Below, in pieces: positions 1 to 64,000 of a stretch of 64,000 bases of DNA. This DNA is from Nocardioides pantholopis. GTDB lineage: Bacteria; Actinomycetota; Actinomycetes; Propionibacteriales; Nocardioidaceae. The DNA is taken from NCBI RefSeq assembly GCF_003710085.1, contig NZ_CP033324.1:1674001-1738000 (forward strand), in the 5' to 3' direction. The notes under the pieces were generated by a model. That model was not told the DNA's origin and ran no database searches. It worked only from the letters and a program-made list of their open reading frames with translations. The number at the start of each line of letters is the position of its first letter. The first letter of the stretch is position 1. The position numbers and the translations under genes are program-made.

Positions 1-290
1 TCGTCACCGTGCATCGGGCCGAGGACGACCACCGTGCGTGTGGCGCTCGGGGTGCCCTTGCGGTAGGCCACGATCTTTCGTCCCTCGACCGAGCGCCCGA
101 TGACCCTCTTCTCGACGACCTTCCTCGCGCGCCCGTCCTCGGCGGCTCGCACCGCGGGGTCCGCCGCGTGGGGCCCGACCGTCGGGCCCGCGTGGGCCAC
201 GTCCGCGCCCGAGGCGGTCCCCGACACCGCCAGCGCCATCGTTGCCGCCGACGCGGCGAGCAACGTGCGGACGGTCGAGCTCTGTGTCAT
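1..290 (-). CDS. M14-family zinc carboxypeptidase, N-terminal part (cut by window start)
   Basis: The minus strand opens at an ATG (288-290) preceded by a good GAGGAG ribosome-binding site at about 5 bases. It begins MTQSSTVRTLLAASAATMAL, a basic/hydrophobic Sec signal peptide with Ala-rich cleavage region (AHA). Mature residues about 60-97 read EKRVIGRSVEGRKIVAY and then VVVLGPMHGDE. The GRSVEGR segment and the His-x-x-Glu (HGDE) zinc-ligand motif are hallmarks of M14 carboxypeptidases of the murein peptide amidase (MpaA-like) type. The protein would be exported and trim peptides or peptidoglycan stems. The third zinc ligand and catalytic Glu lie outside the window, so activity cannot be judged. 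It is divergent from gltB, with 294 bases between. Confidence 0.8.
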   Translation of the reverse strand, partial: MTQSSTVRTLLAASAATMALAVSGTASGADVAHAGPTVGPHAADPAVRAAEDGRARKVVEKRVIGRSVEGRKIVAYRKGTPSATRTVVVLGPMHGD

Positions 291-426
291 GGTGCTCCTC
301 GTTGGTCCTCGTGCCGGCGCCGAGTGTCCAGGAGATCGGCCCGCACCTGGCGAACCTGAGCGGCCCCGGCGCGCCCCTCGCCCGAGGTCCCGCGTTGTGA
401 CGTTCCGCACCGCCGGGCGCGGGGTG

Positions 427-453
427 CTGACAGCCGTCACCTGCTGGTAACAT
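427..453 (+). promoter_or_regulatory. Candidate gltB promoter (extended -10)
   Basis: CTGACA at 427-432 and TAACAT at 448-453 (preceded by TGG, an extended -10) resemble a sigma-70 promoter about 130 bases before gltB. The spacing of 15 is short, so the -35 assignment is weak. No riboswitch or operator was recognised in the remaining 291-584 interval. Confidence 0.3.
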
Positions 454-584
454 TGCGATTCGCGCGTGGGCCAGTGTCGTCCCCAGCAACTCCATCAGCT
501 TCTGCCGAGCAGCCGCACAGCGCCTTTCTCCTCTTCGGGCGTCGTCGCCGGTCTCCTCGGCACTGACGACGACGGGAGGATCCC

Positions 585-3500
585 GTGCCCTATCAGCACG
601 CGTTCCCGCCGCCCCAAGGGCTCTACGACCCCCGCCACGAGCACGACGCGTGCGGCGTGGCGTTCGTGGCGACCCTGACCGGCGAAGCCAGCCACCAGAT
701 CGTCCAGCAGGGCGTCACCGCCCTGCTGAACCTCGACCACCGCGGTGCCGCCGGGGCTGAGCCCAACTCGGGCGACGGCGCCGGCATCCTGATCCAGGTC
801 CCCGACGCGTTCCTGCGCGCGGTGACCGCCGAGGCCGGCTTCGAGCTGCCCGGGCCGGGCGCCTACGCCGTCGGCACCGCGTTCCTGCCCGGTGACGCCG
901 AGGAGGTCGCGAAGACCCGCCGGCGCATCGAGGAGATCGCCGCTGAGGAGGACCTCGCCGTCCTCGGCTGGCGCGAGGTGCCGGTCGACCCGACCTCGCT
1001 GGGCAAGACGGCGCTCGCGGTGATGCCGACGTTCGTCCAGGTCTTCGTCGCCGGCAAGGGCGCGACCGTGACCGGCATCGGCCTGGAGCGGCGCGCGTTC
1101 TGCCTGCGCAAGCGCGCCGAGCGCGAGACCGACGTCTACTTCCCGTCGCTGTCCTCGCGGACCCTGGTCTACAAGGGCATGCTCACCCCGGCCCAGCTCG
1201 ACGAGGTCTTCCCCGACCTGCGCGACGAGCGGATGACCTCGGCGCTGGCCGTGGTGCACTCGCGGTTCTCGACGAACACGTTCCCCAGCTGGCCGCTGAG
1301 CCACCCGTTCCGGTTCATCGCCCACAACGGCGAGATCAACACGGTCATGGGCAACCGGAACTGGATGCGGGCGCGCGAGGCGCTGCTGGCCTCCGACCTG
1401 ATCCCCGGCGACCTGGAGCGGCTCTACCCGATCTGCACCCCCGGGGCCTCGGACTCGGCATCCTTCGACGAGGTGCTCGAGCTGCTCCACCTCGGCGGCC
1501 GCTCGCTGCCGCACTCGGTGCTGATGATGATCCCCGAGGCGTGGGAGAACCACGGCGAGATGGACGCGCGCCGCCGGGCGTTCTACGAGTTCCACTCCGC
1601 GCTGATGGAGCCCTGGGACGGGCCGGCCTGCGTGGTCTTCACCGACGGCTCGCAGATCGGCGCGGTCCTGGACCGCAACGGCCTGCGTCCCTCGCGCTAC
1701 TGGGTCACCGACGACGGCCTGGTCGTGCTGGCCTCCGAGGTCGGCGTCCTCGACATCGATCCCGCGAAGGTGGTCCGCAAGGGCCGTCTCCAGCCGGGCC
1801 GGATGTTCCTCGTCGACACCGAGGAGCACCGCATCATCGAGGACGAGGAGATCAAGTCCGAGCTCGCCGCGGAGCACCCGTACGACGAGTGGCTGCACGC
1901 CGGGCTGGTCCACCTCGACGACATCCCCGAGCGCGAGCACGTCGTGCACACGCACGCCTCGGTGACCCGCCGCCAGCAGGTCTTCGGCTACACCGAGGAG
2001 GAGCTGCGGATCCTGCTCACCCCGATGGCCAACACCGGCCTGGAGCCGATCGGCTCGATGGGCACCGACACCCCGATCGCGGCGCTCAGCGCGAAGCCGC
2101 GGCTGCTGTTCGACTACTTCAGCCAGCTCTTCGCCCAGGTCACCAACCCGCCGCTGGACGCCATCCGCGAGGAGCTCGTCACCTCGCTGAACGGCACCAT
2201 CGGCCCGGAGGCGAACCTGCTCGAGCCGACCCCCGCGTCGTGCCGCCAGGTCGTGGTGCCGTTCCCGGTGATCTCCAACGACGACCTGGCCAAGATCCGC
2301 CACATCAACCACGACGGCGACATGCCCGGGTTCATCACCCACGTCTCCCGCGGCCTCTACGAGGTCGAGGGCGGGGGAGCGGCGATGGCGGCCCGGATCG
2401 ACGAGATCTGCGCCGAGGTCAGCGCCGCGATCGCCGAGGGTGCGCGGATCATCGTGCTCTCCGACCGGCACTGCACGGCCGAGCTGGCCCCGATCCCGTC
2501 CCTGCTGCTCACCGGCGCGGTGCACCACCACCTGGTGCGGGAGAAGACCCGCACCCAGGTGGGGCTGCTGGTCGAGGCCGGCGACGTCCGCGAGGTCCAC
2601 CACGTGGCCCTGCTGGTCGGGTACGGCGCCGCCGCGGTCAACCCCTACCTGGCCATGGAGTCGGTCGAGGACCTGGCCCGCGAGGGCTACTTCGTCAAGG
2701 CCGACCCGGAGGCGGCGGTCAAGAACCTGGTCAAGTCGCTCGGCAAGGGCGTGCTCAAGGTGATGTCGAAGATGGGCGTCTCCACGGTTGCCTCCTACAC
2801 CGGCGCCCAGATCTTCGAGGCCGTCGGGCTCTCCCAGTCGGTCGTGGACAAGTACTTCACCGGCACCACCTCCAAGCTCGGCGGCATCGAGCTGGACACG
2901 ATCGCCGAGGAGGTCGCGCGGCGCCACGCCCGGGCGTACCCCCGCGGCGGGATCTCCCCGGCGCACCGCGCGCTGCCCACTGGCGGCGAGTACCAGTGGC
3001 GCCGTGACGGCGAGCCGCACCTCTTCGACCCCGAGACGGTCTTCCGGCTCCAGCACGCCACCCGCGCCGGCCGCTACGACGTGTTCAAGCAGTACACCGC
3101 CCGCGTCGACGAGCAGTCCGAGCGGCTGATGACGCTGCGCGGCCTGTTCCGCTTCAAGGACGCCGGGGCGATCGGGCGCACCCCGATCGACATCGACGAG
3201 GTCGAGCCGGTCTCCGAGATCGTGAAGCGGTTCTCCACCGGGGCGATGTCCTACGGGTCGATCTCCCAGGAGGCGCACGAGACCCTCGCGATCGCGATGA
3301 ACCGGCTGGGCGCGAAGTCCAACACCGGCGAGGGCGGCGAGGACCCCGAGCGGCTCTACGACCCCGAGCGCCGCAGCTCGATCAAGCAGGTCGCGAGCGG
3401 CCGGTTCGGCGTGACGTCGGAGTACCTGACCAACGCCGACGACATCCAGATCAAGATGGCCCAGGGTGCCAAGCCCGGCGAGGGCGGGCAGCTGCCGGGC

Positions 3501-5130
3501 CACAAGGTCTACCCGTGGGTGGCCAAGACCCGGCACTCCACGCCCGGCGTCGGCCTGATCAGCCCGCCGCCGCACCACGACATCTACTCGATCGAGGATC
3601 TGGCCCAGCTGATCCACGACCTGAAGAACGCCAACCCGGCGGCCCGCGTGCACGTCAAGCTGGTCTCCGAGGTCGGCGTCGGCACGGTCGCGACCGGGGT
3701 GTCGAAGGCGCACGCCGACGTGGTGCTGATCTCCGGCCACGACGGCGGCACCGGGGCCTCCCCGCTGACCTCGCTCAAGCACGCCGGCGGACCCTGGGAG
3801 CTCGGCCTCGCCGAGACCCAGCAGACGCTGCTGCTCAACGGCCTGCGCGACCGGATCGTGGTGCAGGCCGACGGCCAGCTCAAGACCGGCCGCGACGTCC
3901 TCATCGCCGCCCTGCTGGGCGCCGAGGAGTTCGGCTTCGCGACCGCGCCGCTGGTCGTGTCGGGCTGCATCATGATGCGGGTCTGCCACCTCGACACCTG
4001 CCCGGTGGGCGTCGCCACGCAGAACCCGGTCCTGCGGGAGCGGTTCTCCGGCAAGGCCGAGTACGTCGTGAACTTCTTCGAGTACGTCGCGCAGGAGGTC
4101 CGCGAGCTCCTCGCGGAGCTGGGCTTCCGCTCCATCGACGAGGCGGTCGGCAAGGTCGAGATGCTCGACGTCGAGCGCGCCGTCGACCACTGGAAGGCCG
4201 CGGGGCTCGACCTGACTCCGGTCCTGCACCGTCCGGACCTGCCCGAGGACGCCGCGCTGCGCAACGTCACCGCGCAGGACCACGGCCTGGAGAAGTCGCT
4301 GGACCTGACCGAGCTGGTGCCGCTGGCCCAGCCGGCCCTCGAGCGGGGTGAGCCGGTCCGGGCCCAGGTGGCGATCCGCAACGTGCACCGCACGGTCGGC
4401 ACGATCCTGGGCCACGAGGTCACGAAGCGCTACCGCGGCGAGGGTCTGCCCGACGGCACGATCGACATCACCTTCCTCGGCTCGGCCGGCCAGTCCTTCG
4501 GCGCGTTCGTGCCGCGGGGCATCACGCTGCGGCTGGAGGGCGACGCCAACGACTACGTCGGCAAGGGCCTCTCCGGCGGTCGCATCGTGATCCGTCCCGA
4601 CCGTGCGGCGTCGTTCCGGTCCCAGGACCAGACCATCGCCGGCAACACCATCGCCTACGGCGCCACGTCCGGCCAGCTGTTCATCCGCGGTGGCGCGGGC
4701 GAGCGGTTCGCCGTGCGCAACTCCGGGGCGTGGGCGGTCACCGAGAGCGTCGGCGACCACGCCTGCGAGTACATGACCGGCGGCCGGGTCGCCGTGCTGG
4801 GCCCGACCGGGCGCAACTTCGGGGCGGGCATGTCCGGCGGCATCGCCTGGGTGCTCGACCTCGACGAGCGCCGGGTCAACCCCGAGCTGGTGGAGCTCGG
4901 GCCGGTGGAGGGCCAGGCGGCCCTCGAGCTGGAGCAGCTGGTCCGCGGCCACCTGGAGGAGACCGGCTCGCCGGTCGCCGAGGAGCTGCTGGCCGACTGG
5001 ACGTCGTCGCTGGCCCGCTTCACCGAGGTGATGCCGCGCGACTACCGCATCGTCCTGGAGGCCAAGGCCAAGGCCGAGGCCGCCGGGCTGGACGAGAACG
5101 AGACCGCACACGCGATGATGGAGGCGCTCC

Positions 5131-5138
<8 letters not shown>
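585..5138 (+). CDS. gltB: Glutamate synthase (NADPH) large subunit
   Basis: This is the 1517-aa large subunit of GOGAT, which moves the amide of glutamine onto 2-oxoglutarate to make two glutamates. The GTG start follows a GGGAGGA site by 4 bases. A short propeptide precedes Cys23 (HDACGVAF), which becomes the N-terminal nucleophile of the class II glutaminase domain (about 23-420). A central domain, an FMN-binding synthase barrel (about 800-1190) and the GXGXG beta-helix (about 1230-1430) follow. Cys1128, Cys1134 and Cys1139 form the CX5CX4C ligand set of the 3Fe-4S cluster. Length and all landmarks are normal. The stop overlaps the start of gltD by 8 bases, implying translational coupling of the two subunits. 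Confidence 0.98.
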
Positions 5139-6597
<1,459 letters not shown>

Positions 6598-6617
6598 GCA
6601 CGATGTGACACTTCTGG

Positions 6618-6647
6618 CACCGGCCACCCGCCCGCGGGTGGCCGGTG
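6618..6647 (+). terminator. Hairpin terminator after gltBD
   Basis: A perfect 12-bp stem (CACCGGCCACCC / GGGTGGCCGGTG) with a 6-base loop lies 21 bases past the gltD stop. No U-tract follows, which is usual for high-GC actinobacterial terminators. Confidence 0.75.
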
Positions 6648-6668
6648 TTGGAACGATCTAAAGGCCGG

Positions 6669-6674
6669 TAGGCT
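6669..6674 (+). promoter_or_regulatory. -10 element of leaderless pyk transcript
   Basis: TAGGCT lies exactly six bases before the pyk GTG, so transcription should start on the start codon. No Shine-Dalgarno sequence is present. Confidence 0.6.
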
Positions 6675-6680
6675 CGAAGT

Positions 6681-8144
6681 GTGCGTAGAGCCAAGATCGT
6701 CTGCACCCTCGGCCCGGCCACTGCGTCCGCGCGCCGTATCCGCGAGCTCGTGTACGCCGGGATGGACGTCGCCCGACTGAACATGAGCCACGGCAGCCAC
6801 GCCGACCATGCGGAGTCCTACCGCCTGGTCCGCGAGGCCGCCGACGCCAGCGGGCACGGCGTGGGGATCTTCGCCGACCTGCAGGGCCCGAAGATCCGCC
6901 TGGGGACCTTCGCCGACGGCCCGGTCGAGCTGCGCCGCGGCCAGCAGTGGACGATCACGACCCGCGACGTCCCCGGCGACGCCACCGAGTGCGGCACGAC
7001 GTACCACGGGCTGCCCGGTGACGTCGCCCCCGGCGACCCGCTGCTCATCGACGACGGCAAGGTGCGGCTGCGCGTGGTGTCGGTCGACGACACCGACGTG
7101 CTCACCGAGGTGCTGGTCGGCGGCAAGGTCAGCAACCACAAGGGCATCAACCTGCCCGGCGTCGCCGTCTCGGTGCCGGCGCTCTCGGAGAAGGACATCG
7201 CCGACCTGCGCTTCGCGCTGCGGCTGAGCGTCGACTTCATCGCGCTCAGCTTCGTGCGCGACGCCCAGGACGCCGCCGACGTCCGCAAGATCATGGACGA
7301 GGAGGGCGTGCACCTCCCGGTCATCGCGAAGATCGAGAAGCCCCAGGCGATCGCGAACCTCGACGAGGTGGTGGCGGCCTTCGACGGCGTCATGGTGGCG
7401 CGCGGCGACCTCGGCGTGGAGTGCCCGCTGGAGGACGTGCCGTTCCTGCAGAAGCAGGTCATCGAGAAGGCCCGGCTCAACGCCAAGCCGGTGATCGTGG
7501 CGACCCAGATGCTGGAGTCGATGATCGCCAACCCCGCCCCGACCCGGGCCGAGGCCTCCGACGTCGCGAACGCCGTGCTCGACGGCGCCGACGCCGTGAT
7601 GCTCTCCGGCGAGACCAGCGTGGGGGAGTACCCCGTCCACACGGTCGAGACGATGTCCCGCATCATCGAGGCCACCGAGCGCCATGCCATGTCCGGTGAG
7701 AAGGTCGGCGGCGTGCGGGAGATCGACTGGGACCCCCACACCCGCGGCGGCATCATCGCCAAGGCAGCCGGCGAGGTGGCCGAGCGCGCCGGTGCCAAGT
7801 ACGTCGTGGCGTTCACGCAGTCCGGCGACTCCGCGCGCCGGATGGCCCGCCTGCGCGGCCCCGTCCCGCTGCTCGCGTTCACCCCCCAGGCGGCGGTGCG
7901 CTCCCAGCTGGCGCTGACCTGGGGCGTGGAGACCTTCAAGACCTCCACCGTCGAGCACACCGACGAGATGGTCCGCCAGGTCGACGAGCAGCTGCTGCGC
8001 ATCGGACGCGTCCAGGAGGGCGATCTGGTGGTCATCATCGCCGGCGCGCCCCCCGGCATCCCCGGCTCGACCAACGCCCTGCGCATCCACCGGATGGGCG
8101 ACGCGATCAAGGGCGTCGCCCCGGCGTACCGCCGCCCGCAGTAG
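6681..8144 (+). CDS. pyk: Pyruvate kinase
   Basis: This 487-aa enzyme transfers phosphate from phosphoenolpyruvate to ADP in the last step of glycolysis. The N-terminus RRAKIVCTLGPATAS, the catalytic-lysine and metal block (IAKIEKPQA, MVARGDLGVE) and ATQMLESM are diagnostic. The B domain (about 70-170) and the C-terminal allosteric domain (about 350-475) are present. The GTG was chosen because TAGGCT sits six bases upstream and the protein then starts at the usual residue. In Streptomyces pyk lies at the same place between gltBD and the ANTAR regulator. Confidence 0.97.
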   Translation: MRRAKIVCTLGPATASARRIRELVYAGMDVARLNMSHGSHADHAESYRLVREAADASGHGVGIFADLQGPKIRLGTFADGPVELRRGQQWTITTRDVPGDATECGTTYHGLPGDVAPGDPLLIDDGKVRLRVVSVDDTDVLTEVLVGGKVSNHKGINLPGVAVSVPALSEKDIADLRFALRLSVDFIALSFVRDAQDAADVRKIMDEEGVHLPVIAKIEKPQAIANLDEVVAAFDGVMVARGDLGVECPLEDVPFLQKQVIEKARLNAKPVIVATQMLESMIANPAPTRAEASDVANAVLDGADAVMLSGETSVGEYPVHTVETMSRIIEATERHAMSGEKVGGVREIDWDPHTRGGIIAKAAGEVAERAGAKYVVAFTQSGDSARRMARLRGPVPLLAFTPQAAVRSQLALTWGVETFKTSTVEHTDEMVRQVDEQLLRIGRVQEGDLVVIIAGAPPGIPGSTNALRIHRMGDAIKGVAPAYRRPQ

Positions 8145-8184
8145 GTCGCTCCGCCCCGGGCCTGCGGGTCTGGGCTGGCCTGGG

Positions 8185-8322
8185 CCAGCGGTGAGCCTGC
8201 CACGGTTTGGCGGGCGTCCGCCTGGCCAGCGGTGAGCGTGCCACGGTTCGGCGTACGGGAACGGTGGCAGGCTCACCGCTGCCCGGCGCGTGCCGGTCGG
8301 AACGGTGGCAGGCTCACCGCAG
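8185..8322. repeat. Four-copy 21-23 bp repeat cluster (two direct, two inverted)
   Basis: Copies of a C-A/T-GCGGTGAGCCTGCCAC-S-GTT-type word occur at 8185-8207 and 8226-8249 on the plus strand, and at 8259-8281 and 8300-8322 on the minus strand. Copies differ by one to three bases. Plus and minus copies can pair to form long hairpins between pyk and the tRNA-like gene. The interval 8145-8347 holds no gene. The repeats could be part of a terminator, a dispersed genomic repeat or a protein-binding array. Confidence 0.8.
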
Positions 8323-8347
8323 CCGGGGACGAGCCCGTGGATCAACG

Positions 8348-8420
8348 TGCCCCGGGTGGGATTCGAACCCACACTGGCGGTGGTTTGAGCACCGTGTCTC
8401 TGCCGTTGGACTACCGGGGC
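8348..8420 (-). tRNA. tRNA-Leu (anticodon CAA), short variable loop
   Basis: The minus strand gives a 73-base cloverleaf. The 7-bp acceptor stem is GCCCCGG/CCGGGGC with discriminator A73. The D arm contains GG in its loop and a 3-bp stem. The anticodon stem CGGTG/CACCG holds loop CTCAAAC with anticodon CAA, which reads the Leu codon UUG. The variable region is only 5 bases (CCAGT), and the T arm is GTGGG-TTCGAAT-CCCAC. CCA is not encoded. Bacterial leucine tRNAs normally have a long variable arm, so the amino-acid identity is uncertain; the anticodon alone supports Leu. It lies between pyk and pdtaR on the opposite strand. Confidence 0.8.
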
Positions 8421-8455
8421 GAGCGCCCAAACCGTACCGGACCCGGTGACGCGGA

Positions 8456-8461
8456 TAACCT
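8456..8461 (+). promoter_or_regulatory. -10 element of leaderless pdtaR transcript
   Basis: TAACCT ends six bases before the GTG at 8468. This favours 8468 over the in-frame GTG at 8462 as the start. Confidence 0.6.
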
Positions 8462-8467
8462 GTGGGC

Positions 8468-9094
8468 GTGACCCACGCACCGGCCTCCGACTCAGCCTTC
8501 CCGAGCACCCGCACCGTCGTCATCGCCGAGGACGAGGTGCTGATCCGGATGGACCTCGCGGAGATGCTGACCGAGGAGGGGTACGACGTCGTCGGCCAGG
8601 CCGGCGACGGGGCCAAGGCGATCGAGCTCGCCGAGCAGCTGCGGCCCGACCTGGTCATCCTCGACGTCCGGATGCCGGTCCTCGACGGGATCGCTGCCGC
8701 GGAGGCGATCGCCCGGCAGCGGATCGCCCCGGTGGTGATGTTGACCGCGTTCTCCCAGCGCGAGCTGGTCGAGCGGGCCCGCGACGCCGGCGCGATGGCG
8801 TACCTGGTCAAGCCGTTCACCCAGTCCGACCTGATGCCGGCGATCGAGATGGCGGTGAGCAGGTTCGCCGAGCTCAGCATGCTCGAGGCCGAGGTCGCCG
8901 ACCTCAGCGAGCGGCTGGCGACCCGCAAGGCCGTCGACCGGGCCAAGGGCGTGCTGCAGGAGCAGCTGAACCTCTCCGAGCCCGACGCGTTCCGCTGGAT
9001 CCAGAAGACCGCCATGGACCTGCGCCTCTCGATGCGGCAGGTCGCCGAGGGCGTCGTCACCCACGGCCCGGGCGTCGCCGGGGCCGGTTCCTGA
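8468..9094 (+). CDS. pdtaR: ANTAR-domain response regulator (PdtaR type)
   Basis: This is a 208-aa cytoplasmic response regulator that acts on RNA. The receiver domain (about 16-130) has the acidic pair in IAEDE, phosphoacceptor Asp66 (VILDVRMP), Thr about 93 and Lys115 (LVKPF). A short coiled segment (AEVADLSERLATRK) leads to the ANTAR domain (about 145-200) with the conserved AKGVLQE and helix pattern, which binds paired-hexaloop RNA hairpins to prevent termination. Mycobacterial PdtaR (Rv1626) is the closest remembered relative, controlled by the PdtaS kinase; no kinase gene is seen here. It lies upstream of the liv operon, a position shared with Streptomyces. Confidence 0.93.
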   Translation: MTHAPASDSAFPSTRTVVIAEDEVLIRMDLAEMLTEEGYDVVGQAGDGAKAIELAEQLRPDLVILDVRMPVLDGIAAAEAIARQRIAPVVMLTAFSQRELVERARDAGAMAYLVKPFTQSDLMPAIEMAVSRFAELSMLEAEVADLSERLATRKAVDRAKGVLQEQLNLSEPDAFRWIQKTAMDLRLSMRQVAEGVVTHGPGVAGAGS

Positions 9095-9156
9095 TCTCCC
9101 GTGTAACCGTTTGGTGTCGGTCCGCGTCCGGCGACGTGATCTGCGCAACGTGCCCC

Positions 9157-9162
9157 TAGACT
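9157..9162 (+). promoter_or_regulatory. Candidate -10 of the liv operon
   Basis: TAGACT lies about 71 bases before the livH GTG. The -35 region is poorly conserved (GACGTG area), so this rests on the -10 match alone. Confidence 0.4.
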
Positions 9163-9233
9163 GCCCGTGCTCTGCTGACCGGCCCGACCTGGACCGACCC
9201 CCGACGGGGCCGGCCCGACAACGAGGAGTGTGT

Positions 9234-10619
9234 GTGGGTTCGCGATTGTTGGCGCTCCTGGCGTCCTTGCTGGTGGCACTGGTGGCGCTCGCGCTACCGC
9301 TGGCCGCCCACGCCTCCGACGGCGTGACCGAGACACCCAGCAGCAGCCCCACCCCGAGCGGGGCGGCGAGCCCGGGGGCATCGCCCTCCGCGGCGCCGGT
9401 CGACCCGAACGTCACCGCGATCAACGTGGTGCTGCGCGATGAGTCCAACCTCGACGACGAGGGCAACCCCACCCCGGTGCCCAGCGTGACGCTGACGGTC
9501 ACCGACGACGGCGGCGGCGACGTCGGCGAGGGGGTCACCGACGCCCAGGGCCGCGCGATCATCGCGGTGCCGGCGAAGGGCACCTACACGGTCAGCCTGG
9601 ACGAGTCGACGCTGCCCGAGGGCGTCGAGCTCGACTCGGGCGCGCGCACGGAGATCGAGATCGCGGTCCGCCTCGACGGCCCCAACAACTTCGGCGTCTT
9701 CCCGATCGGCGTCGTCAGCGCCGACACCGCCTCGTTCGGCGACAAGTTCGGCGATGCACTGGTCTCCGGTGTGAAGTTCGGCCTCATCGTGGGCCTGGCG
9801 GCGCTCGGCCTGTCGCTGATCTTCGGCGCCACCGGGCTGAGCAACTTCGCCCACGGCGAGCTGATCACCCTCGGCGGCCTGCTCACCTACGTGTTCAACC
9901 AGGGCCTCGGCCTCTCGGTGATCCTGGCCGGGGTGGTCGCCACGATCCTGAGCGGGGTCTTCGGCTACGGCCAGGACCGGCTGCTGTGGCGCCCGCTGCG
10001 GCACCGCGGCACCGGCGTGATCGCGATGATGATCGTCTCGATCGGCTTCGGACTGTTCCTGCGCAGCATCTACCAGTACCTCTTCGGCGGCTCGACGAGG
10101 TCGCTCTCGCAGTACACCAACCAGGAGCGGCGGGACTTCGGTCCGGTCTCCCTGGCCGACAAGGAGATCGCGATCATCCTGGTCGCCGTCGTCGTGATCG
10201 CGGTGACCTGCGTGGCGATGATGCGGGCCCGCCTCGGCAAGGCCATGCGGGCGGTCTCCGACAACCCGGCGCTCTCGGCGTCCTCCGGCATGCGGGTGGA
10301 CGGCGTGATCAGCGCCGCCTGGGTGCTCGGCACCGCGCTGACCGGCCTGGCCGGCGTCCTGTACGCCGTCAACAGCCAGGTCAACTTCCAGATGGGCTTC
10401 AAGCTGCTGCTGCTGGTCTTCGCGGCCGTGACGCTCGGCGGCTTCGGCACCATCTGGGGAGCGCTGTTCGGATCGATGGTGATCGGCATCGTGGTCGAGA
10501 TGGGTCCGCTGTTCGGCGTCCCGTCCTCGATCAAGGAGGTCGGCGCGCTGGTGATCCTGATCCTCATCCTGCTGGTTCGGCCGCAGGGCATCCTCGGTCG
10601 TCGTGAGCGGATCGGTTAA
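9234..10619 (+). CDS. livH: Branched-chain amino acid ABC transporter permease (LivH type) with N-terminal extracytoplasmic domain
   Basis: The start is the GTG at 9234, five bases after ACGAGGAG, giving 461 aa. Residues 1-28 form a signal peptide (LLALLASLLVALVALALPLAAHAS). Residues about 30-165 form a Ser/Pro-rich linker and a beta-sandwich of the carboxypeptidase-regulatory/Cna-B kind (VTLTVTDDGG...GRAIIAVPAKGTYTVSLDE). From about residue 175 the classic LivH permease follows with about eight membrane segments and the motif GLSLIFGATGLSNFAHGE. The permease pairs with LivM and is driven by LivG/LivF. The extra domain faces outward and might contact the binding protein or cell wall; this is inference. 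The next gene begins 9 bases on. Confidence 0.92.
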   Translation: MGSRLLALLASLLVALVALALPLAAHASDGVTETPSSSPTPSGAASPGASPSAAPVDPNVTAINVVLRDESNLDDEGNPTPVPSVTLTVTDDGGGDVGEGVTDAQGRAIIAVPAKGTYTVSLDESTLPEGVELDSGARTEIEIAVRLDGPNNFGVFPIGVVSADTASFGDKFGDALVSGVKFGLIVGLAALGLSLIFGATGLSNFAHGELITLGGLLTYVFNQGLGLSVILAGVVATILSGVFGYGQDRLLWRPLRHRGTGVIAMMIVSIGFGLFLRSIYQYLFGGSTRSLSQYTNQERRDFGPVSLADKEIAIILVAVVVIAVTCVAMMRARLGKAMRAVSDNPALSASSGMRVDGVISAAWVLGTALTGLAGVLYAVNSQVNFQMGFKLLLLVFAAVTLGGFGTIWGALFGSMVIGIVVEMGPLFGVPSSIKEVGALVILILILLVRPQGILGRRERIG

Positions 10620-10628
10620 GGGGTAGAC

Positions 10629-11624
10629 GTGGACTTCGGTGACATCCTGACAACGGCGCTCAACCAGGCGCTCGGCCCGAACGCGATCGTCTACGCACTC
10701 GCGGCCATCGGGCTCAACATCCACTTCGGCTACACCGGCCTGCTGAACTTCGGCCAGGCCGGGTTCATGGCGGTCGGGGCCTACGGCCTCGCGGTCACGG
10801 TCGTGATCGTCGGCCTGCCCTTCTGGGCGGGCGTGGCGATGTCGTTCCTCGCGGCGTTCGCGCTCGCGCTGGTGCTCGGGTTCCCGACCCTGCGGCTGCG
10901 GGCCGACTACCTGGCGATCGCGACGATCGCCGCCGCGGAGATCCTCCGGCTGGTCTTCGGGTCGGTCGAGATGAAGGACACCTTCGGCGGCTCCAACGGC
11001 CTCACCGGCTACTCCAGCGCCTACAAGGACCTCAACCCCTACTCCGAGGGCCTCGACCTCGGCGCGATCAGCTTCAGCCGCGACGACCTGTGGAACGTCA
11101 CGGTCGGCTGGGCCCTGGTGGCGCTGAGCTGCCTGGTGGTCTGGGCGCTGATGCGCAGCCCGTGGGGCCGGGTGCTGCGCGCGATCCGCGAGGACGAGGA
11201 CGCCGTGCGCTCGCTCGGCAAGAACGTGTTCGCCTACAAGATGCAGGCGCTGATCCTCGGCGGCATGTTCGGCGGCATGGCGGGCCTGTACTTCGCGCTG
11301 AAGCAGGCCTCCGTGGTGCCCAGCCAGTACAACACCCAGCTCACGTTCTTCGCCTACACCGCGCTCCTGGTCGGCGGCGCCGCCCGGGTCCTTGGCCCGG
11401 TGCTCGGCGCGGTGATCTACTGGTTCCTGCTCTCCGCCCTGGGCGCGTTCTTCGCCCAGGCGACCAGCGGGGAGGACCCGTTGCTGCCGACCTGGGCGAT
11501 GGACGACACCCAGGCCAGCCTGGTGCGCTTCCTCGTGACCGGACTGGCGCTGATGCTGCTGATGATCTACCGACCACAGGGGATCTTCGGCGACCGAAGG
11601 GAGCTGGCGATCGATGGCCGCTGA
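10629..11624 (+). CDS. livM: Branched-chain amino acid ABC transporter permease (LivM type)
   Basis: This 331-aa inner-membrane permease has about ten hydrophobic segments. Its family signature GLNIHFGYTGLLNFGQAGFMAVGAYG lies near the N-terminus, and the coupling-helix region for the ATPases is around WGRVLRAIREDEDAVRSLGKN. It pairs with LivH to form the channel. The GTG start is 9 bases after livH, and the gene overlaps livG by 11 bases, so all four genes form one operon. Substrate could be Leu/Ile/Val or, as in many actinobacterial paralogues, urea or other amino acids; sequence alone does not decide. Confidence 0.94.
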   Translation: MDFGDILTTALNQALGPNAIVYALAAIGLNIHFGYTGLLNFGQAGFMAVGAYGLAVTVVIVGLPFWAGVAMSFLAAFALALVLGFPTLRLRADYLAIATIAAAEILRLVFGSVEMKDTFGGSNGLTGYSSAYKDLNPYSEGLDLGAISFSRDDLWNVTVGWALVALSCLVVWALMRSPWGRVLRAIREDEDAVRSLGKNVFAYKMQALILGGMFGGMAGLYFALKQASVVPSQYNTQLTFFAYTALLVGGAARVLGPVLGAVIYWFLLSALGAFFAQATSGEDPLLPTWAMDDTQASLVRFLVTGLALMLLMIYRPQGIFGDRRELAIDGR

Positions 11625-12519
11625 AATCACCGCCGCGCAGGCGGCGCTCGCCGACGTGCCCACCGACCCCGGTGCGCGCAAGCCCGACCCGCTGATCGTC
11701 GGCAGCTCGATCACCCGGTCCTTCGGCGGCCTCAAGGCCGTCGACGTGGACCACATCGAGATCCAGCGCGGCGTCATCACCGCGCTGATCGGGCCCAACG
11801 GTGCCGGCAAGACGACGCTGTTCAACCTGCTGACCGGGTTCGACACCCCGGACAGCGGCGAGTGGAGCTTCGACGGCCGCCCGCTGCAGAAGGTGCCGGC
11901 GTACAAGGTCGCCCGGCTCGGGATGGTGCGGACCTTCCAGCTCACCAAGGTGCTGGCCAAGCTCACCGTGATCGAGAACATGCGGATGGGCGCCACCGGC
12001 CAGCGCGGCGAGCGGTTCTGGACGGCGCCGTTCAAGTGGCTCTGGGCCGGGCAGGAGCGGGAGATCACCGCCCGCGCCGACGAGCTGCTGGCGCGGTTCA
12101 AGCTCGACGCCAAGCGCGAGGACTTCGCGGGGTCGCTCTCCGGCGGCCAGCGCAAGCTCCTCGAGATGGCGCGCGCGCTGATGGTCGACCCCGAGCTGAT
12201 CATGCTCGACGAGCCGATGGCCGGGGTGAACCCGGCCCTGAAGCAGTCGCTGCTGGGACACGTGCAGTCGCTGCGCGACGAGGGCCGCACCGTGCTGTTC
12301 GTCGAGCACGACATGGACATGGTCCGCCACATCTCGGACTGGGTGATCGTGATGGCGCAGGGCCAGATCGTGGCGGAGGGACGCCCGGAGTCGGTGATGG
12401 CCGACCCGCGGGTCATCGACGCCTACCTCGGCGCCCACCACGACACCGACCTCTCCGAGATCGACGAGGCCGAGATCGAGCACGAGGCACTGGCCGAGAT
12501 CGAGGGGGAGCAGGCATGA
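11614..12519 (+). CDS. livG: Branched-chain amino acid ABC transporter ATP-binding protein (LivG type)
   Basis: This 301-aa cytoplasmic ATPase powers the LivHM permease. Walker A is GPNGAGKTT at about residue 52, the signature is LSGGQRKLLEMARAL, Walker B is LIMLDEPMAGVNP, and the switch His is in FVEHDMD. An N-terminal extension of about 25 residues and an acidic C-terminal tail (rich in E, D and A, about 30 residues) exceed the usual core. The start ATG lies within livM and its stop overlaps livF (ATGA), implying coupling. Confidence 0.95.
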   Translation: MAAEITAAQAALADVPTDPGARKPDPLIVGSSITRSFGGLKAVDVDHIEIQRGVITALIGPNGAGKTTLFNLLTGFDTPDSGEWSFDGRPLQKVPAYKVARLGMVRTFQLTKVLAKLTVIENMRMGATGQRGERFWTAPFKWLWAGQEREITARADELLARFKLDAKREDFAGSLSGGQRKLLEMARALMVDPELIMLDEPMAGVNPALKQSLLGHVQSLRDEGRTVLFVEHDMDMVRHISDWVIVMAQGQIVAEGRPESVMADPRVIDAYLGAHHDTDLSEIDEAEIEHEALAEIEGEQA

Positions 12520-13298
12520 GCGAGCAGGCGGGCAACACCCCGGAGCGCGACGCGCACCTGGCGGCGGCGGACGGTGCGGTGCTGCGCGCCGACAACCTGA
12601 TCGCGGGCTACCTGCCCGGCGTGAACATCCTCAACGGCGCCGACCTGTACTGCATGCCCGGGGAGCTGGTCGGCATCATCGGCCCGAACGGCGCCGGCAA
12701 GTCGACGCTGCTCAAGGCCATGTTCGGGCTGGTGAAGGTGCACACGGGCACGGTGCTGCTCAAGGAGCACGACATCACCAACCTGCGCGCCGACCAGCTG
12801 GTCGCCCAGGGCATCGGCTTCGTCCCGCAGTCCAACAACGTCTTCCCGAGCCTGACCATCGAGGAGAACCTCGAGATGGGCTGTTACCAGCGGCCCAAGT
12901 CCTTCAACGAGCGGTTCGAGTTCGTCACCGACCTGTTCCCGACCCTCGGCACCCGCCGCAAGCAGCGGGCCGGCTCGCTCTCCGGTGGCGAGCGGCAGAT
13001 GGTGGCCATGGGCCGCGCCCTGATGATGGACCCCAGCGTGCTGCTCCTCGATGAGCCGTCCGCGGGCCTGTCGCCGGTGATGCAGGACGAGGTCTTCGTC
13101 CAGACCCGCAAGATCAACAGGGCCGGCGTCTCGATCGTCATGGTCGAGCAGAACGCACGCCGCTGCCTGCAGATCTGCGACCGCGGCTACGTCCTGGACG
13201 CCGGTCGCAACGCCTACACCGGCACCGGCAAGTCGCTGGCCGACGACCCGAAGGTCATCGAGCTCTACCTCGGCACGCTGGGCAAGAAGGCCGGCTGA
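12516..13298 (+). CDS. livF: Branched-chain amino acid ABC transporter ATP-binding protein (LivF type)
   Basis: This 260-aa ATPase is the partner of LivG. It has Walker A GPNGAGKSTLL, signature LSGGERQMVAMGRALM, Walker B VLLLDEPSAGLSP and switch His region VMVEQNARR, which is typical LivF (EQNA). The ATG was chosen because it overlaps the livG stop in an ATGA junction. A strong hairpin about 50 bases downstream ends the operon. The binding-protein gene lies convergently 409 bases away rather than within the operon. Confidence 0.95.
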   Translation: MSEQAGNTPERDAHLAAADGAVLRADNLIAGYLPGVNILNGADLYCMPGELVGIIGPNGAGKSTLLKAMFGLVKVHTGTVLLKEHDITNLRADQLVAQGIGFVPQSNNVFPSLTIEENLEMGCYQRPKSFNERFEFVTDLFPTLGTRRKQRAGSLSGGERQMVAMGRALMMDPSVLLLDEPSAGLSPVMQDEVFVQTRKINRAGVSIVMVEQNARRCLQICDRGYVLDAGRNAYTGTGKSLADDPKVIELYLGTLGKKAG

Positions 13299-13348
13299 GC
13301 CAGCCGCCCCGCTCGGCTTCTCGTGCGGGTACGGCGCGAACGGCGCAC

Positions 13349-13384
13349 CGAAGCGCGTCCCCGGGTTCCCGGGGGCGCGCTTCG
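13349..13384 (+). terminator. Hairpin terminator of the liv operon
   Basis: A 17-bp stem with one G-T pair (CGAAGCGCG...CGCGCTTCG) closes on a TT loop, 50 bases after the livF stop. Confidence 0.75.
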
Positions 13385-13436
13385 TGCTTCGTGCGGGCGA
13401 CCCCGGGTCGGATCAGGCCCGGCTCGGCCCGAGCGA

Positions 13437-13628
13437 CGGAACCTCGCCGCGAACCCGCTGGCCGGTGCGCTCGACGGTGGCTCCCTGGCCGTCGACGACT
13501 GGACGCAGGGGCCGAGCCACCCGCACTCCTGGGTGGCCGTGGCGCCTGGCCGCACCACCGTCACGCTGACGATCACGGCCGACGGGGAGCCCGTCGCCCT
13601 CGGCACGGTCACGGTCGTCGTCGGCTGA
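13437..13628 (+). pseudogene. Possible remnant or small gene encoding a beta-rich domain
   Basis: Within the livF/binding-protein gap, an open frame ending at the TGA 13626-13628 has almost exclusively G or C in third positions from about 13437. It reads as an Ig-like beta strand pattern: SLAVDDWTQGPSHPHSWVAV, then TTVTLTITADG, then LGTVTVVVG. Upstream in frame the sequence runs into the liv terminator hairpin and shows no ribosome-binding site or credible start. It looks like the 3' end of a lost secreted protein. It could also be a short gene starting at GTG 13323. I do not recognise the family. Confidence 0.35.
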
Positions 13629-13657
13629 GCGGGCGACGCGGGCGGGCCGGCAACAGA

Positions 13658-13690
13658 TTGGGCCCCGGAGCGAGTCGCTCCGGGGCCCAA
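13658..13690. terminator. Bidirectional hairpin between liv operon and binding protein
   Basis: A perfect 16-bp inverted repeat (TTGGGCCCCGGAGCGA and its complement around a single G) lies 17 bases past the binding-protein stop. It can serve both converging transcripts. Confidence 0.75.
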
Positions 13691-13707
13691 CGTGTGGTGG
13701 TGCTGGA

Positions 13708-14994
13708 TCAGATCTCGCCGGCGATGTAGTCGACCGGGCTGATCTTGTTCTGCGCGTCGTACTCGTAGATGCCGATGGACGCGGCCGTCGGGCTACCGGT
13801 CTCGCCGAGCTCGATCGGGCCGGAGATGCCGTTGTAGTCGATGTCCTCGCCCTCGGCCAGCAGGCCGGCGCACTCCTCGAAGGTCGTGCACTCGGTGCCG
13901 TCCTTGGTCACGCCCGGGATCTCCTTGGCGATGGCGTCGCCGTTGTCGTTCTCGGCCGCGATGGCCGCCAGGGCGGAGACGATCACGGCGTCGTAGGACT
14001 CGGCCGAGTAGGAGTAGTCCTTCAGGTTCGGGTCGACAGTCGCGAGCCGCTTCTTGAACTCCTCACCGGAGTCCGCACCCGGGATGGTGCCCTTGGTGCC
14101 CGCGAGCATCCCGGCCGGCAGCGACGTGGTGCCGTCCTTGCTGTAGTCGGAGGTGTTGCCGTCGACGAAGTACGTCGGCAGGTCCTTCGGGCCGGCACCG
14201 GCCTGGACCAGCTGCGGGATGATCGTGGTGGTCTCCTCGAAGCCGATCAGCACCAGCGAGTCGGCACCGGCACCGGCGATCTCCGAGACCTGCGAGTCGT
14301 AGGACTGCGCCTTCTCGCCGTAGAACACGGTGGCGGCGACGGCGCTGCCGGCGTTCTCGAGGTTCTTGGAGACCTCGGAGGCCAGCGTCTCGCCGTACGC
14401 GTCCTGGCGGGCCATGATCGCGACGTTCGAGCGTCCGTCCTGCAGCAGCAGGTTGGCGAGCACGGCGCCCTGGAGGATGTCCGAGGGAGCGGTGCGGAAG
14501 TAGTTGTCCGGCTCGGCGTAGTCGCCCTCGTCGAACGAGGTCGAGGTGTTCGCCGGGGAGAACATGACGGCGCCGGCCGACATGATCTTGTCGATGACGG
14601 TCAGCGACACGCCCGAGGCAGCGGCGCCGACGATGACGTCGGACTTCTTCTCCAGGAGCTTGTCGGTCTCGGCGGGGGCGATGCCGTTGTCCGCGTCGCC
14701 GGAGTCGCCGCGCACGTGGACGGCGTCCTTGCCGAGCACGCCGCCGGCGGCGTTGATGTCGGCGACCGCGAGGTCGACGCCCGCGAACTCGGGCGGGCCG
14801 AGGAACGCCAGGCTGCCGGTGGCGGGGAGCAGCGAGCCGACGGTGAAGGTGCCGTCGCCCTTGGCGGCGGCCGCCGGGGCTTCGCTCTCGTCGTTGTTGT
14901 CGTCGCCCGAGTCGTCACTGCCACAGGCCGAAAGCACCAGGGCGCTTGCAGCAGCGACAGCGGCGAGGCGAAGAGTCGTCGAATTGCGCTTCAT
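13708..14994 (-). CDS. Branched-chain amino acid ABC transporter substrate-binding lipoprotein
   Basis: This 428-aa lipoprotein would capture substrate outside the membrane for LivHMGF. The ATG at 14994 follows GGAGGACAG; an in-frame upstream ATG at 15012 has no such site. MKRNSTTLRLAAVAAASALV leads to the lipobox LSAC, whose Cys is lipidated. A disordered Asp/Glu/Ala linker precedes a type I periplasmic-binding fold (TVGSLLPATGSLAFLGPPE, typical of Peripla_BP_6). It is transcribed toward the liv operon from its own promoter, so binding protein and transporter levels can differ. Substrate is not determinable by eye. Confidence 0.93.
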   Translation of the reverse strand: MKRNSTTLRLAAVAAASALVLSACGSDDSGDDNNDESEAPAAAAKGDGTFTVGSLLPATGSLAFLGPPEFAGVDLAVADINAAGGVLGKDAVHVRGDSGDADNGIAPAETDKLLEKKSDVIVGAAASGVSLTVIDKIMSAGAVMFSPANTSTSFDEGDYAEPDNYFRTAPSDILQGAVLANLLLQDGRSNVAIMARQDAYGETLASEVSKNLENAGSAVAATVFYGEKAQSYDSQVSEIAGAGADSLVLIGFEETTTIIPQLVQAGAGPKDLPTYFVDGNTSDYSKDGTTSLPAGMLAGTKGTIPGADSGEEFKKRLATVDPNLKDYSYSAESYDAVIVSALAAIAAENDNGDAIAKEIPGVTKDGTECTTFEECAGLLAEGEDIDYNGISGPIELGETGSPTAASIGIYEYDAQNKISPVDYIAGEI

Positions 14995-15136
14995 CTGTCC
15001 TCCGGTTCTCACAGGGCGCCAGGTGGAGCCTTGGATAAGGGAGAACCTAGTCGGCCGTGGCGGGTTTGGTGACCGGGTTCACGTCCGTGGGATTTTTGTG
15101 GCCGTTCCGTTATCAACACTCCACCGCACGGGCCGG

Positions 15137-15889
15137 TCAGGAGCCCAGCACGGGCGCGAGGACGGCCACCAGCACCGGGGCCACCAGGAGGGCGGGCAGC
15201 AGGTCGGCCACCGGCACGTCGCGGATCCGCAGCAGCCGCAGGGCGACCCCGACGAGCAGCAGCCCGCCCACGGCGGTCACCGCGTCCAGGTGCGCGTCGG
15301 GCAGCAGGTCGCCGAGGCCCAGGCCCACCAGCGTCAGCGAGCCCTGGACCACCACGACGGTGATGGCGCTCGCGGCGACGCCCCAGCCGAACGACGCCGC
15401 GAACGCGATCGCCGCGAACCCGTCGAGGGCCGACTTCAGCAGCAGCTGGTCGGCACCGTTGCCGAGCCCGTCGTTGAGCGAGCCGAGGATCGTGAGCGGG
15501 CCGGTGCAGAACAGCAGGGAGGAGGCCACGAAACCTTCCACGAAGCGCCGGCGCTCCACGGACCCCGCGCCCCCGGCCAGGCGCCGCTGCAGCCGGCCGC
15601 CGAGCGACTCCACCCGCTCCTCGAGGCGCAGCAGGCTGCCCACGATGCCGCCGACGAGCAGGGAGGTCAGGACGATCAGCATCGGGGCGCTGTCGCCGAC
15701 CTCGGCCGCGAGGTCGGGGGAGAGGACCGCGACGGCGGAGGTCCCCGCGATCAGCAGCGTCACCAGGCCGAGGCCGTCGGTCACGGCCTCCCGGGTCCGC
15801 TGCGGCAGCCGGTTGCCGAGCAGTACGCCGAGCAGCGCCCCGAGCAGCACGGCTGCGACGTTCACGACGGTGCCTGTACCGGGGATCAC
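15137..15889 (-). CDS. DUF554 family membrane protein
   Basis: This 250-aa multi-pass membrane protein starts at a GTG (15887-15889) with GAGGAG four bases upstream. The start GTGTVVNVAAVLLGALLGVLLG, then LLFCTGPLTILGSLNDGLG and KSALDGFAAIAFAASFGWGV, are the conserved blocks of DUF554 (YdfK/YqgA-like), a family of unknown transport function. About seven hydrophobic segments span the protein. It is divergent from the acetyltransferase at 16022, with 132 bases between, and is followed on its 3' side by the divergent binding-protein gene. Confidence 0.85.
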   Translation of the reverse strand: MIPGTGTVVNVAAVLLGALLGVLLGNRLPQRTREAVTDGLGLVTLLIAGTSAVAVLSPDLAAEVGDSAPMLIVLTSLLVGGIVGSLLRLEERVESLGGRLQRRLAGGAGSVERRRFVEGFVASSLLFCTGPLTILGSLNDGLGNGADQLLLKSALDGFAAIAFAASFGWGVAASAITVVVVQGSLTLVGLGLGDLLPDAHLDAVTAVGGLLLVGVALRLLRIRDVPVADLLPALLVAPVLVAVLAPVLGS

Positions 15890-16021
15890 ATCGCTCCTCG
15901 CGCCTCGCCGATCTTTGCCACACGCCCCTGCCATCCGCAGCGAGCTGAGCGTAGTCTCGACCCGCATGCGCGGCCACGGGACCGGTCGCGCACCGAGCTT
16001 GGAGCCAGGAGGCAGAGAGCA

Positions 16022-16597
16022 GTGACCCGTACCCTCGTGACGCTGCGTGAGGCCGCGCTGGCGGATGCCCCGTTCCTGACGACGCTGTGGAAGGACACCC
16101 TGCGTCGCGTGGACCGCCAGGAGCAGCTCGCCGACATCGAGCTCGTGATCAAATCCGCCGAGGAGTCCGCGGAGTGCCGGCTGCTCGTCGCCGAGCTCGA
16201 CGCGTGCCCGGCCGGCGCCGTGTATCTGCGGGTGACGACGATGAGCGGGCTGAACCTCGAGCCGATCGTGCAGGCGGTCTCGCCGCACGTGCTGCCGGAG
16301 CACCGGCGCCGCGGCATCGGCCGACACCTGATGGAGGCCGCGGTCTCCTTCGCCGAGGAGGTCGGCGTGCACCACGTCGCGACTGCGGCCGCGTCCGGGT
16401 CCCGCGACGCCAATCGCTTCATGGCGCGCCTGGCCCTGGGGCCGCTGGCGGTGCTCCGGGTGGCGCCGACCCACGTGGTCCGCGCCCGGCTCACCGCCCA
16501 GCAGCCGGGGCTGCAGCGCCACGGCGGGCGCCAGCTCGGGCACGTGCTGGCCGCGCGGCGCTCGATGCGCCGGGCGCACGCCGCCCGCGAGGCCTGA
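16022..16597 (+). CDS. GNAT family N-acetyltransferase
   Basis: This 191-aa protein has the GNAT acetyl-CoA binding motif A (PHVLPEHRRRGIGRHLMEAAV, with the R-R-x-G-I-G-R loop) at about residues 90-110. The GTG start lies ten bases after an AGGAGG site. The C-terminal 50 residues are Arg-rich (HVLAARRSMRRAHAAREA) and outside the core fold. Substrate is unknown. A similar gene sits near polA in other actinobacteria, as I recall. It converges on the thioesterase gene with 24 bases between. Confidence 0.85.
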   Translation: MTRTLVTLREAALADAPFLTTLWKDTLRRVDRQEQLADIELVIKSAEESAECRLLVAELDACPAGAVYLRVTTMSGLNLEPIVQAVSPHVLPEHRRRGIGRHLMEAAVSFAEEVGVHHVATAAASGSRDANRFMARLALGPLAVLRVAPTHVVRARLTAQQPGLQRHGGRQLGHVLAARRSMRRAHAAREA

Positions 16598-16621
16598 GCA
16601 GGGCGCCAGCCGTGGGCGCCG

Positions 16622-17071
16622 CTAGAGCCCGACGCGCTCCAGCGGCACCAGCGCGCAGGTGATGCGCGCGGTGCAGACCCGCTTGCCGCGCTCGTCGGTG
16701 ATGACGATCTCGTAGCTGGCGCTGGTCCGGCCGAGGTGGATCGCGGTGGCCGTCCCGGTCACGGTGCCGCTGGTGGCGGAGCGGTGGTGGGTGGCGTTGA
16801 TGTCGACGCCGACCGGCGCCCGGTCGGGGTGGCCGTGCAGGCCGGCCCCGATGGAGCCCAGCGACTCCGCGAGCACCACCGAGGCCCCGCCGTGCAGCAG
16901 CCCGTACGGCTGGGTGTTGCCGGCGACCGGCATCGTCGCGACCACCCGCTCCGCGGAGAGCTCGACGAGCTCGATCCCCATCTTGTCGTTGAGGTGGCCC
17001 ATGCCGTGCGGCAGGCTCGCCACGAACTCGGCGATGCTCGGGGTGGTGTCCTGGGTCGTCATGGCGCCCAT
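16622..17071 (-). CDS. PaaI-type hotdog thioesterase
   Basis: This protein of 149 aa (146 if the ATG at 17062 is used) shows the hotdog thioesterase pattern: PYGLLHGGASVVLAES with catalytic-site residues in the HGG loop, then VGVDINATHHRSA, and a central helix. The family hydrolyses aryl- or acyl-CoA thioesters in the cytoplasm; Rv1847-like actinobacterial members are hydroxybenzoyl/aryl-CoA hydrolases. Neither start has a strong ribosome-binding site. It is divergent from polA, separated by 77 bases. Confidence 0.87.
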   Translation of the reverse strand: MGAMTTQDTTPSIAEFVASLPHGMGHLNDKMGIELVELSAERVVATMPVAGNTQPYGLLHGGASVVLAESLGSIGAGLHGHPDRAPVGVDINATHHRSATSGTVTGTATAIHLGRTSASYEIVITDERGKRVCTARITCALVPLERVGL

Positions 17072-17136
17072 TGTCGCCCCCGGCGGCGGCGCTGTCCCGC
17101 ACCGTCGCCGACGCGCGGGCTGTCCCCGGCGCCGGA

Positions 17137-17142
17137 TAGAGT
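17137..17142 (+). promoter_or_regulatory. -10 element of leaderless polA transcript
   Basis: TAGAGT ends six bases before the polA GTG, with no ribosome-binding site. Confidence 0.6.
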
Positions 17143-17148
17143 CGCCGG

Positions 17149-19833
17149 GTGCCCGAGCCGACCTCCCCGCGACTGCTCCTCCTCGACGGCCACTCGTTGG
17201 CCTACCGCGCCTTCTTCGCGCTCCCGGTCGAGAACTTCTCCACCACGACCGGCCAGCACACCAACGCCGTCTACGGCTTCACCTCGATGCTCATCAACGT
17301 CCTGCGCGACGAGCAGCCCACCCACGTCGCCGTCGCGTTCGACGTCTCCCGGCAGACCTTCCGCCTCGCCGAGTACGCCGAGTACAAGGCCAAGCGGAAC
17401 AAGACGCCCGACGAGTTCAAGAGCCAGCTCCCGCTGATCGAGGAGGTGCTCACCGCGCTGCGGATCCCGTTCCTGAAGAAGGACGGCTTCGAGGCCGACG
17501 ACATCATCGCCACGCTGGTGACCCGCGCGCTCGCTGAGGACATGGACGTCCTGGTGCTCACCGGCGACCGCGACTCGCTGCAGCTGGTCACCGACCGCTC
17601 GACGGTCCTCTACCCGATGCGCGGCGTCTCCGACCTGGCCCGGATGACTCCCGAGGCGGTCGAGGCGAAGTACGGCGTGCCGCCGCAGCGCTACCCCGAG
17701 CTGGCGGCGATCGTGGGGGAGACCTCCGACAACCTGCCGGGCGTGCCGGGCGTGGGGCAGGGCTATGCCGCCAAGTGGATCAACCAGTTCGACGGCCTCG
17801 ACAACGTCATCGCGCACGCCGACCAGATCACCGGCAAGAAGGGTGAGGCGCTGCGCGCGCACCTGGGCGACGTGATCCGCAACCGGCACCTCAACGCGCT
17901 GGTCCGCGACCTCGACCTGGAGCTCGGCCCGCACGACCTCGCCCTCCAGCCCTGGGACCGCCAGGAGGTGCACACGCTCTTCGACGGCCTGGAGTTCCGC
18001 GTCCTGCGCGACCGGCTCTTCGAGACGCTCACCTCGGAGGAGGAGGTCGACGAGTCGGGCTTCGACGTCACGATGACCGCGCTCGAGCCCGGCGGGCTCG
18101 CCGCCTGGCTGGCCCAGCACGGCGCCGCGGGCGAACGCGTGGGGGTGCACGTCGCGGGCCGCTGGGGCGCCGGCACCGGCGATGTCACCTCGGTGGCGCT
18201 GGCGACCACCGACGGCACGGCCGCGTGGCTTCTCGCCGAGGACCTGGTCGAGGCCGACCAGACCGCGCTGGCCGCCTGGCTGGCCGACCCGGCCCAGCCG
18301 AAGGTGCTCCACGACGCGAAGGGCCCGATGCACGCGCTGGCCGCGTGGGGGATGCCGCTGGCCGGGCTGGCGCGCGACACCGCGCTCTCGGCGTACCTCG
18401 CGCGCCCCGACCAGCGCTCCTACGACCTGGCCGACCTGACCGTGCGCTACCTCAAGCGCGAGCTGAAGCAGGGCAGCGCCGACGACGGCCAGCTCAGCCT
18501 CGGCCTCGACGAGGACGGCGGCACCGGCGGCGAGGTGGAGATGCTGCACGCCCGCGCCGTGCTCGACCTGGCGGCGGCCCTGGACGAGGAGCTGGAGGAG
18601 CGCGGCGGCACCGACCTGCTCAACGACATCGAGCTGCCGCTGGTCGACCTGCTGGCGACCATGGAGCGCACCGGCATCGCCGTCGACGCCGAGCACCTCG
18701 AGACGCTCGAGGCGCACTTCGGCGAGGAGGTCCGCCGCGCTGCCGACGAGGCGTTCGCGGTGATCGGCAAGGAGATCAACCTCGGCTCGCCCAAGCAGCT
18801 GCAGGTGGTGCTCTTCGACGAGCTCGGCATGCCCAAGACCAAGCGCACCAAGACCGGCTACACCACCGACGCCGACGCGCTGCAGGCCCTCTACGTCAAG
18901 ACCGAGCACCCGTTCCTGCTGCACCTGCTGCGCCACCGCGACGTGATCCGGCTGCGCCAGACCATCGAGGGGCTGCTCAAGACAGTCGCCGGCGACGGCC
19001 GGATCCACACGACGTTCAACCAGACGATCGCGGCCACCGGGCGGCTCTCCAGCACCGACCCGAACCTGCAGAACATCCCGGTCCGCACCGAGGAGGGCCG
19101 GCGGATCCGCGAGGGCTTCGTGGTCGGCCCCGGCTACGAGTCGCTGATGACTGCCGACTACAGCCAGATCGAGATGCGGATCATGGCCCACCTGTCCGAG
19201 GACGCCCTGCTGATCGAGGCGTTCCGCTCGGGCCGGGACTTCCACTCGATCACCGCGGCCCGGGTCTTCAACGTCCCGGCCGAGGACGTCACGGTCGAGA
19301 TGCGGGCCAAGATCAAGGCGATGAACTACGGCCTGGCCTACGGCCTCTCCGCGTTCGGGCTCGCCCAGCAGCTCGCGATCGAGCCGGCCGAGGCCCGGGG
19401 GCTGATGGACGAGTACTTCCAGACCTTCGGCGGGATCCGCGACTACCTCGCGGGCGTCGTCGACGAGGCGCGTCGCACCGGCTTCACCGAGACCATCAAG
19501 GGCCGGCGCCGCTACCTGCCCGACCTGACCAGCGACAACCGCCAGCGCCGGGAGATGGCCGAGCGGATGGCGCTGAACGCGCCGATCCAGGGCTCGGCCG
19601 CGGACCTGATCAAGATCGCGATGCTCGAGGTCGACCGCGCGATCGCGGCGGCCGGGCTGCGCTCGCGGCTGCTGCTCCAGGTCCACGACGAGCTCGTGCT
19701 CGAGGTCGCCCCCGGCGAGTGCGAGGAGCTCGAGGCCCTGGTGCGCCGCCACATGGGTGCCGCCGCCGAGCTGACAGTGCCGCTCGACGTCTCCGTCGGC
19801 ACCGGCCGCAGCTGGCACGAGGCCGCCCACTAG
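17149..19833 (+). CDS. polA: DNA polymerase I
   Basis: This 894-aa polymerase fills gaps and removes Okazaki RNA primers. The 5'-3' exonuclease domain (about 1-290) has LLLDGHSLAYRAFFA, EADDIIATL and GDRDSLQL acidic clusters. The middle domain (about 300-480) has the fold of a 3'-5' exonuclease, but the expected D-x-E site is replaced (GVHVAGRW region), so proofreading is probably absent, as known for mycobacterial PolA. The polymerase domain has motif A around Asp670 (TADYSQIEMR), motif B (MRAKIKAMNYGLAYG) and motif C (QVHDELVLEV; Asp847). The start is supported by TAGAGT six bases upstream. In M. tuberculosis polA is next to rpsA; here 14 kb of envelope genes intervene. Confidence 0.98.
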   Translation: MPEPTSPRLLLLDGHSLAYRAFFALPVENFSTTTGQHTNAVYGFTSMLINVLRDEQPTHVAVAFDVSRQTFRLAEYAEYKAKRNKTPDEFKSQLPLIEEVLTALRIPFLKKDGFEADDIIATLVTRALAEDMDVLVLTGDRDSLQLVTDRSTVLYPMRGVSDLARMTPEAVEAKYGVPPQRYPELAAIVGETSDNLPGVPGVGQGYAAKWINQFDGLDNVIAHADQITGKKGEALRAHLGDVIRNRHLNALVRDLDLELGPHDLALQPWDRQEVHTLFDGLEFRVLRDRLFETLTSEEEVDESGFDVTMTALEPGGLAAWLAQHGAAGERVGVHVAGRWGAGTGDVTSVALATTDGTAAWLLAEDLVEADQTALAAWLADPAQPKVLHDAKGPMHALAAWGMPLAGLARDTALSAYLARPDQRSYDLADLTVRYLKRELKQGSADDGQLSLGLDEDGGTGGEVEMLHARAVLDLAAALDEELEERGGTDLLNDIELPLVDLLATMERTGIAVDAEHLETLEAHFGEEVRRAADEAFAVIGKEINLGSPKQLQVVLFDELGMPKTKRTKTGYTTDADALQALYVKTEHPFLLHLLRHRDVIRLRQTIEGLLKTVAGDGRIHTTFNQTIAATGRLSSTDPNLQNIPVRTEEGRRIREGFVVGPGYESLMTADYSQIEMRIMAHLSEDALLIEAFRSGRDFHSITAARVFNVPAEDVTVEMRAKIKAMNYGLAYGLSAFGLAQQLAIEPAEARGLMDEYFQTFGGIRDYLAGVVDEARRTGFTETIKGRRRYLPDLTSDNRQRREMAERMALNAPIQGSAADLIKIAMLEVDRAIAAAGLRSRLLLQVHDELVLEVAPGECEELEALVRRHMGAAAELTVPLDVSVGTGRSWHEAAH

Positions 19834-19842
19834 GGGCGGGGC

Positions 19843-21114
19843 TCAGCCGTCCGCGGAGACTCCGCGGACGGCGGGCTCGTCGACCCGGTTGGCCGCCGCC
19901 GCCCGGGAGCGGCGGGCGGTGAACACGATCAGGACGGCCAGGCACACGGCGTACACGGCGGCGACGACCACGACGAGCTGGCGCTCGCTGTCGACGGCCA
20001 GCGCGCCGAGCGCGAGCACCCCGAGCGCCACCCACATCACGAACGGGGCGCTGCGCAGCTGCCGGGCGACCGCCTCGTAGACCATCAGCTGGAGCATCGA
20101 GGCCAGGGTCCCCAGGCCGGCGAACGCCCAGATGAGCGGCTTGATCTCCTCGTAGTCGGCGCCACCGACGAAGATCAGGGCCAGGCCCGGGAGGACGGCG
20201 GTGCCCGCCGTGACCAGCAGGCCCAGCAGGGCGATCGCCCCCAGCGCCGGCAGGTGCGCGTTGCGCTTGCGGGAGGCGGCCATGTCGGGGAACGCGATGA
20301 CGACCACGAACTGCGGCAGGAAGAGCACCGCCTTGGTCATGATCAGCCCGGCGGCGTACAGGCCGGCGTCGTGGCCGTCGAGCATCGCGCGGGCGAGCAC
20401 CACGTCGAGGTTGGACAGTGCGAAGAACGCCAGCAGCGCGTGGGAGTTGTGCACGGTCTCCGAGATCAGCTCCCGCGCGCCCGGCGCGTCCGAGCCCGGG
20501 TCCACGTGCGGCCCGCCCCGGCGCAGCGCCCACCAGCCCAGCAGCACCGGGAGGTACGCCGCGAGGGCGACGCCGAGCATCGCGGCGAACTCGCTGGGCC
20601 GCCAGGCGATCAGCACGCCGCCGACGGCGAGCCGGCCCAGGCCGCTGCTGAGGTAGAGCAGTGACAGCTGGGTCCAGCGCCGCTCGCCCTGGAGGATCCC
20701 GGCCTGGCCGCCCATCATCGTGAGCGGGAACGCCGCCAGGGCGACCAGGGCCGCCGTCGGCAGGCTGTCCAGCCGCAGGACGGCGTCGGTGACCGGGGAG
20801 AGCAGCAGGCAGGCGAGCGCCAGGACCAGGCCGGCGCGGCGGCTGACCCGCATGATCACGGTCTCGATCTCGCGGGCGTGCTCGGGCACCGAGGAGATCC
20901 GCCGCGCCGCCGTGGCCTGGAGCCCGAGCGCGAGGACGTTGACGACGAGGAGCAGGCCCATCAGGGCCGCGAACGCGCCGTACGACTGGGTGCCCAGGAC
21001 CCGGGCGGCCACGATCGTGAACGCGTAGGAGGCCACGCTCATCACGCCCATGGCCACCGCCACCGAGCCGCCGCCGCGGGCCCCTCCGGGATCCGGCGTG
21101 GTGGGGGCGGTCAT
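19843..21114 (-). CDS. Polysaccharide/lipid-linked sugar flippase (MATE/Wzx-like)
   Basis: This 423-aa integral membrane protein has about twelve predicted helices. The ATG at 21114 follows GGAGGAACGT. VAARVLGTQSYGAFAALMGL in helix 2 is typical of polysaccharide biosynthesis (Wzx/PST) exporters of the MOP superfamily. A flippase would move undecaprenyl- or polyprenyl-linked sugars to the outer leaflet. It opens a cluster of envelope glycosyltransferases, which fits that role. It is divergent from the 21199 gene, sharing an 84-base promoter gap. Substrate is inferred from context only. Confidence 0.8.
   Translation of the reverse strand: MTAPTTPDPGGARGGGSVAVAMGVMSVASYAFTIVAARVLGTQSYGAFAALMGLLLVVNVLALGLQATAARRISSVPEHAREIETVIMRVSRRAGLVLALACLLLSPVTDAVLRLDSLPTAALVALAAFPLTMMGGQAGILQGERRWTQLSLLYLSSGLGRLAVGGVLIAWRPSEFAAMLGVALAAYLPVLLGWWALRRGGPHVDPGSDAPGARELISETVHNSHALLAFFALSNLDVVLARAMLDGHDAGLYAAGLIMTKAVLFLPQFVVVIAFPDMAASRKRNAHLPALGAIALLGLLVTAGTAVLPGLALIFVGGADYEEIKPLIWAFAGLGTLASMLQLMVYEAVARQLRSAPFVMWVALGVLALGALAVDSERQLVVVVAAVYAVCLAVLIVFTARRSRAAAANRVDEPAVRGVSADG
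19846..19872. terminator. Bidirectional hairpin between polA and flippase
   Basis: A perfect 12-bp stem (GCCGTCCGCGGA / TCCGCGGACGGC, loop GAC) lies 12 bases after polA and inside the last codons of the converging flippase gene. Confidence 0.7.
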
Positions 21115-21198
21115 ACGTTCCTCCGGCGTCTGGCGTGATCGGGGTGCGGGACGTCGGTAGTTTGTCCCATCGCACTCTACGGCCCAAGAAGAGGAGGG

Positions 21199-22926
21199 GT
21201 GGCGTTGACACTGCGGCGCCGCGTCCCCGAACTGTGGGCGGCGGTCCTCGCCGTGCTGCTCCTCGGGCCGGCCCTGGCGCCCGGATACGTGCTCAGCTAC
21301 GACATGGTCTGGGTCCCCGACCTGGCCCTGCGGCCGGGCTTCCTCGGGCTCGGGTCCGGCTTGCCGCGCGCGGTGCCGTCGGACCTGGTCGTCGCGCTCG
21401 CGGACGAGATCGTGCCCGGGATGATGCTCCAGAAGCTGGTGCTGCTCGGCGCCCTGGTCGGTGCCGGGATCGGCGCGTCCCGCCTGGCTCCGGCCGGGCT
21501 GGTGCCCCGGCTGGTCGCGGTCACGGTCTACGTGTGGAACCCGTTCGTGGTCGAGCGGCTCGTGATCGGCCACTGGCCGGTGCTCGTCGGGTACGCCGTC
21601 CTGCCGTGGGTGATCGAGGCGGGCACCGCCTGGCGCCGCGGGGGCCGGCTCCCGCTGCGGCTGCTGTGGCTGGTGCCGCTCGGCGGCCTGAGCGCCGGCG
21701 CCGGCCTGGTCACCGCTGTCGTGCTCCTCGCGTTCGCCGCGGGCGGCCGGCGCACGCTGCCCGCCGTCCTGCTGGCCGCGGCCGGCAACGCGCCCTGGCT
21801 GGTGGCCGGGCTGCTGCATGCGTCGACCGCGACCACTGACGCTGCCGGGGCGTCGGTGTTCGCGCTGCACGACCAGGGCTGGCTCCCCGGGCCGGTCGCC
21901 GCGCTCGGCCTCGGCGGCATCTGGAACTCCGAGGTCGTGCCTGGCTCCGGCGGGGGGACCGCCGCCGCGCTCGGCGTCGTCGTCCTGCTGGTGCTCGCCG
22001 GGATCGGCGCCCGGGGCTGGTGGCGTCGCCACGACGGCCGTGAGCGTGCGGCGTACCTCGGGTGCTGGTCCGCCGGCTGGCTGCTGGCCGTGCTGACCTG
22101 GCTCTCGCCGGACGCGGTCGGCTGGCTCGTCGCCACCGTTCCCGGCGCCGGGCTGGTCCGCGACGGGGCCCGGCTGCTGGCCCTGTGCGCGCCGCTGCTG
22201 GCCGTCGCCGCGGCGGACGGCGCGGCGACCCTGTGGCGGCACCGGCCGGGAGCCGCGGTGCCGCGGGCGGCGCTGGGGCTGGCGCTGGTGCTCGCCCCGG
22301 TGGCCGCGCTGCCCGCGGCCGCGTGGGGCGCATCGTCGAGCCTGCGTGCGGTCTCGTTCCCCGACACCTGGGCGGCTGCGCGCCAGGTGGTGTCCGGATC
22401 CGTGGACCGGCAGCCGGGAGACGTGCTCCTGCTGCCGCTGTCCAGCTACCGGCAGCCGGGGTGGAACGGCGGGGTCAAGGTGCTGGACCCGCTCGGGCGC
22501 TACCTGACCCCCGACTACGTGGCCGGTGACGAGCTCGTCGTGTCGGGCACCGTCGTCGCGGGCGAGGACCCCCGGGCCGGTGCGGCCGGGGAGGCTCTGG
22601 CGCTGCCGACGGCGCGGGAGAGATCGGCGCGCCTGGCCGAGCTGGGCATCCGCGTCGTCGTCGTGGACCGGGAGGCCCCCGGGACCGCGCCGCCGCTCGA
22701 GGCCCGCACGCTGTGGGAGTCACCCGACCTGCAGGTGCTCGAGCTCGCCGACCCGGCACGGCGGGACCTGCCCGCCTCGTGGACCGTGGCCATGGCGCTC
22801 GCGCTGCTGGCCTGGGGGAGCCCCCTCGTCGTGGCCCTGGCGGGCTGGCTGGTGCGGTCGCGTCGGCTCCGGAGCCGGGTCACGCAGCCCGCCGGTCGAG
22901 GCCGGGCCGGCCGAAAAGCCTGTTGA
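21199..22926 (+). CDS. Large actinobacterial membrane protein, Rv0226c-like
   Basis: This 575-aa protein starts at GTG with a strong AAGAGGAGG site. About ten hydrophobic helices are followed by a soluble stretch (about 390-525) and a last helix near 535-555. The first loop after helix 1 has YVLSYDMVWVPD, an acidic motif placed like the catalytic Asp of GT-C glycosyltransferases. Length and topology resemble mycobacterial Rv0226c, a membrane protein of unknown function whose neighbours are also represented here. I infer a role in moving or assembling envelope glycans; the biochemical function is not known. Confidence 0.6.
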   Translation: MALTLRRRVPELWAAVLAVLLLGPALAPGYVLSYDMVWVPDLALRPGFLGLGSGLPRAVPSDLVVALADEIVPGMMLQKLVLLGALVGAGIGASRLAPAGLVPRLVAVTVYVWNPFVVERLVIGHWPVLVGYAVLPWVIEAGTAWRRGGRLPLRLLWLVPLGGLSAGAGLVTAVVLLAFAAGGRRTLPAVLLAAAGNAPWLVAGLLHASTATTDAAGASVFALHDQGWLPGPVAALGLGGIWNSEVVPGSGGGTAAALGVVVLLVLAGIGARGWWRRHDGRERAAYLGCWSAGWLLAVLTWLSPDAVGWLVATVPGAGLVRDGARLLALCAPLLAVAAADGAATLWRHRPGAAVPRAALGLALVLAPVAALPAAAWGASSSLRAVSFPDTWAAARQVVSGSVDRQPGDVLLLPLSSYRQPGWNGGVKVLDPLGRYLTPDYVAGDELVVSGTVVAGEDPRAGAAGEALALPTARERSARLAELGIRVVVVDREAPGTAPPLEARTLWESPDLQVLELADPARRDLPASWTVAMALALLAWGSPLVVALAGWLVRSRRLRSRVTQPAGRGRAGRKAC

Positions 22927-22950
22927 CGTGTGTGTGGTGTCACAGGCTGC

Positions 22951-22956
22951 TACGCT
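22951..22956 (+). promoter_or_regulatory. Candidate extended -10 of the DUF2613 gene
   Basis: TGCTACGCT is an extended -10 about 26 bases before the GTG. TTGACG occurs upstream (22923-22928), but at 22 bases, too far for a standard -35. The same CTGCTAC core precedes the DUF3068 gene. Confidence 0.35.
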
Positions 22957-22982
22957 CTGGGCGACTCAGGGAGGGGTTACGC

Positions 22983-23159
22983 GTGGCACTTGGACTTGGA
23001 CTTGGAACGACACTGCTCACGACTGTCGGTTCGGTGGGGCTCGGCGGGGTGGTCGCGACCGCGACCATCATCGGCGTCGTGTCCAGCCAGACTGCGGCAC
23101 CGGAGCCGTCGGAATCACCGGCGCGCAGCTCGGTGATCGAGTACGGCTCGAACAGCTGA
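22983..23159 (+). CDS. DUF2613-type small secreted/membrane protein
   Basis: This is a 58-aa protein that short-gene cutoffs can miss. The GTG follows GGGAGGGG by about nine bases. MALGLGLGTTLLTTVGSVGL begins a single hydrophobic, Gly-rich segment (about 5-34), followed by a polar tail rich in Ser/Pro/Glu. This matches DUF2613, small secreted proteins of actinobacteria such as Rv0236A, which sits next to aftD (Rv0236c) in mycobacteria. An AftD-like gene lies 2 kb downstream, supporting the assignment. Function is unknown. Confidence 0.75.
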   Translation: MALGLGLGTTLLTTVGSVGLGGVVATATIIGVVSSQTAAPEPSESPARSSVIEYGSNS

Positions 23160-23182
23160 CCCAGCAGTTCCGCACCACCGTC

Positions 23183-23216
23183 GACGACGGCCCGACCATC
23201 CGGTCGGGCCGTCGTC
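23183..23216. terminator. Bidirectional hairpin after DUF2613 gene and glycosyltransferase
   Basis: A perfect 15-bp stem (GACGACGGCCCGACC and complement, loop ATCC) lies 23 bases past the DUF2613 stop and touches the stop codon of the convergent glycosyltransferase. Confidence 0.8.
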
Positions 23217-24381
23217 AGATTTCGGGGGGCTCCTCGGGGTCCTGGGTGTCGGTGAAGACCCCCGCGATGGCGGCGCCCAGCACCAGGGCGAAGGACTGCT
23301 GGGCGTGCTGCCAGGTGAACTCCTTGCTCATCGCGAGCGCCCCCACCGACAGCTGGTCGCGCAGCTCGGCGTCGGTGAGCACCCGCCGCAGCGCCGCGAC
23401 CAGCTCGTCCGGGCTGTCCACGAGGAGGCCGGAGCGGCCGTCCGCGATCGACTCGCGGGTGCCGCCGGCGGTCCGGTAGGCGACCGCGGGCGTCGAGTGC
23501 ATGCCGGCCTCGCCGATGACCAGGCCCCAGCCCTCCTTGAGCGAGGGCAGCGCCAGCACCCAGGCGCGCTCGTAGAGCTCGTGCTTGGTCTCCTCGTCCA
23601 CGTGGCCGTGGAAGTCGACCAGGCCGCCGGCGCCGCGCTCCTCGACGTACTCGCGCAGCTTCGCCTCCCACCAGCCGCTCCCCACGACCGCCAGGCGCAG
23701 GCCCGGGAGCTCCGGCTGCAGGGCGAGGACCGCGTCGACCGCGTGCTCGACCTGCTTGTGCGGCACCAGCCGGCCCACCACCGCGACGAGCGGGTCAGGG
23801 GACTTCCCCGGGTTCACCGGGACGTAGGGGTCGGTGCCGTTGTGGACCACCGCGATCCGCGGTCCGCGCACCCCGAGGTCGCGCAGCTCGCCACGGGTGG
23901 CGCGGGAGACCGCGACGTACTGGCACCGGCGGTAGAGCCACGGGGCGAGCCGGTGCTCGATCCACCACCCGATCCGTCCGGGGGCGCCGGGGTAGACCAC
24001 CGGCCACTGCTCCCGGTGCACGTGGTGGACCAGCACCACCACCGGACGGCGGGTCACCAGCCGGCTGAAGAACGGCAGCCCGTTCTGCACGTCCACCACG
24101 ACGTCCGGGGCGCCCAGCAGGCCGCGACGCAGGGCCCGCATGCCCTCGGCGTACACCGAGAGCTTGGACCCGCGACGCACGTAGCGGACCCCGTCGACGA
24201 CCTCCTCGGGAGGCGCCGACGCGTACGCCGCGCAGAACACCGTCACGGTGCAGCTGCGCTCGACGAGCCCCTGGGCCATCTTCTCCAGGTAGCGCTCGGC
24301 GCCCCCGCCCTCGGGGTTGTGGGTGTCCCTCCAGCTGAGGAACACCACGTGCTTGCCGGACAGCTCAGCCAGGTCGTGCAT
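23215..24381 (-). CDS. Family 4 glycosyltransferase
   Basis: This 388-aa GT-B enzyme has the N-terminal nucleotide-fold start VVFLSWRDTHNPEGGGAERY (the GGGAE loop binds acceptor/donor), a central HNGTD segment, then VGRLVPHKQVEHAVDA. The C-terminal donor site is LPSLKEGWGLVIGEAG (the E-x7-E motif). Donor sugar and acceptor are unknown. Mycobacterial Rv0225 is a remembered counterpart adjacent to the methyltransferase Rv0224c, the same pairing as here. The ATG is supported by TAGTCT six bases upstream; the promoter region is shared with the divergent methyltransferase. Confidence 0.85.
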   Translation of the reverse strand: MHDLAELSGKHVVFLSWRDTHNPEGGGAERYLEKMAQGLVERSCTVTVFCAAYASAPPEEVVDGVRYVRRGSKLSVYAEGMRALRRGLLGAPDVVVDVQNGLPFFSRLVTRRPVVVLVHHVHREQWPVVYPGAPGRIGWWIEHRLAPWLYRRCQYVAVSRATRGELRDLGVRGPRIAVVHNGTDPYVPVNPGKSPDPLVAVVGRLVPHKQVEHAVDAVLALQPELPGLRLAVVGSGWWEAKLREYVEERGAGGLVDFHGHVDEETKHELYERAWVLALPSLKEGWGLVIGEAGMHSTPAVAYRTAGGTRESIADGRSGLLVDSPDELVAALRRVLTDAELRDQLSVGALAMSKEFTWQHAQQSFALVLGAAIAGVFTDTQDPEEPPEI

Positions 24382-24387
24382 CGACGA

Positions 24388-24393
24388 AGACTA
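24388..24393 (-). promoter_or_regulatory. -10 element of leaderless glycosyltransferase transcript
   Basis: On the minus strand TAGTCT ends six bases before the ATG at 24381. Confidence 0.6.
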
Positions 24394-24434
24394 GAGGACG
24401 CTTCGGCCTGTCACCACCGGTGTGTACCAGCGGG

Positions 24435-24440
24435 TAGGGT
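24435..24440 (+). promoter_or_regulatory. -10 element of leaderless methyltransferase transcript
   Basis: TAGGGT ends six bases before the GTG at 24447. It would drive the methyltransferase/AftD-like operon. Confidence 0.6.
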
Positions 24441-24446
24441 CGCGGC

Positions 24447-25199
24447 GTGCTGAGGCCGGAGACTCCCGTTCGTGGTCCGTGGCGACCCACCCTGCGCCGC
24501 TCGGTGCGGTTGTTCCGGGCCTTCGGTCACGAGCAGTCCGACCCGGCGCTGTTCTACACCGCGCTGGCCGAGGACTCGGCGGCCCAGCTCGCGCACTTCG
24601 TCGACCTGCGCGGGGCGACCCTGCTCGACGTGGGCGGCGGGCCCGGGTACTTCCGGGACGCCTTCGCGGCCGCCGGTGCCACCTACTACTCCCTGGACGC
24701 GGACGCCGGAGAGCTGGCCGGACTGGGCGAGATCGCGCCGGGAACCGTCGTCGGGTCGGGGATGAACCTGCCGTTCGCCGACGACTCCGTCGACGTCTGC
24801 TACTCCTCCAACGTCCTCGAGCACGTCCCCGACCCCTGGCGGATGGCCGAGGAGATGGTCCGGGTGACGAGGCCCGGCGGCACGGTCTTCCTCAGCTGGA
24901 CTGTCTGGTACGGGCCGTGGGGCGGCCACGAGACCGCCCCGTGGCACTTCCTCGGCGGCAGCCGCGCGCGCCGCCGCTACGCGCGCAAGCACGGGCACGA
25001 GCCGAAGAACCGGTACGGCGAGTCGCTCTTCGCGGTCACGGTGCGCGACGGCCTGCGGTGGGTCGAGGCCCAGCGGGACGCCGAGGTGGTCGCCACGCTG
25101 CCGCGCTACAACCCGCGCTGGTCGTGGTGGCTGCTGCGCGTCCCGGTCGTGCGAGAGCTGGTGACATGGAACCTCGTCCTGGTCCTCCGCAAGCGGTGA
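24447..25199 (+). CDS. Class I SAM-dependent methyltransferase (Rv0224c-like)
   Basis: This 250-aa protein has motif I LLDVGGGPGYF at about residues 58-68, an acidic motif II end (YYSLDAD), and the motif IV/post-I region PFADDSVDVCYSSNVLEHVPD, typical of small-molecule or lipid/sugar methyltransferases (Methyltransf_11). The C-terminal part (RWSWWLLRVPVVRELVTWNL) is amphipathic and may touch the membrane. The stop overlaps the GTG of the AftD-like gene (GTGA), so the two are co-translated, suggesting work on the same glycan or lipid. Substrate is unknown. Confidence 0.88.
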   Translation: MLRPETPVRGPWRPTLRRSVRLFRAFGHEQSDPALFYTALAEDSAAQLAHFVDLRGATLLDVGGGPGYFRDAFAAAGATYYSLDADAGELAGLGEIAPGTVVGSGMNLPFADDSVDVCYSSNVLEHVPDPWRMAEEMVRVTRPGGTVFLSWTVWYGPWGGHETAPWHFLGGSRARRRYARKHGHEPKNRYGESLFAVTVRDGLRWVEAQRDAEVVATLPRYNPRWSWWLLRVPVVRELVTWNLVLVLRKR

Positions 25200-28100
25200 G
25201 CGACACCACGGACGAGCGCACCCGGTTCCGGTTCCGGATCGCGGCAGCGTGCGCGCTGCTGGTCGGCCTCGCGTTCGTCCAGGACCCCGGCTTCCTCGTC
25301 CCGGACACGAAGTTCGACCTGGTGGTCGCACCGGGGGAGTTCCTCTCCCGGGCGCTGCACCTGTGGGACGGCGAGGGGGCCTTCGGGCAGCTGCAGAACC
25401 AGGCCTACGGCTACCTGTGGCCGATGGGCCCGTTCTTCTGGCTCGGTATCTCCGCCGGCCTCCCGGCCTGGGTGGTCCAGCGGCTGTGGATGGCGCTGGT
25501 GCTGACCGTCGCGTTCACGGGCGCTGCGAAGGTCGCCCGCGCCCTGGGGGTCCGCTCGGACCTGGCCTGCATCGCGGCCGGCCTCGCCTTCGCGCTCTCG
25601 CCCCGGATGCTCACGACGCTGGGCCCGATCTCGATCGAGGCGTGGCCCAGCGCGCTGGCGCCCTGGGTCCTGCTGCCGCTGGTGATCGGCGCCGAGCGCG
25701 GCTCGGCGCGCCGGGCGGCGGCGCTCTCGGCGCTGGCCGTCGCGATGGTCGGCGGCGTCAACGCGGCAGCGACGTTCGCGGTCATCCCGATGGGCGCCAT
25801 CTGGCTGCTGACCCGCACCCCCGGCCCGCGGCGCCGGGCGCTGATGCTGTGGTGGCCGGTGTTCACGGTGCTCGGGACCCTGTGGTGGCTGGTGCCGCTC
25901 TTCGTGATGGGCGCCTACAGCCCGCCGTTCCTGGACTACATCGAGACGACCTCGGTCACGACGTTCCCGACGACGCTCTTCGACGTCCTGCGCGGCACCT
26001 CGAACTGGGTTCCGTACGTCGACGCGGGATCGCGCGCGGGCAACGACCTGCTCCGTACGCCGTACCTGATCCTCAACGGCGCGGTCGTGCTCGGGCTCGG
26101 GCTGGTCGGGCTCCTGGGGCGGTGGTGCCCGCACCGCCGGTTCCTGGTCCTCTCGCTGCTGACGGGCGTGCTGATGGTCGGGGCCGGCCATGCGGGTGCC
26201 GTCGAGGGCTGGTTCTCCGCCGACCTGCGGGGCCTGCTCGACGGGGTGCTGGCGCCCCTGCGCAACGTCCACAAGTTCGACCCGCTGGTCCGGCTGCCGC
26301 TCGTGATCGGGTTCGCGGTCGTCCTGGACCGGGTCCTCGCCCGCCGAGTCGCCCGTTCCACCAGCGCGGCCGGCGCCCCGGACCGCGGCACGATGACGCT
26401 GGAGCGGGTGAACCGGGTGGCGGTCGTGGCGATGGCGCTGACCGCCCTGCTCGGCTCCACGCTGCCGGTCGTCTCCGGCCGGGTCACGCCTGCGGGCGCC
26501 CACCTGGAGGTCCCCGACTACTGGAGCGAGACCGCTGACTGGCTCGCCGAGGAGGGCGAGGAGACCACCGCGCTGCTGGTGCCCGGCGCGCCCTTCGGCG
26601 AGTACCTGTGGGGCTCGCCCAAGGACGAGCCGCTGCAGTACCTCGCCGAGTCCCCCTGGGCGGTTCGCAACGTCATCCCGCTGACCCGGGCGGGCAACAT
26701 CCGGATGCTCGACGGGGTGGAGTCCCGGCTCGCCCAGGGTGCCGGGTCGCCCGGTCTGACCGCCGCGCTGCGGCGGGCGGGCGTGCGGCACCTCGTGGTG
26801 CGCAACGACCTGGGGGACCGCTCCGACGTCCCCGACCCGGTGCTCGTGCACCAGGCACTGCGCGACTCGCCCGGCCTGGTGCGCGTGGCCAGCTTTGGAC
26901 CCGAGCTCGGCGGCGGCGCCGTGCTCGACGACGACCAGGGCGACCGGGTCGTGGTCAACGGCGGCTGGCAGGCCAGGTATCCGGCGGTCGAGGTCTTCCG
27001 GGTCGCCGGGACGACCGAGCCGGCCGTCTCCGCAGCCTCCGCGACGACCCTGGTCGGCGGCCCCGAGGACCTGGCGGACCTCCTCGACCTCGGCGTGGTC
27101 GGCACCGAGCCGACCGTGCTCGCCGCCGACGGCGCGCAGCCGGAGGACGGCGTCGACGGGCCGGTCGTCCTCACCGACGGGCTCCAGGCCCGCGAGCACT
27201 TCTTCGCCCGGATCCACGACGGCTCCTCCGCGGTGCTGACGCCCGGTGACCGGCGCCGGTCCGGCAACCCCGCGCGCGACTACCTGCTCGACGACGCCGA
27301 GCGGTGGTCCACGTCGGCGGTGCTCGACGGGGCCGCCAGCCTGTCGGCGTCCTCGTCGGGCTCCGACTCCGACACCGCCGGAGGGCCGCGGCCCGGTGAG
27401 CTCCCGTACGCCGCGGTCGACGGCGACCCGGGAACCCAGTGGCGCTCCGGCTCCGCCGCTGGACGCGCCTGGTGGCGGCTGGACCTGGCCGACCCCCGTG
27501 CGGTCTCCCAGGTCACCCTGCGGGGTGGCCCGGACGCGGCGGACAACCAGGTGCTGCGGGTCCGCACCGCCGCGGGCGTCTCGGAGCCGGTCCAGCTCGC
27601 CGCGGGGGAGACCCGGCGGGTGGTGCTCCCGGCGGGCGAGACCGCCTGGGTGCGGATCGAGGACGCCGGCCCCGGGGACCAGATGGTCGCGGTCGCCGAG
27701 GTCGAGGTCCCGGGAGTCGAGGTGCGGCGCCGGCTGGCGCTCCCCGAGATCCCCGCGGCCTGGGGCACGCCGGCCGCCGTCGTGGTGCGCGCCCTGGGCG
27801 ACGCCCGGCGAGGCTGTGCGGAGGTCGACGACACGGTGCGGTGCCTGGCCGAACGGGCCCGGGCACCCGAGGAGGCCTCGGCGATGGGGCGGGTCCTGAC
27901 CCTCCCGGAGTCGGCCACCTGGCAGCCCGAGCTGTCGGTGCGGCCGGTGGCCGGCCGGGCGCTGGACCGGGCCATGCTGCGGGGTCAGGCCGTCGACGTC
28001 CAGGCCTCGTCCACGGCGGTCCCGGACTCCCGGGCCTCGGCGGTGGCCGCGATCGACGGCAGCGCGGCCACGACCTGGCTGGCCGCTCCCGACGACCTGC

Positions 28101-29341
28101 GTCCGACCCTCACGCTCAACTGGCTCGGGAAGCGCCGGGTGGGCTCCGTGCGGGTAGCCCTCAACGACACCGTCGCCGCGCGCCGGCCCACCCGGGTGAG
28201 CGTGAGCTGGCCGGGCGGGACCCGCGAGGTCGCGCTCAACGCCCAGGGTGTGGGTCGGTTCCCGCGGGTGCGGACCGACACCCTCCAGGTCCGGATCGAG
28301 CGCACCGACGCCACCGCGAGCCTCGGCTTCGACGCCCAGCCGCAGGCGATCGGCGTCGGGATCAGCGAGATGTCCGTCGGCGGGGTGCCCTACCTCCCGC
28401 TCGGCCTCTCCGAGGACCGGCGCGACCTCGGCTGCGGCAGCGGCCCGGTGGTCAGCGTGGCCGGGGCCAGGTACGCGTCGGCGGTCGTCGCGTCGTCGGC
28501 CGAGCTGCTGGCCGGGAAGGCCGTCGAGGCCCGCCTGTGCAGCACCGAGGACGGCACGATCAGCACTCCCGCGGGACGGTCCGTGATCGACGTGGCCGGC
28601 TCGGACGCCTTCGCCCCGGCGAGCCTGGTGCTCCGGGACGCCGACCCGGGGGCCGCGGCCCTCCCCGCGGGCGCGCAGGCCGCCCGGCTCGACCTGGGTT
28701 CGAGCACCCGGCGGGTCGAGCCGACCGAGGGCGCCGGGCTCGTCGTCCTCCGGCAGAACGCCAACCCGGGATGGCTGGCCACCCAGGACGGCGCCGAGCT
28801 CGAGCCGGTCGTCGTCGACGGCTGGCAGCAGGGCTGGCGGCTGGACGGCGACGGGCCGGTCGAGGCGCGGTTCGCTCCGGACACGGCGTACCGGACCGGC
28901 CTGGCGGTGGGCGCGGCCTGCCTGCTCGTCCTGCTCGGCGCGGTCCTCGTGCTCCGGCGTCGCTGGCGCGGCCCGGAGCACCCGCCCCTCGCCGAGCGCG
29001 AGCTCCCGTCCCTGCTGGTGCTGGCGCTGGCGCTCCTCGGTGCCGGGCTGGTCGCCGGGTGGGTCGGCCTGCTCCTGGGGGCGGTCGCCGCCGCGGCGGC
29101 GTACGCCCTGCGCGCGAGCGAGCCGACCCGCGCCCTGCTGTTCGCCGCACCGGCGGTCGTCGTCGGTGCGGGCTACGCGATCCAGCCGTGGGGCGACCCC
29201 TCCGGATGGGCCGGGGACTCGCGGTGGCTGGGCTACCTGCTGGTGGTCTCGGTGGTCGGGCTGGTGGTCTCGCTCGCCGAGGGCCGGATCTGGCGCCGGG
29301 GCATCTTCAGCCGCAGCGCCGGACGCTCCACGACCCGGTAG
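25196..29341 (+). CDS. AftD-like GT-C glycosyltransferase (DUF3367/arabinofuranosyltransferase family)
   Basis: This 1381-aa membrane enzyme starts at a GTG overlapping the preceding stop. Residues about 15-440 form eleven or so helices; the first outer loop carries LVPDTKFDL, the acidic catalytic position of GT-C enzymes. A long extracytoplasmic region (about 470-1240) includes two discoidin/carbohydrate-binding beta sandwiches: YAAVDGDPGTQWRSG (about 740) and AAIDGSAATTWLA (about 950). Several C-terminal helices follow. Mycobacterial AftD (Rv0236c) adds alpha-1,3-arabinofuranose to arabinogalactan and lipoarabinomannan from decaprenyl-phosphate donors. The sugar here may differ, since many relatives of this organism lack wall arabinose. 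The last 109 bases overlap the opposite-strand acyltransferase gene. Confidence 0.85.
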   Translation: MSDTTDERTRFRFRIAAACALLVGLAFVQDPGFLVPDTKFDLVVAPGEFLSRALHLWDGEGAFGQLQNQAYGYLWPMGPFFWLGISAGLPAWVVQRLWMALVLTVAFTGAAKVARALGVRSDLACIAAGLAFALSPRMLTTLGPISIEAWPSALAPWVLLPLVIGAERGSARRAAALSALAVAMVGGVNAAATFAVIPMGAIWLLTRTPGPRRRALMLWWPVFTVLGTLWWLVPLFVMGAYSPPFLDYIETTSVTTFPTTLFDVLRGTSNWVPYVDAGSRAGNDLLRTPYLILNGAVVLGLGLVGLLGRWCPHRRFLVLSLLTGVLMVGAGHAGAVEGWFSADLRGLLDGVLAPLRNVHKFDPLVRLPLVIGFAVVLDRVLARRVARSTSAAGAPDRGTMTLERVNRVAVVAMALTALLGSTLPVVSGRVTPAGAHLEVPDYWSETADWLAEEGEETTALLVPGAPFGEYLWGSPKDEPLQYLAESPWAVRNVIPLTRAGNIRMLDGVESRLAQGAGSPGLTAALRRAGVRHLVVRNDLGDRSDVPDPVLVHQALRDSPGLVRVASFGPELGGGAVLDDDQGDRVVVNGGWQARYPAVEVFRVAGTTEPAVSAASATTLVGGPEDLADLLDLGVVGTEPTVLAADGAQPEDGVDGPVVLTDGLQAREHFFARIHDGSSAVLTPGDRRRSGNPARDYLLDDAERWSTSAVLDGAASLSASSSGSDSDTAGGPRPGELPYAAVDGDPGTQWRSGSAAGRAWWRLDLADPRAVSQVTLRGGPDAADNQVLRVRTAAGVSEPVQLAAGETRRVVLPAGETAWVRIEDAGPGDQMVAVAEVEVPGVEVRRRLALPEIPAAWGTPAAVVVRALGDARRGCAEVDDTVRCLAERARAPEEASAMGRVLTLPESATWQPELSVRPVAGRALDRAMLRGQAVDVQASSTAVPDSRASAVAAIDGSAATTWLAAPDDLRPTLTLNWLGKRRVGSVRVALNDTVAARRPTRVSVSWPGGTREVALNAQGVGRFPRVRTDTLQVRIERTDATASLGFDAQPQAIGVGISEMSVGGVPYLPLGLSEDRRDLGCGSGPVVSVAGARYASAVVASSAELLAGKAVEARLCSTEDGTISTPAGRSVIDVAGSDAFAPASLVLRDADPGAAALPAGAQAARLDLGSSTRRVEPTEGAGLVVLRQNANPGWLATQDGAELEPVVVDGWQQGWRLDGDGPVEARFAPDTAYRTGLAVGAACLLVLLGAVLVLRRRWRGPEHPPLAERELPSLLVLALALLGAGLVAGWVGLLLGAVAAAAAYALRASEPTRALLFAAPAVVVGAGYAIQPWGDPSGWAGDSRWLGYLLVVSVVGLVVSLAEGRIWRRGIFSRSAGRSTTR

Positions 29342-30477
29342 GCGACCTCGGCGGCGGCCACGCTGATGAGCACGGTGAGCAGCCAGATCTGCAGGCCGCG
29401 TCCCTGGAACAGCGGCCAGCCGGTGCTCCACATCACCAGGTGGAGCACCGGCAGGTGCAGGCAGAAGATGCCGTAGGAGATCCAGCCGAGGCGCCGGGCC
29501 GCGAGGTGGCCGAGAGCCTGCTCGTAGCGGCCTCCGGAGACGGTGAAGACGCCGGTCACCACGACCAGGAAGCCGATGGTGGCGTACAGCACGTTCTTCG
29601 CCAGCGCCTCGGCGGGACTCGGGGCATCGAACATCGAGGGGCCCGCCAGGGGCGTCGCGCAGACCAGCAGCAGCGCGACGGCCAGGACCCAGCAGCTGCC
29701 GGGCTGGCGCCCGAGGGCCACGATCGTGGCGGCCCACCGGGGCGCGATCCCGCGCTCGTGCAGCACCTGGACCAGGGCGAGGAGCAGGCCGACCGCGAAC
29801 CACGAGAGGTAGGCCGGCAGCCACTGGACAGGCGCCCCATCGATGACGGCCTCCAGCCGGGGCACCGCGTCCAGGTGCCAGTAGACGCTGACGGCCCCCA
29901 GCGCGGCCAGGCAGAGGAGCACCCGGTCGATCCGGAGCGGCCGGCCGCGGCCTACGGCCAGGAGCATCACGAGGGGCAGCACCAGGTAGAAGGCCACCTC
30001 GACGGCGAGGCTCCACATCTGGGTGAGCCCGGCGGGGAAGACCTGCCCGGTCGCGGTGTCGAGCATCAGGAGCGTGCGCAGCCAGTCGGCGACGCCCAGG
30101 TCGCGGTTCTCCTGCACCAGCGACAGCGCGAGCACGACCGTGACGACGTAGAGCGGCGCGATCCGCAGGAAGCGCTTGCGCAGGTAGGGCCGCACCGCGG
30201 GCCGGGTCGTCCCGTCGGCCGCGCGGATCAGCCACGGCCGGGCCAGCAGGAACCCGGAGAGGACGAAGAAGATGGCGACGCCCACGTCCAGCCGGGCCAG
30301 CAGGGTGCCCCAGACACCGTTGCCGGTGTACTCGCCGGCCCAGAAGGCGGCGTGGGTGGTGACGACGCACAGGGCGCCGACGGCGCGCAGGGTGTCGAGC
30401 ACTGGGAAGGTGCCGCCGGTGGCGGGCGGCGGCGGGGTGACGGCCTCGCCCACGCGGGCGCCGAGGCTGGTGCTCAC
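29233..30477 (-). CDS. Acyltransferase family 3 membrane protein
   Basis: This 414-aa protein of about ten helices has the acyltransferase-3 start FPVLDTLRAVGALCVVTTHA, whose His is the conserved catalytic position, then DVGVAIFFVLSGFLLARPW and the C-terminal RVVERP. Such enzymes O-acetylate or O-acylate surface polysaccharides. The GTG overlaps the stop of the upstream GT-C-like gene (GTGA), so they are co-translated. The C-terminal tail is Thr/Ser-rich (SETTSPTTETTSR) and lies entirely in the overlap with the AftD-like gene on the other strand. Rv0228 of the mycobacterial cluster is a remembered counterpart. Confidence 0.88.
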   Translation of the reverse strand: MSTSLGARVGEAVTPPPPATGGTFPVLDTLRAVGALCVVTTHAAFWAGEYTGNGVWGTLLARLDVGVAIFFVLSGFLLARPWLIRAADGTTRPAVRPYLRKRFLRIAPLYVVTVVLALSLVQENRDLGVADWLRTLLMLDTATGQVFPAGLTQMWSLAVEVAFYLVLPLVMLLAVGRGRPLRIDRVLLCLAALGAVSVYWHLDAVPRLEAVIDGAPVQWLPAYLSWFAVGLLLALVQVLHERGIAPRWAATIVALGRQPGSCWVLAVALLLVCATPLAGPSMFDAPSPAEALAKNVLYATIGFLVVVTGVFTVSGGRYEQALGHLAARRLGWISYGIFCLHLPVLHLVMWSTGWPLFQGRGLQIWLLTVLISVAAAEVAYRVVERPALRLKMPRRQIRPSASETTSPTTETTSR

Positions 30478-32294
30478 AGGGGACCTCCGGGGGTGGCGGT
30501 GCCGACGTCGACGGTGTCGACGCACATGGTCTGGCCGGCCGGCAGGCCGCCGAGCGTCACCACGCCGAAGTCGTCGGTGACGTTGACGAAGAGCTCGTGG
30601 GCGCCCCGGCGCACCGGGGCCTCGACGACGTTCGAGCCGATCCGGACCTCGACGGTCGTGTCGGCGGACGCCAGATAGCCGACCCGGACCCACCACGTGT
30701 AGTCGAAGACCCGGGTGTCCAGCGGGATGAGGACCGGGTCGGTCTGGACGAGCCAGCCACACCCCTCTTTCGGGCCGGGCTGCGCGGACGCGGCCGGGGA
30801 GATCACCGCACGCCGTGGCTCGCCGTCCTCGCCGAGGACCGCGAGCTGGCCGGTCACCCGCGGGAAGTAGGCGTTCTCGGTGACGACCGGGAGCAGGCGG
30901 ACGCTGGTGTTGAACGGGTAGAGATATCCCGGGATGACGTTGTCGGGCACCACGGTGTCAGCGAACGCGACGGGACCGGCGTCGCGCAACCCCTCCTGCG
31001 CTGAGCGCAGGAAGCGCTCGCCCGGGTTGTCGGTGTGCCAGATCCGGGCGTAGCCGACGGTGGAGAGGACACCGCCCAGGAGGACCAGCGCGACCCCCGC
31101 GGCGGCGTACCGCTGGGGCAGGCGCCACCGGAGCACGGGGTCGGGCCGGGGCTCCGTGCCCTGATCGGTGCCGAGCGCCGGCAGCAGCAACAGCCCCACG
31201 CACAGCGCCACCGCGCATGCCACGTCGGCCAGGTAGCGGTACTCCAGGCCGGCGACACTGCCGACCACCGGCGCTCGGGTGACCAGGAGCAGGAGGTAGG
31301 ACGCGAGCACGTAGTAGGCCAGCAGCAGCCAGACCCGGCCGGTCCGGCGCCGGTGCATGCCGAGGTAGGCGACGAGGGCCGCGATCGCCACCCAGGACAG
31401 CCCGGTCGCCCAGCCGTACGGGTCGGCGAGGCCGGCGGGCGGGTTGATCTCGCTCCAGCGCCACGGGCCGCCGAGCAGCCCCACGGGGAGGGCGGTCCCG
31501 AGCATCGTGTCCGCCAGCGGCCCGGCCACCGGGGCGGGGGAGTCGGTGGTCAGCTGCGGCACCTGGCTCAGGTAGTACGCCGAGAAGGCAGCCGCCAGCG
31601 CCACGCCGGCACCGACGGCGGGCCAGTAGCGGCGGGCCACGACGCGGAAGCGGTTCCGCAGGCTGCCCTCGCCGAAGTAGGCGAGGGCCAGCAGTGCCAG
31701 CAGCGGGAAGAGGACCAGGGCCTTCACGTAGGCGAGCAGCCCCAGGCCCAGGACCAGCAGGGTCAGCGCCAGCCACCGCCACCGCCGGGTCCGCAGGTAG
31801 CGCCACCAGGTGGCGACGGCGCAGAAGAACGCGACCTGCAGCGGCAGCGCGTTCAGGCTCGCCGCCCACCACATCGTGGCCGGCACCGTGATGGCGGTGA
31901 ACAGGTAGAGGCTGAGCGGGACCAGGATCTCCCAGCGCATCCCGTGCAGCGTGCTGAGCATCCACAGACAGGCGACGCTGGCCGCGAGCTGGACGGCCAG
32001 GGTGAGCGTGGCCGCGAGGCCCCAGCTGACCAGGCCGTTCGTCGAGACCACCCACGCCAGCAGGCGCCCCAGCGGCATGAACTGGCTGTCGTACGGCTCG
32101 AAGAGCAGCCGGGCGTCGAGGCCCTTGCCGGCCTCGTCGAGCATCTGCAGGTCGTCGAGGTAGAACCAGCTCGGATACAGAGCCCAGGCCCGCAGGGCGA
32201 GCTGCGCGAGGATCAGCAGGGCGGCGGCGCCCAGGACCAGCTCGCGTGCGCCGACCGGCCCGATCCCAGAACGTTGGACGGTTCGGTCAGACAC
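30474..32294 (-). CDS. GT-C-like multi-pass membrane protein
   Basis: This protein is 606 aa from GTG 32294, which has GATAGT seven bases upstream and no clear ribosome-binding site. About eleven helices (residues about 15-420) are followed by a roughly 150-residue extracytoplasmic C-terminal domain (WLVQTDPVLIPLD, beta-rich). The loop after helix 1 has SWFYLDDLQMLDEA; the DD pair placed there is characteristic of ArnT/PMT-type GT-C glycosyltransferases. I infer a lipid-phosphate-sugar-dependent transferase acting on a surface glycan, co-expressed with the acyltransferase. The exact family is not recognised. Confidence 0.65.
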   Translation of the reverse strand: MSDRTVQRSGIGPVGARELVLGAAALLILAQLALRAWALYPSWFYLDDLQMLDEAGKGLDARLLFEPYDSQFMPLGRLLAWVVSTNGLVSWGLAATLTLAVQLAASVACLWMLSTLHGMRWEILVPLSLYLFTAITVPATMWWAASLNALPLQVAFFCAVATWWRYLRTRRWRWLALTLLVLGLGLLAYVKALVLFPLLALLALAYFGEGSLRNRFRVVARRYWPAVGAGVALAAAFSAYYLSQVPQLTTDSPAPVAGPLADTMLGTALPVGLLGGPWRWSEINPPAGLADPYGWATGLSWVAIAALVAYLGMHRRRTGRVWLLLAYYVLASYLLLLVTRAPVVGSVAGLEYRYLADVACAVALCVGLLLLPALGTDQGTEPRPDPVLRWRLPQRYAAAGVALVLLGGVLSTVGYARIWHTDNPGERFLRSAQEGLRDAGPVAFADTVVPDNVIPGYLYPFNTSVRLLPVVTENAYFPRVTGQLAVLGEDGEPRRAVISPAASAQPGPKEGCGWLVQTDPVLIPLDTRVFDYTWWVRVGYLASADTTVEVRIGSNVVEAPVRRGAHELFVNVTDDFGVVTLGGLPAGQTMCVDTVDVGTATPGGPL

Positions 32295-32422
32295 GCACGG
32301 AACTATCGCACAACGGTCCTGTCGTGGAACCGATCCCGGCGGGACGCACTGGCGGCCTGGCCGGCCCGGCAACAGTTGCGTCTCGTTTGTGGCGCTGCGC
32401 CGATTGTGACGTGCGCTACTGC

Positions 32423-32428
32423 TACTGT
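32423..32428 (+). promoter_or_regulatory. Candidate extended -10 of the DUF3068 gene
   Basis: TGCTACTGT lies 35 bases before the GTG and matches the element before the DUF2613 gene (CTGCTAC core). No convincing -35 was found. Confidence 0.35.
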
Positions 32429-32463
32429 CAGCGCTCCTTGCACGTGCTTTGGGAGGGGTCTTC

Positions 32464-33387
32464 GTGCGTAAGTTCTTCAGTGTGGCCTGCATCTTTGTGG
32501 GTGCGTTCCTCGTGGTGATGGCAGTCCTGGCCCAGACCTACGGCGCGAGTCAGCTCAAGAAGACTCCGTTGGACGTCGACTCGGTGACCCGCCTGTCCGG
32601 CACCGCCACGTCCTACCTCGGTGCCGACACGGCGCCGTTCGCGGCGAAGGTGGCCAGCACCACCAAGGCCGACTCCGAGAAGTCCGACGACGACGTCGTC
32701 GTCTTCGAGAGCTCCACCTGCCTGGTCAAGGACATCGGCGAGATCGGCGACTGCGTCGCGGACGACGACCCGCAGGCTCGGCTGGTGAACGCGTCGATCG
32801 AGAACTTCGCGACCGACCGGGAGACCGCCCTCGCTGTCAACGACGAGAAGTACGTCCCGGCCGACGGGCCCGAGCGGGAGGGCCTGATCAACAAGTGGCC
32901 CTTCGACGCGGAGAAGAAGGACTACCCGTTCTGGACCACCGGCGGCGTCACCGAAGCCGTCTACGACCGGACCGAGGAGATCGACGGGCTCGAGACCTAC
33001 GTCTACAACGTCGAGATCTCGGATGCGGAGGTGGAGCTCGCCGAGGGCGTGCAGGGCTTCTACACCGAGACGACCGAGGTCTTCGTCGAGCCGACCACCG
33101 GCCAGATCGTCAAGCAGGTCCGCGAGCAGAACCGCTCCTTCGCCGACGGCGACCCCGCGCTCAACGTCAGCGTCGAGTTCACCGAGGACCAGGTCGCCAA
33201 GAACGTCGAGGACATCAGTGCCGACGCCGACCAGCTCAAGCTGGCCACCGGCACCGTCCCGCTCATCGGGTACGTCGTCGGCATCCCGCTGCTGCTGATC
33301 GGGCTCGGCCTGGCCCTGCTCGGTCGCCGTTCGCGGCACCGCGGCACCGACCAGGGCTCGCGCGAGCGCGAGCTGGCCGACGCCTGA
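32464..33387 (+). CDS. DUF3068 (PorA-family-like) envelope protein
   Basis: This 307-aa protein begins at a GTG four bases after GGGAGGGGT. An N-terminal helix (FFSVACIFVGAFLVVMAVLA) anchors or exports it, a long outer domain (about 35-265) follows with acidic beta-rich sequence (YVYNVEISDAEVEL), and a second helix at about 268-290 (GYVVGIPLLLIGLGLALL) precedes a basic cytoplasmic tail. This architecture is typical of DUF3068, which includes mycobacterial Rv0227c and proteins annotated as PorA-family porins. Function is unproven. It closes the envelope cluster and is followed by a strong terminator. Confidence 0.82.
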   Translation: MRKFFSVACIFVGAFLVVMAVLAQTYGASQLKKTPLDVDSVTRLSGTATSYLGADTAPFAAKVASTTKADSEKSDDDVVVFESSTCLVKDIGEIGDCVADDDPQARLVNASIENFATDRETALAVNDEKYVPADGPEREGLINKWPFDAEKKDYPFWTTGGVTEAVYDRTEEIDGLETYVYNVEISDAEVELAEGVQGFYTETTEVFVEPTTGQIVKQVREQNRSFADGDPALNVSVEFTEDQVAKNVEDISADADQLKLATGTVPLIGYVVGIPLLLIGLGLALLGRRSRHRGTDQGSRERELADA

Positions 33388-33399
33388 CCCAGCACGTCT

Positions 33400-33433
33400 G
33401 ATCGACCCCGTCCCGCCCGGGACGGGGTCGATC
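33400..33433. terminator. Hairpin terminator between DUF3068 gene and methyltransferase
   Basis: A perfect 15-bp stem (GATCGACCCCGTCCC and complement) with loop GCCC lies between two converging genes. Confidence 0.8.
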
Positions 33434-33475
33434 TGCGTTCCGGCCTGCCCGAGCGGAACAGTGGCCGGGGGAGCC

Positions 33476-34330
33476 TCAGCGCAGGTCCGCCCCGAAGATC
33501 GCGGTGCCGGGCGTGAGCCGCCCGCGCACCGCTGACCAGCCGCCCCAGACCCGGTCGTGGTCGGCGGGCCACTCCGGCTCGAGCAGCGTGGTGAGGACGA
33601 ACCCGGTGCCGGAAAGCAGTCCGACCCAGTCGCCGAGCGTGCGGTGGTGCTCGACGTAGGAGACCTCGCCGCTCTCGTCGTCGACCTCGACGTACGGCGT
33701 GCGGTCCCAGTAGGACTGGCTCGCCACCAGCCCCGCCTCGCCCGGGTCGTCGGGGAACATCCAGCGGGTCGGGTGGGTGATCGAGAACGCGAACCGGCCG
33801 CCGGGACGCAGCACCCGGGCGACCTCGGCCACCGCGACGTCGAGGTCGCGGACGAACTGCAGGGCGCCGAAGGAGGAGAAGACGACGTCGAAGGACCCGT
33901 CGGCGAAGGGGAGGGCGGTGGCCGTGCCGAGCACGGACGGGACCGCGACCCCGGTGTCGTGGTCGATGCGGCGCGAGTGCTGCAGCTGGCGGTGGGAGAG
34001 GTCGATGCCGAAGGAGCGCCCGCCCTGGGCGCGCACCCACCGCGAGCACTGCCCGGCGCCCGAGCCGACCTCGAGGACGTCGCGCCCGGCGAGGTCGCCG
34101 AGGATCCGGGCCTCGTCCTCGCGGAGCCCCTCCGGGCCCCACACGAAGCCGACGTCGCCGAGGAACTCCCCGTGCGTGGCCTGGTACTCGTCGGCGTACC
34201 GGTCCCAGTCGGGGCCGTTGGCCCGCCGGGACTCGGTCTCGGTCACGGGCCGGCGCTCGACGCGCACCGGGGGGAGTGGAGGATGGTGCCGGGAGTCGGG
34301 TGCGGCGGGGTTGCCGGCGGTGCTGCTCAC
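33476..34330 (-). CDS. Class I SAM-dependent methyltransferase
   Basis: This 284-aa protein has motif I VLEVGSGAGQCSRW (about 83-96), acidic FGIDLSHRQL, and LPFADGSFDVVFSSFGALQF, a Methyltransf_11 pattern. The first 40 residues are disordered and Pro-rich. The GTG start at 34330 is supported by TACCGT six bases upstream on the minus strand. In Streptomyces a methyltransferase of this kind precedes rpsA in the same orientation, as I recall. Substrate is unknown. Confidence 0.88.
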   Translation of the reverse strand: MSSTAGNPAAPDSRHHPPLPPVRVERRPVTETESRRANGPDWDRYADEYQATHGEFLGDVGFVWGPEGLREDEARILGDLAGRDVLEVGSGAGQCSRWVRAQGGRSFGIDLSHRQLQHSRRIDHDTGVAVPSVLGTATALPFADGSFDVVFSSFGALQFVRDLDVAVAEVARVLRPGGRFAFSITHPTRWMFPDDPGEAGLVASQSYWDRTPYVEVDDESGEVSYVEHHRTLGDWVGLLSGTGFVLTTLLEPEWPADHDRVWGGWSAVRGRLTPGTAIFGADLR

Positions 34331-34336
34331 CCCTCG

Positions 34337-34342
34337 ACGGTA
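34337..34342 (-). promoter_or_regulatory. -10 element of leaderless methyltransferase transcript
   Basis: TACCGT on the minus strand ends six bases before the GTG at 34330. Confidence 0.6.
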
Positions 34343-34371
34343 GCCCCCCGGGGCGCCCGCACGGAGGCCGG

Positions 34372-34401
34372 TTGGACGGCGCTGCGGCCTCGGCGTAGGC
34401 T
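34372..34401 (+). promoter_or_regulatory. rpsA promoter
   Basis: TTGGAC (34372-34377) and TAGGCT (34396-34401) are 18 bases apart, a good housekeeping promoter. The predicted leader before rpsA is about 160 bases, in which no known riboswitch was recognised. Confidence 0.55.
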
Positions 34402-34568
34402 TGGTATGCGCCAGAGGTCTGCCTGCGTCCCGGACGGAGCGGACACCGAGCTCGCTATCAGCCCCATCCTCGCCTCTCGGCGGGCCATGGAGCGCACCAC
34501 ACCGGTAGTGAAACGGGCCTCGCTGCGTGCCCGAACGACATCTGCCCACCCAAGGAATTCACTCCCCT

Positions 34569-36044
34569 ATGACGAGTACCATCTCCGCTCTTCCGGACTA
34601 CGACGCGCCTCAGGTTGCGATCAACGACATCGGGTCCGAAGAGGACTTCCTCGCCGCCATCGACGCGACGATCAAGTACTTCAACGACGGCGACATCGTC
34701 GACGGCACCATCGTGAAGGTGGACCGCGACGAGGTCCTGCTTGACATCGGCTACAAGACCGAGGGCGTCATCCCCTCGCGTGAGCTGTCGATCAAGCACG
34801 ACGTCGACCCGTCCGAGGTCGTCGCAGTCGGCGACAAGGTCGAGGCCCTCGTCCTCCAGAAGGAGGACAAGGAAGGCCGCCTGATCCTGTCCAAGAAGCG
34901 CGCCCAGTACGAGCGCGCCTGGGGCACCATCGAGCAGGTCAAGGAGGAGGACGGCGTCGTCGAGGGCACCGTCATCGAGGTCGTCAAGGGCGGCCTGATC
35001 CTCGACATCGGTCTGCGCGGCTTCCTGCCCGCGTCCCTGGTGGAGATGCGTCGCGTCCGCGACCTGCAGCCCTACGTGGGTCAGACCCTCGAGGCCAAGA
35101 TCATCGAGCTCGACAAGAACCGCAACAACGTGGTCCTGTCGCGCCGTGCCTGGCTCGAGCAGACCCAGTCCGAGGTCCGCCACGGCTTCCTCACCCAGCT
35201 CCAGAAGGGCCAGATCCGCAAGGGTGTCGTGTCCTCGATCGTCAACTTCGGTGCGTTCGTGGACCTCGGCGGCGTCGACGGCCTGGTGCACGTCTCGGAG
35301 CTGTCCTGGAAGCACATCGACCACCCGTCCGAGGTCGTCGCGGTCGGCGACGAGGTCACCGTCGAGGTGCTCGACGTCGACATGGACCGCGAGCGTGTCT
35401 CCCTGTCGCTGAAGGCGACCCAGGAGGACCCGTGGCAGCACTTCGCCCGGACCCACCAGATCGGCCAGATCGTCCCGGGCAAGGTCACCAAGCTGGTGCC
35501 GTTCGGTTCGTTCGTCCGCGTCGAGGAGGGCATCGAGGGCCTGGTGCACATCTCCGAGCTGGCCGAGCGCCACGTGGAGATCCCCGAGCAGGTCGTCCAG
35601 GTCAACGACGACGTCATGGTCAAGATCATCGACATCGACCTCGAGCGTCGCCGGATCTCGCTGTCGCTCAAGCAGGCCAACGAGACCGCTGCTGCGGGCG
35701 ACGTCGAGGACTTCGACCCGACCCTGTACGGCATGACCGCCACCTACGACGAGCAGGGCAACTACGTCTACCCCGAGGGCTTCGACCCCGAGACGGGCGA
35801 GTGGCTCGAGGGCTACGACGAGCAGCGCGCGACCTGGGAGGACCAGTACGCCAAGGCGCACGCCCGCTGGGAGGCCCACGTCAAGCAGCAGGCCGAGGCG
35901 AAGAAGGCCGAGGCCGAGGCCGGCGAGGCCACCTCGTACTCCAGCGGTGGCACCGACGTGGCCGAGGAGGAGACCGGCGGCTCGCTGGCCTCCGACGAGG
36001 CGCTGCAGGCGCTCCGCGAGAAGCTGACCGGCGGCGCGAGCTGA
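34569..36044 (+). CDS. rpsA: 30S ribosomal protein S1
   Basis: This 491-aa protein binds mRNA and helps load structured messages on the 30S subunit. Four S1 OB-fold domains occur at about 30-105, 125-190, 205-275 and 290-365, seen as repeats of G-x-V...G-x-F/L-P...VHVSELS. The C-terminal 120 residues are acidic, Ala/Glu-rich and disordered, as usual for the four-domain actinobacterial form rather than the six-domain E. coli form. The ATG at 34569 follows AAGGAA; an in-frame ATG at 34527 lacks such a site. Codon use is strongly biased, as expected for a highly expressed gene. Confidence 0.97.
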   Translation: MTSTISALPDYDAPQVAINDIGSEEDFLAAIDATIKYFNDGDIVDGTIVKVDRDEVLLDIGYKTEGVIPSRELSIKHDVDPSEVVAVGDKVEALVLQKEDKEGRLILSKKRAQYERAWGTIEQVKEEDGVVEGTVIEVVKGGLILDIGLRGFLPASLVEMRRVRDLQPYVGQTLEAKIIELDKNRNNVVLSRRAWLEQTQSEVRHGFLTQLQKGQIRKGVVSSIVNFGAFVDLGGVDGLVHVSELSWKHIDHPSEVVAVGDEVTVEVLDVDMDRERVSLSLKATQEDPWQHFARTHQIGQIVPGKVTKLVPFGSFVRVEEGIEGLVHISELAERHVEIPEQVVQVNDDVMVKIIDIDLERRRISLSLKQANETAAAGDVEDFDPTLYGMTATYDEQGNYVYPEGFDPETGEWLEGYDEQRATWEDQYAKAHARWEAHVKQQAEAKKAEAEAGEATSYSSGGTDVAEEETGGSLASDEALQALREKLTGGAS

Positions 36045-36066
36045 TCTAGCGCCCCGCACGACGCAC

Positions 36067-36102
36067 GAAGGCCCGGTTCCCCGCGAGGGGGACCGGGCCT
36101 TC
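36067..36102. terminator. Hairpin terminator after rpsA
   Basis: A 16-bp stem with one G-T pair (GAAGGCCCGGTTCCCC and partner, loop GCGA) lies 22 bases past the rpsA stop and before the end of the convergent small gene. Confidence 0.8.
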
Positions 36103-36123
36103 GGCGTACGGCGAGCCGGCGGC

Positions 36124-36264
36124 TCACCGGGGGGAGCGGAGCCGTTCCCCCTCGCGGTGGGACGGCGGGGGCGGAGTGGCGCCGCGGTCGTCGTGCCAGA
36201 CCGAGCGCAGCGTCATCAGGACACCGACGATGGACAGGGCGAGGAGTAGGAGCAGGAAGGTCAT
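36124..36264 (-). CDS. Small membrane protein (46 aa)
   Basis: This tiny gene starts at ATG 36264. One hydrophobic helix (FLLLLLALSIVGVLMTL) is followed by RSVWHDDRG, a run of prolines and SHREGERLRSPR. Short actinobacterial proteins with the same layout (helix, then HDxRG, prolines, SH) are familiar to me, but I know no function. It is divergent from the GlxA-type regulator and shares its promoter gap, which holds a 26-bp palindrome, so it may be that regulator's target. Confidence 0.6.
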   Translation of the reverse strand: MTFLLLLLALSIVGVLMTLRSVWHDDRGATPPPPSHREGERLRSPR

Positions 36265-36286
36265 GGCAGTAATCCTGCGCCCATCG

Positions 36287-36312
36287 CATATCCGCCACGA
36301 GTGGCAGATATG
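36287..36312. promoter_or_regulatory. 26-bp palindrome, candidate operator of the GlxA-type regulator
   Basis: CATATCCGCCAC and GTGGCAGATATG form 12-bp arms with one mismatch around GA. It is centred between the divergent small membrane gene (start 36264) and the GlxA-type regulator (start 36358), in an unusually AT-containing stretch. A second partial copy of the half site (TTTCCGCCAC) lies at about 36328-36337. Confidence 0.55.
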
Positions 36313-36345
36313 CCGATATCCATCGACTTTCCGCCACGCGCGTTC

Positions 36346-36351
36346 TAGCCT
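36346..36351 (+). promoter_or_regulatory. -10 element of leaderless glxA-type transcript
   Basis: TAGCCT ends six bases before the ATG at 36358. This favours that ATG over the GTG at 36355. Confidence 0.6.
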
Positions 36352-36357
36352 CGAGTG

Positions 36358-37302
36358 ATGCAGACAGTCGCGGTGGTGGTGCAGGACGGAGCGGAGCCCT
36401 TCGGGCTCGGCTCCCTGGTCGAGGTGTGGGGCGAGTCCTACCACCCGGAGGACGACAACCCGGTCTTCGACTTCCGCACCTGCACGCCCCGCCCGGGACG
36501 GGTGCGGGGCCGCTCGGACTTCGACTTCGTCGTCGAGCGCGGCCTCGAGGCAGCCGAGGAGGCCGACCTGATCTGCTTCACCCCCAAGGCGGACTTCCTC
36601 GACCACGACCCGGCCGTCCTCGACCTCGCGCGGTCCGCCCACGCGCGGGGAGCCATCGTCTACGCGCACTGCACGGCGGCGTTCGAGCTCGGCGCGGCCG
36701 GACTGCTCGACGGCCGGGAGTGCACGACGCACTGGCGCCACACCCGCGAGCTGGCCGAGCTCTATCCGGCCGCCCGCGTGCGACCCGACGTCCTGTACTG
36801 CCACGAGGGCAACCTGCTCACCGGGGCGGGCTCCGCGGCCGGGATCGACGCCTCGCTGCACCTGCTGCGCGAGCAGTTCGGCGCCCAGGCCGCGGTCTCG
36901 GCGGCGCGCCGGATCGTGGTCCCGCCGCAGCGCGACGGCGGCCAGGCCCAGTTCATCGCCAACCCGGTGCCGGAGTGCGACGGGGAGACCTTCGGCGGCC
37001 TGCAGCAGTGGATCCTGGAGAACCTCGGGCAGGAGCTGGACGTCACGACCCTGGCTCGCCGCGCGCTGATGTCCGAGCGCACCTTCGCGCGCCGCTTCCG
37101 GGCCGAGATCGGTGCCACCCCGCACTCCTGGGTCACCCGGCAGCGGGTGATCCGCGCCGAGCAGCTGCTCGAGCGGACCGACCACTCCGTGGACCGGATC
37201 GCCGCCGACGTCGGCTTCGGCAACGCCGCCACGCTGCGCCACCACTTCGGCCGGGTGCGCGGGATCAGCCCCCAGCAGTACCGCCGGGCGTTCTCGGCCT
37301 GA
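36358..37302 (+). CDS. GlxA-family transcriptional regulator (DJ-1/PfpI-like plus AraC helix-turn-helix)
   Basis: This 314-aa cytoplasmic regulator has an N-terminal DJ-1/PfpI-like sensor domain (about 1-185; note AIVYAHCTAAFELGAAGLLDG with a Cys at the nucleophile-elbow position). A C-terminal AraC domain follows (about 215-310) with two helix-turn-helix units (LARRALMSERTFARRFRAE and IAADVGFGNAATLRHHFGR). GlxA-type regulators often control amine or quaternary-ammonium catabolism. No catabolic gene is adjacent; the divergent small membrane gene is the only obvious partner. Confidence 0.9.
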   Translation: MQTVAVVVQDGAEPFGLGSLVEVWGESYHPEDDNPVFDFRTCTPRPGRVRGRSDFDFVVERGLEAAEEADLICFTPKADFLDHDPAVLDLARSAHARGAIVYAHCTAAFELGAAGLLDGRECTTHWRHTRELAELYPAARVRPDVLYCHEGNLLTGAGSAAGIDASLHLLREQFGAQAAVSAARRIVVPPQRDGGQAQFIANPVPECDGETFGGLQQWILENLGQELDVTTLARRALMSERTFARRFRAEIGATPHSWVTRQRVIRAEQLLERTDHSVDRIAADVGFGNAATLRHHFGRVRGISPQQYRRAFSA

Positions 37303-37332
37303 TCCGTCCCGGAGCGCCGGTCCGCGACGCGC

Positions 37333-38022
37333 TCACGGGCGCAGGCCGAGGTCGTCGCTGAGCTGGTCGACCACGTGCGCGAAGTGGGCGTCGTAGTCGA
37401 GGACGCCGCGGTGCAGGTGGCCGAAGAGCTCCTGGGAGACGTGGCCGACCAGGTTGGCCCAGGCCATCAGGCCGCGCGCGGCCGTCGCGGGCCGTAGCCG
37501 GGGATCGGTCATGGCGAGCACCGGCTCGAGCGCGGCCGCCTCCGCGCTCCCGGGCTCGAGGGCGGTGGGTGGCCGCAGCCCGGCGGCCTGGGCGTCGGCG
37601 ACCACGCCGAGCAGGGCGCGAGTGATCCGCATGGCGGACGGGACGGTGTCGGCAGGAGCGGCGTACCCGGGGACCGGGGTCCCGTAGAGCAGGGCGTACT
37701 CGTGCGGGTGCGCGCGGGCCCATCCGCGCAGCGCGTGCGCCAGGGCTGCGAACCGGCCCGCGTGATCGTCGGCGTCGATCGGCGCGACCGCCCCCTCCGC
37801 GGCGGCGCCGAGGGTCTCGTAGGAGCGGACCAGGAGTCGGGTGAGCAGCTCGTCGCGGGAGTCGACGTAGCGGTAGACGGCCGAGGAGGCCAGTCCGAGG
37901 TCGCGCGCCACGGCCCGCACCGAGAGTGCGGCCGGGCCCACCTCGGCCAGCTGCCTCGTGGCGCTGTCGAGGATCGCGCGGGTGAGCTCGGCGCGGTTGA
38001 CGGCGCGGGGGGTGGGAGCCAT
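37333..38022 (-). CDS. TetR family transcriptional regulator
   Basis: This 229-aa protein has a TetR helix-turn-helix at about 15-60 (ILDSATRQLAEVGPAALSVRAVARDLGLASSAVYRYVDSRDELL) and a C-terminal WHG-type ligand domain (HPHEYALLYGTPVPGY). TACACT six bases upstream supports the ATG. It is divergent from an NAD-dependent epimerase, with two palindromic elements between, so it probably represses both itself and that gene. The inducer is unknown. Confidence 0.92.
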   Translation of the reverse strand: MAPTPRAVNRAELTRAILDSATRQLAEVGPAALSVRAVARDLGLASSAVYRYVDSRDELLTRLLVRSYETLGAAAEGAVAPIDADDHAGRFAALAHALRGWARAHPHEYALLYGTPVPGYAAPADTVPSAMRITRALLGVVADAQAAGLRPPTALEPGSAEAAALEPVLAMTDPRLRPATAARGLMAWANLVGHVSQELFGHLHRGVLDYDAHFAHVVDQLSDDLGLRP

Positions 38023-38028
38023 GGCCCG

Positions 38029-38034
38029 AGTGTA
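38029..38034 (-). promoter_or_regulatory. -10 element of leaderless tetR transcript
   Basis: TACACT on the minus strand ends six bases before the ATG at 38022. The palindrome at 38037-38049 lies just upstream, where a bound repressor would block polymerase. Confidence 0.6.
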
Positions 38035-38036
38035 CG

Positions 38037-38049
38037 AGAGCGGTGCTCT
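38037..38049. promoter_or_regulatory. Candidate TetR operator 1
   Basis: AGAGC-GGT-GCTCT is a perfect 5-bp inverted repeat. The 14-base word CGAGAGCGGTGCTC (38035-38048) recurs 47 bases away at 38082-38095. Confidence 0.55.
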
Positions 38050-38077
38050 TGTTTGTTCGGCCGCGCTGTGCGAGCCT

Positions 38078-38102
38078 GAAGCGAGAGCGGTGCTCGCGCT
38101 TC
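38078..38102. promoter_or_regulatory. Candidate TetR operator 2
   Basis: GAAGCGAGAGC-GGT-GCTCGCGCTTC has 11-bp arms with one mismatch around the same GGT centre as operator 1. It lies 26 bases before the epimerase ATG. Confidence 0.55.
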
Positions 38103-38127
38103 GGCGGGCGTCAGAGAGGAGGACCGG

Positions 38128-39054
38128 ATGAGCGAGCGACACGTGGTGGTGGGGGCAGGCCCCGTCGGCCGGGCCGTGGCCGGGCTGCTGGCCGAGCGGG
38201 CGCACGAGGTGGTGCTGGTGAGCCGCTCCGGCTCGGGGCCGGCGCTGGACGGCGTACGCCGCGAGGCGGCCGACGCCGCCGACGTCGACCGGCTGGTGGG
38301 GCTGACGGCGGGGGCCGAGGTGCTCTACAACTGCATCAACCCGCCGTCGTACGACGTCTGGGCGACCTGGTGGCCGCCGGCCGCGGCGGCGTTCCTCACC
38401 GCGGCCGAGCAGAGCGGCGCCGTGCTGGCCACGGCCGGCACGCTCTACCCGTACGGACCCGTGGGCGGGCCGATGACCGAGGACCTGCCCGACGCCGCGA
38501 CCGGCACCAAGGCCCGGATCCGGGCGGCCATGTGGGCCGAGGCCCGGGATCGCCACGAGGCCGGGCGGCTCCGGGCGGTCGAGGTGCGCGGGTCGGACTA
38601 CATGGGGCCGGGCGTCGCCTCCGCCCACGTGGCCCAGGTGGCGCCGCGGGCGCTGGCCGGGAAGGCGGTGCGGGTCTTCGGTCGCCCCGACGTGCCGCAC
38701 TCGTTCACCGACGTGCGTGACGTCGCGCGGGCCCTGGTGGCCACCGCGGCCACGCCGACGGCGCACGGCCGGGTGTGGCACGCGCCCACCGGTCCCGCGC
38801 GCACCCAGGCGGAGACGATCGGCGACGTGTGCCGGGCGGTCGGGCGGCCGCCGGTGCCGGTGCGGGCCTGGCCGGGGGCGCTGCTCGGGGTGGGCGGCGC
38901 CGTCGTGCCGCTGCTGCGCGAGATGCGGGAGACGGTCTACCAGTTCGAGCGGCCCTACCTGCTCGACTCCTCGGCGATCGAGCGCGAGCTCGGGCTGGTC
39001 CCTACCCCGTGGGACGCGGTCTGTCGGGCGACCGCCGAGAGCGCGCTGGCCTGA
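38128..39054 (+). CDS. NAD(P)-dependent epimerase/dehydratase family protein
   Basis: This 308-aa Rossmann-fold protein has the dinucleotide-binding start HVVVGAGPVGRAVAGLLA (GxGxxG variant), NCINPPSYD, and the ATAGTLYPYGP catalytic region in place of the usual YxxxK. It is of the atypical extended SDR kind acting on sugars or as an NmrA-like sensor. AGAGAGGAGG is a strong ribosome-binding site. It is divergent from, and probably regulated by, the TetR at 37333. Substrate is unknown. Confidence 0.8.
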   Translation: MSERHVVVGAGPVGRAVAGLLAERAHEVVLVSRSGSGPALDGVRREAADAADVDRLVGLTAGAEVLYNCINPPSYDVWATWWPPAAAAFLTAAEQSGAVLATAGTLYPYGPVGGPMTEDLPDAATGTKARIRAAMWAEARDRHEAGRLRAVEVRGSDYMGPGVASAHVAQVAPRALAGKAVRVFGRPDVPHSFTDVRDVARALVATAATPTAHGRVWHAPTGPARTQAETIGDVCRAVGRPPVPVRAWPGALLGVGGAVVPLLREMRETVYQFERPYLLDSSAIERELGLVPTPWDAVCRATAESALA

Positions 39055-39067
39055 GCGGGACTCAGGC
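39049..39067. terminator. Short bidirectional hairpin between epimerase and ABC exporter
   Basis: GCCTGAG-CGGGA-CTCAGGC spans the two converging stop codons, which are only 7 bases apart. The stem is short (7 bp), so strength is uncertain. Confidence 0.4.
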
Positions 39068-40885
39068 GGCCGCCTCCCGGTCCAGGCCGCCGCGCACCAG
39101 GTCGGCGTACCGCCCGCCGCGCAGCAGCAGCTCCTCGTGGCTGCCCAGCTCGACGACCGCCCCGTGGTCCAGGACGGCGATCTGGTCGGCGTCGCGCACG
39201 GTGGAGAGCCGGTGGGCGATCGTGATCGTGGTGCGGCCCTCGGCGAGCTCGTCGAGGGCGGCCTGCACCTCGCGCTCGGTCCGGTTGTCCAGCGCGCTGG
39301 TCGCCTCGTCGAGGACCAGCACCCGCGGGTCGCGCAGCAGCGTGCGGGCGATGGCCAGGCGCTGCTGCTCGCCGCCGGAGAATCGGTGGCCGCGCGAGCC
39401 GACCACCGTGTCGTAGCCGTCGGGCAGGGAGACGACGAGGTCGTGGATCCGGGCGGCCCGCGCCGCGGCGACGATCTGGTCGTCCGTGGCGTCCGGCCTC
39501 GCGTGCCGCAGGTTGTCGCGCACCGAGGCGTGCAGCAGGTAGGTCTCCTGGGTGACCACGCCGACGGCGTCGGCGAGGTCGGCGAGCGCCAGCTCGCGCA
39601 GGTCGACCCCGTCCAGGCGGACGGTCCCGCTGGTCGGGTCGTGCAGCCGCGCGACCAGGGACGCCAGCGTGCTCTTGCCGCTCCCGGTGGCGCCGACCAG
39701 TGCCAGCGAGGAGCCGGCCGGGACGACCAGGTCGATGTCGTGGAGCACGTCGGTCTCCCCGTAGGAGAACCCCACGTGCTCCAGCCGGACCTCGCCGCGC
39801 ACGTCCCCGATCGGGGTCGGGTCGGCGGGGTCGTCGATCTCGACGGGCAGGTCCTGGTACTCGAAGATCCGGCTGAAGAGGGCCAGGGAGGCGGTCAGGT
39901 CGACGCCCACGTTGAGCAGTCCCATGAGTGGCCGGAAGAGCCCGCCCTGGAGGGCTACGAACGCGACCAGCGTGCCGATGGTCATCCCGCCCGACGTGGC
40001 CGGCAGTCCAGCGGCGAGGTAGAGGGCGGCCGGGACGGCGGCGAAGACGATCGTCATCGTGGCCATCCGCCAGCGACCCGCGAGCTGGGAGCGGATCTCC
40101 AGGCCCACGAGGTCCGCGGAGGTGTCCTCGAAGCGGCGCGCCAGGGCGGGGGCCGCGCCGACGGTCTTGGTCAGCAGCACGCCGCTGACCGAGAGGCCCT
40201 CCTCGACCTGCACGTGCAGGTCGGCGAGCTTGGCCTGGCGTGCACTCGTCACCGCGTGCCGCATCCGGGCCACCTGGCGGGTCAGCACCACGGCCGGGGG
40301 CAGGACGACCAGCGAGATCAGGGCGAGCCGCCAGCTGAGCGCGACCATCGCGACGGCCGTGCCGAGGACTACTGTGACGTTGGCGGCCACCGAGGTGGCA
40401 GTGCTGGTCACCACCGACTGCATCGAGCCGATGTCGTTGACGATGCGCGACTGGACCTCGCCGCCGCGGGTGCGGGTGAAGAACCCGACCGACTGGCGCT
40501 GCAGGTGGCTGAACAGGTCGGAGCGGAGGCGGTGCATGACCTCCTGGCCGACAGCTGTCGAGAGCCAGGTCTGGACGACGCCGAGGGCGGCCGTGGCCAC
40601 GGCCACGCCGACCATGCCCGCGACGAGCAGCAGGAGCAGGCGGACGTCCTGGCGCGGGAGCGCGTCGTCGATCACGTGCCGGATCAGGAACGGCTGGGCC
40701 AGGCCGATGAGCGAGCTGACCACGATCAGGGCGACGACGACGCTCAGGCGCCGGCGGTGCGGTGCGAAGAGCCGCGCGATCCGGCGCAGCGACACGGGGG
40801 ACTCCGCGAGCTGACGCCGGTCCGCACGACGGGAGTCGGGGTTGCGGCGTCCGTTGCGCTCGCGGGGGGTGCTGGGGTCAGTCAT
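39062..40885 (-). CDS. ABC exporter, fused permease and ATPase (multidrug/lipid type)
   Basis: This 607-aa half transporter dimerises in the membrane. Six helices (about 50-330) precede a nucleotide-binding domain with Walker A VGATGSGKSTLASLVARL, Q-loop VTQETYLLHASV, signature FSGGEQQRLAIARTLL, Walker B VLVLDEATSALD and switch His AHRLST. The ATG at 40885 has GAGGTGG upstream; an in-frame ATG at 40903 does not. It is divergent from a MarR repressor with a nested palindrome between, the common layout for drug- or toxin-induced efflux. Substrate is unknown. Confidence 0.93.
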   Translation of the reverse strand: MTDPSTPRERNGRRNPDSRRADRRQLAESPVSLRRIARLFAPHRRRLSVVVALIVVSSLIGLAQPFLIRHVIDDALPRQDVRLLLLLVAGMVGVAVATAALGVVQTWLSTAVGQEVMHRLRSDLFSHLQRQSVGFFTRTRGGEVQSRIVNDIGSMQSVVTSTATSVAANVTVVLGTAVAMVALSWRLALISLVVLPPAVVLTRQVARMRHAVTSARQAKLADLHVQVEEGLSVSGVLLTKTVGAAPALARRFEDTSADLVGLEIRSQLAGRWRMATMTIVFAAVPAALYLAAGLPATSGGMTIGTLVAFVALQGGLFRPLMGLLNVGVDLTASLALFSRIFEYQDLPVEIDDPADPTPIGDVRGEVRLEHVGFSYGETDVLHDIDLVVPAGSSLALVGATGSGKSTLASLVARLHDPTSGTVRLDGVDLRELALADLADAVGVVTQETYLLHASVRDNLRHARPDATDDQIVAAARAARIHDLVVSLPDGYDTVVGSRGHRFSGGEQQRLAIARTLLRDPRVLVLDEATSALDNRTEREVQAALDELAEGRTTITIAHRLSTVRDADQIAVLDHGAVVELGSHEELLLRGGRYADLVRGGLDREAAA

Positions 40886-40906
40886 CTGACCACCTCGATT
40901 CATTAC

Positions 40907-40927
40907 TGAGGTATCCTCAACATGAGG
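40907..40927. promoter_or_regulatory. Nested palindromes, candidate MarR operator
   Basis: TGAGG-TAT-CCTCA and CCTCA-ACA-TGAGG share the central arm, giving three alternating half sites between the divergent exporter and MarR genes. Spacing suits two dimers on overlapping sites. Confidence 0.6.
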
Positions 40928-40956
40928 GTAACCGTCTCGTCGTCAGGAGAATTCCC

Positions 40957-41376
40957 GTGCCGCCTCCCTCCGCCGCCTCGACCGGCGACCTGCTGACCGC
41001 CGTGGCCCGCTCGCTGCGCCGCCGGTACGCCGCGGCGTTCGCGGAGTGGGACGTGACTCCGGCCCAGGCGCGGGCCCTGCGGGTCGCGACCGAGCACGAG
41101 GGGGCGCGGCTCTCGGTGATCGCCGAGCACCTGCAGATCGCCCCCCGGTCCGCGACCGAGGTCGTCGACGCGCTGGAGGCCCGCGGGCTGGTGGAGCGCC
41201 GCCCGGACCCCGGTGACCGGCGCGCCACGTCGGTCGTCCCCAGCCCGGAGGGGCTGCGGCTGCGGCGGCTGCTCGACGAGGCCCGCCGACACGCCGCCGA
41301 GGAGCTGCTGGGGCGGCTGGGCCCGGCGGACCGGGCCGAGCTGGACCGGATCCTCGCGCTGCTGGTCGACCCCTAG
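40957..41376 (+). CDS. MarR family transcriptional regulator
   Basis: This 139-aa winged-helix protein starts at GTG, six bases after CAGGAGA. The DNA-binding region is LSVIAEHLQIAPRSATEVVDALEARGLVERRPDPGDRRATSV, with the MarR wing (DPGDRR). It is divergent from the ABC exporter, which it probably represses together with itself. The stop codon TAG is also the first half of the -10 hexamer of coaE. Confidence 0.92.
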   Translation: MPPPSAASTGDLLTAVARSLRRRYAAAFAEWDVTPAQARALRVATEHEGARLSVIAEHLQIAPRSATEVVDALEARGLVERRPDPGDRRATSVVPSPEGLRLRRLLDEARRHAAEELLGRLGPADRAELDRILALLVDP

Positions 41377-41379
41377 GAT
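41374..41379 (+). promoter_or_regulatory. -10 element of leaderless coaE transcript
   Basis: TAGGAT ends six bases before the coaE ATG. Its first three bases are the marR stop codon. Confidence 0.6.
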
Positions 41380-41385
41380 CACGGC

Positions 41386-41985
41386 ATGCGGGTGGGACTC
41401 ACGGGCGGCATCGCGTCGGGCAAGAGCACGGTCTCGGCGATCCTCGCGGAGCTCGGGGCGGTGGTCATCGACGCCGACCAGATCGCCCGCCAGGTCGTGG
41501 CGAAGGGAACCCCCGGCCTCGCCGCGGTGGTCGAGGCGTTCGGCCCGGAGATCCTCACGGCCGAGGGTGAGATGGACCGGGCGGCCGTCGGCGCGATCGT
41601 GTTCGCCGACGCGGGGCGGCGCAAGGTGCTGGAGGGGATCGTGCACCCGCTCGTCTTCGAGCGGTACGCCGAGCTCGAGGCCGCCGCGGACCCCGACGCC
41701 GTGGTCGTGCACGACATCCCCCTGCTGGCCGAGGGCGGCCGCGCCGACACCTTCGACGCGGTCGTCGTCGTCGACGTGCCGGTCGAGACCCAGGTCGAGC
41801 GGATGCTGCGCGAGCGGGGGATGAGCCGCGAGGACGCCGAGGCCCGGATCGCGGCCCAGGCCACCCGCGAGCAGCGCCGCGCCATCGCGACGTACGTCAT
41901 CGACAACACCGGGACGCTCGAAGACCTCCGCCAGCGTGTGGTGGAGGTCTTCGAGAGCCTGGTGACCGGGGCCCGGCCGGCCTGA
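41386..41985 (+). CDS. coaE: Dephospho-CoA kinase
   Basis: This 199-aa kinase carries out the last step of coenzyme A synthesis, phosphorylating the 3'-OH of dephospho-CoA with ATP. The P-loop is [11 protein letters not shown] at residues 4-14, followed by [13 protein letters not shown] and the lid region [14 protein letters not shown]. The length equals the bacterial single-domain enzyme; mycobacterial CoaE has an extra C-terminal DUF domain that is absent here. It lies downstream of rpsA as in most actinobacteria, though seven genes intervene. Confidence 0.96.
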
Positions 41986-41989
41986 GGGA

Positions 41990-41995
<6 letters not shown>
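41980..41995. terminator. Short hairpin between coaE and sigma factor gene
   Basis: GCCTGA-GGGA-TCAGGC covers both converging stop codons, which are 4 bases apart. The 6-bp stem makes this a weak terminator candidate. Confidence 0.35.
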
Positions 41996-42961
<966 letters not shown>

Positions 42962-43171
42962 GGGGGACCCTCCTCAGCTTCTATGGCCCCACCGCTGCGG
43001 AGCCACATCGTCGACAACGCTCACGGTGTCCCTAGGATTCCCCGGGCAAACCTGAGCTCTCCCCCCGTACGACGCCCGGGGGCGCCGCGAAGTTGCCGTC
43101 GCGCCGAACTCTCAGGGACTTCTCAGGGCCTGTCCAGGAAGCCCGTCCCGGCCGCTCGGTCCCGCCGGTCC

Positions 43172-45349
43172 TCAGCCCCGGCCCGGCTCCCCGCCGCCCG
43201 CCAGCCCCATCCGGTCCAGGATCCACGCCAGCGAGAAGGCCCGGTCGTGCCAGGCCTGGTAGCGCCCGGACACGCCGCCGTGGCCGGCCGACATCTCGGT
43301 GCGCAGCAGCACGTCGGGGTTGCCGGTGACCGCGCGCAGCCGGGCCACCCACTTCGCGGGCTCGACGTAGAGCACCCGGGTGTCGTTGAGGGAGGTCTCC
43401 GCGAGGATCGGCGGGTAGTCCTGGGCCACCACGTTGTCGTAGGGCGCGTAGGAGGCGATGTAGTCGTAGACCTCCGGGTCCGCCTCGGGGTTGCCCCACT
43501 CGTCGTACTCGGTGACGGTCAGCGGGAGGGTGGCGTCGAGCATCGTGGTCAGGTTGTCGACGAACGGCACCTGGGCGACGATCCCGCCGAACAGCTCGGG
43601 CGCCTGGTTCGCCACCGCCCCCATCAGCAGCCCACCGGCGCTGCCGCCCTCGGCGACCAGCGTGGCCGGGTCCGCCCACCCGGTCTCGACGAGGTGGCGG
43701 GCGCACGCGACGAAGTCCGAGAACGAGTTCTGCTTGTGCATCAGCTTGCCCTGGTCGTACCACCGGCGGCCCATCTCGCCGCCGCCCCGCACGTGGGCGA
43801 TCGCGAACGCCGCGCCCCGGTCGAGCAGCGAGAGCCGGCCCACCGAGAAGTACGGGTCCATCGAGGCCTCGTAGGCGCCGTAGCCGTAGAGCAGCGTCGG
43901 CACCGGGTCCGCGCCGCCGCCGACGCCCTCCCGGGCGCCGATGCGGCACACGATCGAGATCGGCACCCGCTCGCCGTCCTCGGCGGTGGCCCAGAGCCGG
44001 TGCTCCTCGTAGTCGGCCGGGTCGTAGCCGCCCAGGACCGGCGTACGCCGCAGCAGCGTGAGCTCGCGGGTCCGCACGTCGTAGTCGTAGACCGAGGGCG
44101 GCACGGCCATCGTGGTGTAGCCCAGCCGGACCGTCGGCTGGTCGAAGCCGGGGTTGCTGCCGGCGCCGACCGTGTAGACGGGCTCGTCGAACTCCACGAG
44201 GTAGTCGTCCCCGACGCCGGCGCCCGCGTCCGCGTCGAGCTCGAGGATCCGCAGCTGGGTCAGGCCCCGGCTGCGCTGGTGGACGACCAGGTGCCCGGCG
44301 AACGCGTCCACGCCCTCGAGCCGGACCTCGGGGTCGTGGGGGACCAGCGGGCGCCACTGCTCCGGCGGGGTCGGCGCGATCGGCGCGACGCCGATCTCGA
44401 AGTCCGGGCCGGTGGCGTTGTGGTGGACCAGGAACACCTCCTCGCCGGCGATCCGGGCCGGCTCGAGGGAGTACTCGAGGTCCTCGCGCCGCGGCGCGAA
44501 CAGCTGCCAGGCGGCGTCGGGGTCGGCGGTGTCGAGGTAGTGGTACTCGGTGGTGGTCTTCGACCCGACCGCGATCATCAGGAACCGGGCGTCGCGGCTG
44601 CGGCCGATCCCGGTCCAGAACCGCCCGTCGGGCTCGTGCAGGACCAGCTCGTCCTCGGACTGGGGCGTGCCGAGCCGGTGCCGCCAGACCTTGTCGGGGC
44701 GCCAGGTCTCGTCGACCGTCGAGTAGAAGCAGCTGGTGTTGTCGGGGTGCCAGGTGACCCCGCCGAGCACGTCGGTGAGCTCGTCGGGCAGCTGCTCGCC
44801 GGAGTCCAGGTCGGTGAACCGGACCGTGTAGCGCTCGTCGCCCACGACGTCCACGGCGTACGCGAGCAGCCGGTCGTCCAGGGAGACCGCCGAGCCGCCG
44901 AGGGAGAAGAAGTCGTGGCCCGCGGCGAGGGCGTCGAGGTCGAGCAGGACCTGCTCGCCCGGCAGGGCGGGCTGGTCGGGGGCGCAGTCCTCGGCCGGCC
45001 GCGGCGGGGTCCAGTCGTCGGGGTCCGCCACCGGGACCCGGCAGCTCGCGCCGTACTCCTTGCCGGCGAAGGAGCGCCCGTAGTACCAGTAGCCCCGGTT
45101 CCGGGTCGGGACCGACAGGTCGGTCTCCCTCGTCCGGCCTTTGATCTCCTCGAAGATCGTCTGCCGCAGGTCCGCCAGGTGGGCGGTGCGCTGCTCGGTC
45201 CAGGCGTTCTCGGCCTCGAGGTAGGCGACGACCTCGGGGGCGTCCTTGTCCCGCAGCCACTCGTAGTCGTCGACGCGGGTGCGGCCGTGGATCTCGCGGG
45301 TGCTGGGGCGTCGGTCGGCGACCGGGGGCTGGTGCGGGGTGTCGGGCAT
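43172..45349 (-). CDS. ptrB: Oligopeptidase B (S9A serine peptidase)
   Basis: This 725-aa cytosolic peptidase cleaves short peptides after basic residues. An N-terminal seven-bladed beta-propeller (about 75-420) gates a C-terminal alpha/beta hydrolase. The nucleophile Ser is in GGSAGG (about residue 570), the Asp is near NDTRVLY, and the His is in SAGHGGVSGR. HVRGGGEMGRRWYDQGKLMHKQN is an oligopeptidase-B signature. The ATG probably lies at the 5' end of a leaderless transcript (TATCGT seven bases upstream) and is only 23 bases from the divergent pxpA start. Confidence 0.94.
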   Translation of the reverse strand: MPDTPHQPPVADRRPSTREIHGRTRVDDYEWLRDKDAPEVVAYLEAENAWTEQRTAHLADLRQTIFEEIKGRTRETDLSVPTRNRGYWYYGRSFAGKEYGASCRVPVADPDDWTPPRPAEDCAPDQPALPGEQVLLDLDALAAGHDFFSLGGSAVSLDDRLLAYAVDVVGDERYTVRFTDLDSGEQLPDELTDVLGGVTWHPDNTSCFYSTVDETWRPDKVWRHRLGTPQSEDELVLHEPDGRFWTGIGRSRDARFLMIAVGSKTTTEYHYLDTADPDAAWQLFAPRREDLEYSLEPARIAGEEVFLVHHNATGPDFEIGVAPIAPTPPEQWRPLVPHDPEVRLEGVDAFAGHLVVHQRSRGLTQLRILELDADAGAGVGDDYLVEFDEPVYTVGAGSNPGFDQPTVRLGYTTMAVPPSVYDYDVRTRELTLLRRTPVLGGYDPADYEEHRLWATAEDGERVPISIVCRIGAREGVGGGADPVPTLLYGYGAYEASMDPYFSVGRLSLLDRGAAFAIAHVRGGGEMGRRWYDQGKLMHKQNSFSDFVACARHLVETGWADPATLVAEGGSAGGLLMGAVANQAPELFGGIVAQVPFVDNLTTMLDATLPLTVTEYDEWGNPEADPEVYDYIASYAPYDNVVAQDYPPILAETSLNDTRVLYVEPAKWVARLRAVTGNPDVLLRTEMSAGHGGVSGRYQAWHDRAFSLAWILDRMGLAGGGEPGRG

Positions 45350-45372
45350 GGCCGCGACGATAGCGTCGGGCC
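45350..45372. promoter_or_regulatory. 23-bp divergent leaderless promoter pair (ptrB/pxpA)
   Basis: The whole intergenic region is 23 bases. TAGCGT at 45361-45366 lies six bases before the pxpA ATG. TATCGT on the minus strand (45357-45362) lies seven bases before the ptrB ATG. The two hexamers share two bases, so polymerase can probably occupy only one direction at a time. Confidence 0.6.
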
Positions 45373-46050
45373 ATGGCGACCCCGACGATCGACCTCGGCG
45401 AGGAGGTCACCGACGACGCGGGCCTGCTGGCCGTGGTCTCCAGTGCCAACGTGGCGTGCGGCTACCACGCCGGGTCCGTGCCGATCATGCGTGCCGTGTG
45501 CGAGCAGGCAGCGCTGCTCGGCGTCGCCGTCGGCGCCCAGGTCTCCTACGCGGACCGGGAGAACTTCGGCCGCGTCGCCCGCGACGTGCCGGGGGACGTG
45601 CTGCGCGAGCAGGTGGCCCACCAGGTCGGCACGCTCGGTGAGATCGCGGCGGCCGCGGGCACCACCGTGAGCTACGTCAAGCCGCACGGCGCGCTCTACC
45701 ACCGGGTCCTCGACGACGAGGAGCAGGCGGCCGCCGTCCTGGCCGGCTCCGGCGTACTGCCGCTGCTCGGCATGCCGGGCGCGCTGCTCTCCGGCGCCGA
45801 GCGCAGCGGCCGCCGGGCGTGGCTGGAGGGCTTTCCCGACCGGGGGTACGGCGCGGACGGGCGGCTGCTGCCGCGCGGGCGCCCCGGGGCGCTGATGGAG
45901 ACCGAGGCCGAGATCGCGGCCCAGGCGGTCCGGCTCGCCGGCAGCGTGGACTCGGTCTGCGTGCACGGCGACAGCCCCGGCGCGGTGGCCTCGGCCCGCG
46001 CGGTGCGCCGGGCGCTGGAGCAGACCGGCTTCCGGATCGCTTCCCTGTGA
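45373..46050 (+). CDS. pxpA: 5-oxoprolinase subunit A (LamB/YcsF family)
   Basis: This 225-aa subunit, with PxpBC, opens 5-oxoproline to glutamate using ATP. VVSSANVACGYHAGSVPIM, VGAQVSYADRENFGR, VKPHGALYHR and FPDRGYGADGRLLPRGRPGA are family blocks. The N-terminus reads TIDLGEEVTDDAG where relatives have DLNxDLGE; four residues (N-A-D-L) appear to be missing, and the protein is about 25 residues shorter than usual. TAGCGT six bases upstream supports the ATG and no in-frame upstream extension restores the motif. pxpB and pxpC lie downstream, separated by an SDR gene. Confidence 0.9.
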   Translation: MATPTIDLGEEVTDDAGLLAVVSSANVACGYHAGSVPIMRAVCEQAALLGVAVGAQVSYADRENFGRVARDVPGDVLREQVAHQVGTLGEIAAAAGTTVSYVKPHGALYHRVLDDEEQAAAVLAGSGVLPLLGMPGALLSGAERSGRRAWLEGFPDRGYGADGRLLPRGRPGALMETEAEIAAQAVRLAGSVDSVCVHGDSPGAVASARAVRRALEQTGFRIASL

Positions 46051-46052
46051 TG

Positions 46053-46067
46053 CTGTATACGATATAG
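46053..46067. promoter_or_regulatory. Imperfect AT-rich palindrome overlapping the SDR -10
   Basis: CTGTATACGATATAG has matching bases in five of seven pairs and contains GTATAC, a GntR-like half-site pattern. It is one of the most AT-rich spots in the window and overlaps the -10 hexamer of the next gene. Confidence 0.4.
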
Positions 46068-46070
46068 CCT
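46065..46070 (+). promoter_or_regulatory. -10 element of leaderless SDR transcript
   Basis: TAGCCT ends six bases before the ATG at 46077, so the SDR gene has its own promoter within the pxp cluster. Confidence 0.6.
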
Positions 46071-46076
46071 GCGCGG

Positions 46077-46871
46077 ATGAGCAACGTGGTCATCACCGGC
46101 AGCACCAAGGGCATCGGCAACGGGCTGGCCCGGGAGTTCCTGCGTCGCGGGCATTCCGTGGTCGTCACGGGTCGCACGTCCCAGGCCGTCGACGAGGCCG
46201 TCGGCAAGCTGGGCCCGGACGCCACCGGCGGCGCCCTGGCGCTCGGGCGGGCCACCGACGTCACCGACGTCGAGCAGGTCCAGGCGCTGTGGGACCACGC
46301 CGTCGCCGAGCTCGGCCGCGTCGACCTGTGGGTGAACAACGCCGGCGTCGCCAACACCACCGCCGCGATCGTCGACACCACGCCCGAGGACGTCCGCGGC
46401 ATGGTGAGCACGAACATGCTCGGCACGATCTTCGGCTCCCAGGTCGCCGTGCGCGGGATGCTCGCCCAGGGCGCCGGGCAGATCTTCAACGTCCTCGGCG
46501 GCGGCAGCGACGGCCGGATCCGCCCCAACATGGGCGTGTACGCCGCGACCAAGCGCGGCCTGGACATGTTCACCCGGGCGCTGGTCAAGGAGACCAAGGA
46601 CACCGGCGTGCGGGTCGGCCAGGTCCGGCCCGGGATGCTGATCACCGACGGCTGGCTGCGCGAGGCGGCGGTCGCCCCCGAGCAGGTCTCCGGCCAGCGC
46701 AAGATCCTCAACATCCTCTGCGACCACGTCGACGACGTCGCGCCGTACCTGGTGGAGAAGATGCTGGCCAGCACCCGCTCGGGCGAGGAGATCGCCTGGC
46801 TGACGAACGGCCGGATGATGAGGAAGTTCCTCTCGCCCAAGCAGGACGTGCTCACCCGCTACGGGCTCTGA
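46077..46871 (+). CDS. Short-chain dehydrogenase/reductase
   Basis: This 264-aa oxidoreductase has the cofactor motif TGSTKGIG near residue 7, NNAG at about 89-92, and the catalytic YAATK (Y-x3-K). The catalytic Ser position is in NVLGGGSDGRI. An Arg in VVTGRTS after strand 2 suggests NADP(H). Substrate is unknown. It lies between pxpA and pxpB with its own promoter, so a role in oxoproline metabolism is not implied by operon structure. Confidence 0.9.
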   Translation: MSNVVITGSTKGIGNGLAREFLRRGHSVVVTGRTSQAVDEAVGKLGPDATGGALALGRATDVTDVEQVQALWDHAVAELGRVDLWVNNAGVANTTAAIVDTTPEDVRGMVSTNMLGTIFGSQVAVRGMLAQGAGQIFNVLGGGSDGRIRPNMGVYAATKRGLDMFTRALVKETKDTGVRVGQVRPGMLITDGWLREAAVAPEQVSGQRKILNILCDHVDDVAPYLVEKMLASTRSGEEIAWLTNGRMMRKFLSPKQDVLTRYGL

Positions 46872-46904
46872 TCCCGCGGCCCCATCCGGGCCATACTGGC
46901 GCCC

Positions 46905-47498
46905 ATGCGCGCGCGATCCGCCGGCCCCGGCGCCGTCCTGGTCGAGGTCGACGACGCCGCCGCCGCGCTGTCGCTGGCGACCTGGGCCCGCGCCCGCGGC
47001 GTGGGGGCCGTCGAGGTGGTCCCCGCGGCCGCGACCGTGCTCTTCGACGGAGTGGACGACCCGGCGGGGCTGCCGGCCGCGCTGGCCGGCTGGACCCCGC
47101 AGCAGGAGCCACCGACCGGTGGTCCGGTGGAAATCCGCGTGCGCTACGACGGGGAGGACCTCGACGACGTGGCCCGGATCTGGGGGACCACCCGCGAGGG
47201 CGTCGTGGCCCGGCACACCGGCCTGGAGCTGGTCTCGGCCTTCTGCGGGTTCGCGCCCGGCTTCGCCTACCTCGCCGGGCTGCCCGCCGAGCTCGCGGTG
47301 CCGCGCCTGGACACGCCCCGGGCCCGGGTCCCGGCCGGGGCGGTGGCCGTGGCCGACCGGTGGTGCGGCGTCTACCCGACCGCCTCCCCGGGCGGCTGGC
47401 GGATCCTCGGACGGACGACGGCGGTGCTCTGGGACCCCGACCGCGACCCGCCCGCGCTCCTGGCCCCCGGGACCCCTGTCCGGTTCGTGGCCGGATGA
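46905..47498 (+). CDS. pxpB: 5-oxoprolinase subunit B (KipI-like)
   Basis: This 197-aa carboxyltransferase-domain subunit has VEIRVRYDGEDLDDVARIWG, HTGLELVSAFCGFAPGFAYLAGLP and RLDTPRARVPAGAVAVADRWCGVYPTASPGGW, all diagnostic of KipI/PxpB. It binds PxpC and, with PxpA, hydrolyses 5-oxoproline. CATACT seven bases upstream hints at another leaderless start. The stop overlaps pxpC (ATGA), so the two are co-translated. Confidence 0.94.
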   Translation: MRARSAGPGAVLVEVDDAAAALSLATWARARGVGAVEVVPAAATVLFDGVDDPAGLPAALAGWTPQQEPPTGGPVEIRVRYDGEDLDDVARIWGTTREGVVARHTGLELVSAFCGFAPGFAYLAGLPAELAVPRLDTPRARVPAGAVAVADRWCGVYPTASPGGWRILGRTTAVLWDPDRDPPALLAPGTPVRFVAG

Positions 47499-48484
47499 GC
47501 GGGCGGTTCCTCCGGGTCGCCGCGGCCGGCGCGCTCACCACTGTCCAGGACCGGGGCCGGCCCGGGCTGGCCCATCTCGGCGTGCCGCGCGGCGGCGCGC
47601 TCGACGTCCCGGCCGCGGAGCTGGCCAACCGGCTGGTCGGCAACCGGGCCTCGGCCGCGCTGCTCGAGGTCACCCTCGGCCGGCTGGCGGTGCAGCCGTC
47701 GGTCGGGTGCTGGGTCGCCGTGACCGGCGCCCCGGCCCCGCTCACCGTCGCCGGCGCCCCCCGCTCCCACGGTCGGGCCGAGTGGGTGCCGGCGGGTGCT
47801 CGCCTGGAGCTCGGCACGCCGGACCGGGGCGTGCGCAGCTACCTCGCGGTGGCCGGCGGGATCGCGGTGCCGGCGGTCCTCGGCTCCCGGTCGACCGACA
47901 CCCTCGCCTGGGTCGGACCGCCGCAGGTCGCCGACGGTGACGAGCTCCCGCTGGGCGTCCCCGCCGGCGGCCCGGCGCCGCTCGACACCCCGCGCGAGCC
48001 CCGACCCGGGCGGCTGCGGGTGCACCCGGGCCCCCGCGCGGACTGGTTCGCCGCCGGCGCGCTGGAGCGGCTGTACGCCGCGGCGTACACGGTGCTGGGG
48101 GAGTCCAACCGGGTGGGGCTGCGGCTCGCCGGCCCGGCGCCGGTCCGGGCCCGCGCCGGCGAGCTCGCCAGCGAGGGCATGGTGCTCGGCGCCGTGCAGG
48201 TGCCGCCCGACGGCCGGCCGGTGGTGTTCCTCGCCGACCACCCGCCGACCGGCGGCTACCCGGTGCTGGGGGTCGTGGATCCCGCGGACCTGTGGCAGTG
48301 CGCGCAGCTGCGGCCCGGCGAGGAGGTCCGGTTCATCCGGGCGGCTGCGCCGGCTGTGCGGAATCGGCCGGCTCCGCCGGCTCTGCGGAATCCGCCGGCT
48401 CCGCCGGCTCCGCCGGCTGTGCGGACTCGGCCGGCTCCGCCGGCTGGGCCGGATCGTCCGGCTCCGCCGGGTGCCACGCGCTGA
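47495..48484 (+). CDS. pxpC: 5-oxoprolinase subunit C (KipA-like) with Pro/Ala repeat tail
   Basis: This 329-aa subunit has the KipA core: GALTTVQDRGRPGLAHLGVPRGGALD, VAVTGAPAPLTVAG, YLAVAGGI and ESNRVGLRL, ending with QCAQLRPGEEVRFI at about residue 280. A further 45 or so residues of Pro/Ala/Arg repeats (PAPPALRNPPAPPAPPA) are not part of the family and come from a GC-rich tandem repeat. The last 152 bases overlap dinB on the other strand. The ATG overlaps the pxpB stop. Confidence 0.92.
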   Translation: MSGRFLRVAAAGALTTVQDRGRPGLAHLGVPRGGALDVPAAELANRLVGNRASAALLEVTLGRLAVQPSVGCWVAVTGAPAPLTVAGAPRSHGRAEWVPAGARLELGTPDRGVRSYLAVAGGIAVPAVLGSRSTDTLAWVGPPQVADGDELPLGVPAGGPAPLDTPREPRPGRLRVHPGPRADWFAAGALERLYAAAYTVLGESNRVGLRLAGPAPVRARAGELASEGMVLGAVQVPPDGRPVVFLADHPPTGGYPVLGVVDPADLWQCAQLRPGEEVRFIRAAAPAVRNRPAPPALRNPPAPPAPPAVRTRPAPPAGPDRPAPPGATR

Positions 48485-49772
48485 GCTCGGGGTCGTCGAC
48501 AGCGAACGAGCGCACCGGCCCCGCCGGGGTCTCCGCGGTCTCGAAGCGGACAGTGACCACCCCGCGGCCCGAGCCCCAGACCCAGCCCCGGCCGAGCGCG
48601 GTGTGCACGACGTCCATCCCCGGTGACCAGGTACGCCGGGAGTGGTGCGGCACGGCGATCTCGGGCAGCTCCGGCTCCTCCTCGGCCGTCTCCCCGAACA
48701 GGTCCTCCTGGATCCAATCGGCCAGCCCGGAGACGCCGACGCCCAGCAGCCGGATGCCGCCGGAGGCGTCCGCGCTGGCCAGCAGGTCGGTCAGCAGGGA
48801 GCGGGCCAGCCGCGCGACAGTGGCGGCGGAGTCGGTGGGGGAGGCGAGGGTGGTGGAGCGGCTCAGCGTGGTGAAGTCGTGCAGGCGCACCTTGATGCTG
48901 ACAGTGCGCCCCGAGAGCCCGCTCTTGCGCAGCCGGGCCGCGACCTCGCCGGCCTGGCGGGTCAGCAGCCCCTCCATCAGCCTCCGGTCGGTGAGGTCGG
49001 TGTCATAGGTGCCCTCGACGCTGACCGACTTGGCCTCGCGCTCGGGCACCACCGGCCGGTCGTCCAGCGCCCGCGCGAGCTGGAACAGCCCGGCGCCCTG
49101 GGCCTTGCCGAGCAGCCGGACCAGCTCGTCGGCGTCGACCGACTCCAGGTCGGCCACGGTGTGGATCCCGGCGCGGCGCAGCCGCTCGGCGGTGGCGGGG
49201 CCGACCCCCGGGATCACCGTGACGTGCATCGGGCGCAGCAGGTCCTGCTCGGTGCCGGGGGCGACCACGACCAGGCCGTCGGGCTTGTCGAGGTCGCTGG
49301 CCACCTTGGCGATGAACTTCGAGGTGCCGACGCCGACCGACGCGGTCAGTCCGCCGGTCACCTCGCTGACCCGGGCGCGCAGGGTCTCGGCGAACGCCGA
49401 GACCGTCGGCACCTCGAGGTCCGGCAGGCCGGCCTGCTCGAGGTCGACGAAGGCCTCGTCCAGGGAGAGCGGCTCGACCAGCGGCGAGACGCTGCGCAGC
49501 ACAGTCATCACCGCCGTGCTCGCGGCCCGGTAGGCGTGGAACCGGCCGCCGAGGAAGGCGGCGTGGGGGCAGCGGGAGCGGGCCTCGCGCGTCGACATCG
49601 CCGAGCGCACGCCGTACCGGCGGGCCTCGTAGGAGGCCGTGGAGACGACCCCGCGCCCGCCGACCCCGCCCACGACGACGGGCTTGCCCTGAAGCGACGG
49701 CTTGTCGCGCTGCTCGACGGCTGCGAAGAACGCGTCGAGGTCGAGGTGGAGCACCGAGGCGTGGTCGCGCAC
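48333..49772 (-). CDS. dinB: DNA polymerase IV (Y-family) with acidic repeat tail
   Basis: This 479-aa translesion polymerase has VLHLDLDAFFAAVEQ with metal ligand Asp11, and SLDEAFVD with Asp105/Glu106. The SYEARRYGVRSAMS steric region, thumb helix-hairpin-helix (IPGVGPATAERLRRAGI) and little finger (about 240-345) are present. A C-terminal extension of about 100 residues follows. It ends in Ala/Glu/Pro repeats encoded by the same tandem repeat as the pxpC tail, and no canonical beta-clamp motif is obvious there. The GTG is supported by TACGTT six bases upstream. No SOS box was recognised. Confidence 0.95.
   Translation of the reverse strand: MRDHASVLHLDLDAFFAAVEQRDKPSLQGKPVVVGGVGGRGVVSTASYEARRYGVRSAMSTREARSRCPHAAFLGGRFHAYRAASTAVMTVLRSVSPLVEPLSLDEAFVDLEQAGLPDLEVPTVSAFAETLRARVSEVTGGLTASVGVGTSKFIAKVASDLDKPDGLVVVAPGTEQDLLRPMHVTVIPGVGPATAERLRRAGIHTVADLESVDADELVRLLGKAQGAGLFQLARALDDRPVVPEREAKSVSVEGTYDTDLTDRRLMEGLLTRQAGEVAARLRKSGLSGRTVSIKVRLHDFTTLSRSTTLASPTDSAATVARLARSLLTDLLASADASGGIRLLGVGVSGLADWIQEDLFGETAEEEPELPEIAVPHHSRRTWSPGMDVVHTALGRGWVWGSGRGVVTVRFETAETPAGPVRSFAVDDPELSAWHPAEPDDPAQPAEPAESAQPAEPAEPADSAEPAEPADSAQPAQPPG
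48342..48470. repeat. Degenerate GC-rich tandem repeat in the pxpC/dinB overlap
   Basis: Units built on CCGGCTCCGCCGGCT with interspersed TGTGCGGA/CTGCGGA repeat about eight times. The repeat encodes PAPP-type residues in pxpC and AEPAEPAD-type residues in dinB, both in-frame. Confidence 0.85.
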
Positions 49773-49778
49773 CGGCGC

Positions 49779-49784
49779 AACGTA
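49779..49784 (-). promoter_or_regulatory. -10 element of leaderless dinB transcript
   Basis: TACGTT on the minus strand ends six bases before the GTG at 49772. Confidence 0.6.
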
Positions 49785-49897
49785 CCCCGACGCGCCGACG
49801 GGCCACTCACCGTGCACAGTGCGAGCTCCGAGAGGGCCGTCCACAGCGGCTCCGGATCCCGCCCGGCCCGGTCGGCGCGGCCGGGGAGCGTCGTGCC

Positions 49898-50881
49898 ATG
49901 ACCTCCTGGCCCGCACCCCCGCCCACTCCGCCCAGACCGTCCAGACCGGCCGGCCGCCCCGGCGGCCCGGCCCCCACCACGCTGACCGCCCGGCGCCCCG
50001 AGGACCTCCTCGCCGCCGTGCCGGTCGTGCTCGGGTTCCACCCCGAGGACTCCGTCGTCCTGCTGACCTTCGGCGGGGACCACCAGTTCCACGCCCGGCT
50101 CGACCTGCCCCGCTCCGCCGCCGACGTCGAGGCGGCCACCGCCGCCCTGCTCGCGCCGGCCCGGCGCGAGCGGGTGCAGGCGGCCGCCCTCGTCGTGTAC
50201 GCCGGCGAGGCCTCCGCAGCGGCGGCCCGGTCGGCGGCGCGGGCCCTGGCGCGGCGCTTCGAGCTCGCCGGCATCACGGTGCTCGACGCCCTGCGGGCGG
50301 ACGGCAGCCGGTGGTTCCCGCTCCTGGGCGGGGCCCGCGGGGTGCCCGCGTGGGGCGTGCCCTACGACGTGTCCAGCCACCCGTTCACCGCGCAGGCGGT
50401 CTACGACGGGCGGGCGGTGCTGGGCTCGCGCGCCGACCTCGAGGCCGGGCTCCGGCCCGACCCGGCGGGGGTCGCGGCGGTCGGGGACGCGCTCGCCGGC
50501 GCCGTGGCCTGCGACCCCGAGGAGGCGGCCGACGTCCTCGACAGGCACCTGGCCGCGGGCTCGGTGCCCGACGGCGAGCTGGCCGGCCTCCTGCTCGGGC
50601 TGCGAGACGTCGCGGTCCGCGACGCCGCGTGGGCCCCGGTGCGCCGGGCCGGGGCCGCGGACCACGTCCAGGTGTGGAGCGATGCGGTGCGGCGGGCGCC
50701 GGCGGAGGTGCTGGCCGACGCCGCCGCCGTGCTGGCCTACGTCGCGTGGGCCGCCGGCGACGGCGCGCTGGCCTGGTGCGCGATCGACCGGTGCCTCGGC
50801 GCCGATCCGGCGAACACGCTGGCGGGTCTGGTCGCGGAGCTGCTGGAGCGGGCCGTGCCGCCCGACGTGCTGGACGACTGA
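49898..50881 (+). CDS. DUF4192 domain-containing protein
   Basis: This 327-aa soluble protein has a Pro-rich first 25 residues followed by the DUF4192 pattern: RRPEDLLAAVPVVLGFHPEDSVVLLTF near the start, then a repeated Ala-rich helical region, and at the end AWAAGDGALAWCAIDRCLGADPANTLA. The family is confined to actinobacteria and has no established function. No ribosome-binding site or -10 stands out. It is divergent from dinB with 125 bases between. Confidence 0.85.
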   Translation: MTSWPAPPPTPPRPSRPAGRPGGPAPTTLTARRPEDLLAAVPVVLGFHPEDSVVLLTFGGDHQFHARLDLPRSAADVEAATAALLAPARRERVQAAALVVYAGEASAAAARSAARALARRFELAGITVLDALRADGSRWFPLLGGARGVPAWGVPYDVSSHPFTAQAVYDGRAVLGSRADLEAGLRPDPAGVAAVGDALAGAVACDPEEAADVLDRHLAAGSVPDGELAGLLLGLRDVAVRDAAWAPVRRAGAADHVQVWSDAVRRAPAEVLADAAAVLAYVAWAAGDGALAWCAIDRCLGADPANTLAGLVAELLERAVPPDVLDD

Positions 50882-50976
50882 GCGGTGCTGGACGCGTGAG
50901 CCGGGGTGGGCCGACTCACCCGGGCCGGCCGCGGTGCGGCTCGCTCAGGCGGGGGCCGGCTGGGTACCACCCGGTC

Positions 50977-52143
50977 ATGGCACCCCGGACCCTCGGCATC
51001 GAGGAAGAGCTCCTGCTCGTCGATCCCCGCACGCGGCGCGCGAGCGCCCGTGCCCCGCAGGTCCTCAAGGCGTTCCGCGAGCACGGTCCCGGCCGGCGGG
51101 TCGCAACCGCGGCGACCGACGAGATCGACCAGGAGCTGTTCCGCCACCAGCTGGAGGTCCGCACCGACCCGAGCGCCGACGCGACGGCCCTGCACGCCCA
51201 GGTGATCGCCGCCCGCCGGACCGCCGGCGGGGCTGCGGAGGCCGTCGACCTCGCCCTGGCCGCCTGCGGGATCGTCCCCGCCGGCTACGAGGAGGTGGCG
51301 GTCAGCCCGCGGGACCGCTACCGCGACATGGTCGACACCTTCGGCGAGGTCGCCCGCACCGGCGGGACCTGCGCGATGCACGTCCACGTCGGGGTCGACG
51401 GCGACGAGGAGGGCGTCGCGATCATCGACCGGATCACGCCGTGGCTGCCGGTGCTGCTGGCGATCAGCGCCAACTCCCCGTTCTCCAGCGGCCGGGACAC
51501 GACGTACGCCTCCTGGCGCCAGCAGGTCTGGTCCCGGTGGCCGAGCGCCGGGCCCACCGAGCAGTTCGGCTCCGCGGCCCGCTACCGCGAGGTGGCGCAG
51601 ACGATGCTGCGGAGCGGCGCCGCCCGCGACGAGGGGATGCTGTACTTCGACGCCCGGCTCGCGGCCCGCCACCCGACCGTCGAGGTCCGGGTCGCCGACG
51701 TCTGCACCGACCCCGAGGACGCGCTGCTGGTGGCGGTGCTGGTCCGGGCCCTCGCCGAGACCGCCGCCCGGGCGGCCGCTGCCGGGACGCCGGCGCCCCG
51801 CTGGCGCGCCGAGTCCGTCCGGGTCGCGCAGTGGCGCGCGGCCCGCTACGGCCTCGCCGGTCAGCTGGTGCACCCGCAGACCCAGGAGCTGGCTGCCGCG
51901 ACGCAGGTGCTGGCCGACTTGGTCACCGAGGTCCGCGACGCACTCGAGGAGGCCGGCGACACGGACCGGGTCGAGCGCGGCCTGGCCCGCGTGCTGGCGG
52001 GCGGCGGCGCGACCCGGCAGCGGGCCGCCTTCGAGCGCACCGGCAGCGTCGAGGGTGTCGTCGACGACCTGATCGCGCGGACCCGGGCATCGTGGAGCAC
52101 ATCCGAGTGGGAGGCCGACGCATCAGCGGCGGCCGGAGCCTGA
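50977..52143 (+). CDS. YbdK-type carboxylate-amine ligase (glutamate-cysteine ligase 2 family)
   Basis: This 388-aa enzyme has LGIEEELLLVDPRTRR at the start (acidic metal/ATP residues), FRHQLEVRT, CAMHVHVGVDGDEEG, ISANSPFSSGRDTTYASWRQQVWSRWP and VEVRVADVCTD, all GCS2 family blocks. The family forms gamma-glutamyl-type amide bonds; E. coli YbdK has weak gamma-glutamylcysteine activity. Actinobacteria use mycothiol, so the product is uncertain. A second, different member of the same superfamily starts 10 bases downstream, indicating one operon. Confidence 0.9.
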   Translation: MAPRTLGIEEELLLVDPRTRRASARAPQVLKAFREHGPGRRVATAATDEIDQELFRHQLEVRTDPSADATALHAQVIAARRTAGGAAEAVDLALAACGIVPAGYEEVAVSPRDRYRDMVDTFGEVARTGGTCAMHVHVGVDGDEEGVAIIDRITPWLPVLLAISANSPFSSGRDTTYASWRQQVWSRWPSAGPTEQFGSAARYREVAQTMLRSGAARDEGMLYFDARLAARHPTVEVRVADVCTDPEDALLVAVLVRALAETAARAAAAGTPAPRWRAESVRVAQWRAARYGLAGQLVHPQTQELAAATQVLADLVTEVRDALEEAGDTDRVERGLARVLAGGGATRQRAAFERTGSVEGVVDDLIARTRASWSTSEWEADASAAAGA

Positions 52144-52153
52144 GGAGGCAGCC

Positions 52154-53620
52154 GTGGGGGAAGAAGTCGCGCTTCAGGAGTTCACGCCGGCGGACCGGAC
52201 CCGGTACCGCGAGAAGGTGCGCCGCTGCCTCGACGTGTTCGAGCGGATGCTGCGCGAGGCCCGCTTCGACACCGACGACCCGATGACCGGGCTGGAGGTC
52301 GAGCTCAACCTCGTCGACGAGCTCGGTGACCCGGCTCTGCGCAACGCGGCAGCCCTCGAGGCGATCGCCGACCCGGACTTCCAGACCGAGCTCGGCCAGT
52401 TCAACATCGAGATCAACGTCGCGCCGGCGAAGCTGCGCGAGGGCGGGCTCAGTGTCTTCGAGGAGACCCTGCGCCGCAGCCTCAACGACGCCGAGCGCAA
52501 GTCCGCGGCGGTCGGCGCGCACCTGGTGATGATCGGGATCCTGCCCACGCTCGACGAGGGCCACATGGGCGCCCACACCCTGAGCGCGAACCCCCGCTAC
52601 GCCCTGCTCAGCGACCAGATCCTGGCCGCGCGCGGGGAGGACATCACGATCGCGATCACCGGCAAGGAGCGGTTGCGCACCACCTCGGAGTCGATCATCC
52701 CGGAGGCTGCGTGCACGAGCACGCAGCTGCACGTCCAGACCTCGCCCGACCAGTTCGCGGCGTACTGGAACGCCTCCCAGGCGATCTCGGGGATCCAGCT
52801 CGCGATCGGCGCCAACGCGCCGTACCTGCTCGGCAAGGAGCTGTGGCGCGAGACCCGGATCCCGCTGTTCGAGCAGGCCACCGACACCCGCAGCGTGGAG
52901 CTCAAGGCCCAGGGCGTGCGGCCCCGGGTGTGGTTCGGGGAGCGCTGGATCACCTCGGTGTTCGACCTGTTCGAGGAGAACGTCCGGTACTTCCCGGCGC
53001 TGCTCCCGATCGTCGACGACGCCGAGGACCCGCTCAAGGTGCTCGAGGCCGGCGGCACCCCGAACCTCTCCGAGATGCGCCTGCACAACGGCACCATCTA
53101 CCGCTGGAACCGGCCGGTCTACGACATCACTCGCGGCGTCCCGCACCTGCGCGTCGAGAACCGGGTCCTGGCGGCCGGGCCCACGGTGGCCGACACCGTC
53201 GCGAACGCCGCCTTCTACTTCGGGCTGGTGCGCTACCTCGCCGAGCACGACCGGCCGCTGTGGTCGCAGATGTCGTTCAGCGCCGCCGAGGAGAACTTCC
53301 ACCTCGCCGCCCAGCAGGGCATCGACGCGCAGGTCTACTGGCCCGGCCTCGGCCAGGTGCGCGCGACCGAGCTGGTGGTGCGCCGGCTGCTGCCGATGGC
53401 CCGGGCGGGACTCGACGCCTGGGGGGTGCCCGGCGCCGAGTCCGACCGGCTGCTCGGCATCATCGAGCAGCGCTGCCTCAGCGGCGTCAACGGCGCCGAG
53501 TGGTTCGCCTGCCGGATGGGCGACCGGGCCGACCAGGACCGGTACGACGCACTGCGGGCGACGCTGCTGGAGTACCGCGAGCGGATGCACACCAACGAGC
53601 CGGTGCACACCTGGACCTGA
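52154..53620 (+). CDS. Glutamate-cysteine ligase family protein (long form)
   Basis: This 488-aa protein starts at GTG after GAGGAGG. TGLEVELNLVD, TELGQFNIEINV, ITGKERLRTTSESI, CTSTQLHVQT and GANAPYLLGKELW are conserved blocks of an actinobacterial subgroup of the GCS superfamily. The Glu-rich strand EVELNLVD and QFNIEINV would bind Mg-ATP and glutamate. Substrate is unknown. It lies in tandem with the YbdK-type gene, which suggests a shared pathway making a gamma-glutamyl compound; that is inference. Confidence 0.88.
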   Translation: MGEEVALQEFTPADRTRYREKVRRCLDVFERMLREARFDTDDPMTGLEVELNLVDELGDPALRNAAALEAIADPDFQTELGQFNIEINVAPAKLREGGLSVFEETLRRSLNDAERKSAAVGAHLVMIGILPTLDEGHMGAHTLSANPRYALLSDQILAARGEDITIAITGKERLRTTSESIIPEAACTSTQLHVQTSPDQFAAYWNASQAISGIQLAIGANAPYLLGKELWRETRIPLFEQATDTRSVELKAQGVRPRVWFGERWITSVFDLFEENVRYFPALLPIVDDAEDPLKVLEAGGTPNLSEMRLHNGTIYRWNRPVYDITRGVPHLRVENRVLAAGPTVADTVANAAFYFGLVRYLAEHDRPLWSQMSFSAAEENFHLAAQQGIDAQVYWPGLGQVRATELVVRRLLPMARAGLDAWGVPGAESDRLLGIIEQRCLSGVNGAEWFACRMGDRADQDRYDALRATLLEYRERMHTNEPVHTWT

Positions 53621-53682
53621 GCCGGGGCAGGACCGGCCCGGCCGGCCCGGCCGGCCCGACCAGCGCGACCAGTCCGGCCGGC

Positions 53683-54147
53683 TCAGCGCCGCCGCAGCCG
53701 GACCCAGGTGCGGTGCAGCCCGGTGCGCGGGTCCCGCCAGCCGTGCCGGTTGACCACGACCACTGTCAGCCCGACCCGGCCCGCCTCGGCCGAGGCCGCC
53801 CCGGCGGCGGCCAGCCAGGCCGCGTCGACGTCCTGGAGCTCCAGCTCGCCGGGCCGGGTCAGCCAGACCAGCGCCGGCGTCGTCGCGCCGGTGCGACGGT
53901 GCCGCGCCAGGAGGGCGGCGACCAGGTCCGTGCGCAGGGCATGGTCGGTGGGCTCGTCGGGCCGGTCGGCGAAGACCGACTCGGCGCCGCCGGGGGTCCC
54001 GACGTGGACCAGGGTCGGGAACCAGCGGCGGCGCTCGAGGACAGCGTGGTCCAGCACGGCCCGCCTCAGCAGTGCCTGGAGCGCGGGGGAGAGCGGCTCG
54101 ACGAGGCCGCCTGCCTGGTCGCTGCCCGCGGGAGGTCGCTGGTCCAC
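53683..54147 (-). CDS. Hypothetical protein
   Basis: This 154-aa soluble protein has GTG 54147 as its likely start; GTG 54195 is an alternative adding 16 residues. No start has a clear ribosome-binding site or -10. It has an alpha/beta pattern: LQALLRRAVLDHAVLERRRWFPTLVHVG, then LRTDLVAALLARH, ALVWLTRPGELELQDVD, and VGLTVVVVNRHGW. I do not recognise a family. Third-position GC is very high, supporting that it is real. It faces the glutamate-cysteine-ligase-like gene across a 62-base GGCC-rich gap and is divergent from the stress protein. Confidence 0.6.
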   Translation of the reverse strand: MDQRPPAGSDQAGGLVEPLSPALQALLRRAVLDHAVLERRRWFPTLVHVGTPGGAESVFADRPDEPTDHALRTDLVAALLARHRRTGATTPALVWLTRPGELELQDVDAAWLAAAGAASAEAGRVGLTVVVVNRHGWRDPRTGLHRTWVRLRRR

Positions 54148-54264
54148 GCCCGACAGCCTGCCCGCCGCCGAGGACAGCCGGTCCGGCTCGTCCACAGCCC
54201 TGGGCGCCGCAAGTGGGTACTCTGCCCGGCAACGGCCGCCGGGCCGCGCATCGAAGGAGGCTCG

Positions 54265-54666
54265 ATGACAGTCGTCGTCGGATACGTGCCCACTCCCGAG
54301 GGCGAGGCCGCCCTGGACATCGGCATCGAGGAGGCCCGCCTGCGCGGTGCCCGGCTCGTGGTCGTCGACTCCCATCGCTCCGGGGAGGAGCTCGACGCCC
54401 GGACGGCGGGCGCGGCCGACGCGGAGCTGGCCCGGCTCCGCGAGCGCCTCCAGGACGCCGGCGTCGAGCACGACGTACGCCAGCTGGTGCGCGGCTTCGA
54501 GCCCGCCGAGGACCTGATCAGCATCGCCGAGGCCAACGAGGCGGAGCTGATCGTGATCGGGCTGCGCCGCCGCTCGCCGGTCGGCAAGCTGATCCTCGGC
54601 AGCAACGCCCAGCGGATCCTGCTCGACGCCCGGTGCCCGGTGCTGGCCGTCAAGGCCGAGGGCTGA
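54265..54666 (+). CDS. Universal stress protein (UspA family)
   Basis: This 133-aa single-domain protein starts at ATG after AAGGAGG. It opens MTVVVGYVPTPEGEAALDIG and ends with IVIGLRRRSPVGKLILGSNAQRILLDARCPVLAVK. The G-x-x-G...G-S pattern is that of ATP-binding UspA proteins, though the usual G-2x-G-9x-GS is altered (first Gly pair less clear). It probably binds nucleotide and acts in stress or dormancy adaptation. It forms no obvious operon with the next gene, 31 bases on. Confidence 0.9.
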   Translation: MTVVVGYVPTPEGEAALDIGIEEARLRGARLVVVDSHRSGEELDARTAGAADAELARLRERLQDAGVEHDVRQLVRGFEPAEDLISIAEANEAELIVIGLRRRSPVGKLILGSNAQRILLDARCPVLAVKAEG

Positions 54667-54697
54667 GCCGGGCCGCCGGCTGCGGCAGGATGGGCCC

Positions 54698-55282
54698 ATG
54701 TCCCCGCAACCGGCCATCCACATCACCGGCGACGAGGTCGCCGACCAGGTCCTGACCGAGTCCCCGTTCGCGCTGCTCGTCGGCATGATGCTCGACCAGC
54801 AGTACCCCATGGAGCACGCGTTCCGGGGGCCGTCGAAGGTGCTGGACCGCTTCGGCACCCTCGACCCGGCCGCCATCGCGGCCGCGCCGCCGGAGGAGTT
54901 CGCGGCGCTGTGCGCGACCCCGCCCGCCATCCACCGGTTCCCGGGCTCGATGGCCGCGCGCCTCCAGGAGCTCGCCGCGCTCGTCGAGGAGGCCTACGGC
55001 GGCCACGCGGAGCGGCTGTGGACCGAGGCGACCTCGGGCAAGGAGCTGCTGCGGCGGGTGCTGGCGCTGCCGGGCTTCGGCAAGCAGAAGGCGCAGATCT
55101 TCGTGGCGCTGCTGGCCAAGCAGCTCGGGGTCCGTCCCGACGGCTGGGAGGCGGCCGTGGGTGCCTACGCCGAGGACGGGTACCGCTCGGTCGCGGACGT
55201 CGTGGACCCGACCTCGCTGCAGAAGGTCCGCGAGTACAAGAAGGAGCAGAAGGCCGCCGCCAAGGCCGCTCGGGGCGGGTAA
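54698..55282 (+). CDS. HhH-GPD-type base excision repair protein
   Basis: This 194-aa protein has the helix-hairpin-helix region VLALPGFGKQKAQIFVALLAKQLGV, within the L-P-G-x-G-x2-K-A pattern of DNA glycosylases, followed by helices where the catalytic Asp would be. It is shorter than Nth or AlkA, has no iron-sulfur cysteines, and the C-terminus is Lys/Ala-rich (KKEQKAAAKAARGG). It would excise damaged bases, but lesion specificity and activity are unproven. CAGGAT six bases before the ATG may be a leaderless -10. Confidence 0.85.
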   Translation: MSPQPAIHITGDEVADQVLTESPFALLVGMMLDQQYPMEHAFRGPSKVLDRFGTLDPAAIAAAPPEEFAALCATPPAIHRFPGSMAARLQELAALVEEAYGGHAERLWTEATSGKELLRRVLALPGFGKQKAQIFVALLAKQLGVRPDGWEAAVGAYAEDGYRSVADVVDPTSLQKVREYKKEQKAAAKAARGG

Positions 55283-55454
55283 CGGTGCGGCGCGGGCGGG
55301 CACTCGATGCTGAGGCCGGCCTGAATCATTGCTGAAGGACGGGTGAGTGACGGCGGTCAGGATCGCCGTGGCAGAATGACAAACGCGGCTCTTGACGTAA
55401 CCGGGCCTCGCCGCGCCCACGATCAGTTTCGACTGAAGTTGACGAGAGGTGTTC

Positions 55455-56900
55455 GTGTCCTCGAACGCGCGCAAGATCCCTGCCGAGGTGCTGGCGCACC
55501 CCGCCGTGGCGGCCATGATCGATCGCGGCAAGCCGACCGGGAGCGTGTCTCCTGACGACGTACGCCGGGCCAGCGAGGAGGCCGCGGTCGAGCCGCGCCA
55601 CCTGAAGTCCCTGATGGCGCACCTGGCGTCCCTCGGGATCTCCGTCGACATCGGGGTGACCAACGGTCGCGCCGTCGCGGCGTCCGGGGCCCGCAAGGCC
55701 ACCACCGCCGCGACCGCCAAGAAGGCCGCCCCCGCGAAGAAGGCGGCGCCGGCCAAGAAGGCCGCCGCCAAGAAGGTCGCCGCCGGGACCGACATCCCCG
55801 CCGCGGTGGTCGCGGTCGCGGAGAAGATCGGCCCCGACGGCAAGAAGATCCTTCCCGACCTGCCCGACGAGCAGTTCGAGAAGGACGTCAAGACCGACCC
55901 GACCATCGTCGAGGACGAGAAGCAGGCCGCGTTCGTGGTCTCCGACGCCGACGACGCGGGCGAGCCGGAGCAGCAGGTCATGGTGGCCGGCGCCACCGCC
56001 GACCCGGTCAAGGACTACCTCAAGCAGATCGGCAAGGTCCCGCTGCTCAACGCCGAGATGGAGGTCGAGCTCGCCAAGCGGATCGAGGCCGGCCTGTTCT
56101 CGGAGGAGAAGCTCGCCAAGGGCGGCAAGATCTCCGAGAAGCTCCGCGAGGAGCTGGAGTGGATCTCCGAGGACGGCCGCCGCGCTAAGAACCACCTCCT
56201 CGAGGCCAACCTGCGGCTGGTCGTCTCCCTGGCGAAGCGCTACACCGGCCGGGGGATGCTCTTCCTCGACCTGATCCAGGAGGGCAACCTGGGCCTGATC
56301 CGTGCGGTCGAGAAGTTCGACTACACCAAGGGCTACAAGTTCTCCACCTACGCGACGTGGTGGATCCGCCAGGCCATCACCCGGGCCATGGCCGACCAGG
56401 CGCGGACCATCCGGATCCCCGTGCACATGGTCGAGGTCATCAACAAGCTCGCCCGCGTGCAGCGCCAGATGCTCCAGGACCTGGGCCGCGAGCCCACGCC
56501 GGAGGAGCTGGCCAAGGAGCTCGACATGACCCCGGAGAAGGTCGTCGAGGTCCAGAAGTACGGGCGTGAGCCGATCTCGCTGCACACCCCGCTCGGCGAG
56601 GACGGCGACTCCGAGTTCGGCGACCTGATCGAGGACTCCGAGGCGATCGTCCCGGCCGACGCGGTCTCGTTCACGCTGCTCCAGGAGCAGCTGCACGCGG
56701 TCCTCGACACGCTCTCCGAGCGCGAGGCCGGCGTGGTCAGCATGCGCTTCGGGCTCACCGACGGGCAGCCGAAGACGCTCGACGAGATCGGCAAGGTCTA
56801 CGGCGTGACCCGCGAGCGGATCCGTCAGATCGAGTCGAAGACCATGTCGAAGCTGCGCCACCCGTCGCGCTCGCAGGTCCTGCGCGACTACCTGGACTGA
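55455..56900 (+). CDS. sigA: Principal RNA polymerase sigma factor
   Basis: This 481-aa group 1 sigma-70 factor starts at GTG 55455, five bases after GAGAGG. The N-terminus (about 1-70) is followed by a histone-like Lys/Ala/Pro stretch ([19 protein letters not shown], about 80-100) and an acidic segment. Region 1.2 is [16 protein letters not shown]; region 2 is [73 protein letters not shown]; region 4 ends in [21 protein letters not shown] with [13 protein letters not shown]. This is the HrdB/SigA signature, so it directs housekeeping transcription. A 13-bp hairpin follows. Confidence 0.96.
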
Positions 56901-56930
56901 GCACCACCGGCGGCGTACGCCGCAGCACGG

Positions 56931-56960
56931 CGCGCCGGCACGCACCCGCGTGCCGGCGCG
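56931..56960 (+). terminator. Hairpin terminator after sigA
   Basis: A perfect 13-bp stem (CGCGCCGGCACGC and complement, loop ACCC) lies 31 bases past the stop. Confidence 0.75.
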
Positions 56961-57050
56961 AGTACCCCGGGGGCCGTGCCGGCCCCGTCCCCCTGGGGCC
57001 GAGCCGGCCCCGCACCCGGCCTCCGTGCACGAGCGGCGGCGGCGGGTGAC

Positions 57051-57056
57051 TAGACT
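57051..57056 (+). promoter_or_regulatory. Candidate -10 of the efp-nusB operon
   Basis: TAGACT, identical to the liv operon candidate, lies 67 bases before efp. The -35 region (around 57028) is not conserved. Confidence 0.4.
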
Positions 57057-57123
57057 GACCGGCTGTCGCGGGGCTCGCCCGGCGGCGGTCCGGTCCCCGT
57101 AGAGATGAAGGCTGACACCCGCG

Positions 57124-57687
57124 ATGGCATCGACGAACGACCTGAAGAACGGCATGGTTCTCAACATCGACGGCCAGCTCTGGGCGGTCGTCGAGTTCCA
57201 GCACGTCAAGCCCGGCAAGGGCCCGGCCTTCGTGCGCACCAAGCTCAAGAACGTGGAGTCCGGCAAGACCGTCGACAAGACCTTCAACGCCGGCACCAAG
57301 GTCGAGACCGCGAACGTCGACAAGCGCACGATGCAGTACCTCTACAACGACGGCACCTCCTACGTCTTCATGGACATCCAGAGCTACGACCAGCTCGAGA
57401 TCGCGCCGGAGATCGTCGGCAGCGCGGCGGACTTCCTGCTGGAGAACCAGGAGGCGATCGTCGCCACGAACGACGGCCGCGTGCTGTACGTCGAGCTCCC
57501 GGCCTCGGTCGAGCTCGAGGTCACCTACACCGAGCCGGGCATGCAGGGCGACCGCTCCACCGGCGGCACCAAGCCGGCCACCGTCGAGACCGGCGCGACC
57601 GTCCAGGTCCCGCTGTTCATCACCACCGGCGAGAAGATCAAGGTCGACACCCGCGACTCCTCCTACCTGGGACGCGTCACCAGCTGA
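57124..57687 (+). CDS. efp: Translation elongation factor P
   Basis: This 187-aa factor rescues ribosomes stalled on polyproline. Three beta-barrel domains are present. Loop I has KPGKGPAF with unmodified-type Lys32 at its tip; in actinobacteria this Lys is used without the beta-lysyl system, and no epmA/epmB is here. The region around [13 protein letters not shown] and the C-terminal [13 protein letters not shown]...[11 protein letters not shown] are family signatures. The stop overlaps the nusB start (TGATG). Several genes here encode proline runs (pxpC tail, MinD-like N-terminus) that would need EF-P. Confidence 0.98.
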
Positions 57688-58097
57688 TGTCGGCCCGATC
57701 CAAGGCCCGCAAGCGCGCGCTCGACGTCCTCTACGCCTCCGACATGCGTGGCGAGTCGCCGAACGAGGCCCTGAACCGGGCGATCGCCGACGGCGACGCG
57801 CCCACCAACGCCTACACGGTCACGCTCGTGCGGGGCGTGGTCGAGCACCAGCAGCGCATCGACGAGCTGCTGCGGTCCCACTCCGAGGGCTGGACCCTGG
57901 AGCGGATGCCGGCGGTGGACCGCAACGTGCTGCGCCTGGGCGTCTACGAGCTCCTGTACGCCGACGACGTGCCGGACGGGGTCGCGGTCAGCGAGGCCAT
58001 GGCGCTGGTCCGCGAGCTCTCGACCGACGAGTCGCCCCAGTTCGTCAACGGCATCCTCGGCACCCTGATGCGCACCAAGGACGACCTCCCGGAGTGA
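57687..58097 (+). CDS. nusB: Transcription antitermination factor NusB
   Basis: This 136-aa all-helical RNA-binding protein acts with NusE in rRNA antitermination. ARSKARKRALDVLYASDMRG at the start is the Arg-rich RNA-binding motif, and AVDRNVLRLGVYELLY and VSEAMALVRELSTDESPQFVNGILG are family blocks. The ATG overlaps the last base of efp, so the pair is co-translated, as in Streptomyces and Mycobacterium. Confidence 0.97.
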   Translation: MSARSKARKRALDVLYASDMRGESPNEALNRAIADGDAPTNAYTVTLVRGVVEHQQRIDELLRSHSEGWTLERMPAVDRNVLRLGVYELLYADDVPDGVAVSEAMALVRELSTDESPQFVNGILGTLMRTKDDLPE

Positions 58098-58158
58098 CCC
58101 GGCGCCGCGTGACGCGATCGCGTGCGTGGCGCACCGCCCGTTCGGGTACGACCCGCTC

Positions 58159-58983
58159 ATGGCGTCCCTCAGCGACCGGGCCGAACGGCTCGGGCACGAA
58201 GCAAATTCCAGCACCTGGCTCGACCTCGGCATCCGGGGCGGGCTCGTGGCCTACGGCGTCGTCCACCTCCTGATCGCGTGGCTCGCCCTCCAGCTCGCGT
58301 TCGGCGAGCGCGAGGGCGAGGCCTCCAACTCCGGTGCCATGCAGCAGCTGGCCGAGCAGCCGTTCGGCACGGTGCTGCTGTGGCTGGTCGCCCTCGGCAT
58401 GCTGCTGCTGGTTGCCTGGCGGGTCCTCGAGGCCCTCGTGGCCAACAGCGAGGAGGACGGCGCCGACCGGGCCAAGAAGATGGTCGGCTCGCTGGGCAAG
58501 GCGGCCATCTACGCGGCCATCGGCGTCAGCGCGGTCCGGGTCGCCGTCGGGTCCGGCGGCGGCGGCAAGTCCGGCTCCGACACGATGACGGCCCAGGTGA
58601 TGGGCTGGCCGGGCGGCCAGTTCCTGGTCGGCGCGGTCGGGCTCGGTGTCGTCGGCTACGGCCTGCACCACCTGTGGCGGGCCTGGACCGACGAGTACCG
58701 CGAGCAGCTGGACGGCGAGGGGCAGAGCGGCAGCACTGGCACGGCGTACCTGTGGTTCGGCAAGATCGGGTACGCCGCGAAGGGGCTCGCGGTCGCGATC
58801 GTCGGGTCGCTGTTCGTCTACGCCGCGGCCACCCACGACCCGAAGAAGTCCGGCGGCCTGGACGAGGCCCTGCGAGAGGTGCTCGAGAAGCCGTTCGGCC
58901 CGGTCCTGCTCGGGGCGATCGCGCTCGGCATCGCCTGCTTCGGCCTGTTCTCGTTCGCCCGGGCGCGGCACCTGAGCCGCTGA
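58159..58983 (+). CDS. DUF1206 membrane protein
   Basis: This 274-aa protein has three repeated units of two helices each: LDLGIRGGLVAYGVVHLLIAWLALQL, then LGKAAIYAAIGVSAVRVAV, then FGKIGYAAKGLAVAIVGSLFVYAA. Each starts with G-x-x-Y/A-G or similar, typical of DUF1206. TACGAC six bases before ATG 58159 suggests a leaderless start; a GTG at 58126 would add 11 residues. The function of the family is unknown. Confidence 0.87.
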   Translation: MASLSDRAERLGHEANSSTWLDLGIRGGLVAYGVVHLLIAWLALQLAFGEREGEASNSGAMQQLAEQPFGTVLLWLVALGMLLLVAWRVLEALVANSEEDGADRAKKMVGSLGKAAIYAAIGVSAVRVAVGSGGGGKSGSDTMTAQVMGWPGGQFLVGAVGLGVVGYGLHHLWRAWTDEYREQLDGEGQSGSTGTAYLWFGKIGYAAKGLAVAIVGSLFVYAAATHDPKKSGGLDEALREVLEKPFGPVLLGAIALGIACFGLFSFARARHLSR

Positions 58984-59038
58984 CCGCCCGGCCGTCGGAG
59001 GGATGCGCTCGCCGGCGGCGGATGGCAGATTGGCCGCC

Positions 59039-60412
59039 ATGAGCGAGCAGAACGTCGACATCGTCGTCATCGGGCTGGGTCCGGGTGGCGAGTACGCCGC
59101 CCAGAAGCTCGCCGAGGCCGGGCTGGCGGTGGTCGGCGTGGAACGCGCCCTGGTCGGCGGGGAGTGCCCGTTCTACGGGTGCATCCCGTCGAAGATGATG
59201 ATCCGGGCCGCCGACACGCTCGCGGAGGCGCGGCGCGCCACCAGCCTCGGCGGCGAGGTCGACGTACGCCCCGACTGGGGGCTGGTGGCGACCCGGATCG
59301 ACAAGCAAGCGACCAACCACTGGGACGACAGCTCCCACACCAGCCGCCTGGAGGCCGCCGGGGTACGGATCGTCCGGGGTCAGGGCCGCCTGGACGGCCC
59401 CGGCCGGGTGGTCGTCGACACCGACGCGGGCGTCCAGACCTACGTGGCCGCCCGGGGCGTCGTCCTCAACGCCGGCACCGAGCCGGCAGTCCCGCCCGTC
59501 GACGGGCTCGCGGGCACGCCGTACTGGACGAACCGCGAGGTGATGCGGCTCACCGAGCTCCCCGGCAGCCTCGCCGTCCTCGGCGGCGGGCCGATCGGCG
59601 CCGAGCTGGCCCAGGCGTTCGCCCGCTTCGGGGTCCGGGTCACCGTGGTCGAGATGGCCGAGCGGATCCTGGGCCCGGTCGAGCCCGAGGCCAGCGCCGT
59701 GATCGCCGACGTCTTCGCCCGTGAGGGCATCGAGGTCGTCACCGGGGTGGAGGTGACCCGGGTGACCCACGACGGCGGGTTCGCGCTGCTGCTCGCCGAC
59801 GGGCGCACGGTCGAGGCGGAGCAGCTGCTGGTCGCCACCGGGCGCCGCCCGAGCCTCGCCGGGCTCGGCCTGGAGACCGTGGGCCTGGACCCGGCCGCGC
59901 GGACGATCGAGACCGACGAGCGGCAGCGCGCCGGCGAGCGGCTGTGGGCCGTCGGCGACATCACCGGCAAGGGCCAGTTCACCCACGTCTCGATGTACCA
60001 GGGCGAGATCGTCGTGGGTGACGTCCTCGGCGGCGACGGGCCGACCGCCGACTACCGGGCGCTGTCCTGGGTGACGTTCACCGACCCCGAGGTCGCCGCG
60101 GTCGGGCTCAGCGAGCGGCAGGCCCGCGACGCCGGGATCCGGGTCGTCACCGCGCTCGCCGACATCCCGGAGTCCACCCGCGGCTGGATCCACCAGGCCG
60201 GCAACGACGGCATCGTGAAGGTGGTCGCCGACGCCGACCGCGGGATCCTCGTCGGGGCGACCGTCGTGGCGCCGTACGGCGGGGAGGTGCTCGGCCTGCT
60301 CGCGACGGCGGTGCACGCCGAGGTGCCGGTCGCGACGCTGCGCCGGATGCACTTCGCCTATCCGACCTTCCACCGCACGATCGAGACCGCGCTGGACTCG
60401 CTGGGCCTGTGA
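59039..60412 (+). CDS. FAD-dependent pyridine nucleotide-disulfide oxidoreductase
   Basis: This 457-aa flavoprotein resembles dihydrolipoamide dehydrogenase or mercuric reductase. The FAD motif is VIGLGPGGEYAA, and the redox disulfide is in GGECPFYGCIPSK (C-x4-C). The NAD(P) motif is VLGGGPIGAELAQAFARFG, the second FAD motif is LWAVGDITGKGQFTHV, and the C-terminal interface is RMHFAYPTFHRT with the catalytic His. The electron acceptor is unknown; no 2-oxoacid dehydrogenase genes are nearby. CAGATT seven bases upstream may be its -10. Confidence 0.9.
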   Translation: MSEQNVDIVVIGLGPGGEYAAQKLAEAGLAVVGVERALVGGECPFYGCIPSKMMIRAADTLAEARRATSLGGEVDVRPDWGLVATRIDKQATNHWDDSSHTSRLEAAGVRIVRGQGRLDGPGRVVVDTDAGVQTYVAARGVVLNAGTEPAVPPVDGLAGTPYWTNREVMRLTELPGSLAVLGGGPIGAELAQAFARFGVRVTVVEMAERILGPVEPEASAVIADVFAREGIEVVTGVEVTRVTHDGGFALLLADGRTVEAEQLLVATGRRPSLAGLGLETVGLDPAARTIETDERQRAGERLWAVGDITGKGQFTHVSMYQGEIVVGDVLGGDGPTADYRALSWVTFTDPEVAAVGLSERQARDAGIRVVTALADIPESTRGWIHQAGNDGIVKVVADADRGILVGATVVAPYGGEVLGLLATAVHAEVPVATLRRMHFAYPTFHRTIETALDSLGL

Positions 60413-60483
60413 GGCGCGACGTGTGACCGCGCGGCGATGTGGGAACGCTGCCGCGTACTGCACCCCGGAGCCGGGAGGACGCG

Positions 60484-61608
60484 ATGAGCCAGCCGCACGA
60501 CCAGTCGGGCGCCGCGCCTGACCCCGGGGACCCGCTGACCGGCCCGCTGCCCGCAGCGGCCGTCCCGAGCGGGCCACCGCCGAGCTGGACACCGCCGAGC
60601 GGACCGTCACCCGGGGCGCCCGAGCAGGCCGGACCGGCCCACGCCGCGCCGGCGCCGACCGACGTGCGGCGCTTCCTCAGCGCGGCGGACTTCCTGGACC
60701 GCCGGATCGAGGAGGCGGACCTCGGCCCGGCGAGCTGGGGCTGGCGCGGCCGGGTCCGGCGCTGGTCGGGCGGGCTGGTCAGGCCCCGGATGGGCACGGC
60801 CGAGACGGCCTACGAGCAGGACCGGCGGGCGATCCAGCGCGAGCTCGCCGGGCCGCGGACGATCGCGTTCATCAACCCGAAGGGTGGCGCGGCCAAGACG
60901 ACCGGGGTGCTCGCGGCCGGGTTCACGTTCGGCACGGTCCGCGGCGGCGGGGTGGTGGCGTGGGACAACAACGAGACCCGGGGCACCCTCGGCATCCGCG
61001 GGACCCGCGGCGCCCACCGCAACACCACCCGCGAGCTGCTGGTCGACCTCGGCCGGTTCGAGGACGTCCACCGCTCGCGGATCGGCGACCTGGGCGCGTT
61101 CGTCCGGTCCCAGGGCGACGCGCACTTCGACGTGCTGGCCTCCGACGAGCGCGCCGACGTCACCGGCCAGATCCGCGCCGACGACTTCAACGCGGTCCAC
61201 CGCCTGCTCGAGCGCTTCTACCGGATCGTCCTGGTCGACACCGGCAACAACATGCGGGCCGAGAACTGGCTGGCCGCCGCCGACGCGGCCGACCTGCTCG
61301 TCGTGACCAGCACGGTGCGGGTGGACACCGGATACAGCGGGCTGTGGATGCTCGACGCCCTCCAGGACGCCGGGTACGCCGACCTCAAGCACAAGACGCT
61401 CACGGTGCTCTCCGACCCCTCGCCCGAGGTCGACGCCGCGCTGGCCCGCGACCTCACCGACGTCTACGAGCAGCGCACCCGCGGGGTGCACCGGGTCCCG
61501 TACGACCCGGTCCTGGTCTCCGGGTCGGTGGTGCCCTACGCCCGGCTCTCCGAGGACACCCGGAGATCGTGGCTGACCGCCTGCGCCGCGATGGCCGCGG
61601 CGCTCTGA
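60484..61608 (+). CDS. MinD/ParA-like P-loop ATPase with proline-rich N-terminus
   Basis: This 374-aa protein starts at ATG after GGGAGGAC. The first 75 residues are disordered and Pro/Ala-rich. From about residue 135 comes a deviant Walker A (FINPKGGAAKTT), a switch I-like WDNNETRGT, and LVDTGNNMRAENW as the switch II/Walker B-like block. The layout resembles the MinD-like ATPases of actinobacteria, including type VII secretion-associated EspI-like proteins. No ParB, MinC or ESX gene is near. The next gene, 95 bases on, encodes a DUF2510-like membrane protein, a pairing that may be functional. Confidence 0.82.
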   Translation: MSQPHDQSGAAPDPGDPLTGPLPAAAVPSGPPPSWTPPSGPSPGAPEQAGPAHAAPAPTDVRRFLSAADFLDRRIEEADLGPASWGWRGRVRRWSGGLVRPRMGTAETAYEQDRRAIQRELAGPRTIAFINPKGGAAKTTGVLAAGFTFGTVRGGGVVAWDNNETRGTLGIRGTRGAHRNTTRELLVDLGRFEDVHRSRIGDLGAFVRSQGDAHFDVLASDERADVTGQIRADDFNAVHRLLERFYRIVLVDTGNNMRAENWLAAADAADLLVVTSTVRVDTGYSGLWMLDALQDAGYADLKHKTLTVLSDPSPEVDAALARDLTDVYEQRTRGVHRVPYDPVLVSGSVVPYARLSEDTRRSWLTACAAMAAAL

Positions 61609-61703
61609 CGCGCGGAATTCCCGGACCGCCCCCGGACCGCCCCCGGATCGAGCGCCTGCCCGGTTCCCCAGCGGTGCCCGGACCGGTGGTGCACGATGAC
61701 GCC

Positions 61704-62171
61704 ATGGCCCGTTCCACGACCGTCGTCAGCCCCGGCCGCGCCGGCACGGCGCAGCGCCCGCCGGTGTCCGGGGACCTGCGCTGGGACGGCGAGCGGTGGC
61801 GGCGGTGGACCGGGCGGCGCTGGACGATGGCGGCGTACTCGCTGGACCCGGCGGCGCTGCAGCGCCCCGAGCGGTTCGACCAGCGGCCGCCGATCGCCGA
61901 GTCCCGGCGACGCCGGGCCCTCGAGCTCGCGGTCGAGGACGTCGTGACCGAGAACGGAGCCCGGGTGGTGCACGTGGGCCCCAGCGGGACAGTGGTCGGC
62001 CGTCGGCGCCGGGTCTCGCACGGCCTCCACTTCCTGCTCACGCTGGCCACCGGCGGCCTGTGGGGCGTGGTCTGGGTGGCGATGGCGCTGGCCCGACGCG
62101 AGGACAGGTGGGTGCTGGCCTGCGACCCGTGGGGCCACGTCTGGGCGACGCCCACCGCCCCGTCGACCTGA
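61704..62171 (+). CDS. Small membrane protein with WDG-type (DUF2510-like) motif
   Basis: This 155-aa protein contains LRWDGERWRRWTGRRWTMAAYS, which follows the W-x-DG-x2-W...W pattern of DUF2510 motifs found in actinobacterial membrane proteins. It ends with a single helix (GLHFLLTLATGGLWGVVWVAMAL) and a short tail. CACGAT six bases before the ATG may be a leaderless -10. Function is unknown. It could partner the MinD-like ATPase upstream. Confidence 0.7.
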   Translation: MARSTTVVSPGRAGTAQRPPVSGDLRWDGERWRRWTGRRWTMAAYSLDPAALQRPERFDQRPPIAESRRRRALELAVEDVVTENGARVVHVGPSGTVVGRRRRVSHGLHFLLTLATGGLWGVVWVAMALARREDRWVLACDPWGHVWATPTAPST

Positions 62172-62185
62172 CCGTCCGGCCACGA

Positions 62186-62215
62186 CCCCACCCGGTAGCT
62201 TCCCCACCCGGTAGC
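62186..62215 (+). repeat. 14-bp direct repeat carrying two -10-like hexamers
   Basis: CCCCACCCGGTAGC occurs at 62186-62199 and again at 62202-62215. The second copy continues into TAGCGT, seven bases before the quinone oxidoreductase ATG; the first gives TAGCTT. The duplication copies a promoter core. Confidence 0.6.
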
Positions 62216-62224
62216 GTCGTCGCC

Positions 62225-63250
62225 ATGCGTGCCGTCGTCTACCGGGAGACCGGTCCCTCGTCCGTGCTGGAGCTCGTCGAGCGGGAGCTGCCCGAGCCGG
62301 GGCCCGGGGAGGTACGGATCCGCCTGGTCCGCTCGGGGGTGAACCCGACCGACTGGAAGTTCCGTGCCGGCATGATGGCCGGCCACGACGAGGTCACCCC
62401 GGGGCAGGACGGGGCCGGCGTGGTCGACGCCATCGGGCCCGACGTCCTCGGCTTCGGCGTCGGCGACCGGGTCTGGACCGTGCTGGCCCAGCACGGCCGC
62501 CCCTACGGCACCGCCGCCGAGTACACCGTCCAGCCCACCGACCGGGTCGTGCACCTGCCGATCGGGGCGTCCTACGACCTCGGCGCCAGCCTCGGGGTGC
62601 CGGCGGTGACCGCGCACCGGGCGCTGACGTCGGGGTGGCGCGGCCCGACCCGGCTGGCCCCCGGCGCCATGGAGGGGATGACAGTGCTGGTCGCCGGTGG
62701 CGCCGGCGCGGTCGGCAACGCCGCCATCCAGCTCGCCCGCTGGTCCGGGGCCACCGTGGTCGCCACCGTGAGCAGCGACGAGAAGGGCGCCCTGGCGGTC
62801 GCCGCCGGCGCCCACCACACCGTGAACTACACGGTCGGCGGCGCGGGGCACACGGCGGACGCCGTGCTCGCGTTCGCCCCCGACGGCGTCGACCTCGTCG
62901 TGGAGGTCGCGCCCGCGCAGAACAATGCAGTCGACCTTGCGGTGCTGCGCACCCACGGCACCGTCGCGATCTACGCGAACAACGGCGGCGACGAGCTGGT
63001 CGTGCCGCTGCGGGAGACGTTCTCGAAGAACCTGCGCTACCAGTTCATCATCCTCTACACCCTGGACCCGTCGCTGGTCGCGGCAGCCGTCGAGGACGTG
63101 TACGCCGCTGTCGAGATGGGCGCGCTGGCCGTCGGGGAGGACGCCGGCGTCCCGCTGCACCACTACCCGCTCGCGGAGGCGGCCGCTGCCCAGGACGCCG
63201 TGGAGGGCGGCGTGGTGGGCAAGGTGCTTCTCGACGTCTCCGAGGAGTGA
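62225..63250 (+). CDS. NADPH:quinone reductase-like zinc-independent alcohol dehydrogenase (MDR family)
   Basis: This 341-aa medium-chain reductase has SGVNPTDWKFRAG and PGQDGAGVVDAIG in the catalytic domain. The nucleotide motif is VLVAGGAGAVGNAAIQLARWSGATVVATVSSDEKG. The Cys/His/Glu ligands of zinc alcohol dehydrogenases are absent, placing it with quinone oxidoreductases (QOR). It probably reduces quinones or enones with NADPH in detoxification. The ATG follows TAGCGT by seven bases. Confidence 0.92.
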   Translation: MRAVVYRETGPSSVLELVERELPEPGPGEVRIRLVRSGVNPTDWKFRAGMMAGHDEVTPGQDGAGVVDAIGPDVLGFGVGDRVWTVLAQHGRPYGTAAEYTVQPTDRVVHLPIGASYDLGASLGVPAVTAHRALTSGWRGPTRLAPGAMEGMTVLVAGGAGAVGNAAIQLARWSGATVVATVSSDEKGALAVAAGAHHTVNYTVGGAGHTADAVLAFAPDGVDLVVEVAPAQNNAVDLAVLRTHGTVAIYANNGGDELVVPLRETFSKNLRYQFIILYTLDPSLVAAAVEDVYAAVEMGALAVGEDAGVPLHHYPLAEAAAAQDAVEGGVVGKVLLDVSEE

Positions 63251-63317
63251 GGGCGCCCGCCGCGTCCGCGGACCGGGACGCCGGCGGCCCGGGTCGCTGC
63301 CCGCCGGCGCCCGGCAG

Positions 63318-63323
63318 TACCAT
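63318..63323 (+). promoter_or_regulatory. Candidate -10 of pyrR
   Basis: TACCAT lies about 62 bases before the pyrR GTG. A transcript starting near 63330 would include the PyrR-binding loop. The -35 was not identified. Confidence 0.4.
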
Positions 63324-63349
63324 GGCAATGTTCGACATCCTTTAACGAG

Positions 63350-63365
63350 CCGTCCTGTGAGGCGG
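63350..63365 (+). promoter_or_regulatory. PyrR RNA-binding loop in the pyrR leader
   Basis: TCCTGTGAGG (63353-63362) matches the PyrR-binding consensus UCCNGNGAGG exactly and is flanked by complementary CCG/CGG to close a stem. AAGGAGGT, the Shine-Dalgarno sequence, begins three bases later (63368). In Mycobacterium smegmatis PyrR binding at such a site represses translation; the same feedback by UMP-bound PyrR is inferred here. Confidence 0.7.
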
Positions 63366-63384
63366 AGAAGGAGGTCACGCACCT

Positions 63385-64000
63385 GTGTGTGCGCAGCCTG
63401 TGCCCGACCCGGCCCCCAGCGGCCGCGTGGTCCTCGACGCCCGTGACATCAGCCGGGCCCTGACCCGCATCTCCCACGAGATCCTCGAGCGCAACAAGGG
63501 CGCCGACGACCTCGTCCTGCTCGGCATCCCGAGCCGCGGCGTGCCGCTGGCCCAGCGGATCGCCGAGCGCATCGCCTCGGTCGAGGGGTACGACGTGCCC
63601 GTCGGCTCCCTGGACGTGACGATGTACCGCGACGACCTGCGGCTGAAGCCGGCCCGGGCGCTGATGCCCACCGACATCCCCGCCGGCGGCATCGACGGGC
63701 GGACCGTGGTGCTCGTCGACGACGTGCTCTTCTCCGGGCGCACGATCCGCTCCGCGCTGGACGCCCTCAACGACATCGGCCGCCCGCGTGCGGTCCGGCT
63801 GGCGGTCCTGGTCGACCGGGGCCACCGCGAGCTGCCGATCCGCGCCGACTTCGTCGGCAAGAACCTGCCCACCTCGCTGGTGGAGCGGGTCCGGGTCACG
63901 CTGGCCGGGATCGACGACGTCGACGCGGTCACGATCGAGGGCACGATCGAGGGCACGATCGAGGGCACGATCGAGGGCACGATCGAGGGGCCGGGCGCCA
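63385..64000 (+). CDS. pyrR: Bifunctional pyr operon regulator/uracil phosphoribosyltransferase (3' end outside window)
   Basis: This gene has GTG 63385 as its probable start and at least 205 residues. [38 protein letters not shown], and the PRPP loop [21 protein letters not shown] are PyrR hallmarks, as is [24 protein letters not shown]. It senses UMP/UTP and PRPP and binds its own mRNA leader. From residue about 183 the frame enters five Thr-Ile-Glu-Gly repeats, which extend the protein beyond the usual end (about 190 residues). The window ends within the tail. In relatives pyrB and other pyrimidine genes follow. Confidence 0.94.
63931..63990 (+). repeat. Five-copy 12-bp tandem repeat in the pyrR 3' end
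   Basis: ACGATCGAGGGC repeats five times without interruption; only the last base of the fifth copy differs. The 12-base period keeps frame and encodes Thr-Ile-Glu-Gly each time. Perfect identity suggests recent slippage. Confidence 0.95.

Follow-up and report, generated by a model that had tools for sequence, protein, structure and literature searches.

The tmaT-aftD gene set and a flippase between polA and rpsA of Nocardioides pantholopis, a genome without recognized Pks13, Emb or DprE1

MmpA, LmcA/PgfA, MtrP and TmaT are essential or important proteins of mycobacteria and corynebacteria, and they have been explained there through mycolates or LM/LAM. The available data conflict: LmcA is assigned to lipoglycan synthesis, PgfA to TMM traffic, and MmpA has no known activity. 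What, then, do members of these families do side by side in Nocardioides pantholopis, in which three enzymes that mark the synthesis of mycolates and arabinan are not recognized? Bacteria that carry the module without Pks13 and Emb are harmless hosts in which its old function can be read free of mycolate interference.

Gene content and relation to the tmaT locus

The window analyzed is a stretch of 64,000 nucleotides (assembly GCF_003710085.1, contig NZ_CP033324.1, positions 1,674,001 to 1,738,000). Open reading frame coordinates and profile matches confirm the nine genes reported by the initial annotation, all of them in the polA-rpsA interval (Table 1). They occupy both strands in several transcription units, and we therefore describe a cluster rather than one operon. 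The mtrP-like and aftD genes share 4 bases, as do the genes for the second GT-C protein and the acyltransferase; the acyltransferase gene is convergent with aftD, their 3' ends overlapping by 109 bases. No Rfam matches were found inside the cluster. A tenth gene, MT2, stands just ahead of rpsA and tends to adjoin it. It is found beside rpsA even where the core cluster is missing from that site, and its membership of the system is uncertain.

Table 1. Features of the polA-rpsA interval and its two neighbors in window coordinates; gene boundaries rest on start codons chosen by the analyst.
Feature	Position	Strand	Profile matches and remarks
polA	17149-19833	+	PF00476 495 bits; left neighbor, outside system
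Wzx/MOP-type flippase, 423 aa	19843-21114	-	PF01943 52.3 bits
MmpA (Rv0226c/NCgl2761 family), membrane protein with predicted GT-C fold, 575 aa	21199-22926	+	
DUF2613-like small peptide, 58 aa	22983-23159	+	PF11021 18.9 bits, below 22.1 cut-off
GT4 glycosyltransferase, 388 aa	23215-24381	-	PF00534 112.5 bits, PF13439 74.6
MtrP-like SAM methyltransferase, 250 aa	24447-25199	+	PF08241 70.2 bits
AftD, GT-C domain and carbohydrate-binding modules, 1381 aa	25196-29341	+	PF11847 811.5 bits, PF24607, PF00754
TmaT-like acyltransferase-3, 414 aa	29233-30477	-	PF01757 90.8 bits
Second GT-C protein (predicted), C-terminal CBM-like domain, 606 aa	30474-32294	-	
LmcA/PgfA (DUF3068, 'PorA'), 307 aa	32464-33387	+	PF11271 198.4 bits
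MT2, further SAM methyltransferase, 256 aa	33476-34246	-	PF08241 78.8 bits
rpsA	34527-36044	+	PF00575 271.3 bits; right neighbor, outside system

The tmaT locus of Corynebacterineae (C. glutamicum cg3161-cg3168/NCgl2757-2764; M. tuberculosis Rv0224c-Rv0228 with Rv0236c) has been published (PMC8698533, PMC8972800, PMC9678360, PMC7775120), and the available text of these papers ties it to trehalose-mycolate transport or lipomannan in mycolate bacteria. It shares with the window the AftD, TmaT, LmcA, MmpA, GT4 and MtrP families in one neighborhood. The window differs in its polA-rpsA site, in an extra flippase and second GT-C protein with a CBM, and in lacking matches to Pks13, Emb and DprE1 above cut-off. 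The initial annotation was thus right to match the cluster to a mycobacterial gene set; its list of M. tuberculosis Rv genes covers seven families out of nine and includes neither the flippase nor the second GT-C protein. It had also called the pathway conserved but undescribed. Conservation held up, in co-occurrence and synteny across many genomes, but a wholly undescribed pathway is ruled out by the tmaT locus already in print. Among the literature matches listed, none reported the tmaT set from mycolate-free bacteria.

Window AftD matches the AftD arabinofuranosyltransferase (6w98, 6wbx) at full length (E 1.9e-199 against 6wbx across residues 14-1377), and its GT-C_AftD domain and CBMs span the whole protein. 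LmcA belongs to the same DUF3068 family as the solved LmcA/PgfA structure 7n3v (E 3.1e-10) and passes NF053601 ('PgfA') at 170.3 bits (cut-off 160). TMM or LM/LAM are the ligands and roles described for LmcA/PgfA; in N. pantholopis no mycolate condensing enzyme reaches its cut-off. A structure model gives the second GT-C protein its GT-C fold, and the TmaT-like protein has an Acyl_transf_3 domain. The same profiles recover these families in Pks13-bearing genomes: all six tmaT-aftD families were found in four loci (L167, L168, L170 and L196), the MtrP-like copies scoring 312-360 bits, and another such locus, L165, has no AftD inside its 20 kb. Both TmaT-like and MtrP-like proteins come from large families, and profile score together with place suggests that they are orthologs of their namesakes. 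Database matches of the GT4 protein and the methyltransferase are generic. The small peptide, which the initial annotation named a DUF2613 gene, is called DUF2613-like partly for its conserved place (46 of the 80 named loci described below); its match to the DUF2613 (Rv0236A) profile, PF11021, has an E-value of 0.0016 and lies under the Pfam cut-off.

Linkage of the families and the age of the site

Among 148 genomes of the class, LmcA was found in 66 (67 matches, less one under cut-off in G358), MmpA in 56 and AftD in 69. All three were present in 51, hereafter the core genomes, and in 46 of these they lie mutually within 20 kb. Pks13 and Emb are both absent from 40 core genomes, 36 of which have the three genes within 20 kb. 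Linkage of the families far exceeds chance; the Fisher tests on co-occurrence, run over the 148 genomes, ignore kinship. The co-occurrence expected by the initial annotation is therefore found, and so is synteny, the gene order being shared far beyond one genome in 80 named loci, the best 80 of 413 relatives. These loci were picked by AftD, which is present in 80/80 by construction, and many of their contigs stop inside the cluster. GT4 occurs in 74 of the 80 and acyltransferase-3 in 72, counted with profiles built from the 80 and 20 further loci; some of the matches so counted are weak or truncated, such as those of MT2 in L151, the flippase in L154 and the second GT-C protein in L081.

The initial annotation described the cluster as inserted where mycobacteria have polA directly followed by rpsA. 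In two mycobacteria-type genomes polA and rpsA are close without adjoining each other, with 2.2 and 2.9 kb between them. The distance from LmcA to rpsA is within 15 kb in 37/66 genomes and 10/16 families; genomes in which these two fall on separate contigs were treated as unlinked. In addition G237, of the same genus and without LmcA, MmpA and AftD, still has the flippase beside polA and MT2 beside rpsA. Because LmcA-rpsA proximity is widespread and this cluster-free relative keeps the edges, a fresh insertion was rejected, and the polA-rpsA interval is likely an old location, loss or relocation of the genes being later events; 'inserted' probably has it the wrong way round.

MmpA and its flippase partner

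Window MmpA passes NF053599 at 426.6 bits (cut-off 210), under the NCBIfam name 'MmpA family trehalose lipid delivery protein'. This name extends to genomes without a recognized mycolate condensing enzyme and should be read with caution. MmpA has been published as a possible membrane anchor, and the available text of PMC8698533 gives it no homologues outside corynebacteria and mycobacteria. The structure model of MmpA is nearest to AftD and then to oligosaccharyltransferases, and its profile gives a 97.7% match to the AftD domain; a GT-C membrane fold is predicted. A PDB sequence search with the MmpA profile returned chance aconitase matches alone. Asp35 and seven other residues, Arg57, Asp62, Arg321 and Asp322 among them, are invariant in 88/88 non-redundant sequences (three of the 91 aligned were redundant). 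The first helix of the model comprises residues 2-26, with acidic Asp35 and Asp62 in the loop after it, and either aspartate may be catalytic. On the predicted fold and the invariant residues a role as a mere anchor was rejected, and with the module in hosts lacking Pks13 and Emb a glycosyltransferase role of MmpA can be tested directly.

A flippase gene, whose product has no PDB sequence match, is divergent from MmpA and within 1.5 kb of it in 61 of the 63 MmpA loci among the named set (best 80 of 413). The remaining two stand at contig ends, and one of them (L154) shows a piece of flippase. The arrangement also occurs in 5/7 loci of Pks13-bearing genomes. In a tree built from 37 MmpA sequences out of the 91 aligned, all seven from Pks13-bearing genomes form one clade (support 100), nested in deeper nodes that hold other lineages (support 97, 96 and 83); its immediate sister node has support 55. 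Of the 28 leaves outside this clade and the outgroup, seven belong to genomes in which Pks13 and Emb were searched for. It is conceivable, though we lean somewhat against it, that MmpA is neither a lipid carrier nor an anchor but a GT-C transferase passing on lipid-linked glycan from the paired flippase, with AftD finishing the chain, in a module that predates the mycomembrane; the donor in N. pantholopis would be a pentose other than DprE1-made arabinose, or another sugar, and the corynebacterial trehalose-mycolate phenotype would be later or indirect.

The probable product and its alternatives

A profile search gave no match to Emb in the N. pantholopis genome, and neither Pks13 (best match to NF040607, 1.1e-28) nor DprE1 (best match to NF053785, 5.8e-13; cut-off 500 bits) was found there over cut-off. 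Its single PF04030 protein was rejected as DprE1, being a TIGR01679 oxidoreductase that reaches 60 of the 500 bits. Across the 148 genomes Emb occurs in 11, and Pks13 passes its cut-off in the same 11 and in G023; the latter was set aside, its Pks13 score being summed over neighboring modules of one 11494-residue giant-PKS frame. DprE1 occurs in 43/148 and is absent over cut-off from 26/51 core genomes, two of which (G380 and G345) have sub-threshold relatives. With no DprE1 over cut-off, decaprenyl-phospho-arabinose could not be made by the known route, and the AftD donor cannot be assumed to be that compound; AftD, it should be cautioned, may occur without recognized DprE1. Fourteen mycolate-free core genomes do have DprE1, and an arabinan product is possible in these. 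The DprE1 gene starts 1.8-2.4 kb from LmcA in eight genomes of one family (f71); in G221 it sits between MmpA and AftD, and in G335 it adjoins MmpA.

The gene set is present although Pks13, Emb and DprE1 were not found, which points to a likely older role in a surface sugar polymer. We conclude that the nine genes, which add to the tmaT-aftD set a flippase and what is predicted to be a third GT-C enzyme, probably serve the assembly, flipping, decoration and delivery of a surface glycan and not the transport of trehalose mycolates. The module is likely an old one for glycan assembly and export that was tied to mycolates later, and the role in surface glycan assembly and export put forward by the initial annotation fits the family set. 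Judging from family, fold and position, GT4 would place a sugar onto a lipid carrier at the inner face, the flippase would flip this product across, and MmpA, the flippase's partner and a predicted GT-C enzyme, would transfer or extend it on the outer face. AftD and the second GT-C protein would extend or branch the chain from polyprenyl-phosphate sugars, their carbohydrate-binding modules holding it; the TmaT-like and MtrP-like enzymes would acylate and methylate the glycan. LmcA may be the periplasmic carrier of the lipid-anchored product or of its lipid.

A narrower form of this explanation, in which the product is an LM/LAM-like, phosphatidylinositol-anchored lipoglycan with LmcA at mannan elongation and AftD adding pentofuranose, appears unlikely. 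The available text of PMC8972800, in which full-length LM/LAM of C. glutamicum requires LmcA, and of PMC6034362, in which AftD acts on arabinan, agrees with it, as does the placement of DprE1 near LmcA or MmpA in the genomes above; the lack of recognized Emb and DprE1 in N. pantholopis itself, and of DprE1 over cut-off in about half of the core genomes, does not. Delivery of a trehalose lipid, with mycolate-free bacteria handling another acyl trehalose through an MMPL transporter, would account for the NCBIfam names of MmpA and PgfA and for the 22 MMPL (PF03176) matches in the genome, which also leave room for a lipid-transport partner and so count against the glycan explanation. Most measured roles of these proteins are likewise lipid roles in the available text of PMC8698533 and PMC9678360, the latter reporting binding of a TMM analogue by PgfA of M. 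smegmatis. We nevertheless hold this account to be improbable: N. pantholopis has no Pks13 over cut-off, and such delivery would need neither the conserved flippase nor the three GT-C proteins. Moreover, MmpA occurs without TmaT and MtrP in 5/7 variant loci and in both loci of another class (L198 and L199), the latter two having AftD, flippase, LmcA, MmpA and GT4.

That the genes encode several independent envelope enzymes that have no product in common and are kept in one place by chance or by regulation they share is improbable, given three families linked in 46/51 genomes and a flippase-MmpA pairing that survives cluster moves. Such an account would suit genes on both strands and the genomes in which LmcA, AftD or MT2 is found without the others; LmcA lacks MmpA in 13/66 genomes and AftD in 9/66, an observation that also counts against the glycan explanation. 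It would further suit C. glutamicum, in which, according to the available text of PMC8698533, the phenotypes of LmcA and of TmaT, MmpA and MtrP are separable, loss of tmaT, mmpA or mtrP stopping acetyl-TMCM formation and leaving LM/LAM maturation unaffected, a result that weighs against the glycan explanation as well.

For the surface glycan that we favor, the closest known systems include Wzx-type flippase pathways and oligosaccharyltransferases (PglB, STT3), as well as three-component pentofuranose addition systems. The latter likewise combine a GT-C protein with CBMs and use polyprenyl-phospho-pentofuranose outside the membrane, and are likened to AftD in the available text of PMC11127046; relative to the systems described there, the window cluster has no recognized epimerase and has a flippase, GT4, acyltransferase and methyltransferase in addition.

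The cluster and its published counterpart

The window lies in a genome of 4.04 Mb on a single contig, and sequence and profile searches of the window located, between polA and rpsA, all nine genes that the initial annotation had placed there. MtrP and TmaT here denote the methyltransferase and the acyltransferase-3 among the nine, GTC2 is the second GT-C protein, and MT2 is a further methyltransferase, a tenth gene lying before rpsA. Among the named loci, those closest in AftD come from Nocardioides. With the start codons chosen by us, MtrP/AftD and TmaT/GTC2 each overlap by four bases; the AftD/TmaT overlap is convergent and spans 109 bases. The NCBIfam model matched by MmpA would label it a "trehalose lipid delivery protein" though the genome has no match over cut-off to the mycolate condensing enzyme Pks13, and this name is likely an over-annotation.

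Features of the window from polA to rpsA, preceded by a tRNA, with profile counts in named loci (the best 80 of 413 relatives, picked by AftD, with many contigs ending early; the last column covers the 61 of at least 19 kb). The letters a and b mark the two sides of a divergent pair.
Feature	Window position	Divergent pair	Match	Of 80 loci	Of 61 loci
tRNA	8348-8420 (-)		sole Rfam match in window at gathering score
polA				42
Flippase		1a		64	54
MmpA	21199-22926	1b	NCBIfam NF053599, 426.6 bits (cut-off 210)	63	53
DUF2613-like peptide		1b	DUF2613, under threshold	46
GT4		2a		74	56
MtrP		2b		64	48
AftD		2b	residues 14-1377 vs solved mycobacterial AftD, E 1.9e-199
TmaT		3a		72	60
GTC2		3a		52
LmcA		3b	NCBIfam PgfA NF053601, 170.3 bits (cut-off 160); solved LmcA 7n3v, E 3.1e-10	62	58
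MT2	33476-34246			30
rpsA				22

The pathway had been called undescribed, which holds in part. The locus is published for C. glutamicum, where cg3161-cg3168 are given as AftD, a hypothetical protein, TmaT, a pair of hypothetical membrane proteins, a putative glycosyltransferase, one more hypothetical protein and MtrP (PMC7775120). MmpA is cg3165 (PMC11175481), which makes cg3164 LmcA, the DUF3068 protein also named PgfA. Among the matches listed from the open-licence literature, none describes the locus in bacteria that lack mycolates. Synteny of the aftD region is reported to extend across all Corynebacteriales (PMC6034362), and acetylated trehalose corynomycolate is reported to require TmaT, MmpA and MtrP, with LM/LAM maturation unaffected, MmpA proposed as a membrane anchor, and no MmpA homologues said to exist outside corynebacteria and mycobacteria (PMC8698533). 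The LmcA study found that C. glutamicum needs the protein to make LM/LAM of full length, and saw no significant similarity of its sequence to any other protein (PMC8972800). For PgfA, binding of a TMM analogue and interaction with MmpL3 are reported, with an abundance inverse to that of LM/LAM, and DUF3068 is described as restricted to actinobacteria (PMC9678360). The sigma-D response of C. glutamicum is reported to be set off by earlier mycolate blocks and not by deletion of tmaT or mmpA (PMC11175481).

Distribution and core gene set

Among 148 class genomes, LmcA was matched in 67 (66 over cut-off), MmpA in 56 and AftD in 69; within the order, AftD was found in 65 of 117. The arabinan marker Emb was matched in 11 of the 148, all in one family, with no match in the source genome, and Pks13 exceeded its cut-off in the same 11 genomes plus one giant-PKS frame. 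The families do co-occur, as had been suggested: LmcA, MmpA and AftD were found together in 51 of 148 genomes (the core genomes), 40 of them without Emb and Pks13, and all three lie within 20 kb in 46 of the 51 and in 36 of those 40. Each pairwise co-occurrence gave Fisher p < 1e-18, with genome relatedness ignored. At 25 kb only three of the 51 remain unlinked, G339, G371 and G392, which are assemblies of about 320-470 contigs. The same-genus genome G237 has no match to LmcA, MmpA or AftD, and this absence is a concerted loss.

Another genome of the genus, G234 (locus L210), has no AftD match, and its cluster still holds the flippase, MmpA, DUF2613-like, GT4 and LmcA genes. Nine of the 12 AftD genomes lacking LmcA belong to family f72, which has no MmpA match and often carries a second, divergent AftD copy; this is AftD in a different setting. 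Many genomes of family f58 encode a shorter AftD relative, its frame mostly 860-965 residues, with the domain matched in pieces.

Of the 63 named loci with MmpA, 61 have, under stricter score limits, a flippase divergent from MmpA and within 1.5 kb of it; the remaining two sit where a contig ends. The same arrangement is seen in 5 of 7 loci from genomes with Pks13. No flippase was found in the 20-kb stretches of L165 and L167, both of the mycobacteria type. In a different class, two genomes carry AftD, flippase, LmcA, MmpA and GT4 in that order, with no TmaT, MtrP or GTC2. A variant cluster (L071-L077, from six same-genus genomes and one same-family genome), adjoining polA in six, comprises flippase, AftD, GTC2, MmpA, GT4 and LmcA; its AftD, GTC2 and MmpA are only 26-36% like those of the window, and its MmpA forms a separate clade in the MmpA tree. 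Since five of these seven loci have neither TmaT nor MtrP, as is also the case in the two genomes of the different class, we infer a core of flippase, MmpA, AftD, GT4 and LmcA, with TmaT and MtrP as additions. Locus L154, titled "UNVERIFIED_ORG: Bacillus sp. AZ43", also carries the cluster; its MmpA groups with Blastococcus, and the record is probably mislabelled.

Arabinose donor and proposed glycan

Of the 148 genomes, 43 have a match over cut-off to DprE1, which makes the arabinose donor. The source genome is not among them; the AftD of the window stands without the DprE1 arabinose route. DprE1 is likewise absent over cut-off from 26 of the 51 core genomes, every one without Pks13 and Emb, two of which (G380 and G345) have relatives below threshold. 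It is present in 14 mycolate-free core genomes. In eight f71 genomes without Pks13 and Emb, the starts of DprE1 and LmcA are 1.8-2.4 kb apart. Two further genomes without Pks13 and Emb have DprE1 in or next to the cluster: in G221 it separates MmpA from AftD (G221:C1:1879555), and in G335 it adjoins MmpA (G335:C252:22490). The cluster thus goes with arabinose in some lineages.

Because three GT-C proteins, a flippase, a GT4, acyl- and methyltransferases and a lipid-binding barrel occur together, the gene set points to a lipid-linked glycan that is assembled and exported, each catalytic step of which we infer. The glycan would be begun inside the cell by the cytoplasmic GT4, flipped by the flippase paired with one of the three GT-C proteins, and finished and trimmed outside, where all three GT-C proteins, two with CBMs, would act; the product would be carried lipid-linked by the barrel. 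Against a glycan stand the corynebacterial phenotypes, which mostly concern trehalose lipids, and the 22 matches to MMPL (PF03176) in the source genome, often two per protein, though Pks13 is absent over cut-off.

The polA-rpsA interval

Of 66 genomes, 37 have LmcA within 15 kb of rpsA, and these span 10 of 16 families; LmcA and rpsA on different contigs were counted as unlinked. The linkage is seen in none of the 11 genomes of the family that bears Pks13 and in none of 11 in f71. In the two genomes examined from the large-genome family f3 (loci L078 and L180), LmcA and MT2 are the only members of the set recognized in the polA-rpsA interval. G237 keeps a flippase adjoining polA and MT2 adjoining rpsA, and in Pks13-bearing G049 MT2 adjoins rpsA with the cluster on another contig. 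On account of this linkage, the f3 intervals and these edge genes, we read the interval as a long-standing site of the cluster, whose genes were later lost or relocated in some lineages, and not, as the initial annotation had it, as a point of insertion here. MT2 keeps its place next to rpsA in genomes that have lost the cluster or carry it at another site (L206, L207, L208). G123 has a second LmcA elsewhere, grouped with AftD, MtrP and GT4 (locus L181).
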